Of a DNA stretch of 34,370 nt, positions 1 to 34,370 are shown piece after piece (position 1 is the first letter of the stretch; each line of letters opens with the position of its first letter). Both the position numbers and the translations under genes were made by a program. The notes beneath the pieces are model-generated. The model saw nothing but the letters and a program-made list of their open reading frames with translations, was not told the DNA's origin and searched no databases. Origin of the DNA: Bacteroidota bacterium (GTDB taxonomy: Bacteria > Bacteroidota > Ignavibacteria > Ignavibacteriales > Ignavibacteriaceae); assembly GCA_021824565.1 (NCBI GenBank), contig JAKAKL010000071.1:1-34370 (forward strand), written 5' to 3'.

Positions 1-269
1 TACCTAACGAGTATTCTCTTTACCAGAATTATCCCAATCCATTCAATCCGTCTACTACAATTACTTATGAATTGCCTAAAGCGAGCTTTGTAACTCTTAA
101 AGTCTTTGATATGCTTGGCAGAGAAATCAAAACACTTGTCAATAGTTACAAATCCCAAGGTAAATACTCCATAAACTTTAACGCAAGCAATCTTGCAAGC
201 GGTGTGTATTTCTACAAAATAGAATCAGGAGAATATAGTTCGATAAAGAAAATGATTCTTCTTAAATAA
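1..269 (+). CDS. C-terminal end of a T9SS cargo protein (5' end outside window)
   Basis: The reading frame is already open at position 3 and ends with TAA at 267-269. It encodes only a type IX secretion type-A sorting domain: a linker, the NYPNPFNPSTT signature, a beta-sandwich core with the VFDMLGREIK segment, and the closing ASGVYFYKIESG strand with a basic tail. In this family the domain directs transport through the outer membrane and is then cleaved or attached to the surface. The body of the protein lies upstream of the window, so its function cannot be told. The DNA is almost identical to 2115-2383, with identical blocks broken by clustered differences. Confidence 0.9.
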   Translation, partial: PNEYSLYQNYPNPFNPSTTITYELPKASFVTLKVFDMLGREIKTLVNSYKSQGKYSINFNASNLASGVYFYKIESGEYSSIKKMILLK

Positions 270-300
270 TAAACAAGGATAATTAAGATTTAAATTTATT

Positions 301-305
301 GGAGG
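301..305 (+). promoter_or_regulatory. Shine-Dalgarno GGAGG that fixes the GTG start at 311
   Basis: GGAGG lies five bases before GTG at 311-313. The in-frame TTG at 299 overlaps this site and so cannot be the start. Beginning at the GTG also gives a clean signal peptide (MKKFISTLF and a hydrophobic run). Confidence 0.75.
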
Positions 306-310
306 AACAG

Positions 311-2383
311 GTGAAAAAATTTATCTCGACTTTATTTGTTGTCTTTCTATTCATATGCAATAAAGAAATAAGTGGGCAATGGATTCATTCGGCTTATACG
401 GGACTAAATGGGCAGTACATATCAGCTATAGCCGTTAGCGGCGAAACATTGTTTGCAGGTACGTATAATGGAGGTGGTATATTTAGTTCGACTAATAACG
501 GCTATACATGGAATAAGATCAATTCAGGGTTATATGGCGATGTAAATTCAATAATATGTAAAGGAAATAGAATATTTGCCGGGACAGATTTAGGTATGTA
601 CAGTTCAACTAATTTCGGTGGAAATTGGATACATGTCGACTCCAGCTCGTTGGAAGTGGATATACATTGTTTTACGTACATCGATTCAACCATAATGGCT
701 GGTACTTACAATGGAGTTTTTATTTCAACAAATAATGGAATTACCTGGGTTAAATCTGATTCAGGATTATCAAATCCAAGTATTCTTTCTTTTGCCGTTA
801 ATGGTTCTGAAATATATGCAGGCAACGGCGGCGGAGAAATATTTCTATCAAAAAATAAAGGCTTAAGCTGGTTAAAAATTTCTTCTCTGCCCTTGAATAC
901 TCCTATTAAGTGTTTAGCAATAGTTGATTCAAATTTATTCGTTGGGACATACGGAGACGGTGTTTATAGAATTACTTTAACAGTTGATTCGGTGTCAGCC
1001 CCGCAAAGAATGCTCTACAATCTTGCAACCTGTTCAATGGCTACAATTGGAAATAATTTATTTATCAGCTGCTACAGCGGCGGTGTTTATCGCACTACAG
1101 ATGAAGGAAACAACTGGTCTCTTTTAAATTTAGGACTAACAAGTTATCCAATTCTTGCACTTGCTGTTAAAGATTCAATTATTTTTGCTGGTGGTGATGG
1201 AGATGGAATTTATCTTTCAACAAACAACGGTGATACTTGGTCTAATTACCCCGACTTCTCACGTGCCTTTGTCTATTCATTTGCATCTGAAGGCAATAAC
1301 TTATTTGCAGGAACTGACGCTGGACTCTTTGTTTCTAATAATAATGGAATAAATTGGAAACAAGTAGATCAAGGCATAACTAATTCCAGAATACAGACAT
1401 TAACAATATCTAATAATAGTATGTTTGCTGGCTCATGGGGCAATGGCGTTTATATCTCAACTAACACCGGTATTAATTGGAATAATCTAAGTAATGGAAT
1501 GACAAACTTAGATGTAATGGCGGTTGTAACTAAAGATTCCATAATATTTGCAGGTACCTACAAAGGTGGTCTCTATAAATCAACTGATAACGGCAATGAC
1601 TGGGTTGCTGCAGATTCAGGACTCACCAGCAGCATTGTAACTTCTTTTGTAATTAAAGGGAATTATCTATTTGCAGGTACTCATGTAAGCGGTATTTTCG
1701 TTTCCTCAAACGACGGTTTAAGTTGGAATTGTGTGGACTCCGGACTAACTAATTTAGATATAAACTCACTTGCTTTATGCGGAAACACAATTTTAGCAGG
1801 TACCTCTTGAGGTGGAGTCTTCATTTCCACTAATGATGGAGCTACCTGGATTCCGTCTAATAACTTGAATATTAGTAATATTAATTCATTGCTGGTATAT
1901 AACGATAATGTTGTTGCGGCTGCTGGATTGGGCGGCATTAGTATTTCTAATGATGGAGGCTTTAATTGGTCTGACGCTAGTACAGGTTTAACGGATATGT
2001 CATGTTATTCCCTTGGAATAAGCGGAACATTTATGTTTATTGGTACTCTCGGCGGGGTTTGGTACCGCCCTCTCTCAGAAATAATAACCAGCGTTAATGA
2101 AAAACATAATGTTATACCTAACGAGTATTCTCTTTACCAGAATTATCCCAATCCATTCAATCCGTCTACTACAATTACTTATGAATTGCCTAAAGCGAGC
2201 TTTGTAACTCTTAAAGTCTTTGATATGCTTGGCAGAGAAATTAAATCGCTTGTTAATGGATATAAGTCCCAAGGTAAATACTCCGTAAACTTTAACGCAA
2301 GCAATCTTGCAAGCGGTGTGTATTTCTACAAAATAGAATCAGGAGAATATAGTTCGATAAAGAAAATGCTGCTGTTGAAATGA
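311..2383 (+). pseudogene. Secreted beta-propeller T9SS cargo gene interrupted by an in-frame TGA
   Basis: From the GTG at 311 the frame encodes a signal peptide. About 14 repeats of roughly 43 residues follow, of the form FAGTxxGGVFxSTNNGxxW plus a spacer ending in SGL, which is typical of BNR/sortilin/YCF48-like beta-propellers. A T9SS sorting domain closes the protein (about 2115-2383). The frame is cut by TGA at 1808-1810, after AGTS in the twelfth repeat. The same frame stays open for 190 more codons, and GGVFISTNDG follows directly. Sibling repeats have a residue such as W or Y here (for example AGSWGNGVY), so TGG to TGA is the likely change. TGA is a normal stop in neighbouring genes (2381-2383, 3652-3654). 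The truncated product would be 499 residues with no sorting domain. Readthrough or sequencing error remain possible. Function unknown, probably surface binding. Confidence 0.75.
2115..2383 (+). repeat. T9SS sorting-domain DNA repeat, copy 2 (copy 1 is 1-269)
   Basis: About 125 bases starting at 2115 are identical to the window start. A short divergent patch follows (around 2242-2270), then another nearly identical block through SGEYSSIKKM, and then a changed final few codons. Blocks of identity broken by clustered differences suggest gene conversion or recent duplication of the sorting domain. Confidence 0.9.
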
Positions 2384-3654
2384 AAATATTTTTTACTCTT
2401 ATTCTGTTATTATGTTTTTCACTCACATCAAAGACCTTTGCTGATACAAACTCGACAAAAATCTCTTCTTATAATTTTCATATCGAGTGTAACGGCGGCA
2501 ATAAATTGCATATTAAAGCCGTACTCAAAATTGACAAAGAAAATAACGATAACAATTTATCGCTGCTTACAAATAAAAACTCCGTCTATCAAAATATAAA
2601 ACTAATTGAAGGCGGTAATGCTATTGATATTCCATTTGCCGAAACAGCAGATACTCTTACTCTTAAACTCCCGCCAACTCTCATAAGACAAAAAGAAATT
2701 CGTGTTTCGTTTGTTTATACCTTCACGTTCGATTCACTATATAACGGAGTAAGAAGCTTTAATAGCTGGTATCCTTATCTGTGGAATAACATTTCAAAAT
2801 ATAAAATAATTTCTCAAACTCCGGCTGACTATTCTCTTCTCTTCCCCGGTGTTACTTTGAAAAAGAAATTAAAAAAAGGAATTGAAGAAAATGTCTCGGA
2901 AATGAATAAGCCAATTCCAAGATTATTCATGGTTGTAGCTAAGACAACTTCTTATAGGGTAGATCATTCCATTATAAATGGAACGAAATTAACTTTCTGC
3001 TTCTATCATAAAGATGAAGACATATTGACCGGATTTAAAAAGGAATCATCGGCGGCGTTCAAGTTCTTTAATGATTATCTTGGAAAATACAGATATAAAA
3101 GCTTAACCTTTATTGAGATACCTGACTTCTCCGGAGTTAATTCCCAGCCGGGATTTATTATGATGGGATCAATGCTCATGACGCTCTACCGGATGCATAT
3201 CTATGACTGGGTTCCGCATGAAATTGCTCATCAATGGTTTGGTTCAGGAACATTTTCAAGACATAATGATCTAAAGTCATGGTGCGTCTTTGAACCGCTC
3301 GCCGAATACCTAAGGCTGACTTGTGCTGCAAGAGATTCCGGCAATGCTTACATAAAGCGCGAGATCAACGATATGATTGATGAATACAAATCAGACTATT
3401 TAAATAAACCTGAAGACAAGCCTTTGACTGAGTCCGGCGCTTCAAGAGTTACTTATATAAAAGGGACATATGTAATGGATTACATTCAGCAAATCTGCGG
3501 GAAGCAAAATTGGCAATTGTTCTTGCAAAGACTGTATAAGAACTATAAAGGCAGATTCTTAACCTATGAAGGCTTCTTAAAATGTTTAAATGGAATAAAT
3601 CCTAAAGCGTCTAAAAAATTTATTGAATTAACTAACACTAAAGGCTTTCCATGA
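2380..3654 (+). CDS. Secreted M1-like (gluzincin) zinc metallopeptidase
   Basis: The protein is 424 residues and starts with a signal peptide (MKIFFTLILLLCFS to TFAD). Its core motif is HEIAHQWFG at about residues 280-288, the aminopeptidase-N-like HExxHxW zinc site. A candidate third ligand is E305 in FEPLAEY, equivalent to NEGFASY of M1 enzymes but two residues further away than the usual spacing. It is about half the length of classical M1 peptidases and lacks a recognisable GAMEN exopeptidase motif, so substrate and mode of cleavage are open. The ATG overlaps the TGA of the propeller gene (ATGA, 2380-2383), implying translational coupling. It has no sorting domain and is probably periplasmic. 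Confidence 0.75.
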   Translation: MKIFFTLILLLCFSLTSKTFADTNSTKISSYNFHIECNGGNKLHIKAVLKIDKENNDNNLSLLTNKNSVYQNIKLIEGGNAIDIPFAETADTLTLKLPPTLIRQKEIRVSFVYTFTFDSLYNGVRSFNSWYPYLWNNISKYKIISQTPADYSLLFPGVTLKKKLKKGIEENVSEMNKPIPRLFMVVAKTTSYRVDHSIINGTKLTFCFYHKDEDILTGFKKESSAAFKFFNDYLGKYRYKSLTFIEIPDFSGVNSQPGFIMMGSMLMTLYRMHIYDWVPHEIAHQWFGSGTFSRHNDLKSWCVFEPLAEYLRLTCAARDSGNAYIKREINDMIDEYKSDYLNKPEDKPLTESGASRVTYIKGTYVMDYIQQICGKQNWQLFLQRLYKNYKGRFLTYEGFLKCLNGINPKASKKFIELTNTKGFP

Positions 3655-3779
3655 TAAATTCTTTAACAAATTACAAGAGGATTTAATTTCTGTTCTAAAG
3701 GACAGCTATACAAACATCTAAAACACAGCCTCATATTTAATTAATAGAACAGTACATAAAATTCATAATGGAGTAAGGT

Positions 3780-4892
3780 ATGAAAAAAGTCCTATTTATT
3801 TTCCTTCTTCTTTTACTTGCAAACTTTGCAGATGCTAAAAGCTTGAAATTAGTACTTCAATCCGGAGTAGATACTACAGATATAAGGATAAAACAAATTG
3901 TGGATCTATGGCGCAGTTATCTTGCTTCCAATCCTGACAGCTCATTTGACAATCCTTACTGGTCTGAAAAAGAAAAGAAAGAATACAAAGGCTTCGATTT
4001 CTTGCGTTCAGGTTATCAAGGTGATGCCATATATAAAGGCTTTACTCCGTTATTACTAAGCGTGTCGCCTAAAGATAATGGGTATTATAAAATTAAGACT
4101 GCATTTATTTCATTTGATTATCAACAAGAATTATGTATCGCAAATGTTTATGCAAAGAAAGTAAAAGGGAAATTTCAATTATTTAATGCCCTTACAATAA
4201 ACACAAAGGATTGGATAAAAAAAACAGTCGGCTCAATTACATATCATTACTCGCAAGATTATAAATTTAATTTAGCGAATGCAGAAAGGATGAATTCATT
4301 TGCCGATTCACTTCAAAGACTTTATAATCTTAAACCGGTGAAAGCTGATTTTTATTTGGGCAAAGATCTTGACCAATTATTGAAACTTGACGGCTTGGAA
4401 TTCTATATGGGTATGGGGAATAATTTTAAAATTTCAGGATTTACAGACGAATTAAATAACATAATTTTTTCCGGCGGCGGAGGTGAATATTATCCGCACG
4501 AATTAGTCCACATCTATTTAAATCCACTGTTTAAAAATTCTAATTGGATTCTCAAGGTTGGTCTTGCAGTGTATTATGGCGGCGCAATGGGTCATCCTTT
4601 AGTATGGCATATAAAAAGAATGAATAATTATTTAAGTCATCATCCCGAAATAAACTTAGACACCTTATATAATTTTAGATACATGGATAGCAATACTAAC
4701 CCGCAAGCGGAACTCGGTGGATTTTTATGTATGCTGGCTATACAAAAAGGCGGTATAACAGAATTAAAAAGACTTTTAAGCTTTGGTTCCAGTCAAGATG
4801 ATTTATATGAAGCAATAGAAAAAGTATTTGGAATTAAAAGGGAACAGTGTAATTCTTTTCTAAGAAAAGAGCTAAATGAATATTCAAGGTAA
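3780..4892 (+). CDS. Secreted HExxH peptidase-like protein (peptidase MA-like), possibly inactive
   Basis: The protein is 370 residues, with a good ribosome-binding site (GGAG) before ATG 3780 and a signal peptide (MKKVLFIFLLLLLANFADA). A zinc-binding HELVH lies at residues 240-244, followed by a GLAVYYGG segment (about 261-268). In related gluzincin domains this second segment normally reads EGLAxYxGG and its Glu is the third metal ligand; here the position is V260. It may therefore bind metal differently or be a pseudo-enzyme. The last codons (NEYSR then TAA) run straight into a fragment of T9SS sorting domain in another frame, so its natural C-terminus may have been lost. No T9SS domain remains in the product. 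Confidence 0.65.
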   Translation: MKKVLFIFLLLLLANFADAKSLKLVLQSGVDTTDIRIKQIVDLWRSYLASNPDSSFDNPYWSEKEKKEYKGFDFLRSGYQGDAIYKGFTPLLLSVSPKDNGYYKIKTAFISFDYQQELCIANVYAKKVKGKFQLFNALTINTKDWIKKTVGSITYHYSQDYKFNLANAERMNSFADSLQRLYNLKPVKADFYLGKDLDQLLKLDGLEFYMGMGNNFKISGFTDELNNIIFSGGGGEYYPHELVHIYLNPLFKNSNWILKVGLAVYYGGAMGHPLVWHIKRMNNYLSHHPEINLDTLYNFRYMDSNTNPQAELGGFLCMLAIQKGGITELKRLLSFGSSQDDLYEAIEKVFGIKREQCNSFLRKELNEYSR

Positions 4893-4998
4893 ATACTCCG
4901 TAAACTTTAACGCAAGCAATCTTGCAAGCGGTGTGTACCTTTATAGAATGCGGGCGGACAATTTTATTCAAACAAAGAAACTCATTTTAATAAAATAA
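4885..4998 (+). pseudogene. Orphan fragment of a T9SS sorting domain
   Basis: The frame starting at 4885 reads QGKYSVNFNASNLASGVY followed by LYRMRADNF and a TKKLILIK-type end, with TAA at 4996-4998. This is the last third of a sorting domain. The first 53 bases (4885-4937) match copy 2 (within 2270-2330) exactly; the remainder is a different variant. It has no start and is out of frame with the upstream gene, whose stop codon lies inside it. It is best read as debris of a deletion or gene conversion. Confidence 0.8.
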
Positions 4999-5735
4999 TA
5001 CGTGGCTCAGCAAACTCCAGCTTCGCCGGTAATACTTCTCGCCATAAGTAATCCAAGGCTGAAGTGCGGCGAGCAGCCTGTGAATTGTAATAGTGTTAAA
5101 TCCACTGAGATTAAAGTCTGTTCTAAAGTAAAAAATATATTTCTTGACCTTGATCTTAAACTTGATCTTGATCTTGACTTTGTCTCATTCATCACCAGAC
5201 AGCCTCCATTTATCTCTGACCGAGTGATTTCACTCAACGGCGCCCCGACATTAATCTCCGGCAGAGTGATTTCTTTCAACAGCGCCCTCGCATTAATCTT
5301 CGGCGGGTCGGTATTATTTTCCGGCAGCCTGTCATTAATCTCTGGCGGGGTGTTTTCACTCAATGACGCCCCGACATTAATTTCCGGCGGATGGGCATTA
5401 ATATGTGGCGGGTTAGCATTAATTTCCGGCGGGTTGGTATTAATCTGCGGCGGGCTGTCATTTTTTAAAGTCCGCCTGCCGTTTTTTAAAGACCACTTTC
5501 CATCTGTCAACATCATCCTGCCATTCTTTAAAAGGCGGACGGTATTTATCCGCTGACAAATTCCATCCTGCAGCAAGCATTATCTCTTAATGATCAATCA
5601 GTATAAGAAAACATCCGTCAGTCATCCATTTGAAATTATTTTGCATTCCTGAACTTGAACATGAACTTAAACTTGCGCATTGAGCCGCTAATTTTTATGA
5701 TTCATTCTGCGTTCTAAATTCTAAATTTTACATTC
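4999..5735. other. Gene-poor spacer with low-complexity repeats
   Basis: No convincing gene is seen. Long open frames exist on both strands (5002-5556 plus, 5007-5576 minus), but they are a by-product of a 21-bp repeat. The plus frame starts at GTG and the minus frame at TTG, and neither has a ribosome-binding site. The stretch holds a short CTTGAT hexamer run (5143-5178), the 21-bp repeat array (5202-5552), and AT-rich degenerate words around 5645-5735 (CTTGAAC/CATGAAC, TTCTAAA). Confidence 0.6.
5202..5552. repeat. Degenerate 21-bp tandem repeat, about 17 units
   Basis: On the plus strand, units resemble GGGTTGGTATTAATCTGCGGC. Read on the minus strand, the same DNA gives a heptapeptide period such as EINANPP, HINAHPP, EINVGAS, KINARAL and LKNGRRT. 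Each unit differs from the next, but the 21-base phase is kept throughout, including where a unit diverges strongly (TTTTTTAAAGTCC types at the 3' end). The strict three-base phase keeps both strands open, so coding potential cannot be decided by frame length alone. Confidence 0.75.
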
Positions 5736-6779
5736 TCAAACGGTGATGTGTATATGATTGGAATAAATCCACGCTTTATCGAGATGAAATACTTCTACCC
5801 TGTATGCGCCTTTCTCTTTAACAATAAACTCCGCGCTGCTGCTTGTAACCGAGTCGATTTCATTACCGTTGCGGATCAATTTTATTACGGCATTATCGAC
5901 CGGTACTAAAACTTTCAGCTTAACTTTGCCGTCGCATTTTACAAAACTTCCCATGTTAAAAATTCTATCGCTCGTCTCCGCAAAAAATCTAAATCCTTTT
6001 GAGTCGCCGTGATAATCATTTGCAACAAAGCATAATCCTTCTTTTAGAGAATTGTAAACCAGCGCTTTAGCTCTTGGGAAAAAATCTTTATCCATTTTAA
6101 TTTCTTCCGGCACAAGGACGTGCGTTCTTATAGATTTAAAAAGAACTTTGTATGGAAAAATTTCTACTTCAAGAAATCCAAGCAGGTTATATTTATGCGC
6201 GTGAGCGTCCACCCCGCCGATGCCGACAACCCTTCTTTTCATATTTAATTCATCCCATTTCTTTAAAGTTTCTTCCGGCGGCTTTGTAATTGATCTTAAC
6301 GGATGAAGGAAAGATTGGTACTTATTCTGCTCGGTTAAATTTTCCATCCACTCTGACATGTGGTTCCATATTTCAATGCCGTCAAAATCATCAGTGCCCC
6401 ATTCAGTCCAGGGATATGAAGGATGCTCTTTCATGTGAGTTCTTTTTTCATGCGGATGCGCGAGAAACCCGATGCCGCCCGATTCCTTTATCTGCTTAAC
6501 ATATTCCTTTGCCGATATTCTTGTCGAATAAGTTTCATTTATCCCGAAAGCAAGGTAATGATTTTTATTTTCTTTATCATTTATTTCGCAGCCGACAAGA
6601 AGAAGCGTGTTGTCATAAGGTCCTTCAAAGCCTTCCTTCAAAGCGCGCAGCGTGTTATGATCGGTAAGAATTATGAAATCCAGCCCGCTCTCTTTCGCTG
6701 CTTTAATAATATCCCCGACTTCTCCCGATCCATCGGAAAAAACGGAATGCATGTGTATTGCACCGGCGTATTCAAACAT
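5736..6779 (-). CDS. PHP-domain metal-dependent phosphoesterase
   Basis: The protein is 347 residues. The PHP metal site is visible in order: H9-x-H11, D16 (SDGSGE), D40-H41 (TDHN), E65 (GCEIN), H108/H110 (LAHPH) and the D191-H193-H195 cluster (GGVDAHAH). Members of this superfamily hydrolyse phosphoesters (nucleotides, oligonucleotides or histidinol phosphate) with two or three metals; the substrate here is not evident. Residues after about 260 form a beta-rich tail, possibly an accessory domain. There is no signal peptide, so it is probably cytoplasmic. AGGAAA precedes the ATG. It is a single gene, convergent with nothing and upstream of the repeat spacer. Confidence 0.85.
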   Translation of the reverse strand: MFEYAGAIHMHSVFSDGSGEVGDIIKAAKESGLDFIILTDHNTLRALKEGFEGPYDNTLLLVGCEINDKENKNHYLAFGINETYSTRISAKEYVKQIKESGGIGFLAHPHEKRTHMKEHPSYPWTEWGTDDFDGIEIWNHMSEWMENLTEQNKYQSFLHPLRSITKPPEETLKKWDELNMKRRVVGIGGVDAHAHKYNLLGFLEVEIFPYKVLFKSIRTHVLVPEEIKMDKDFFPRAKALVYNSLKEGLCFVANDYHGDSKGFRFFAETSDRIFNMGSFVKCDGKVKLKVLVPVDNAVIKLIRNGNEIDSVTSSSAEFIVKEKGAYRVEVFHLDKAWIYSNHIHITV

Positions 6780-6873
6780 AATTTCCTGTAAGTCAATTAA
6801 AAGATTGAAAATTTTCTACAAGAAAAAGATAACAAAAAATTTTGTATTCAAAACGGCAGTTTGAAGTGCACAC

Positions 6874-6898
6874 AAAAAAGGCGCCTCTGTTCGGCGCC
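6874..6898 (-). terminator. Rho-independent terminator of the cytochrome/TPR cluster
   Basis: Read on the minus strand, GGCGCC-GAACAGA-GGCGCC is followed by six T. It lies 24 bases after the stop of the last TPR gene and closes the cluster. Confidence 0.85.
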
Positions 6899-6921
6899 CT
6901 AAAAAATCTTTTTAAAAATTC

Positions 6922-7521
6922 TCACTTAAGCTGGCTGATAGATTCTTTCGCTCTCGGTGCAAGAGGCGAATTCGGAAACTCCATTACGAGCTTTGTCCAT
7001 ATCTGCTGCGCTTTTACTTTGTCACCTTTGCTTGCGGCAATTGCGCCGAGATTGTAATACGCCTGCACGTTATTTTTATCGACTGCAATTACCTTATGTA
7101 AATAATTCTCCGCCTCATCAAAATTTTTCTGAACGTAATTTAGATATGCAACCGTAAATAAAATATCGATTCGCTTCGGATTTATATTTAATATTTTCTG
7201 ATAATAATTAATTGCTTTATCTTTTTGATGGGCTTCCGCAAGGAAATCTGCATACTGTCTGATCTTAAGCGTGTCATTCGGATGGGCGTCAACGTCTTTT
7301 TTCATATCTTCCATTTTCTGCATCACGCTTGCCATAACGTTATCCTTTCCCGGAGGCGGATTCTGTATTCCGTTATGGATTTGATCCTGCGGCATCTGGC
7401 TGCTGCCTCCGCTCATAGGCGACGGCGTTGTTTGCGAAGTGCTTTGCGATATAAAATAAAATATCGCTATCGCTAAAACTATTCCGGTTAAATAAATATA
7501 AAGCGGCTTTATGTTCTTCAT
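6922..7521 (-). CDS. Membrane-anchored TPR protein, possible cytochrome c assembly helper (paralogue 1)
   Basis: The protein is 199 residues, with a single N-terminal membrane anchor (about residues 7-25), a Pro/Ser/Gln-rich linker, and three to four TPR units (about 75-195), including YYNLGAIAASKGD. GGAG lies eight bases before the ATG. The layout (anchor, linker, periplasmic TPR) matches NrfG/CcmI-type proteins, which hold apocytochrome c during haem attachment. That role is inferred only from architecture and from lying in a cluster encoding about 50 haem sites. It is a close paralogue of the next upstream gene (shared MPQD, HNGxxNP, MxxVMQ/IMQ and the TPR core) and is the last gene before a terminator. 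Confidence 0.8.
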   Translation of the reverse strand: MKNIKPLYIYLTGIVLAIAIFYFISQSTSQTTPSPMSGGSSQMPQDQIHNGIQNPPPGKDNVMASVMQKMEDMKKDVDAHPNDTLKIRQYADFLAEAHQKDKAINYYQKILNINPKRIDILFTVAYLNYVQKNFDEAENYLHKVIAVDKNNVQAYYNLGAIAASKGDKVKAQQIWTKLVMEFPNSPLAPRAKESISQLK

Positions 7522-7757
7522 TTATATCTCCAAAAAATATCTTTCTCTAAAGTTTCCCGTCTATAACAGTTTTTATACCAGGAATTCTTTTAGCAATATG
7601 CTCTTAAAATATGATATTTTCCGGTTATTCAGATGCGCGCTGCAATGGAATATTTAATTATGGAATTCTATTCCCACCTGTGAGAATGATTCTTCCGCCG
7701 CTTATTTTGAAGCTGATGTCCTATTATAATTAAATGGTGTGTATTAATAGGAATATT
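7522..7757. other. Spacer between the two TPR paralogues; nothing recognised
   Basis: This is 236 AT-rich bases with no open frame, RNA gene or convincing hairpin. It is the longest gap in the cluster and could hold a separate promoter for the last TPR gene, but none could be assigned. Confidence 0.4.
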
Positions 7758-8393
7758 TTACAATTGGCTTAATGATTCTTTCGCCTTTTGCGCTAATGGA
7801 GATTTAGGATAATTATTAACTATCCTTGACCACAACTCTCTTGCCCTGGCTTTGTTCCCTTTATTAGCCGACACTGCGCCGAGGTTATATAATGCATTGA
7901 CATTATTCTTATCAACCGCTAAAATTCTATTTAAATATTTCTCCGAGTCGTCAAGCTTGTTTTGTGAAAAATAAATATAAACCATCGCAGTCATCACGTC
8001 TACTCTTCGCGGGTTTATCGCAAGTATTTTCTTATAATAAAATAAAGACTGATCGAACATCTGTGCGTCCAATAAAAATTCGGCATAATCTCTTAGCTTG
8101 ACAGTATCGCGCGGGTGCGCTTGTACTTCCTTTTTTAATTCTGCCATATGCTGCATTATACTCGGCATAACGTTCTTCTTGCTCGGCTTTTCTGCAATAG
8201 GATTTTCTAATCCTTTATGAACTGCGTCCTGCGGCATTTGCTGTCCGGTAACATTTCCCGGAGGCGCGTTCATGTGTTCCGGCGAATTTATATCGGGGTT
8301 TCCCTGCGCAATAAAATACAGCGTGATTATTAAAACTACTACTCCGCTTATGTAGAAGTATACTGGTTTTATTTTCTTCAAATCAAATCTCAA
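7758..8393 (-). CDS. Membrane-anchored TPR protein (paralogue 2)
   Basis: The protein is 211 residues. An N-terminal anchor (about 11-28) is followed by a Pro/Asn/Gly-rich linker with MPQDAVHKG, then TPR units (about 80-205), including ALYNLGAVSANKGN. The start codon is TTG at 8393, supported by AGGAAA just upstream; no in-frame ATG lies near. It ends in AKESLSQL, matching AKESISQL of its neighbour, so the two arose by tandem duplication. It follows the barrel gene by 35 bases. As for the paralogue, a role in guiding apocytochromes (NrfG/CcmI-like) is inference; a scaffold for the conduit is an alternative. Confidence 0.8.
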   Translation of the reverse strand: MRFDLKKIKPVYFYISGVVVLIITLYFIAQGNPDINSPEHMNAPPGNVTGQQMPQDAVHKGLENPIAEKPSKKNVMPSIMQHMAELKKEVQAHPRDTVKLRDYAEFLLDAQMFDQSLFYYKKILAINPRRVDVMTAMVYIYFSQNKLDDSEKYLNRILAVDKNNVNALYNLGAVSANKGNKARARELWSRIVNNYPKSPLAQKAKESLSQL

Positions 8394-8397
8394 ATAA

Positions 8398-8403
8398 TTT
8401 CCT
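8398..8403 (-). promoter_or_regulatory. Ribosome-binding site AGGAAA supporting a TTG start
   Basis: On the minus strand AGGAAA stands four bases before TTG at 8393-8391. It is the only plausible start for the TPR paralogue. Confidence 0.55.
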
Positions 8404-8428
8404 AACTTTATTTTAAAACTGAGCTTTA

Positions 8429-10069
8429 TTAAAATCTATAATTAAATCCCGTCATGAACCTATTGTAAGTCGTCGCTCCGTTGAAATCTCCCTCATAATA
8501 AAAGTTAAAAAACAACGGACCTAAAATTCTTGTATATATTTGTCCATTAACCGACTTCTGAATAAACTTGCCGGCGTTAAATCCAAAGTTATATGATATG
8601 TTTGAATATCCAAGTGATATTGTTGTCGCATTAAACGGCAAATATTTATAAATAGTAGCGCCGTATATCGTACCGTCCTGGTAATTATTAAATACGCGGT
8701 TATAATTTAGGATCAATGTTATGTCGATAAAAGGTATCATAGATTCCGAGATAGAAGCGCCGAAATTTCTTGATGGTCTTACATCTCCTTTTTGATAGCT
8801 GTATCCGCCGTTCAGGTTAAGGAACAATCCGTTAACGGGTCTTAAGAAAAATCCAGCATGCAAACCCTGCCGCATCTCGTTGGTAAACAAGCTGTCGAGG
8901 AAGCTTTTAAATGTTTGATAGTAAACTACGTTCTTTCTCGCGTCGTATGAAAGATTAAGAGTAATAAACCTTGCCGGCGTGTACTCTGCGTTGAAGAATA
9001 AACTTGTAAGAGAAAAATTATTCTGCTGAACGTTGTTCATTTCCTGGAAAAGATCAACTTCGCTTGACAAGAAAAAATACAAATTATTAAAAGCGTTATC
9101 CGTATGCTGGAAATAAAGAAACCTTCTGTCCGTTTTGCCGTGATTCATCTGCTGGAATAAAGCTAAAGTTGTCTGCATAACTCCGCTGTTAACAGAATCG
9201 GTTCTATTAATATATCCGCCGTATTCAAACAACTGCGAATTCAAACCCATGTTATAAAAATCCGGTCGCGATCCGATTATTCCGCCTAATGCGAAGTTCC
9301 CTAAATTCTTTTCCCCCTGCAGTCCGTCGATCGGTCCTACGCTTGAAACATTATAATTCATATGCCGACCGAACCATACATTGTATGAGCTGGTTTTATA
9401 TCCGAAAGACAAATCATAGATTTTTAGATTGTTGAAAACGTTCGCCTTAACGTCCCTCCATTCAGAACTCATGTAAGAAAGATTCATATAGTTGGAAAAA
9501 TAAAACGGGCTGCCTCCAATATTTTCAGCATTCATGTTTAAAGTATAATCCCATCTTTGAATTCCAACACTGTTCGGATAGTTGGCATAATTTGAAAATG
9601 AGTTCGCATTGAAACTGCCGTAAAAATTTCTTCTGTTAGTCGGCACCGCAAACTTATCCACCTTCTTTACTGTTTGTGTATTTGATGCTTGAACAAGATT
9701 TGTATCCTTTTCGCTTCCTGCAGATAATGTTTGTTTTTCATTTGTTGTTTCCGCTTTGCCGACATAAGCAAATAATACATCTCCTACTTTTATTTCCTCT
9801 TTACCGATCTTCTCACCCGAAATGGATTTCGATGAAATATATTTTACTATCATAACCGGTACATTTTCTCTATCGTGCTCATAATAAAGAGTATCGCCGA
9901 CAGATATTCCATCGGTATTTTCAAACATCAAATAAATATTCTGAGGAGTTATGAAAGATACTTTACCTTCCTTTTTAACTACCTGCTTCTCACGTGCATA
10001 AACTGCGGCACACAATGCTAATAAAATTAAAGCTGTTGTCTTAAACATTTTTTCCAAATTTTTATTCAT
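8429..10069 (-). CDS. Outer-membrane beta-barrel protein of the multihaem cluster
   Basis: From ATG 10069 the protein is 546 residues; an in-frame extension to 10105 would precede the signal peptide and is unlikely. A signal peptide (KTTALILLALCAAVYA) is followed by a small beta domain (about residues 15-105; GISVGDTLYY and KVGDVLFAYV look like SH3/barwin-type turns), a linker, and then about 400 residues of alternating amphipathic strands rich in Tyr/Asn/Phe. It ends in NYRF, with the terminal Phe typical of barrels inserted by the BAM machinery. No Cys remains after the signal peptide and there is no haem motif. It starts nine bases after the 31-haem cytochrome stop. By analogy with porin-cytochrome conduits (MtrB, PCC) it may hold a cytochrome across the outer membrane, but I see no sequence link to those families. 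Confidence 0.75.
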   Translation of the reverse strand: MNKNLEKMFKTTALILLALCAAVYAREKQVVKKEGKVSFITPQNIYLMFENTDGISVGDTLYYEHDRENVPVMIVKYISSKSISGEKIGKEEIKVGDVLFAYVGKAETTNEKQTLSAGSEKDTNLVQASNTQTVKKVDKFAVPTNRRNFYGSFNANSFSNYANYPNSVGIQRWDYTLNMNAENIGGSPFYFSNYMNLSYMSSEWRDVKANVFNNLKIYDLSFGYKTSSYNVWFGRHMNYNVSSVGPIDGLQGEKNLGNFALGGIIGSRPDFYNMGLNSQLFEYGGYINRTDSVNSGVMQTTLALFQQMNHGKTDRRFLYFQHTDNAFNNLYFFLSSEVDLFQEMNNVQQNNFSLTSLFFNAEYTPARFITLNLSYDARKNVVYYQTFKSFLDSLFTNEMRQGLHAGFFLRPVNGLFLNLNGGYSYQKGDVRPSRNFGASISESMIPFIDITLILNYNRVFNNYQDGTIYGATIYKYLPFNATTISLGYSNISYNFGFNAGKFIQKSVNGQIYTRILGPLFFNFYYEGDFNGATTYNRFMTGFNYRF

Positions 10070-10077
10070 AAAAAATT

Positions 10078-12372
10078 CTAATCTCCTTGCCCGGTCGGAT
10101 GACATGTATAGCAGTCTTCATTCTGATGATGAGCGTCTTTATGACAAATTGCATTGCATGAATGGGCTGCGAAATTTGAAATTGTTTGATGGCAGTTTGC
10201 ACATGCAGTGTTGTGACTCCCTGTAAGCGGGAAGTACATAGTATGATTGAATGTTGACGGCGTCCAGGCTGTAGTTGTATGGCATTGTGTACAATCCGTC
10301 GGATAACCTGCCGATTGATGCGGAGGATTCGTTGTTCCAGCATAATCCGCAGTATGACATGTATAGCATAGAGTAGACGTTCCTGATACGCTTCCTTTAT
10401 GACATGACTCGCAGCTTATCGTTGTGTGGAAACCTGTAAGTGCAAATCCAGTTGTCGCATGATTGAATGTTGTTGTTGTAAACGGCGCCGCTATACTATG
10501 ACAGTCGCCGCATGTCTGAGGTAATCCCGCTGCTACATGGTTTACTGGTGTTGCCGCTGCATTATAATCTTTCAAATGGCATGATACACAGGCTGTTGAT
10601 GTATTTATATAACCTGACGTATGGCATTGTGCACATTGCAAATTCGCGTGCTCTCCAGTCAGAGGAAATCCTAACGCCGTATGGTCTACCGATGCTCCAT
10701 CCCAGTTTGTTGTTGTATGACACTGAGAACATGTGTGTGAAAATCCCTGCGCTGCATGATTTGGGTCTGTTGTTCCTGCATAATCTGCAGCATGGCATGA
10801 GTAGCAGTCTGTTGGTGTTCCTGATACGCTTCCTTTATGACATGACTCGCAGCTTATCGTTGTGTGGAAACCTGTAAGTGCAAATCCCGTTGTCGAATGA
10901 TTGAATGTTGTTGTTGTAAATGGCGCCGCTATACTATGACAGTCGCCGCATGTCTGAGGTAATCCCGCTGCTACATGGTTTACTGGTGTTGCCGCTGCAT
11001 TATAATCTTTCAAATGGCATGACACACAAGCTGTAGAAGTATTTATATAACCTGACGTATGGCATTGTGCACACTGCAGATTCGCGTGCTCTCCGGTCAA
11101 CGGGAATCCTAACGCCGTATGGTCTACCGATGCTCCATCCCAGTTTGTTGTTGTATGACACTGAGAACATGTGTGTGAAAATCCCTGCGCTGCATGATTT
11201 GGGTCTGTTGTTCCTGCATAATCTGCAGCATGGCATGAGTAGCAGTCTGTTGGTGTTCCTGATACGCTTCCTTTATGACATGACTCGCAGCTTATCGTTG
11301 TGTGGAAACCTGTAAGTGCAAATCCCGTTGTCGAATGATTGAATGTTGTTGTTGTAAATGGCGCCGCTATACTATGACAGTCGCCGCATGTCTGAGGTAA
11401 TCCCGCTGCTACATGGTTTACTGGTGTTGCCGCTGCATTATAATCTTTCAAATGGCATGACACACAAGCTGCAGAAGTATTTGTATAACCAGATGCATGA
11501 CACTGTGCGCATTGTAAATTTGCATGCACCCCGGTAAGAGGGAACCCGGTATCGTTATGATTAAACTTTGCCGCCGCAATTAAAGATGTAAAGCTCATAG
11601 TGTTGTGACAGTCTACGCAGTTCGTAGAAAAGTTAGCAGCAATGTGATCCGGATTTTTAGCAGTTAAATAATTTTGTTTATGACATGAATAGCAATCGGT
11701 TGTTAATCCTTTAAAGTTACTTCCCGGGGCGTGGCATGCAAAGCAATTTTGAATATTATGTCCGCCTACAAGCGGGAAAAAGCTATGGTCAAAATTTGTA
11801 TTGCCCCAATTGAAGTCCGTTAAATTATGGCATGTCTGGCAGTCTGTTGAAAAATTAGCCTGGATATGATTTGGAGCTGTTGTTGCGAGATATTGCTGCT
11901 TATGACAGCTATAACAGGAAACGCTCTGTGCGGGAAAATATAAATTAGCATAACCTGAATGACAACTCTGGCAATCAACATTTAAGTGCACGCCCATTAA
12001 AGGAAACCTGCCGTTCTGATGTATCTGGATAATGTTTACAACTATCCACGAATCAGTGTTGTGGCATTGAACGCAATTTGTTCCAACACTTTTTTGATGG
12101 ACATCTTTATGGCACGATATACATTGAGATTTTACTTCCGAAAACACAAGACTTTTATGGCATGATTGGCAGCTAACGGAAGCATGCTGCCCAGTAAGCT
12201 TAAAAGCTGTTTCAGCATTGTGATCAAATTTTATATCCTTGGGAATTATTTTCCAATTTGATGATTCATGGCAGTTCGCACAATCAATCTTAAGTAAATT
12301 ACCATGAGGCGATTGTGCTAATATCCCCACCGAACAAATCAACACAAACATTATGCATGACAAGCTGCGCAT
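10078..12372 (-). CDS. Very large multihaem cytochrome c (30 CxxCH plus one CxxxCH)
   Basis: The protein is 764 residues, beginning with a signal peptide (MRSLSCIMFVLICSVGILAQ). I count 30 CxxCH motifs and one CxxxCH (CNAICH, near the C-terminus), about one haem per 25 residues, a density that implies closely stacked haems. Ten segments follow FxHxxTxFxLxGxHxxxxCxxCH, where the extra His residues are natural distal ligands. Residues about 288-720 are built from nearly identical 146-residue, six-haem units (2.9 copies). It is rich in Thr/Ala/Asn/Gly between haems, as expected for an exported protein. No lipobox, T9SS domain or membrane segment beyond the signal is seen. The start overlaps the previous cytochrome gene by 22 bases; an alternative ATG at 12351 would sit in TAATG with its stop. 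The likely role is an extracellular or periplasmic electron wire. Confidence 0.9.
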   Translation of the reverse strand: MRSLSCIMFVLICSVGILAQSPHGNLLKIDCANCHESSNWKIIPKDIKFDHNAETAFKLTGQHASVSCQSCHKSLVFSEVKSQCISCHKDVHQKSVGTNCVQCHNTDSWIVVNIIQIHQNGRFPLMGVHLNVDCQSCHSGYANLYFPAQSVSCYSCHKQQYLATTAPNHIQANFSTDCQTCHNLTDFNWGNTNFDHSFFPLVGGHNIQNCFACHAPGSNFKGLTTDCYSCHKQNYLTAKNPDHIAANFSTNCVDCHNTMSFTSLIAAAKFNHNDTGFPLTGVHANLQCAQCHASGYTNTSAACVSCHLKDYNAAATPVNHVAAGLPQTCGDCHSIAAPFTTTTFNHSTTGFALTGFHTTISCESCHKGSVSGTPTDCYSCHAADYAGTTDPNHAAQGFSHTCSQCHTTTNWDGASVDHTALGFPLTGEHANLQCAQCHTSGYINTSTACVSCHLKDYNAAATPVNHVAAGLPQTCGDCHSIAAPFTTTTFNHSTTGFALTGFHTTISCESCHKGSVSGTPTDCYSCHAADYAGTTDPNHAAQGFSHTCSQCHTTTNWDGASVDHTALGFPLTGEHANLQCAQCHTSGYINTSTACVSCHLKDYNAAATPVNHVAAGLPQTCGDCHSIAAPFTTTTFNHATTGFALTGFHTTISCESCHKGSVSGTSTLCYTCHTADYAGTTNPPHQSAGYPTDCTQCHTTTAWTPSTFNHTMYFPLTGSHNTACANCHQTISNFAAHSCNAICHKDAHHQNEDCYTCHPTGQGD
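10213..11511 (-). repeat. 438-bp in-frame tandem repeat inside the cytochrome gene (2.9 copies)
   Basis: Units run 11511-11074, 11073-10636 and 10635-about 10213, each starting at the first Cys of CAQCH. Units 1 and 2 are almost identical at the DNA level. Unit 3 matches up to CESCHKGSVSG and then diverges. Each complete unit carries six haem motifs: CAQCH, CVSCH, CGDCH, CESCH, CYSCH and CSQCH. Confidence 0.93.
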
Positions 12373-13970
12373 TTGAAATCTCTCAGTTTATATTGTATAA
12401 AAACATTTCCATTATTTGTAACCTTCCTGTGGCATGAAAAGCACGGTACTTTCTCGTGAGCCCCTTTCAACGGGAAATTGGTTTTTTCGTGATTAAATTT
12501 TAAAGGTTTCCAGTTTTCAAATTCATGACAGTTTTCGCAGACTGACGCAGTGCCTTTTTTCTCAGAGTCGAATTGTCCAAAGTGAATATCATTATGGCAT
12601 GTTGTACAATCTGAATTCAGAGAAGCGAATTTAAAAGATATTTTCCCAAACTCATTTTTTATTTCATGGCATCCGCCGCAAGAAACAGAATCGTGTTTAC
12701 CTAGTAATTTAAAACCGGTTAAGTCATGATCGAAATTAATTTTGTTCCAATCATCGGTAACATGACATGATTCGCATTTATTATCGGGCAAAAACTTTTC
12801 TGTAAGTTCGGTTCCATGCACATTCTGATGACAATCAATGCATTTGAGCCCAATATTTTTAAAGTGCCATTGTTTGACGTTTGCTTTGTAATGGCATGAG
12901 AGACATGGAACGGCAAGGTGCGCGCCGCTCAATTTAAATTTTCCCTTATCATGATCTTGAATCGTAAATAAAGTTGTCTTAAAGCTATTAACATCATGGC
13001 AAACTTTACAGTCGGTAACAACATTGTTAACAGTAAATTCGCCAAAGTGAGCATCTTTATGGCAGTCGGTGCACTTTGCAAATTTTGGTTTTGAAAGCAA
13101 TTTTTTTCCATGACAGTCTGCGCACGAGACGCGGACGTGAGCGCCTTCGAGAGGGAATTTTGTTTTGCTGTGGTCGAAAGAATTTCTATTCATTACTTTG
13201 AAGGATTCCACGTTGTGGCATCTTGCACAGTTATCTCCAAATTGTCCTTTGTGAATATCTTTATGACATGGTTCGCAATTTTTAAATTGAAGACCCACAA
13301 ACTTTTGAAAGAGTTTGCCGTGCAAAGTTTCTTTCACGTGGCATTTAATGCATTCAACTTTTGCATGCGCGCCGCTTAATTTAAATTTTGCATTATCGTG
13401 ATTGAACAAAGCAGCCGGCTGAAATTTAACTGTGTTGTGGCACGAAGCGCAGTTACTGCCAAGAGTATTTTGATGCACGTCTTGATGGCATGTTACGCAA
13501 TTAGTGCTAAGACCAAGGTACGTTCCGGTTCTTTTCTCAAAGAGAGAATTAGTTATAAATTTTGCTTGATGACATTCTTCGCATTTTAATTGAGAATGTT
13601 TTCCTTCCAACTTAAAACCGGTTTTATTATGATCAAACTTATCCGGGAAAAAATTAATTATTCTGAAGCTCCGTCCATGATGCTCGCTGTGGCAATCCCA
13701 GCAATTTTTTCCTTCCACTTCAGGGCTAACGTGGTAACCTTCATTCTTATCAATCATAGCTTTTATTTCGGTGTGGCAGGCAAGACAGCGGGAGTTTTCT
13801 AATTGTTTTCCAAGCACATGGCACTTCGTGCAGTTGCTTAATCCCTCAAGCTTTGCATGAGCAAAAGTAAGATCGCCTGGAGAAATTTGAGCATGTATTT
13901 TTGATGTAAAAGACAATAACACCATAGCTATATATAAAATATTTTTTAGAGATTTAATTTTAATCTTCAT
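12351..13970 (-). CDS. 20-haem cytochrome c
   Basis: The protein is 539 residues with a signal peptide (MKIKIKSLKNILYIAMVLLS to KIHAQ) and 20 CxxCH motifs. Six copies of the block FDHxxTxFxLxGxHxxxxCxxCH are seen, for example FDHNKTGFKLEGKH before CEECH. They alternate with CxxCHxDxHxGxF blocks (CHKDIHKGQF, CHKDAHFGEF, CHNDIHFGQF), so the fold is probably a chain of two- to three-haem cytochrome c7/c3-like modules. It is Lys-rich, unlike the Thr/Ala-rich partner. The protein stops one residue after the last haem motif (CAACHA). The start overlaps the oxidoreductase gene by 11 bases and the end overlaps the next cytochrome by 22, so the three are translationally linked. A periplasmic electron carrier is the likely role. 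Confidence 0.9.
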   Translation of the reverse strand: MKIKIKSLKNILYIAMVLLSFTSKIHAQISPGDLTFAHAKLEGLSNCTKCHVLGKQLENSRCLACHTEIKAMIDKNEGYHVSPEVEGKNCWDCHSEHHGRSFRIINFFPDKFDHNKTGFKLEGKHSQLKCEECHQAKFITNSLFEKRTGTYLGLSTNCVTCHQDVHQNTLGSNCASCHNTVKFQPAALFNHDNAKFKLSGAHAKVECIKCHVKETLHGKLFQKFVGLQFKNCEPCHKDIHKGQFGDNCARCHNVESFKVMNRNSFDHSKTKFPLEGAHVRVSCADCHGKKLLSKPKFAKCTDCHKDAHFGEFTVNNVVTDCKVCHDVNSFKTTLFTIQDHDKGKFKLSGAHLAVPCLSCHYKANVKQWHFKNIGLKCIDCHQNVHGTELTEKFLPDNKCESCHVTDDWNKINFDHDLTGFKLLGKHDSVSCGGCHEIKNEFGKISFKFASLNSDCTTCHNDIHFGQFDSEKKGTASVCENCHEFENWKPLKFNHEKTNFPLKGAHEKVPCFSCHRKVTNNGNVFIQYKLRDFKCAACHA

Positions 13971-15300
13971 GCTTTAAGATAGCTTCGCCGAATTTTTTAG
14001 TAATATTAATTCCTGTTTTCTGTAGAAAGTCTGTTGGAAGCAGTCCGCCGGCCAAGACATAGACAAGATCGTTCTCGAGTTCGAGTATTTGATCCGAGTT
14101 ATTAATTGTAAGAATAACTTTATCTTCAAATATTTCTTTTACGTTTGAGTTAAAAATTATTTCAACTTTATTTTGTGATGCAGCTTCTGTAATATTTTCC
14201 TGATTTCTTGGTTTTATCCTTGAGAAGTTTTCGCCTCTGTAAGAAAGAGTAACTTTGTTGCCGCCCTCATGGCAAAGCATCAGCGCAGCCTCAATAGCCG
14301 AATCTCCGCCACCAACGACGAGTATTTTTTTGTCCAAGATCATTTCAGGTTCAAGAAGACGGTAAGCAACCTTTTCTTTTCCTTCACCGGGAACGCCAAG
14401 CTTACGCGGAGAACCGCGCCGTCCGATAGCAATAACGACTCCTTTGGAAGTGTATGTTCCCTTAGAAGATTTAACTTCAAAATAATTTTGCTTTCTTTCA
14501 ATAGATTCAACTTTTTCATTTTCGTTTACAGTAATATTATTCTCTTTTAATATTGAACGCCAAAGTTCGAGGAGTTCCGGTTTTGAAGTTTCTTTCATTT
14601 TTATTTTACCGTGCATTGGAAGTTCAACAGGAGAGGTCATAATTAATTTTGCACGCGGAAAGTTATAAACGGTGCCTCCCAAAGTATCCTGTTCCAGGGT
14701 TAGGAAATTAAGATTATTTTTAAAAGCTGTTAAGGATGCTGCTATGCCAGCCGGTCCAGCACCAACTATGATAAGGTCATGATCTGTTTTAACCCGTTTG
14801 TCCATTTTCTTGGTAAAGAAATTAACTGCTTGTTTTCCCTGTTCGATTGCATTTTTTATTAATCCCATACCGCCCAATTCTCCTGCAATGTAAAGACCAG
14901 GAATATTCGATTCATATTCCTGGCTGACATGCGGAAGATCGACCCCTCTTTTTTCAGTGCCGATACAAAGTGTAATTGCATTAAGCGGGCAAGCATGAAA
15001 ACAAGCTCCGTGCCCGACACAACGGGATGCATTTATAACATGCGCCTGCCCGTCGACTATTCCTATAATGTCCTGTTCGGGACAAGCAGTAATACATGCA
15101 CCGCTTCCTATACATCTATTAAGATCTACTACAGGATGAAGTGAAACCGGTTCGTGGAATCCCAGCTTTTTTGCGGTTTCAATTTTAGAGATTGTTACCT
15201 TGCTTGCCTGATAATGTTTTCTTAAATACCATAAGAGTATTGTAGCCGTAAATAATAGTACAAAGAAATAAGTTGTATAGTTTTCAATTACAGTTTCCAT
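13960..15300 (-). CDS. Membrane-anchored Fe-S and FAD/NAD(P)-binding oxidoreductase
   Basis: The protein is 446 residues. Domain order: one membrane helix (about 8-26); two ferredoxin-like cluster motifs, C63-x5-C69-x3-C73-P and C94-x5-C100-x3-C104-P; a short GLYIAGELGG segment (about 135-144); then a thioredoxin-reductase-like fold with an FAD dinucleotide motif GAGPAG (180-185) and an NAD(P) motif VGGGDSAIEAA. The canonical second Cys of each cluster motif is Ser66 and His97. No CxxC redox pair is present in the flavin part, so it is not a thioredoxin reductase. It lies between a cytochrome b-like gene and two giant cytochromes, which suggests electron exchange between NAD(P)H or ferredoxin and the haem chain. 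Direction and partner are inference. Confidence 0.85.
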   Translation of the reverse strand: METVIENYTTYFFVLLFTATILLWYLRKHYQASKVTISKIETAKKLGFHEPVSLHPVVDLNRCIGSGACITACPEQDIIGIVDGQAHVINASRCVGHGACFHACPLNAITLCIGTEKRGVDLPHVSQEYESNIPGLYIAGELGGMGLIKNAIEQGKQAVNFFTKKMDKRVKTDHDLIIVGAGPAGIAASLTAFKNNLNFLTLEQDTLGGTVYNFPRAKLIMTSPVELPMHGKIKMKETSKPELLELWRSILKENNITVNENEKVESIERKQNYFEVKSSKGTYTSKGVVIAIGRRGSPRKLGVPGEGKEKVAYRLLEPEMILDKKILVVGGGDSAIEAALMLCHEGGNKVTLSYRGENFSRIKPRNQENITEAASQNKVEIIFNSNVKEIFEDKVILTINNSDQILELENDLVYVLAGGLLPTDFLQKTGINITKKFGEAILKHED

Positions 15301-15416
15301 CTATAATCTGATTTTGATAAATGTATATCGAAAGTTCTGATGTACCTTCGATTCAAAATTTTTGAAACTGAATGCTCTAGCAGACTTACATATTTCAATG
15401 TAGAATTTATTTCATA

Positions 15417-16292
15417 TCAGAATATCCACTTATATCCAAAAGCTACAGTAACGCCAATATGAATAAACATAATAACAAACATAAGAATGGCAAAAGGCAA
15501 ATGAACAACGTGCCAATATCTGAAAAATTTTAACATGGTTTTCAAGAGTCCTATTCTTCGCGAAATAATCAGCTTTGCTTTAGCTGCCTTTAATATATTA
15601 TTTCGCTGGGGCTTCGGGACTCCCGCAAGAGTCAATTCATGTTTCAGCCTGTGAATTACACTTTTTATACCAAAAAAATCTTTTAGTATAAAGATGACTC
15701 CAACTTTTAATTTTATATTATTATATCGTTTAAGAGATGAATATTCCTCAATTTCCAAGAAAATTTTTTCGGGGATTTTATATACATCTTTTAATTGGTG
15801 CGAAAGATTTTCGTTTTCTGAATTTAATTCATCCATACTTATCATTTGTCCCTGAATCGTATGAGGTATCTGGACGTAAAGAACTCTGCCAATAATTCCG
15901 CTTAGCACAACTGCTGTCATACTCCAAAAACTTACAGCCACTATGCCTCCGAATTTAAAAGCAGTATGGAAAAGGACAAATATTGGTCCGAGAGTGCATA
16001 GGAAAATGTGAAGTTCAAGCCAATTCTTTAAATATCCAAAGTGAAGAAAATATCTAATTCTTTTTCGTATCATATAGACAGCTACGCCGACAATCATCAT
16101 AAAACTGCCAAGTACTCCTAATCCCTGACCAATAAGTCCGCTGGGTTTTAATAAGATGTCCTGGGAATTAAAAAAACGAGTTACAAGCGGTGTTGTGTAA
16201 TATTGATAACCATTTATAGCTAAGAAAAGTGTGGAGATGATGCCGATGATAAAAAAAGATGAGACGTAAATAGCATGAAGTTTTTTATTCAT
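15417..16292 (-). CDS. Diheme cytochrome b-like membrane protein
   Basis: The protein is 291 residues with about five membrane helices (about 8-28, 56-75, 92-113, 116-140, 262-285) and a charged cytoplasmic-type stretch (145-255) between the last two. His pairs are spaced 14 apart in two helices, H95/H109 and H264/H278. This spacing is the hallmark of two stacked b haems in the cytochrome b, ferric reductase and NOX families. Further His at 84, 144 and 261 may serve quinone or haem contacts. It is the first gene of the cytochrome cluster, 116 bases before the Fe-S/flavin gene. The likely task is moving electrons between the quinone pool or cytoplasmic flavin and the periplasmic cytochromes. 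No close named family is recognised. Confidence 0.7.
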   Translation of the reverse strand: MNKKLHAIYVSSFFIIGIISTLFLAINGYQYYTTPLVTRFFNSQDILLKPSGLIGQGLGVLGSFMMIVGVAVYMIRKRIRYFLHFGYLKNWLELHIFLCTLGPIFVLFHTAFKFGGIVAVSFWSMTAVVLSGIIGRVLYVQIPHTIQGQMISMDELNSENENLSHQLKDVYKIPEKIFLEIEEYSSLKRYNNIKLKVGVIFILKDFFGIKSVIHRLKHELTLAGVPKPQRNNILKAAKAKLIISRRIGLLKTMLKFFRYWHVVHLPFAILMFVIMFIHIGVTVAFGYKWIF

Positions 16293-16345
16293 TTAAAATT
16301 CGAAATAATATTTTACAGAATAATTGTTTATGCTAACTTAAAGTA

Positions 16346-16375
16346 GGCGGTTAGAAATAACCGCCCATTTTTTTT
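16346..16375 (+). terminator. Strong hairpin with T-tract in plus orientation, between two minus-strand genes
   Basis: GGCGGTTA-GAAA-TAACCGCC is followed by CA and eight T on the plus strand. No plus-strand gene lies upstream. On the minus strand the hairpin is not followed by a T-run but still lies between the ABM-like gene and the cytochrome b gene, where it could separate transcripts or protect a 3' end. Confidence 0.5.
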
Positions 16376-16385
16376 GAACCATCAA

Positions 16386-16691
16386 TCAAACTTGATCGAT
16401 CTCATACAGAGTGGAATACTTTGTTGAATTTTCAACTGTAAGGTCGTTCAGCTTTGCGACAAGAATATTAATCCTTTCATCCTGATTATCATCAAAGGCT
16501 TCATAAGACTCAACCGATGAGAAGGAATATATTTCTTCATAGTGATTTGCTTTCCCTTTGTTTTCGTAAATGGAATAGCTTTCCAATCCATCTGCCTTAA
16601 CAAGGTTTTTCAGTTCTTTGATGACAGTTAAAAATTCATCATTTTTATTTGCTTTAAGTTCATATTGAATTGTGAAAATTACTTTGGGCAT
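16386..16691 (-). CDS. Small ABM-like (dimeric alpha/beta barrel) protein
   Basis: The protein is 101 residues with no signal peptide and GGAG eight bases before the ATG. The pattern of beta strand (KVIFTIQYELK), helix (NDEFLTVIKELKNLV), strand (SYSIYENKG), strand (HYEEIYSFSS), helix and final strand matches the antibiotic-biosynthesis-monooxygenase/ferredoxin-like barrel superfamily. These proteins act as small oxygenases, haem-degrading enzymes or simple dimers; no catalytic residues can be assigned here. Its neighbour upstream is DapF, 33 bases away, so the two may be co-transcribed. Confidence 0.5.
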   Translation of the reverse strand: MPKVIFTIQYELKANKNDEFLTVIKELKNLVKADGLESYSIYENKGKANHYEEIYSFSSVESYEAFDDNQDERINILVAKLNDLTVENSTKYSTLYEIDQV

Positions 16692-16724
16692 TTATACTCC
16701 ATATTATTTAGGATTTTTTTTATT

Positions 16725-17579
16725 TTAAATTAAGACTTCACCGCTAAAGATTATTTTAGCAGGTCCGGTTAACGAAAGATTTTTTATTTTTTGATTTTCA
16801 ACTTTAAAGTCTACAAGCAATTCATCGCCGCCGCGCGTAATCAATGAAATCGGCGCTTCAAGTTTATCGGTAACATAAGAAATAATTGCTGCAGCAGTAG
16901 AACCGGTGCCGCATGCAAGTGTTTCATCTTCAACTCCGCGTTCGTAAGTCCGTATATAAATTCTTTTGTCTACAATCTTGATAAAGTTAACATTCGTGCC
17001 GGCTGGAGAAAATTCTTTTAAGTTTCTTATTTCTCTTCCCAAATTGAATACAGGGAACCCGTCAATATTTTCATAGCCTGATTTTTGATCATGAATATTC
17101 TTAAGAACATCATTAATTTTAATAACTACATGAGGCGAACCTGTATCCGCATAGCAAGCATTTATAAGCTGACCGCCTGCTTTAACTTTAAAATTATATT
17201 TCAATTTAGCCGGGGGATTAAAATCGAACTTAATTATATCTTCAGTTAAAACCTCGCCGGTATATTGCACTGAATTTGATAGGAATTGAGTTCTTCCGCT
17301 TTTTATCCTTCTTGAAGAGTCCGCAAATTTTATCGCGCATCTTGCACCGTTACCGCAAAGGCTTCCGGTAGAGCCATCGGCATTAAAATATTCCATTTCA
17401 AAGTCATAAGCTTTTGAATTAGAAATAGTAATAACTCCGTCAGCGCCGACACCATTCCTGCGGTCGCACAACTTCTGAATTAGTTTTGAATCGAGGCTGA
17501 ATGCAGGATTAATATTTTTATCTATAACGATAAAATCATTACCCGCACCGCTCATTTTTTTAAAAGAAATTTTTTCCAT
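16725..17579 (-). CDS. dapF: Diaminopimelate epimerase
   Basis: The protein is 284 residues from ATG 17579 (a GTG directly in front, at 17582, is less likely). It converts LL- to meso-diaminopimelate for lysine and peptidoglycan synthesis in the cytoplasm. The two catalytic Cys lie in their usual motifs: C75 in SLCGNGARC and C223 in ACGTGSTAA. The N-terminal KMSGAGNDF and the central AGTNVNFI segment (about 193-200) are also characteristic. Length is normal for the family. No other lysine gene is near. Confidence 0.97.
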   Translation of the reverse strand: MEKISFKKMSGAGNDFIVIDKNINPAFSLDSKLIQKLCDRRNGVGADGVITISNSKAYDFEMEYFNADGSTGSLCGNGARCAIKFADSSRRIKSGRTQFLSNSVQYTGEVLTEDIIKFDFNPPAKLKYNFKVKAGGQLINACYADTGSPHVVIKINDVLKNIHDQKSGYENIDGFPVFNLGREIRNLKEFSPAGTNVNFIKIVDKRIYIRTYERGVEDETLACGTGSTAAAIISYVTDKLEAPISLITRGGDELLVDFKVENQKIKNLSLTGPAKIIFSGEVLI

Positions 17580-17696
17580 CACAGTTGCAATTTAGGACAA
17601 TATGAATTCCTTTTCAATAAAAATATTAAGGGTTAATAATTTAGTTATACAATTTGTTACCATTAATACATAGTAGAGGGGATAAATTTCTAAATG

Positions 17697-18683
17697 TTAA
17701 AAAACTTTGGTTAGCAGGTATGCGCCGGAAGCAATTAAACCGGCAACAGGAATAGTAAAAATCCAAGCCCAAACGATTCTGCTTGCGATACCCCATCTTA
17801 CAGCCGACAATCTTTTTAGCGATCCCACTCCTGTGATAGCGCCTGTTATTGTATGTGTTGTGCTAACAGGAATTCCAAAAGCTGTAGAAATAAATAAAGT
17901 GCTTGCAGCGCCAAGCTCGGCACAAAAGCCATCGACTGGTTTTAGCTTTGCCACTCTTTGCCCAAGTGTTTTTACAATTCTCCAGCCGCCGAATACGGTA
18001 CCTAATGCCATTGCAATATGGCACGCAAGTACAACCCATAACGGAACAAAGAATTTGTCGATTAAGTGTGAACTGAAAAGAAGACCGGCAATTATTCCCA
18101 TAGTTTTTTGCGCATCGTTTCCGCCATGACCAAGGCTATAAAATGCCGCCGAGACAAGTTGTCCTTTTCTAAAAAATTGGTCAACTCGTGATGGAGAATT
18201 TCTACGAAAAATTCTAAAAACAAAAACTCCTATCAGACCTCCTAAAAAAAGACCGAGGATTGGTGATATAAAAATAAATAGTACAGTCTTCATTATTCCG
18301 CTGTATACAAGAGAAGAAAAACCGGCTTTAACAATTGCCGCTCCCATCAAACCGCCAATCAAAGCATGTGAAGAACTTGTAGGAAGCCCGAAATACCAGG
18401 TGATAACATTCCAAGCAGATGCGCCGGCTAAAGCTGCAAATATTATAGCCGGGTCAACTATTTTTATATCAACTATTCCTTTACCGATTGTAATTGCCAC
18501 ATGAAGTCCGAAAAAAAGGAATGCTATGAAATTAAAGAATGCTGCCCAAATTACTGCTGCTTTAGGCGAGAGAACTCTTGTTGAAACTACAGTTGCAACT
18601 GAGTTTGCAGCATCGTGAAATCCGTTTAGAAAATCAAAAGTTAATGCTAAAAAGATTAATAGAATAATTGAGATACTAAACAT
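17697..18683 (-). CDS. Inorganic phosphate transporter, PiT family
   Basis: The protein is 328 residues, with about ten hydrophobic helices and the duplicated PiT signature: FLNGFHDAANSVATVVSTR near the N-terminus and GIPVSTTHTITGAITGVG in the second half, plus GGNDAQKTMG centrally. It carries out cation-coupled phosphate (or metal-phosphate) uptake across the inner membrane. The ATG overlaps the stop of the PhoU-like gene as TAATG (18681-18685), so the two are translationally coupled, the standard arrangement for low-affinity phosphate transporters. Confidence 0.95.
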   Translation of the reverse strand: MFSISIILLIFLALTFDFLNGFHDAANSVATVVSTRVLSPKAAVIWAAFFNFIAFLFFGLHVAITIGKGIVDIKIVDPAIIFAALAGASAWNVITWYFGLPTSSSHALIGGLMGAAIVKAGFSSLVYSGIMKTVLFIFISPILGLFLGGLIGVFVFRIFRRNSPSRVDQFFRKGQLVSAAFYSLGHGGNDAQKTMGIIAGLLFSSHLIDKFFVPLWVVLACHIAMALGTVFGGWRIVKTLGQRVAKLKPVDGFCAELGAASTLFISTAFGIPVSTTHTITGAITGVGSLKRLSAVRWGIASRIVWAWIFTIPVAGLIASGAYLLTKVF

Positions 18684-19306
18684 TAAGCCTGCTTAACTAT
18701 AAGTGATCCGATAATTTTTGCAACATCATCACATTGGTCGAGAATTTTTTCGGAAGTTTGAAATATATCTTTCCATTTCATAATGTAGATTGCATCATGG
18801 TATGTGAAAAGCTCAGCTATGGCTTCGTTTCTCAACTGGTCGCCAAGGCTTTCCAAATGGTTTACCTCAACACAGTGCTTCATTATATCCTTGCTGTCTT
18901 TAAGATTTCGCAGCCCTTTTACAGCCTCGCTTAATGAAAAAATAGAATCGTCAATCAACTTAACTACGTCAATAAAAGTTTTATTGACTTTATCGATGTT
19001 GTAGATTTTCATCATGTTCGAAATTTTCAGGATCAAATCTATAATGCTGTCAAACTCGTGGGCTAAAGAAAAAATATCTTCCCTATCAAGAGGTGTGATA
19101 AATGTTTTATTAAGCTTTTCAAAAATTTCAAAAGTTATGCTGTCTGCTGCATGTTCAATGTCTTTTATTTTCTGTAAAGACTCCGCATTAAAACTCTCCG
19201 AGTCAACATTTGCGCTGAATTGTTTTGAAGCAGCAATGCACTCAACTGCTAGCTTATCAAACATGTCGAAGAATTCATATTCTTTAGGTAATAAATTGAA
19301 GCCCAT
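18683..19306 (-). CDS. DUF47/PhoU-like partner of the phosphate transporter
   Basis: From ATG 19306 the protein is 207 residues (MGFNLLPKEYEFFDMFDKL). The longer frame would need a TTG at 19318 that overlaps the likely GGAA site. It is all-helical with the DUF47 pattern: acidic helix ends, DIEHAADSITFEIFEKLNK, then FITPLDREDIFSLAHEFDSIID. This family forms PhoU-like helical bundles and regulates the adjacent PiT permease. Its stop codon overlaps the start of the permease. Confidence 0.93.
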   Translation of the reverse strand: MGFNLLPKEYEFFDMFDKLAVECIAASKQFSANVDSESFNAESLQKIKDIEHAADSITFEIFEKLNKTFITPLDREDIFSLAHEFDSIIDLILKISNMMKIYNIDKVNKTFIDVVKLIDDSIFSLSEAVKGLRNLKDSKDIMKHCVEVNHLESLGDQLRNEAIAELFTYHDAIYIMKWKDIFQTSEKILDQCDDVAKIIGSLIVKQA

Positions 19307-19466
19307 TTTTAATTCCAATCTTTTAAATTTTCCTATCGCTAAAATAATTCTTTTTTACAAATAATTAATATTTATATAAAGATTTTTTTAAAAAATGAAA
19401 GTAAAGATTTTGATTTTCAAGTCAATGAGCAGAGATTTCCCATTTTTTAAATAAAAATTTTAATTG

Positions 19467-19818
19467 TGGAGGTGGCGGGAGTCGAACCCGCGTCCGAAGT
19501 TAAGCACCAAAGAACGTCTACACACATAGTTTGTTTTTATTTAGCTTAAAGTTACCAAACAAACAAGGATCGCTTTAAGCCTGCTCATTAAAATTTCACC
19601 TCGTCTATAAGAGCGATAGATTCGGCAATCATACCTAAACGACGCTCAATTGATTCCCGGCATGAGAAGAACCATTGAACGGCTGCTATTTAATTAAGCA
19701 GCTAAGGCGTAATTAGATTCGCCAGTTATTGTTTGTTCCCAATTTTTTAACGTGTATTTGGGGAACACGGTGCGCAGTTCTATGACTCTATAACCCCGTC
19801 GAAACCAAATTCACCCCC
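19467..19818 (-). ncRNA. ssrA: tmRNA (transfer-messenger RNA)
   Basis: The 5' end reads GGGGGTGAATTTGGTTTCGACGGGG-like (19818 downward) and the 3' end carries the T-arm GCGGGTTCGACTCCCGC and CACCTCC. The two ends pair as a seven-base acceptor stem with one G-U pair. CCA is not encoded. The tag frame, starting at a GGC resume codon (19721-19723), reads GESNYALAA and ends with TAA at 19694-19696. It resembles tags of Bacteroidota (G-E-x-N-Y-A-L-A-A). It rescues stalled ribosomes with SmpB and marks the nascent peptide for proteolysis. Confidence 0.97.
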
Positions 19819-19864
19819 GTTATTAGGGTTGCCATAAAACCAAAAATAAATTTAAGAACATTTA

Positions 19865-20419
19865 CTAAGAATTAGTTTCCCATTTAACATCATCAACGCC
19901 GCAATAAGAATTTTCGTATCTGGCTAAAACAAAAAATAAATCCGAAAGCCTGTTTATAAATATAGTAATATTATCGCTTAGCTTCACCTGGGTCTTTAGG
20001 GTTATAATTCTTCGTTCGGCTCTTCTGCTGATTGAACGGCAAACATGAAGCAGCGCCGAGCCTTTCGTGCCGCCGGGAAGAATAAAATTCTTCAGAGGTT
20101 CAAGTTTGTTTTCAAAGAAATCAATTGCATTTTCAGCATCGGTAATGAATTCTTTGGAAACTCTTGGCATCTTCAATTTATTATTTTTTTCAACATCGGG
20201 TGTTGATAAATCCGAGCCGACGGTGAATAATTCATTTTGTATTTTCTGTAAAACTTTTATTACTTCTTCGCTTTTGATCTCTGTAATTGCAAGACCGATG
20301 AAGGAATTCAACTCATCAATTGTTCCATAAGCTTCGATCCTTGAATTATCCTTTGAAACTCTTTCACCGCCGAATAAACCGGTAGTTCCGTCATCGCCAG
20401 TTTTTGTATATATCTTCAT
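19865..20419 (-). CDS. ATP:cob(I)alamin adenosyltransferase, PduO type
   Basis: The protein is 184 residues. It forms adenosylcobalamin from cob(I)alamin and ATP. The N-terminal TKTGDDGTTGLFGGERVSK is the family's ATP-binding signature, DELNSFIGL follows, and the LPGGTKGSALLHVCRSISRRAER segment (about 113-135) holds the conserved Arg residues. It overlaps the upstream YgfZ-like gene by four bases (ATGA). It implies that B12-dependent enzymes are used in this organism, though none lie in this window. Confidence 0.95.
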   Translation of the reverse strand: MKIYTKTGDDGTTGLFGGERVSKDNSRIEAYGTIDELNSFIGLAITEIKSEEVIKVLQKIQNELFTVGSDLSTPDVEKNNKLKMPRVSKEFITDAENAIDFFENKLEPLKNFILPGGTKGSALLHVCRSISRRAERRIITLKTQVKLSDNITIFINRLSDLFFVLARYENSYCGVDDVKWETNS

Positions 20420-21519
20420 TTATTTTTAATATTATTTTCGACGGTAACTTTTGCCGTGTTTCCTGATTCGTTTTTTGCAGTAAGAATTTGTCCCTCTGCC
20501 GCAAAAGCACGTTTTATATATGCTAGCGCGATGCTTTTGTTCAATCTAGGCAAGAACGCAATTGAAGTGATTGTTCCTGCTTCATTACTGTTTTCATCGT
20601 AAAGAAAATATTTTTCATCCGCATTAACTTGCTTGTCAAAATTAATTTTTCGTAAATATTTTTGCACTTTATCATACGTATCCAGCCTTGCAATTACTTC
20701 CTGCCCGATATAACAGCCTTTGGTAAAGCTGACAAAATCTAAAATCCCCGCTTCGTGCGGATTATATTGATCGTTTAATTCGCCCGGCGCGGAAGGAATT
20801 AAGGAAGAAATTTTATATAACTTATAAGCATCATCTCCGATTAAGTTAAAATCAAACGGACCGACGTGCTCGATCATAAATTTAGTCAATTCGATACCAT
20901 TAGCCGCATCCGCAAGTATCCAGAATTTTTCATTGCCGTTTGCTGCTTTAAGCTTTGCAAGAATAAAAATTAATCCTTCGGCACGTATTGTTTTAAATTC
21001 ATTAAGCTTAATATCGTTAACAGCATTGCCGCATACGAGCATTAGAAAAGAATGCGCTTGAGGTCCAAGCATTTCAATAAACACATAATTATCAGAGCCA
21101 TAATTAAGGTTGACGTCGTCTGTAATTATGTATTTTCTAATCCAGCTTACTACCTTTTCTTTATTTTCATCGCTGCAAAGCAGCAGCTGATGATCTTCAA
21201 AGTTAAGAATCGTTGCTGCATCAATTATTCTTCCTTTTTCAGTTGTAAAAATTGTATGCGCAAGCATTCCTTTTGGTAAATCTTTTAAAGAATTGGAAGT
21301 AATCCTGTGTAAAAAATCGAGCACATCTTTGCCGTGAAATTCAACTATGCCGCTGCTGGAAAGATCCCGCAATCCAACACCTTTTAAAATTGAATTATAT
21401 TCATTCTCTACCGACGAAAATAATCTAAATCTTTTTTTGCCATTAATTATTTCTGCTGAATAGCCTGCGTTTTCAAAATAAACCGACAACGAATTAGGCT
21501 TCAATTCAATATCGAACAT
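20416..21519 (-). CDS. YgfZ/GcvT-like folate-binding protein
   Basis: From ATG 21519, supported by GGAG seven bases upstream, the protein is 367 residues; the frame extends further upstream but without support. The hallmark is TKGCYIGQEVIARLDTYDKV, the YgfZ motif K-G-C-Y-x-G-Q-E. The fold is that of the glycine cleavage T protein. YgfZ-type proteins assist repair or assembly of certain Fe-S enzymes with tetrahydrofolate. The N-terminal FHGKDVLDFLHRITSNSL block is also typical. It overlaps the adenosyltransferase by four bases. Confidence 0.92.
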   Translation of the reverse strand: MFDIELKPNSLSVYFENAGYSAEIINGKKRFRLFSSVENEYNSILKGVGLRDLSSSGIVEFHGKDVLDFLHRITSNSLKDLPKGMLAHTIFTTEKGRIIDAATILNFEDHQLLLCSDENKEKVVSWIRKYIITDDVNLNYGSDNYVFIEMLGPQAHSFLMLVCGNAVNDIKLNEFKTIRAEGLIFILAKLKAANGNEKFWILADAANGIELTKFMIEHVGPFDFNLIGDDAYKLYKISSLIPSAPGELNDQYNPHEAGILDFVSFTKGCYIGQEVIARLDTYDKVQKYLRKINFDKQVNADEKYFLYDENSNEAGTITSIAFLPRLNKSIALAYIKRAFAAEGQILTAKNESGNTAKVTVENNIKNK

Positions 21520-21524
21520 CAAAA

Positions 21525-21528
21525 CTCC
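21525..21528 (-). promoter_or_regulatory. Ribosome-binding site GGAG deciding the YgfZ start
   Basis: On the minus strand GGAG lies six bases before ATG 21519. It favours this start over the upstream extension to 21564. Confidence 0.6.
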
Positions 21529-21644
21529 AAATTTTATAACAAGGCATGAATAAAACCGCCGCAAATTAATAAAATTAAAGTACTGCTACAATAACTGTTT
21601 TAATAGCAGCAGCTTTTATAGAAAGGAAATCGGGTAAGAAAAGA

Positions 21645-22496
21645 TTAATATGGCCGTGTTTGTCTATGGTTTCTGGTATTTACATAAACGCTGTCTTTAA
21701 CATCCCAGATGAAAGGGATGGAATCAGCAGCATAAATTCTATTGGGCAAATCATAGTAGAGATATTCGTAGTAGTCAGGGAACTTGTCGTTGTTAAAGTT
21801 GGCTATCGTTCTCTGGAAATCAATTCCTTTGTATGTCATCAAAAGATGCGGAGGATTTGTAAGTCCATCTACAAAGAAATAATTGTAATCAATATGACCG
21901 ATGCCGCGGGCATAATGAAAATCAACTTTTACATAAGGAGTTCCGTTGTATGCCCATTTATCCATGACCAAATAATTAAACCCGCCGTGAGCCGGAATCG
22001 GCGCTTCCCAGATTTTGGTGAAGGTGCCGTTATCGCATCTAAGCAAAGTCAAATAGAAAAAAGCCGTTCCAAGATGCGTGCTGTCAAGATTAATAAAACT
22101 TTGATCATATCCAACAATATTTTTAGTTTCGATTAATCTCTCTCCCGGTTTCGATTTCGCTATCACCGCAAAGACATAAGTGTTTGAGCCGCTGTTTAAA
22201 TATATAACTGCAGGCTTGGGAACATTGAAAGTAAATGTCTTATCGAAATTAACTAAGTAAGAGCCTTTGGGATAATTGTTAAGGACGTATTCAATTACCG
22301 AAAGAGTATCGCATGGGGTTCTTGAACCAGACTGCTGCTGCTTTACCTGAAGATTGTATCGTTGAATATCAGCATCTGTTTTGGGAGAGGTTGCAACATC
22401 GCCTGTAGTGCTATGCTCAACTGTGGTTTTATGTTCACACGAAAAAAATAAAGTCGACAGTGCGAACAGAAAAATTATAGAAAAATTTTTTTTCAT
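21645..22496 (-). CDS. Predicted lipoprotein of unknown function
   Basis: The protein is 283 residues. A lipoprotein signal (MKKNFSIIFLFALSTLFFSC) places the lipidated Cys at residue 20. A Thr/Ser-rich linker is followed by a beta-rich domain with many Tyr, Asp and Phe (VYLNSGSN, HYARGIGHIDYNYFFVDG, FNNDKFPDYYEYL). FNNDKFPDYYEY resembles a calcium-binding-like Asp loop (NxDxxPD), so an integrin- or FG-GAP-like module is conceivable. I recognise no family. It is likely anchored in the outer or inner membrane leaflet. It stands alone between the YgfZ operon and the dipeptidase. Confidence 0.7.
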   Translation of the reverse strand: MKKNFSIIFLFALSTLFFSCEHKTTVEHSTTGDVATSPKTDADIQRYNLQVKQQQSGSRTPCDTLSVIEYVLNNYPKGSYLVNFDKTFTFNVPKPAVIYLNSGSNTYVFAVIAKSKPGERLIETKNIVGYDQSFINLDSTHLGTAFFYLTLLRCDNGTFTKIWEAPIPAHGGFNYLVMDKWAYNGTPYVKVDFHYARGIGHIDYNYFFVDGLTNPPHLLMTYKGIDFQRTIANFNNDKFPDYYEYLYYDLPNRIYAADSIPFIWDVKDSVYVNTRNHRQTRPY

Positions 22497-22672
22497 ATTT
22501 TTTTCTAATCATCGATGCTTAACAAAAATATTTTCCAACAATTATGCCGTATTCTATATTTAACTTACGCTCAGCTTTACAAAAAAATTATTCCAATTAG
22601 CCTCTATGCAAAACGATCCAGCATCAGATATTCTTAAATTCTTTTATCAATCTTAGAATCGAACAAAAGCAC

Positions 22673-24037
22673 TTAAGCTGAATACTCTTTGAGAAAATAA
22701 GCAGAACTCATTATCCCAAGTCTAAAGTGATTAAGATTAAAATGCTCATTAGGAGAATGAAGGTTTTCAGAATTTAATCCGAGTCCCATCAAAACAGTCG
22801 GCACTTTTAACTTTTTTACAAATGTTGTAACTATCGGAACCGAACCGCCTTCTCTTATAAAAACGATTTTTTTACCAAAAGCTTTTTCCATCGCCTTGGT
22901 GCCGGCAACTGTTGATGCATCGTTAAGCGAAATTAAAACCGGATATGCACTGTGCAAATCTTTGATCTTAAGTTTTACTGATTTGGGTGCAATCTTTTTA
23001 ACGTACTTGGTAAATTCTCTTGCTATCTTTGCAGGATCTTGATTAGGAACAAGCCTCATGCTAATCTTTGCAGAAGCTTTTGAAGGAATAACAGTCTTTG
23101 CTCCTTGCCCGGTAAAGCCACCAATAATACCATTGCAATCCAGTGTCGGTCTAATCCATGTTCTTTCTAATGAAGAAAAACCTTTTTCGCCTTGAAGTTC
23201 TGCAACTCCTAATTCTTTTGCAAATTTCTTCTCTGAAAATTTTAATCTCTTAAAATTATCGTTTTCTTTTTTTGAAAGTTTAAGGACATCATCATAAAAA
23301 TGAGGTATCATTATCTTCCCGTTTTTATCCTGAAGTTTTGAAATCATATTTGATAAAACATTAATCGGATTTCCAACGGCGCCTCCGAACGTTCCCGAAT
23401 GAAGATCGCGGTTAGGTCCGGTAACTTCAACTTCCATATAAGATAATCCTCGAAGACCGTATGTAATTGTAGGAACTCCTTCTTCATAAAGGGCAGTGTC
23501 GGAAATTAATACCGTATCGCATTTTAATAAATCCGTATTGTGATTTATAAATAATTCAAGATGCTCGCTTCCAATCTCTTCTTCGCCCTCGATGATGAAT
23601 TTAACATTAAGAGGAAGACTTCCTTCAACTTTGAAAAATGCTTCAACGCTTTTTATATGCATGAACACTTGACCTTTATCATCGGTCGCACCGCGTGCAA
23701 AAATTTTTCCGTCTTTAATCGCTGGTTCAAAAGGAGGGCTGTCCCATAATTCGATAGGATCAACCGGCTGTACATCGTAATGACCGTAAATTAAAACTGT
23801 CGGCTTACCCGGCGCGCCCAGCCATTCGCCGTACACAAGCGGATGTCCTTCAGTCTTAAAAATTTCTACCCTGCTCATTCCTGCATCTTTTAATTTTGAC
23901 GCTACAAAATTAGCGCATCTGTTTATGTCTTCCCTGTTTTCAACCAAAGTGCTGATGCTGGGAATTTTAAGGAACTCTTTTAGTTCTTCAATGTAGTTTT
24001 GCTGATTGGCTTCTATAAAACTGATTACGTCCTGCAA
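22673..24037 (-). CDS. M20-family dipeptidase
   Basis: The protein is 454 residues with a TTG start at 24037 supported by AAGGAG seven bases upstream. It is a two-zinc peptidase: H86 and D88 in YGHYDVQP, D119/D120 in ATDDKGQ, and the catalytic/ligand Glu cluster E152-E154 in EGEEEIGSEH. The dimerisation (lid) domain sits around residues 190-300 (RDLHSGTFGGAVGNP), and the late His ligand is in the NSENLHSPNEH region. There is no signal peptide, so it is cytoplasmic. It probably hydrolyses dipeptides as in the PepV/CNDP-like group. Exact specificity is unknown. Confidence 0.93.
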   Translation of the reverse strand: MQDVISFIEANQQNYIEELKEFLKIPSISTLVENREDINRCANFVASKLKDAGMSRVEIFKTEGHPLVYGEWLGAPGKPTVLIYGHYDVQPVDPIELWDSPPFEPAIKDGKIFARGATDDKGQVFMHIKSVEAFFKVEGSLPLNVKFIIEGEEEIGSEHLELFINHNTDLLKCDTVLISDTALYEEGVPTITYGLRGLSYMEVEVTGPNRDLHSGTFGGAVGNPINVLSNMISKLQDKNGKIMIPHFYDDVLKLSKKENDNFKRLKFSEKKFAKELGVAELQGEKGFSSLERTWIRPTLDCNGIIGGFTGQGAKTVIPSKASAKISMRLVPNQDPAKIAREFTKYVKKIAPKSVKLKIKDLHSAYPVLISLNDASTVAGTKAMEKAFGKKIVFIREGGSVPIVTTFVKKLKVPTVLMGLGLNSENLHSPNEHFNLNHFRLGIMSSAYFLKEYSA

Positions 24038-24044
24038 GTTGATG

Positions 24045-24050
24045 CTCCTT
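24045..24050 (-). promoter_or_regulatory. Ribosome-binding site AAGGAG for a TTG start
   Basis: On the minus strand AAGGAG is seven bases before TTG 24037. This strong site makes the non-ATG start credible for the dipeptidase. Confidence 0.7.
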
Positions 24051-24291
24051 ATGTAGTGTGTAAAATTAGTAATTAATATTTAGGGTAATATAGTTACAAC
24101 AATTTTAAATTTTTCTTCAGCACCCATATTATGCCGATAACTTTTTTGAATTATCCGGCGCTCAAACTTAAGAAATTATTATAATATTAAAAATTTTTCT
24201 TGATAACACTTTCTTATCCTTTTGCGGTAAGCTAAAAATATTTCCAGCATGTTTATTTGGTAAACTTTTTCCGCTTTTATATATTCACCGC
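24051..24291. other. Divergent intergenic region; no element recognised
   Basis: This is about 240 AT-rich bases between the dipeptidase (minus) and the first LptF/LptG-family permease gene (plus). It must contain promoters for both genes, but no box pair could be assigned with confidence. No hairpin terminator or riboswitch is seen. Confidence 0.35.
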
Positions 24292-25671
24292 ATGATTTTA
24301 TCAAGATACATACTTAAAAATCACGTAACGCCATTTGTCTTTTCAAACATTACTTTAATCTTCATTTTCCTGCTGCAGTTTATGATGAAGTTCGCCGACC
24401 GGCTTGTAGGAAAAGGCTTGGGCATCTGGGTTATAATCAAACTCATCACTTTTAATCTTGCATGGATGGTAGTGCTTGTCGTTCCCATGGCTACGCTTGT
24501 GGCTACGTTAATGGCTTTCGGGAACATGTCGCAGAACAACGAAATAACAATTTTAAAATCCTCCGGCGTTAGTCTTCATAAGATGATGATTGCTCCAATA
24601 TTTGCCAGTATAATTTTAGCATACTTGCTTTTTCTTTTTAACAATGACGTCCTGCCGGATGCAAATCATCAAGCTAAAATTTTAATGGAAGAAATTTCAA
24701 GGCAGAAGCCCACGCTTTCACTTCAGCCTGGAGTCTTTTCTCAGGATGTTTCCAACTATGCTATTCTTGCAAGAGGAATTGACAAGGAGACTAACGAGCT
24801 TAAAGATTTAGTAATATATGATTACACGAATCCGTCGAAAGTTGACGTCGTTACTGCTGAGAAAGGAAGAATTTATTTTTCCAAAGATCAATCAAAATTA
24901 ATTATGGATCTATGGAACGGCGAGATACATGAATCCGATCAGGTGCAAACTAACCTGTACAGGAAACTTGAATTTAGAAAGCACCGGATAATTATGAACG
25001 GCGATCAGTTTACTTTTCAGCAAGCTGCTCCAGGCACACCGCGCGGAGACCGTGAACTAAGCACCGGCGCAATGCTTACTATAATCGACAGCTTAAACAT
25101 GATTCGGAACAGCGCTCTAAAAAATTTATCTATTCAGGCTAACAAATTTTTGCTTGTTGGAAACGTTCCATCAGCATTTATTCGTGCTCCTGCACCCGGG
25201 AATCAATCCAAAAACATTGTTTATTTAAACGCGCTTGAAAAAATTAGAACGGCTCAAAATATAGTGACTGCAAATTTCAGAGAATGGCAGTCGATCCAGG
25301 ATGAATTAAATTCTTATTGGGTTGAAGTTCATAAAAAATACGCGCTGCCTGTTGCGTGCATAGTTTTTATATTGATCGGCGCTCCACTCGGCGTAATGGT
25401 TCACAAAGGCGGTTTTGGTGTTGCAGCAAGTATTAGTTTGTTTTTCTTCGTGGTTTATTGGGCTTTTTTAATCGGCGGAGAAAAACTTGCGGACAGAAAT
25501 ATTATTACGCCTTTCTGGGGGATGTGGTCTGCTAATATTCTCCTGAGTATTATCGGTTTTATCCTGACGACCAAAACAATTCAGGAAACCGTAAATATTA
25601 ATTTTGCAGCGCTTAAAAAATTTATTCCAAAGCAGTGGAGAGTTTTCCAGGAAGTGCATGAGGAAAACTAA
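24292..25671 (+). CDS. LptF/LptG (YjgP/YjgQ) family LPS export permease, first copy
   Basis: The protein is 459 residues. The N-terminal motif LSRYILKNHVTPF and three helices in the first 130 residues are followed by a periplasmic beta-jellyroll region and three C-terminal helices (about 350-440), the fold of LptF/G. Ser/Gly-rich ILKSSGVSLHKM (about 95) is the coupling segment that contacts the ATPase LptB. It is longer than typical E. coli LptF, with extra sequence at about 255-335 between the jellyroll and the last helices, as is common in Bacteroidota. The next gene starts directly after its stop. Together with LptB it would extract lipopolysaccharide from the inner membrane; LptB is not in this window. 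Confidence 0.92.
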   Translation: MILSRYILKNHVTPFVFSNITLIFIFLLQFMMKFADRLVGKGLGIWVIIKLITFNLAWMVVLVVPMATLVATLMAFGNMSQNNEITILKSSGVSLHKMMIAPIFASIILAYLLFLFNNDVLPDANHQAKILMEEISRQKPTLSLQPGVFSQDVSNYAILARGIDKETNELKDLVIYDYTNPSKVDVVTAEKGRIYFSKDQSKLIMDLWNGEIHESDQVQTNLYRKLEFRKHRIIMNGDQFTFQQAAPGTPRGDRELSTGAMLTIIDSLNMIRNSALKNLSIQANKFLLVGNVPSAFIRAPAPGNQSKNIVYLNALEKIRTAQNIVTANFREWQSIQDELNSYWVEVHKKYALPVACIVFILIGAPLGVMVHKGGFGVAASISLFFFVVYWAFLIGGEKLADRNIITPFWGMWSANILLSIIGFILTTKTIQETVNINFAALKKFIPKQWRVFQEVHEEN

Positions 25672-26754
25672 ATGAAAATCCTCGACAGATATTTAATGAA
25701 GCAATTCATTCAAACAATTTTGTTCGGCATCCTTGCTTTTACGCTGATCTTCGTCGTGCTCAATATGCTTGAAAATCTCGGCAGCTTTCTCGACCAGAAC
25801 GTGCCTTGGCAAATTATTGCCGACTATTACATAGTCTTCAGCCCGGATATTATAAGACTAATGACCCCTGTAGCTGTTTTGTTCGCGGCTTTGTTTGTCG
25901 TTGGAAAATCGGCAAACTTAAGCGAGCTGACCGCAATCAAATCAAGCGGCGTTAGTCTGTTAAGATTTATGACTCCATTCTTAATCGTTACTTTTTTCAT
26001 AAGTATTTTTTCAATTTATTTTGCCGGATATGTTGTACCGCTCGCCAACAAAACTAAACAGCAGATTGAAATGAAATATTTAAACTCCGGTTACAATGAC
26101 ATTGGCGATAATATTTTTTTCCAGGATTCGCCAACAAGAATTGTTTCTATTTCTTTCTTTGACAATTCAAGAAATCAGGCAAACCGGATTAGCCTCGAAG
26201 AATTTGATAAAAATAATTTAACTGTTATGACTTCAAGAATTGATGCTGTTACGATGGTATATGATTCTGCAAGCCGCTCATGGATTCTCCACAACGTTAT
26301 TCAAAGAACATTTTCAGCAAACGGACAAAGCGCTGTATACCTTCCTATGATGAAAATAAATTACTTGAATTTTACTCCTCATGATTTGGTAACCAAACAG
26401 CAGCGCCCTGAAGATATGAACCTTTCACAGCTTAAAGATTTGATTAATTCCGAAATTAAATCCGGCAGTGATCCAACTTCCACACAAATTGAATATTATA
26501 CAAGATTTTCATTCCCCTTAGCAAGTCTTGTTGTAGTTTTATTTGGGCTGCCGATTTCTGCTAACAAACGAAGAGGTGGTTTAGCCATACAGGTCGGTGT
26601 GAACATTCTGGTAACTTTTATTTATCTAGTGTTCATGCAAATAAGCGAAGCCTTCGGAAAGAACGGCGCATTAAGTCCGATCCTAACCGCCTGGACTGCT
26701 AATTTAATTTTTCTTGCCGCCGCAATTATAAATTTGCCCCGCGTACAGCAATAG
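25672..26754 (+). CDS. LptF/LptG family LPS export permease, second copy
   Basis: The protein is 360 residues, starting immediately after the previous stop, so the two are co-translated. It begins ILDRYLMKQFIQTILFG, the standard N-terminal motif. Three helices follow, with AIKSSGVSLLRFM (about 88-100) matching the coupling segment of its partner, then a jellyroll domain and three C-terminal helices. Length is normal for LptG. The pair forms the heterodimeric channel of the LPS transporter. Which one is F and which is G cannot be told from sequence alone. Confidence 0.92.
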   Translation: MKILDRYLMKQFIQTILFGILAFTLIFVVLNMLENLGSFLDQNVPWQIIADYYIVFSPDIIRLMTPVAVLFAALFVVGKSANLSELTAIKSSGVSLLRFMTPFLIVTFFISIFSIYFAGYVVPLANKTKQQIEMKYLNSGYNDIGDNIFFQDSPTRIVSISFFDNSRNQANRISLEEFDKNNLTVMTSRIDAVTMVYDSASRSWILHNVIQRTFSANGQSAVYLPMMKINYLNFTPHDLVTKQQRPEDMNLSQLKDLINSEIKSGSDPTSTQIEYYTRFSFPLASLVVVLFGLPISANKRRGGLAIQVGVNILVTFIYLVFMQISEAFGKNGALSPILTAWTANLIFLAAAIINLPRVQQ

Positions 26755-26759
26755 CTTTT

Positions 26760-27002
26760 TTACATTTTCAAAAACTCAAGTGCTTTATATATTAAAACTG
26801 CGGGCCAAACAAGTGCTTTTAAAAATCCAAACACACCCATCCAGAATGTTGCCGCATGCTGAATGAAATAAATTGCTGCGCCGATGAAAGCCAGTCCATA
26901 AATTCCTCCTGCCATACCGCTGTCCCGCGAAGAATAGTGCTTGCATTTTGTTTCGCCGTCATTATTAACAGCTTGCTCAGATAGTTTTTTTTCATTATCC
27001 AT
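26760..27002 (-). CDS. Small membrane protein of unknown function
   Basis: The protein is 80 residues with AGGAG seven bases before the ATG. A charged N-terminal 30 residues with one Cys is followed by two hydrophobic stretches (about 31-50 and 53-75). It is convergent with the LPS permease gene, six bases from its stop. No family is recognised, though short two-helix proteins with a conserved YGLAFIGAAIYFIQ-like segment are frequent in many bacteria. Confidence 0.7.
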   Translation of the reverse strand: MDNEKKLSEQAVNNDGETKCKHYSSRDSGMAGGIYGLAFIGAAIYFIQHAATFWMGVFGFLKALVWPAVLIYKALEFLKM

Positions 27003-27062
27003 TTTCCACTCCTATTATTTTTTTAGAAAAATGAAATTATATAAAGAAATTTTTTAAGTGAA

Positions 27063-28664
27063 CTAATTTAATCTTTTGTCCGGTATTTTATAATAATTAA
27101 TCTTCATTACATCCCATCTTTCTTGTTGAACTAATAATCTGTATTCAAAGTCGTTCCAATTTTTTTTAGCCGCGGGTGTCCATCCGATTTCTGCGCTGCA
27201 AACAATTCTTGGGAATGCCATATACTCAACATCAGATAAAGTTTTGAGAGTTTCTGTCCACACCGGAGCTTCGACACCGATAATATTCTTATCGGTAATG
27301 CCTTTCACAAGCTCTGCAGGATCCCAATCGTATGAAGTTTTCACGTTTATATATCCAGCCCAATCCTGTCCAAGTTTGGTTGAAGCGTCATATTTCATAT
27401 CAAGATAAATTTTAGGCGCTGGCGACATAATTAATTTAATGCCGTCTTTAACAGCTTTCAAAGCTAATGAATCATTCACCCAGAATTGAGATATAGTTCC
27501 CGGTGTGAGATCAGCGTTGCTTATTTCTTCCCAGCCTATCATTTGTTTACCATATTTATGAACAATCTTTTCAACTTTCTCAACAAAATAATCATACTTC
27601 GGTATCGGCAGCGTTTTTGCTTCGTCGCCGCCAACATGAATATATGGACCAGGTGTAATTGCCGCTAATTCTTTAATTACATCATCAAGAAAATTATAAG
27701 TCTCAGGTGAATCAACGCATAATGAACAAAACCCAACATCATCACCTGTATATAAACTACGAGCTTTTCCATCACAGTTAAGCTCTGCATAGGAAGCAAG
27801 CGCTGCATTTGTATGACTTGGCATGTCTATTTCCGGCACTACTGTCATATACCTTGCTTTTGCATAAGCGACTATATCAGAAAAATCTTTTTGTGTATAA
27901 TAACCGCCCGCATCGCCGTCAATCGAAGTGCTGCCTCCGTATTTTGCAAGATTCGGCCAAGAGTTTATCATAATTCTCCAGCCCTGATCATCCGAAAGAT
28001 GAATATGAAAAATATTTATTTTATAATATGCGAGAAGATCAATATATTTTTCAACGTCACTCACTGAAAAAAAATGCCTTGCTACGTCAAGCATCGCGCC
28101 TCTCCACTTATAGCGCGGATGATCTATTATTATCCTTGTTGCTATTTCCCAGGGACCGGGCATTTTCGACGCGCTTTCGATAGAAACGGGAAAGAGCTGC
28201 CGTAAAGTTTGTATTCCTCTAAACAATCCTGCCGGCTTATATGCTTGAAGAGTAATCAAATCTTTTGAAATAATTAACTTGTATCCTTCATCCCCAAGGG
28301 AAGAATCAGCATTCTCGGTTGTTAATAAAATGTTTTCTAACGAAGAATCTTTAATTGCGGTTACAACGCTTAATGGATAGCCTGTGGACGCACTTAGTTT
28401 TTCTTTTAAATAATTTCCGATATTTATTATTTCATCTGTAGCTGGTTCAACATAGATTTTAGAAGTTGAGGTTAGTGTAAACGTGTTGCCGGTAGGCTTA
28501 TCATAAACAGGCAGGGGTATAACTTTGGCTTCATCAGGATTTACATTTTGAATGACGCCTGAGATCGAAGAACTTATTTTAGAAGTGCCGCATTGAACAA
28601 AAAGAAAAGCGGTAATAAATAAAATTGAAACCCGGACTGCTGCTCTAATTTTTTTTGATGTCAT
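27063..28664 (-). CDS. GH20 beta-N-acetylhexosaminidase lipoprotein
   Basis: The protein is 533 residues. A lipoprotein signal ends at FVQC (Cys25). An N-terminal alpha/beta domain (about 45-165, GH20b type) is followed by a TIM barrel beginning at YKWRGAMLDVARHFF. Catalytic D347-E348 are in HVGGDEA, and HLSDDQGWRIMINSWP is a second signature. The enzyme removes terminal GlcNAc or GalNAc from chitin, glycoprotein or peptidoglycan fragments by substrate-assisted catalysis. Lipidation places it on a membrane facing the periplasm or surface. No other carbohydrate gene lies nearby, so the substrate is open. Confidence 0.95.
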   Translation of the reverse strand: MTSKKIRAAVRVSILFITAFLFVQCGTSKISSSISGVIQNVNPDEAKVIPLPVYDKPTGNTFTLTSTSKIYVEPATDEIINIGNYLKEKLSASTGYPLSVVTAIKDSSLENILLTTENADSSLGDEGYKLIISKDLITLQAYKPAGLFRGIQTLRQLFPVSIESASKMPGPWEIATRIIIDHPRYKWRGAMLDVARHFFSVSDVEKYIDLLAYYKINIFHIHLSDDQGWRIMINSWPNLAKYGGSTSIDGDAGGYYTQKDFSDIVAYAKARYMTVVPEIDMPSHTNAALASYAELNCDGKARSLYTGDDVGFCSLCVDSPETYNFLDDVIKELAAITPGPYIHVGGDEAKTLPIPKYDYFVEKVEKIVHKYGKQMIGWEEISNADLTPGTISQFWVNDSLALKAVKDGIKLIMSPAPKIYLDMKYDASTKLGQDWAGYINVKTSYDWDPAELVKGITDKNIIGVEAPVWTETLKTLSDVEYMAFPRIVCSAEIGWTPAAKKNWNDFEYRLLVQQERWDVMKINYYKIPDKRLN

Positions 28665-28753
28665 GATGCCGCCGTTAATTTTTAAAAACTAGTCTATTAC
28701 TAATGTTTAAAATAAACAACAACAAGTTTAAACAGCAACCGGGCTTCCACTTT

Positions 28754-29923
28754 TTATCCGGCTCGCAAAGCCGAAACTATATTCATTCTCGCCGCTCTAA
28801 CTGAAGGCAAAAACCCTCCTATAAATCCCATAAAGAATGCAAATGTAAGAGAACCGATAATTATTCCCGGCGACAGTGCAAACGAAAATGCGATCTCCGA
28901 AAATGATTCAAAGTTCAAAGTTGATATTGAGAAAAGCTGAAGGAATGACGCAAAGAAAATTCCGATTAAACCGCCAATCAACGCTATGACTAATGACTCG
29001 ATAAGAAACGCAATTAGTATGCTTATTCTATTAAATCCCAACGATCTTAATGTACCTATTTCAACAGTGCGGTTTGCAACTGCCGAATACATCGTTATCA
29101 TTGCGCCTATTGTTGCGCCGAAGCTGAATATTATTGTAACAAAAAGACCCAGTACATTAATAAATGTTGACATCATTTCCGACTGCGCGCCGAAATAATC
29201 TTTTTCAATTTTACATTCATATTGCTGAAGCCTCAAGTCGGCATTAAAAGCTTTTTTAAAGTCATCATAATTTGCAGCGTTATCTAATTTAAGAGTAACG
29301 GAAGAAACAGTGCTGCCGCGGTTGAATGCGCTTAACAGCTGGAGAGCGTCGCCCCACAATTCCGAATCAAAACCGCTGCCGTCTGAAGCAAACACGCCGA
29401 CTATCTTCCAATCATCGCCTGCAATTTTAACATATCCGCCAAGCTGCGCACCGGGAAATCTTTTAGCTATCGCCTGCCCGACAATTAATTCTCTCAACCC
29501 CCAGTTGAACATTCTTCCTTGAATAATTTTTACCTGCGGTCGCAATTGGTTTATTTCCGGCGAAACTCCCCGCACAGTAATGTTGCTCATTCCGCCGCCG
29601 CTTTTTTCAAGATTTATTATTACTACCGGCTCATTAGAAATAATTAAATTTCCATCCGGAGCTTTGGCTATGTGCGGCAGCGTTCTTATTACATCTTGAA
29701 TATCCGGACCAATTATGCTCGAAATTTCGGAAGTAGCCGCTTTCCTTGTTATCATTACGTTATCAGCTGAACCTTTTGATACAAACGTTTTCTTTATTCC
29801 AGAAGACATAATCAGCACTGAGGTAAAAACGAATACCACAAGCGCAACACCAACAATCGTAATTGAAGTCGTAAGTTTTCTTGTCTTAAAATTTCTTAAA
29901 ATATACTTAAACGGAATTTTCAT
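28754..29923 (-). CDS. ABC transporter permease, MacB/FtsX type, copy 2
   Basis: The protein is 389 residues: one N-terminal helix (about 20-40), a large periplasmic domain (about 45-255), then three C-terminal helices, with the FtsX segment EIGTLRSLGFNRISIL near the membrane. It follows the first permease by 40 bases. MacB-type proteins couple ATP hydrolysis to periplasmic movement rather than conventional transport. Here they are separate from the ATPase. It is probably the heterodimeric partner of the upstream permease. Confidence 0.93.
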   Translation of the reverse strand: MKIPFKYILRNFKTRKLTTSITIVGVALVVFVFTSVLIMSSGIKKTFVSKGSADNVMITRKAATSEISSIIGPDIQDVIRTLPHIAKAPDGNLIISNEPVVIINLEKSGGGMSNITVRGVSPEINQLRPQVKIIQGRMFNWGLRELIVGQAIAKRFPGAQLGGYVKIAGDDWKIVGVFASDGSGFDSELWGDALQLLSAFNRGSTVSSVTLKLDNAANYDDFKKAFNADLRLQQYECKIEKDYFGAQSEMMSTFINVLGLFVTIIFSFGATIGAMITMYSAVANRTVEIGTLRSLGFNRISILIAFLIESLVIALIGGLIGIFFASFLQLFSISTLNFESFSEIAFSFALSPGIIIGSLTFAFFMGFIGGFLPSVRAARMNIVSALRAG

Positions 29924-29963
29924 TTATAAATCCTTAAAGAAAATATTATTTAATTAAATTTTT

Positions 29964-31124
29964 TTAACCTACAAACCTGATCCCGTCTACAATTTTAGTT
30001 GTTAACGCTCTTTGTATCGGGAACAATGCCGCGGCAATTCCGACAAGCAAAGCGGCGCTGCTTCCAAGAATGATTGTAATCGGCTCGACTTCAAATACCG
30101 GGAACATTCCTTTGGGAACAAAAAGTGCAAAGCCGTTTACAAGCGGAACAGTAAACAATAATCCTATCGCTCCTCCTATTGCAGAAATGAAAAGCGACTC
30201 TCCTAAAATTATTCCGGCGATATGCTTTCCTGAAAAACCAATTGTCTTTAACACCGCGTATTCACGCGTTCTTTCGCGAGCCGACATGATCATTGTATTT
30301 CCAAGTACCAGCATTATAATTCCAATTATAACAAACGAAATAAAATTCATTGAGGAAATTATTGCGCCGGATGATTGAATAAATCCCTGCTGGAATGCCG
30401 CTTCGGTTTCCGTCTTTGTTTCAGCCGGAGAATTCTTAAACAATGCGTCTATCTGATCCGATATGCTTGCAGACTGCGCCGCATTATTAATTAAAACTAC
30501 ATACCAGCCTACGTCTCCCGCTCTGCCTGGCATTTCCTGCTTCATCCGCTCGTCAATATAATCCCAATGAAACAGCATCTGCATTGCGTCTGTGGATTTA
30601 AATTTCGGCTGATAAATTCCGCGCACTACAAATTCCCATCTGCCGGGATAAATGTCGCCGTCCAATGTCATCACGTCGCCGATTTTCAAATTATATTTCT
30701 TTGCTATTTCAGAGCCGATGATACACGAATTCCGTTCCTTCTTAAAAGTATCAAGCTGATCTTTCGGGACAAGGTATTCTTTATAAACATCAAAATAAGT
30801 ATCGGCGTCAACGCCAAGCCTTGCAAAGAAATTATTCTTGTCTAGGTAAACTCCTCCAAACCAATTAGCGAAAGTTACTTCTTTAACTCCGGGCACCTGC
30901 TGAATTTTTTCGCGGTACGAATACGGCAGAGGAAAAATAAATGAAACAGATTGTCTTACAATCAATCTGTCTGCTGAAGAAGCTTTCACGCCAGAGTACC
31001 ATGCAGTAACAACCGTACGCAGCATACCGAAAGCGACAACCGCAATTGAAATCCCGAATATCGTCAAGAACGTCCGCAGCTTGTGCCGCATTGTATTCTT
31101 AAAAATTAATTTTAAGATTTTCAT
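29964..31124 (-). CDS. ABC transporter permease, MacB/FtsX type, copy 1
   Basis: The protein is 386 residues. The N-terminal KNTMRHKLRTFLTIFGISIAV is a typical FtsX/MacB start. A periplasmic MacB-core domain (about 45-255) is followed by three helices with EYAVLKTIGFSGKHI (about 288-302), the coupling segment. The ATG overlaps the TGA of the ATPase gene (ATGA, 31121-31124). Together with the second permease it forms the membrane part of the exporter. Confidence 0.93.
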   Translation of the reverse strand: MKILKLIFKNTMRHKLRTFLTIFGISIAVVAFGMLRTVVTAWYSGVKASSADRLIVRQSVSFIFPLPYSYREKIQQVPGVKEVTFANWFGGVYLDKNNFFARLGVDADTYFDVYKEYLVPKDQLDTFKKERNSCIIGSEIAKKYNLKIGDVMTLDGDIYPGRWEFVVRGIYQPKFKSTDAMQMLFHWDYIDERMKQEMPGRAGDVGWYVVLINNAAQSASISDQIDALFKNSPAETKTETEAAFQQGFIQSSGAIISSMNFISFVIIGIIMLVLGNTMIMSARERTREYAVLKTIGFSGKHIAGIILGESLFISAIGGAIGLLFTVPLVNGFALFVPKGMFPVFEVEPITIILGSSAALLVGIAAALFPIQRALTTKIVDGIRFVG

Positions 31125-31804
31125 ACTGCCTCCTGGATTAAGTCTCCTTTTTCGAGATGACGGATAATATGTGCTTTTGAAGCCGCATGAGGATCATGCG
31201 TAACCATTACAATTGTCTTATTAAATTCTTTATTAAGCCGTTCCATCAAAGTTAGAATTTCTTCGGCTGAGTTTTTATCAAGATCGCCTGTCGGTTCGTC
31301 CGCGACAAGGATTAAAGGATCGGTAACGATAGCCCTCGCAATTGCGACTCTCTGCTCCTGTCCGCCGGAAAGCTGCTTTGGATAATGTTCCATCCTGTCG
31401 CTTAATCCGACAATATTCAGCGCGGTTTCAACGTGCTTTCTTCTTTCAGCTTTTGAAAGTTTTGTCAGAAGGATTGGCAGCTCAACATTTTCATAAGCCG
31501 TAAGCACAGGTATTAAATTGTAAAATTGGAAAACGAACCCGATATTATTTGCTCGCCACTTTGCCAGCGCCGATTCGCTCAGCTTTGCTACATCGGTACC
31601 GTTTATAATCATTTCACCTTTGCTCGGCTTATCAATACCGGAAATTAAGTTAAGCAGAGTTGTTTTGCCCGAGCCCGAAGGTCCCATCAACGCAAGAAAC
31701 TCGCCTTCATTCACATTCAAAGAAATATTATGAAGCACTGAAGTTTCAATACTGTCGCGCCAGTATGATTTAGAAACATTTTTTACCTGAATTATTCCTG
31801 ACAT
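31121..31804 (-). CDS. ABC transporter ATPase, MacB/LolD type
   Basis: The protein is 227 residues, with all motifs intact: Walker A GPSGSGKT (41-48), Q-loop in [21 protein letters not shown], signature LSGGQ (145-149), Walker B ILVADE (165-170), D-loop and switch His203. The sequence type is that of LolD/MacB/FtsE. It powers the two permeases encoded after it and cooperates with the adaptor encoded before it, as a type VII ABC system exporting lipids, peptides or drugs, or shuttling lipoproteins. The presence of an adaptor favours export. Confidence 0.95.
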
Positions 31805-31831
31805 ATATTCTCCGAGATTTATAAATTTTTT

Positions 31832-33019
31832 TTATTGTACTTTAACTTTTGTGCCGTCTTTGATCTTATCAGTTAAGTTGTCTATCACTTTATCTCCGTT
31901 TGAAATTCCGGTTTTGATTTCAACATAATTGCCAAGCTGCTGTCCGGTTGTTATAGGTATTTCAACAGCTTTATCATCTTTCACAACATAAACAACCTGC
32001 TTACTGCCGCGGTTAACAATTGCTGTTTGAGGCACAACCAGAACTGGCTTTTCATTAGCAAGCTTCTTTTCGGCATTTGTTAAGAATATTACTTTCGCGC
32101 TCATCTCCGGTAAAACGCGGCTGTCATATTTTTTAAATGCGACCTTAACAAGAACAGTCGCTTTTGTTCTGTCCGCGGTAGGAACAATTTTGGCAACATA
32201 GCCGGGATAGCTGTAATCGGAATACGCATCGAGTATTATACTGCAATTCTGGTCCGGCGTAATTTTTTCAATATTAGATTCCGAAACATCGGCTTCCACT
32301 TGAAGCGAGCTCATATCAGCAATGGTTACAACTGCGCCTTTTGTATTTATGCTTGCGCCGAACGGAGCTACGATCTCTCCCACATCTGCATCCTTTGTTA
32401 AAACAGTTCCATCGAAAGGCGCGCGGATAATTGTATTCTCAAGAGCAACTTCAGCAGCGTCCACATTAGCTTTAGCAACATCAATTGATGCAAGCACTTC
32501 TTTATACTTTGCGTCAGCGGCGTCAAGATCGGACTGCGAAGCCGAACCGGTTTTAAATAAAGCTTTCTCGCGTTCATAAGTGTTTTTAGCGTCTGTTAGT
32601 CCTGCTTCATTCAGCTCAAGATTAGCTTTAGCACCTTCAAGCTGGGCTTTCACATCTGTATCTTCAAGCTTCGCAATTATCTCATTCTTCTTTACCTTGT
32701 CGCCTTCAACAACTCCGAGATAAACCAATCTGCCCGTACCTTTTGAAGCCACCGCGGCTTTTCTTTGAGCGACTACATATCCGCTCGCGATCAGCGAAGC
32801 GCTTGCCTGCGAGGGCGATTGAAGAACTGCCTCAGTTAATTTTACATCTACAGCCGACGTAAAAATTGAGTTGAAAATTAAATAGCCGCCAAGAATAATT
32901 ACTATTACTAAAAACACAATTCCAAGTGTCTTGTATAATTTTATATTTGAGCCTGACTCGCTGTTTCTTTGTGACCGTTCGATTTTTAATGATGAGAGAT
33001 CCGTATTTTTTGTTTCCAT
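31832..33019 (-). CDS. Efflux adaptor subunit, MacA/RND membrane-fusion protein type
   Basis: From ATG 33019 the protein is 395 residues; the frame runs 50 codons further upstream but that part looks like non-coding sequence. One membrane helix (about 30-50) is followed by a split barrel-sandwich (lipoyl) domain (GTGRLVYLGVVEGDKV ... IIRAPFDGTVLTKDADVGEI), a helical hairpin of about 85 residues (GAKANLELNEAGL ... VDAAEVALENT) and beta-barrel and proximal domains. This is the HlyD/MacA architecture. It would bridge the inner-membrane MacB-like complex to an outer-membrane TolC-type channel, which is not in this window. Confidence 0.92.
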   Translation of the reverse strand: METKNTDLSSLKIERSQRNSESGSNIKLYKTLGIVFLVIVIILGGYLIFNSIFTSAVDVKLTEAVLQSPSQASASLIASGYVVAQRKAAVASKGTGRLVYLGVVEGDKVKKNEIIAKLEDTDVKAQLEGAKANLELNEAGLTDAKNTYEREKALFKTGSASQSDLDAADAKYKEVLASIDVAKANVDAAEVALENTIIRAPFDGTVLTKDADVGEIVAPFGASINTKGAVVTIADMSSLQVEADVSESNIEKITPDQNCSIILDAYSDYSYPGYVAKIVPTADRTKATVLVKVAFKKYDSRVLPEMSAKVIFLTNAEKKLANEKPVLVVPQTAIVNRGSKQVVYVVKDDKAVEIPITTGQQLGNYVEIKTGISNGDKVIDNLTDKIKDGTKVKVQ

Positions 33020-33372
33020 AAGATAGAATTTAGATTTGGTAAAAATGTCCTGCCCAAAATAACAAATCGGCAAAACATTATCACTAATTATTTCAGCGGT
33101 AAACTTAAATTCTTTATGCGCACGATTGAACAATAAATCGGCGAGTAGAAGGAATTTGCCGGTAAGCAAAACAAAATGAAAATCATTTGACTTTTGCTGC
33201 TTATCCTTTCGAACGGGAAAATTTCCTTCTCAAATTCTTGCTATAAAGAATAATAAGTATATAAACCTCTCTAAAGTCAAATTTTAAGTCTATCTATTAG
33301 GTATAATTATTGCCGTTTAAATAGTCTAAGAAAAATCAGTTTTTATAATTATCAGTCGGAGGGTACTGCATT

Positions 33373-34370
33373 ATGAAAAAATTTATTATGATTTTGATGC
33401 TAACATGGGGGCTTCAAGTTTTTATTTTTGCTAACCCGATTGATAATACTCCTATCACTATCTTTTCAGAACTTGTCTTCAACAATAATAACTGGACGAT
33501 GGAAATTTATTTTCCATTCGGATATTATCATCCAATAATAGATAGTATATTATTTATAACTTCCAAAGATACTGCGAAATTAAAAATCGCCTATCAGGAC
33601 GGAACACTGATAGGATTAGTTACCTCGGATAGTCTTACGGTGCCTTTATCATTAAATAGACTCGGGGATAAGATTGTTATAAATACATATTCAAATTATT
33701 ACGGAAGAATAGGAATTAGACAAGACTCGATAATATATGGTAATGTTTGGGGTGCGACTGTCGACGCACCATTAAACGGATATTCGATATTTAGATTTTA
33801 TACCGGGTTGGCCTCAAACGGCTATTGGAATATTGATTTTCTTACACAGAATCCAACGCTTGGAAAGGTGAATAGTCTTATCGGACAAACTGGGACATTA
33901 ACAGGCTATATTTACGACATAAACAATAGACTTATTACAAACTGCTATTACCCAGCGGCAGGTCAGGGAATACTTCTGTTAAGGTATCTTATTACGATTA
34001 ATAAAGATGGCACCTATTCTACACCAATTTTTCCAATAAATGATATGTTAACTGCTATTAAAGTAAGAATTGTTGATTTCACATACTTTGCCGCAAGTCT
34101 GCCTATTGAACCGATAATTTTGTTAAATATTCATCCAGACACTACGGTAGTTCGGGATATTCATTTAACAAATAGTTGCTCTTGCTGTGATATACTTGAT
34201 GCTCTCAACTATTCAGGCTCTCTTCCAAACAATGACCTTATCTTAATAAACTATCCAAATCCCTTTAACCTTACAACAAACCTTTATATAAAATTGCCGG
34301 ATAAGTTTAAGAACAAAACCGGGAGCATTACTATTTACAATGTAACCGGACAATTAATCAGAAGGTTTGA
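33373..34370 (+). CDS. Secreted T9SS cargo protein, 3' end outside window
   Basis: ATG 33373 is preceded by GGAGG. The frame stays open for 332 codons to the window end. A signal peptide (MKKFIMILMLTWGLQVFIFA) is followed by a beta-rich domain of unknown type. A cysteine cluster NSCSCCD (around residues 267-273) comes next, and the start of a T9SS sorting domain follows (NYPNPFNLTTNLYIKLP, then the VTGQ segment). The signal peptide and sorting domain show export to the surface; the function of the middle domain is not recognised. It is transcribed divergently from the ABC exporter operon. Confidence 0.88.
   Translation, partial: MKKFIMILMLTWGLQVFIFANPIDNTPITIFSELVFNNNNWTMEIYFPFGYYHPIIDSILFITSKDTAKLKIAYQDGTLIGLVTSDSLTVPLSLNRLGDKIVINTYSNYYGRIGIRQDSIIYGNVWGATVDAPLNGYSIFRFYTGLASNGYWNIDFLTQNPTLGKVNSLIGQTGTLTGYIYDINNRLITNCYYPAAGQGILLLRYLITINKDGTYSTPIFPINDMLTAIKVRIVDFTYFAASLPIEPIILLNIHPDTTVVRDIHLTNSCSCCDILDALNYSGSLPNNDLILINYPNPFNLTTNLYIKLPDKFKNKTGSITIYNVTGQLIRRF

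Follow-up and report, generated by a model that had tools for sequence, protein, structure and literature searches.

In the usual scheme of extracellular electron transfer in Gram-negative bacteria, electrons leave the quinol pool through CymA, ImcH, or CbcL, as in the excerpts of one account (PMC6295460). The closest described system to the locus studied here is PCC3. The inner-membrane protein of PCC3 and PCC4 has approximately 300 aa and five helices, with WX3HX13H on TM3 and TM5 and SGXXG on TM4 (PMC5566968). PCC3 has been described in Proteobacteria; its periplasmic cytochrome has a median of approximately 21 haems, its extracellular cytochrome has many haems and repeats at 22-39 residues per haem, and its clusters include an outer-membrane barrel gene, with barrels of up to 42 strands reported. 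The PCC3 passages of PMC5566968 list a porin, an extracellular MHC, a periplasmic MHC, and the inner-membrane protein, whereas an extract of another paper gives the genes in a different order.

The window, namely, the whole stretch of 34,370 nt analysed, is from contig JAKAKL010000071.1 (assembly GCA_021824565.1) of a Bacteroidota bacterium of the Ignavibacteriaceae. A first-pass annotation had described a cluster of seven minus-strand genes with approximately 51 haem sites. All seven ORFs were found with the same coordinates and strand (Table 1), and we counted 20 haem motifs in a 539-aa protein and 31 in a 764-aa protein. The reported overlaps of 11 bases (FAD gene and 20-haem gene) and 22 bases (20-haem and 31-haem genes) were reproduced. 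The nine-base gap between the 31-haem gene and the barrel gene also exists, but is 8 bases when the barrel starts at Met13, a nearly invariant residue in relatives; the barrel ORF at its longest shares 28 bases with the 31-haem gene. The proposal of one tightly linked gene set was borne out because a five-gene core (diheme b protein, FeS-FAD protein, 20-haem cytochrome, variable cytochrome, and barrel) recurs in relatives as a conserved module. Hairpin-plus-T sites lie just beyond both ends of the operon. However, they are suggestive only, since a scan of the region (11 hairpins) barely exceeded shuffled sequences (mean 7.8, sd 3.0).

Table 1. Features of the operon and its flanks in the window.
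Feature	Coordinates	Strand	Basis or detail
Terminator-like hairpin, between upstream genes and cytB	16344..16367	-	consensus scan
cytB, 291-aa inner-membrane protein of the diheme b type with five transmembrane helices	15417..16292	-	motifs, AF2, hydropathy
WX3HX13H motif 1 (W91, H95, H109), TM3, proposed haem-b ligands	15966..16022	-	alignment
WX3HX13H motif 2 (W260, H264, H278), TM5, proposed haem-b ligands	15459..15515	-	alignment
FeS-FAD protein, anchored in the membrane at its N-terminus, with two 4Fe-4S-type motifs and a YpdA/thioredoxin-reductase-like FAD and NAD(P)H domain	13960..15300	-	Pfam
Fe-S motifs CIGSGAC..CP (Ser in place of the second Cys) and CVGHGAC..CP (His in that place)	14986..15114	-	counts in relatives
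20-haem c-type cytochrome, Sec-type signal, proposed periplasmic bridge	12351..13970	-	20 CXXCH
31-haem c-type cytochrome, Sec-type signal, variable-length member	10078..12372	-	30 CXXCH and 1 CX3CH
438-bp tandem repeat, 2.7 copies, 94% matches	10331..11527	-	TRF
Outer-membrane beta-barrel, likely start 10069	8429..10105	-	AF2, fold matches
TPR protein 1, N-terminal transmembrane helix	7758..8393	-	TPR families
TPR protein 2, layout like TPR protein 1	6922..7521	-	TPR_CcmH_CycH
Terminator-like hairpin after last gene	6878..6900	-	consensus scan

The cytB protein carries the PCC3 inner-membrane signature in its length, five helices, and both motifs. The first-pass annotation, which did not mention PCC3, had seen no obvious place for the b-type protein and barrel in the named conduit families; this signature argues otherwise for the b protein. 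The genome has no match to the MtrB/PioB-family barrel (PF11854) at E<=0.001. Both WX3HX13H motifs and SGXXG were present in 53/53 aligned cytB sequences, including that of the window. In two further comparisons, motif 1 was invariant, and motif 2 was conserved in 28/29 sequences of one and invariant in the other. The AF2 model is helical (pLDDT 81.7), and hydropathy also gave five hydrophobic helices. No match to Pfam or NCBIfam was obtained at E<=0.01, and a fold search with the model gave no informative match. Ferric reductases and NADPH oxidases similarly have two HX13H on two helices, and in these enzymes a cytoplasmic NAD(P)H-FAD module feeds two membrane b-haems. Despite its HX13H motifs, cytB was not assigned to the ferric reductase family or fold by Pfam or the fold search. 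Moreover, the flavin module is here a separate YpdA-type protein with Fe-S clusters, and the acceptor is a cytochrome chain.

The FeS-FAD protein matched Fer4 and Pyr_redox_3 (5.8e-52), and its score of 177.3 bits against PF13738 (cut-off 30) places it in this FAD/NAD(P)H family. The YpdA model TIGR04018 scored 187.2 bits (3.1e-55), under its cut-off of 339.9 bits; by this model, the protein is not a bacillithiol reductase. Its nearest solved structures by sequence are YpdA/Bdr (PDB). His occupies the second-Cys position of the second Fe-S motif in 114/114 FeS-FAD proteins; the same position of the first motif is S in 63, T in 38, C in 11, V in 1, and A in 1. The first-pass annotation had named the NAD(P)H/quinone pool as the inner end of the path. 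The domains support NAD(P)H, whereas nothing tested supported quinone.

The two cytochromes differ in constancy. The first, which matched Cytochrome_C7 (2.4e-23), has 20 or 23 haems in 100/113 related ORFs. In the second, the haem number is 3k+1 in 86/95 related ORFs, with a maximum of 82 in a protein of 2039 aa. Each 438-bp repeat unit in the window encodes 146 aa with six haems, or two triheme modules as judged from motif spacing. The haem count of the variable cytochrome, from 10 to 82, may change by the gain or loss of triheme modules. The window protein has 24.6 residues per haem (764/31), and its lone CX3CH is CNAICH at residue 739. A profile search found no T9SS tail on either cytochrome, while the genome gave at least 150 matches; no lipobox was seen in the N-termini of the cytochromes. 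The DmsE-family decaheme model TIGR03508 matched the C-terminal part of the 20-haem protein at 4.8e-13. However, with 49.2 bits against a cut-off of 192.2 and 20 haems rather than 10, we rejected the protein as a decahaem MtrA.

The barrel model (pLDDT 82.6, pTM 0.60) has a small N-terminal beta domain followed by 22 strands, as counted from the strand list with one three-residue strand omitted. Foldseek and VIA-align matched it to outer-membrane barrels, with MtrB one of many general matches. Pfam gave no match at E<=0.01, and NCBIfam had no model for it. The TPR genes are accessory to the core. TPR protein 1 matched the NrfG model (2.5e-9, far under the cut-off) and is a possible cytochrome-assembly helper; TPR protein 2 matched TPR_CcmH_CycH (7.6e-8, below the cut-off). 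In many loci named Ignavibacteria, TPR genes separate cytB from the gene that follows it, and homologues of TPR protein 1 come after cytB in relatives; none were seen among 14 Bacteroidales-named loci in the neighbourhood rows listed.

The module is not limited to Ignavibacteria. The core was found in loci named Ignavibacteria, Bacteroidales, Saprospiraceae, and Chlorobiota, and an Emticicia plasmid of a cultured strain holds a complete copy adjoining the cytochrome-assembly gene ccsA. Synteny was counted in 79/80 named loci with a called FAD gene, only where the contig reaches far enough; one locus, for which the ORF filter kept an antisense ORF (L109), was left out. The cytB gene is upstream of the FAD gene in 70/70 testable loci, and the 20-haem gene is downstream of it in 73/74. 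The kept synteny of barrel and cytochromes, on which the first-pass proposal had been staked, was found, with the variable cytochrome in 64/65 loci and the barrel in 36/37. The sole miss in each of the last three counts is the same locus (L060). In deeper lineages, the set is kept with the FAD gene at the far end in 10/12 genomes. Since the set is conserved, a chance origin is excluded.

Among 395 phylum genomes, 40 had cytB matches at E<=1e-40, and 39 had the FAD orthologue (E<=4.3e-69), all among these 40. The 40th genome has a decayed locus, in which cytB has in-frame stops and the barrel is reduced to a stub. In another 19 genomes, the cytB matches were all weak (E 7e-9 to 1e-3), and several of the matched proteins have approximately 195 aa. 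Named carriers include Emticicia oligotrophica DSM 17448, Maribellus luteus XSD2, and Phaeodactylibacter xiamenensis KD52. Some relatives (Phaeodactylibacter, Emticicia) are usually regarded as aerobic heterotrophs.

We placed the module near PCC3 because the b signature, a barrel, an approximately 20-haem cytochrome, and a many-haem cytochrome are all present, and the best reading is that it would work like PCC3 (He 2017, PMC5566968). This likening of a Bacteroidota module to a proteobacterial one uses the published description and motifs. Here, the 20-haem cytochrome is the predicted periplasmic member and the 31-haem cytochrome the putative extracellular one. With the FAD gene inserted, the genes follow the PCC3 list of PMC5566968, though not that of the other paper, and the PCC3 passages do not mention an FeS-FAD protein (PMC5566968). 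Two features are new relative to these passages: the FeS-FAD protein, whose second Fe-S motif has His, is part of each intact locus, and the cytochrome pair joins a first member with 20 or 23 haems to a variable one on the 3k+1 ladder. Extracellular cytochromes of Gallionellaceae PCC3 have 10, 11, 12, 13, 14 and further numbers of haems, off the three-haem ladder (PMC10734462). OmbB-OmaB-OmcB conduits, reported in Ignavibacteria (excerpts of PMC7399161), also combine a barrel with two multihaem cytochromes; however, those of the prototype have 8 and 12 haems, versus 20 and 31. MtrCAB, MtoAB, and PioAB share a barrel and a multihaem cytochrome with the module, but have CymA in place of the b-type protein and flavoprotein. 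Their barrel has 26 strands versus the 22 predicted here.

Plasmid searches for PCC3-type loci returned only short b-protein loci and Emticicia. A distant cytB homologue was found in 14 non-Bacteroidota plasmid records, four of which were examined (Alteromonas, Methylophaga, Acetobacter, and Variovorax; identity 22.6-25.2%, E 4e-12 to 7e-7). In 4/4, the homologue is flanked by an NAD/FAD/2Fe-2S oxidoreductase immediately upstream and by a 7-haem cytochrome immediately downstream. The homologues have two HX13H in 4/4, Trp only on the last helix in 3/4, and SGXXG in 3/4. Unlike the present module, the oxidoreductases belong to FAD_binding_6, NAD_binding_1, and Fer2, the cytochrome is short, and no barrel is named in the annotated stretch. 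These loci represent an independent pairing of the b protein with an NAD/FAD oxidoreductase.

We consider it somewhat probable that the product of the operon is a PCC3-like trans-envelope conduit with a dedicated NAD(P)H entry. On the cytoplasmic face, the anchored FeS-FAD protein would oxidise NAD(P)H and send electrons through its Fe-S clusters, and the b protein, through its two haems, would take them across the inner membrane, as in ferric reductases and NADPH oxidases, although here the flavin module would form its own subunit. The fixed-length 20-haem cytochrome would then span the periplasm and meet or enter the 22-strand barrel, and the triheme-built cytochrome may extend the path beyond it to extracellular oxidants, such as metal oxides, humics, electrodes, or partner cells. 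TPR proteins, where encoded, may aid cytochrome assembly. Net flow is taken as outward because NAD(P)H is of low potential and negative inside to outside is downhill. We infer outward flow, the quinone bypass, and the exterior location. The full chain, in which an NAD(P)H flavoprotein with a Cys3-His-type Fe-S site, the b protein, and the 20-haem bridge with its barrel feed an external wire of 10-82 haems without quinone, is proposed tentatively, at somewhat less than even chances. The first-pass annotation had every layer supplied; the path is chemically complete from NAD(P)H and two b-haems to the pair of long c-type cytochromes and the barrel, but its arrival at the cell exterior is a prediction. 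The variable cytochrome lacks a detected T9SS tail or lipobox, which counts against this conduit, as do the lack of an informative fold match for cytB, the incomplete b signature of the proteobacterial homologues, the 19 genomes with weak cytB matches alone, the down-regulation of both PCC3 clusters on Fe(II) in Sideroxydans ES-1 and the difficulty of naming an external acceptor for heterotroph carriers.

The quinone exchange that He 2017 proposed for the same kind of b protein also counts against the conduit that starts at NAD(P)H, and a quinone-linked or inward version, in which the b protein exchanges with menaquinone, the FAD protein acts as a regulator or on a side branch, and extracellular Fe(II) or other donors feed respiration, is the next to consider. 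That PCC3 model was built on the same b-haem motifs (PMC5566968), the literature discusses PCC3 in iron oxidisers, and, according to an excerpt, iron-oxidising cells of Sideroxydans CL21 showed a significant rise of the inner-membrane gene in one of the PCC3 copies. However, the FAD protein is no less constant than the cytochromes, and the distant proteobacterial b homologues also adjoin an NAD/FAD oxidoreductase. NAD(P)+ reduction from Fe(II) is, moreover, uphill, and we regard this version as rather unlikely.

We give a lower chance to an envelope store, with both cytochromes periplasmic, the barrel serving another purpose or as an anchor, and the haems buffering electrons for periplasmic reductases or stress defence. 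Neither cytochrome has a detected export signal of the two types above, carriers include organisms regarded as aerobic heterotrophs, and charge storage has been proposed for PCC3 cytochromes. However, the barrel belongs to the module in 36/37 testable loci, and an extended 82-haem chain would hardly fit the periplasm. A dedicated NAD(P)H-dependent reductase for detoxification or metal assimilation (e.g. selenite, tellurite, or ferric iron) appears very improbable. The 20-haem protein matched ExtO (1.1e-12) and ExtN (2e-12) of the selenite/tellurite operon; however, both matches are weak, far under the cut-offs, and confined to residues 193-310, and CXXCH spacing alone may explain them.

The NAD(P)H-fed conduit would assign a function to a b protein and a barrel for which neither Pfam nor NCBIfam has a model, and would cast doubt on the quinone-active role put forward for PCC3. 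Across the phylum, a flavoprotein gene of the NAD(P)H type is inherited together with the wire as its entry gene, so that a quinone-independent exit can be tested directly, also in the named strains above. The near-fixed cytochrome beside one varying approximately eightfold on a three-haem ladder offers a ready series of lengths for studying what determines haem-wire reach and rate. If the chain without quinone is true, many Bacteroidota, including unsuspected heterotrophs, could dump reducing power outside the cell directly from NAD(P)H.

The first-pass annotation had described seven minus-strand ORFs, 20 and 31 haem motifs in the two cytochromes, and overlaps of 11 and 22 bases between the middle genes. 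All seven ORFs were present at the positions described, both overlaps were verified, and 20 motifs were counted in the first cytochrome and 31 (30 CXXCH and one CX3CH) in the second. The barrel gene would most likely start at 10069, judging from a Met that is nearly invariant among its relatives; with that start it lies 8 bases 3' of the 31-haem gene. Searches of Pfam and NCBIfam assigned to the FAD protein two Fer4-type motifs and a YpdA/thioredoxin-reductase-like FAD-NAD(P)H part, and to the TPR proteins TPR families and, below the cut-off, NrfG/CcmH-type assembly proteins. Both cytochromes matched Cytochrome_C7 (Pfam). Their NCBIfam matches to DmsE, OmcA/MtrC, ExtN, ExtO, and HmcA were far below the cut-off and were taken as common CXXCH spacing. 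The diheme b protein (cytB, 291 aa) and the barrel matched no Pfam or NCBIfam family at E<=0.01. In many nearer genomes, a 101-aa protein of unknown role and dapF are located upstream of cytB, and a PHP-type protein (named by look) is retained downstream of the module. Among the rows listed, the loci named Bacteroidales showed no match to the 101-aa protein or to dapF next to the module.

Locations of the module and of other features mentioned in the text
Feature	Sequence	Positions	Strand	Remark
Seven-gene module	window	6922-16292	minus	
FeS-FAD protein gene	window	15300..13960	minus	
101-aa protein and dapF	window	16386-17582		
PHP-type protein	window	5736-6779		
T9SS C-terminal sorting domain	window	30-257		over cut-off
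T9SS C-terminal sorting domain	window	2144-2371		over cut-off
T9SS C-terminal sorting domain	window	34252-34359		under cut-off
10-haem cytochrome and short cytB relative	L024 (G028)	131-1120 and 1033-1617		
Decayed module	L032	G024:C56:38000-52000		
Flavoprotein-polyferredoxin fusion	L033	4528-7005	plus	
Flavoprotein-polyferredoxin fusion	L034	2429-4918	minus	
Redox genes near the Emticicia copy	L135	3902-6493		

The order of the genes is also conserved on the scale of the phylum. The FAD-protein alignment, used as a query against named genomes, gave at least 563 confirmed relatives, and the best 80 loci were examined. All 80 were named Bacteroidota, Ignavibacteria, or Chlorobiota groups, bar one "uncultured bacterium"; the names include Ignavibacteriales, Melioribacteraceae, Bacteroidales, Saprospiraceae, and Chlorobiota, with Maribellus luteus and Phaeodactylibacter xiamenensis among them. 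Wherever the contig was long enough, cytB was upstream of the FAD gene (70/70 loci), and the 20-haem gene (73/74), the variable cytochrome (64/65), and the barrel (36/37) were downstream. The same locus, L060, was the sole miss in each downstream count; L109 was left out of the counts by the ORF filter. Among 395 genomes drawn over the phylum, 59 matched cytB at E<=0.001, 40 of them at E<=1e-40; the matches in the other 19 were weak and in several cases were to proteins of approximately 195 aa. The FAD orthologue was found in 39 of the 395 (E<=4.3e-69), all within the 40 genomes with a strong cytB match; therefore, roughly 10% of the genomes sampled have the module.

Rearrangements were observed in a deeper-branching set (13 further stretches from 12 genomes). 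The FAD gene was at the far end in ten of these genomes; G179 has it in the usual position, and G325 on a different contig. The barrel was matched in eight, the contig ends in one, and an unmatched ORF of 546-605 aa occupies its place in three. Plasmid pEMTOL02 of Emticicia oligotrophica DSM 17448 carries the module in complete form, with cytochromes of 23 and 40 haems and an adjoining CcsA gene. Near this copy are genes for a Rieske protein, a DUF5777 barrel, a YceI protein, and a c-type cytochrome domain protein, which possibly form a second redox cluster.

Closer to the window, in 59 genomes mostly of the same genus, family, and order, cytB was detected in 34, the barrel in 32, and an FAD orthologue with at least 58% identity in 32. 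Both genomes with cytB and no FAD orthologue (G015 and G024) have an interrupted cytB. The G024 stretch is a decayed module: between the usual flanking genes, it has a cytB broken by in-frame stops and a barrel stub of 94 aa; FAD and cytochrome genes had no match in this stretch. Another genome, G002 (520 contigs), has cytB and the FAD gene and no barrel match. The usual order in 32 nearby stretches (L021-L032 and L035-L054, from 28 genomes) was cytB, sometimes a TPR gene, the FAD protein, the 20-haem cytochrome, the variable cytochrome, and the barrel. Some stretches were split or rearranged; for example, cytB is approximately 15 kb from the FAD gene in G013. In L024, which is from the same genome as L075, genes for a 10-haem cytochrome and a 195-aa short relative of cytB adjoin the module with a second long cytochrome, which has 34 haems, and may represent an additional conduit.

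The two cytochromes vary in distinct ways. Of 113 ORFs for the first, 82 have 20 haems and 18 have 23 (100 in total); the remaining 13, several of which are split genes, have 8 to 19. Solved multihaem c-type chains in the PDB matched it weakly by sequence (best 4.5e-4). The second has 3k+1 haems in 86 of 95 ORFs. These 95 are the ORFs with the 31-haem protein as their best window match, and two such genes in one genome count twice. The binomial figure for this pattern, 3e-31, overstates its significance because related sequences are not independent; the main point is that 21 different values (10, 13, 16 ... 70, 82) are on the ladder. The nine exceptions have 9, 11, 11, 15, 21, 23, 30, 30, and 33 haems. 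Those in L130 (11 + 11), L103 (15 + 16), and L061 are visibly split or contain N; the others are in L142, L052 (twice), L128, and L038.

Five genes of the second type share a head of approximately 10 haems with nearly identical motif spacing, followed by three-haem units with spacing near 15, 25, and 33. Tandem arrays were detected at the DNA level in 28 of 102 ORFs longer than 300 aa (a few being one gene under two locus ids). The period in 27 of them (216-219, 423-453, 630-672, 876-897, or 1110 bp) corresponds to one to five triheme units, and that of the remaining array is 21 bp. The array in the window's 31-haem gene has a 438-bp period with 94% matches, and the exact haem number in this draft genome of 148 contigs could differ by a repeat. 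Single-contig relatives are also on the ladder (G013, 34; G030, 28; G054, 43; G018, 37; G179, 22), as is the complete Emticicia plasmid with 40. A fixed length would fit a fixed gap, namely, the periplasm, and a free length would fit a part outside the periplasm. The Pfam search gave no T9SS tail for either cytochrome, although matches to this C-terminal sorting domain in the genome number at least 150, and no lipobox was seen in their N-termini.

The motif WX3HX13H, present twice (H95-H109 and H264-H278), and SGXXG were conserved in 53 of 53 aligned cytB sequences. He et al. (2017; PMC5566968) describe the PCC3/PCC4 inner-membrane protein by these motifs, predict two b-haems, and suppose quinone as its partner. 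By the positive-inside rule, H95 and H264 would face the cytoplasm and H109 and H278 the periplasm. The AF2 model (pLDDT 81.7, pTM 0.63) has the expected helices. A PDB fold search with it gave no match at E<=0.001, and the cytB profile found nothing credible in a PDB sequence search. The VIA-align rows matched helix bundles, with ABC transporters, bestrophins, and sensor domains frequent among them, and were discarded; the absence of b-cytochromes and ferric reductases among the matches listed excludes nothing.

Distant cytB homologues were found in 14 non-Bacteroidota plasmid records. In the four examined (Variovorax, Methylophaga, Alteromonas, and Acetobacter), an oxidoreductase with FAD, NAD, and 2Fe-2S domains is directly upstream and a cytochrome with seven CXXCH directly downstream. 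All four homologues have two HX13H motifs, and three have the full WX3HX13H once only. We regard these neighbours as independent evidence that the b family may take electrons from a flavoprotein. Since this oxidoreductase and the window's FAD protein fall into different Pfam families, the pairing seems to have arisen twice. On the Alteromonas macleodii plasmid pAM1A3 (L138), the homologue, its FAD/2Fe-2S partner, and the 7-haem cytochrome are in the same gene run as a hydrogenase set, with one hypothetical gene between, which suggests H2-linked use there.

The FAD protein has a hydrophobic N-terminal anchor followed by CIGSGAC..CP and CVGHGAC..CP. All 114 distinct orthologues have His at the second position of motif 2; in motif 1, this position is Ser in 63, Thr in 38, Cys in 11, Val in one, and Ala in one. 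Comparable motifs occur in 3Fe-4S ferredoxins. The natural reading would be either a 3Fe-4S cluster or one held by three Cys and one His. By sequence, YpdA/Bdr flavoproteins are the closest proteins of solved structure, and NADPH as the substrate would be consistent with the invariant Arg355 and Arg361 in the NAD(P) part. Seven genomes (G048, G039, G057, G024, G049, G416, and G384) have relatives of approximately 830 aa. We considered these as fusions of the FAD and b proteins and rejected this on the basis of the two read by eye, those of L033 and L034 (826-830 aa), which are YpdA-like flavoproteins fused instead to a membrane polyferredoxin-like part. These two have no N-terminal Fe-S motifs; such fusions are possibly another NAD(P)H-to-membrane electron entry.

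In the AF2 model of the barrel (pLDDT 82.6, pTM 0.60), a small beta domain at the N-terminus is followed by a linker of low confidence and then by 22 longer strands (our own count) that lead to a C-terminal Phe. Foldseek and VIA-align matched general outer-membrane barrels, including usher, porin, TonB-dependent, and MtrB chains, at approximately 10% identity. These matches to a predicted model demonstrate a barrel, not which family. The barrel profile found nothing credible in a PDB sequence search.

The module works like PCC3, known here by published descriptions, and shares at least three of the six PCC3 features listed. In contrast to PCC3, it adds the FeS-FAD protein, which was present in every intact locus examined, and its variable cytochrome is on the three-haem ladder. 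The extracellular PCC3 counts given for Gallionellaceae (10, 11, 12, 13, 14, 15, 16, 18 ...) form no such ladder, whereas the periplasmic counts given there (21, 24, 27) also rise in steps of three (PMC10734462). Both PCC3 clusters of Sideroxydans ES-1 were reported to decrease on Fe(II), and one PCC3 inner-membrane gene of strain CL21 to increase in iron-oxidising cells. Novel porin-cytochrome clusters, left unnamed, are mentioned for Bacteroidetes by He et al. (2019; PMC6344600), together with an unbinned contig that carries a putative cluster with a 51-haem cytochrome; the present module may be included among these. A search of literature listings and text passages found no description of the five-gene set. 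Within that search, no account of the module came from the phylum through which it is spread.
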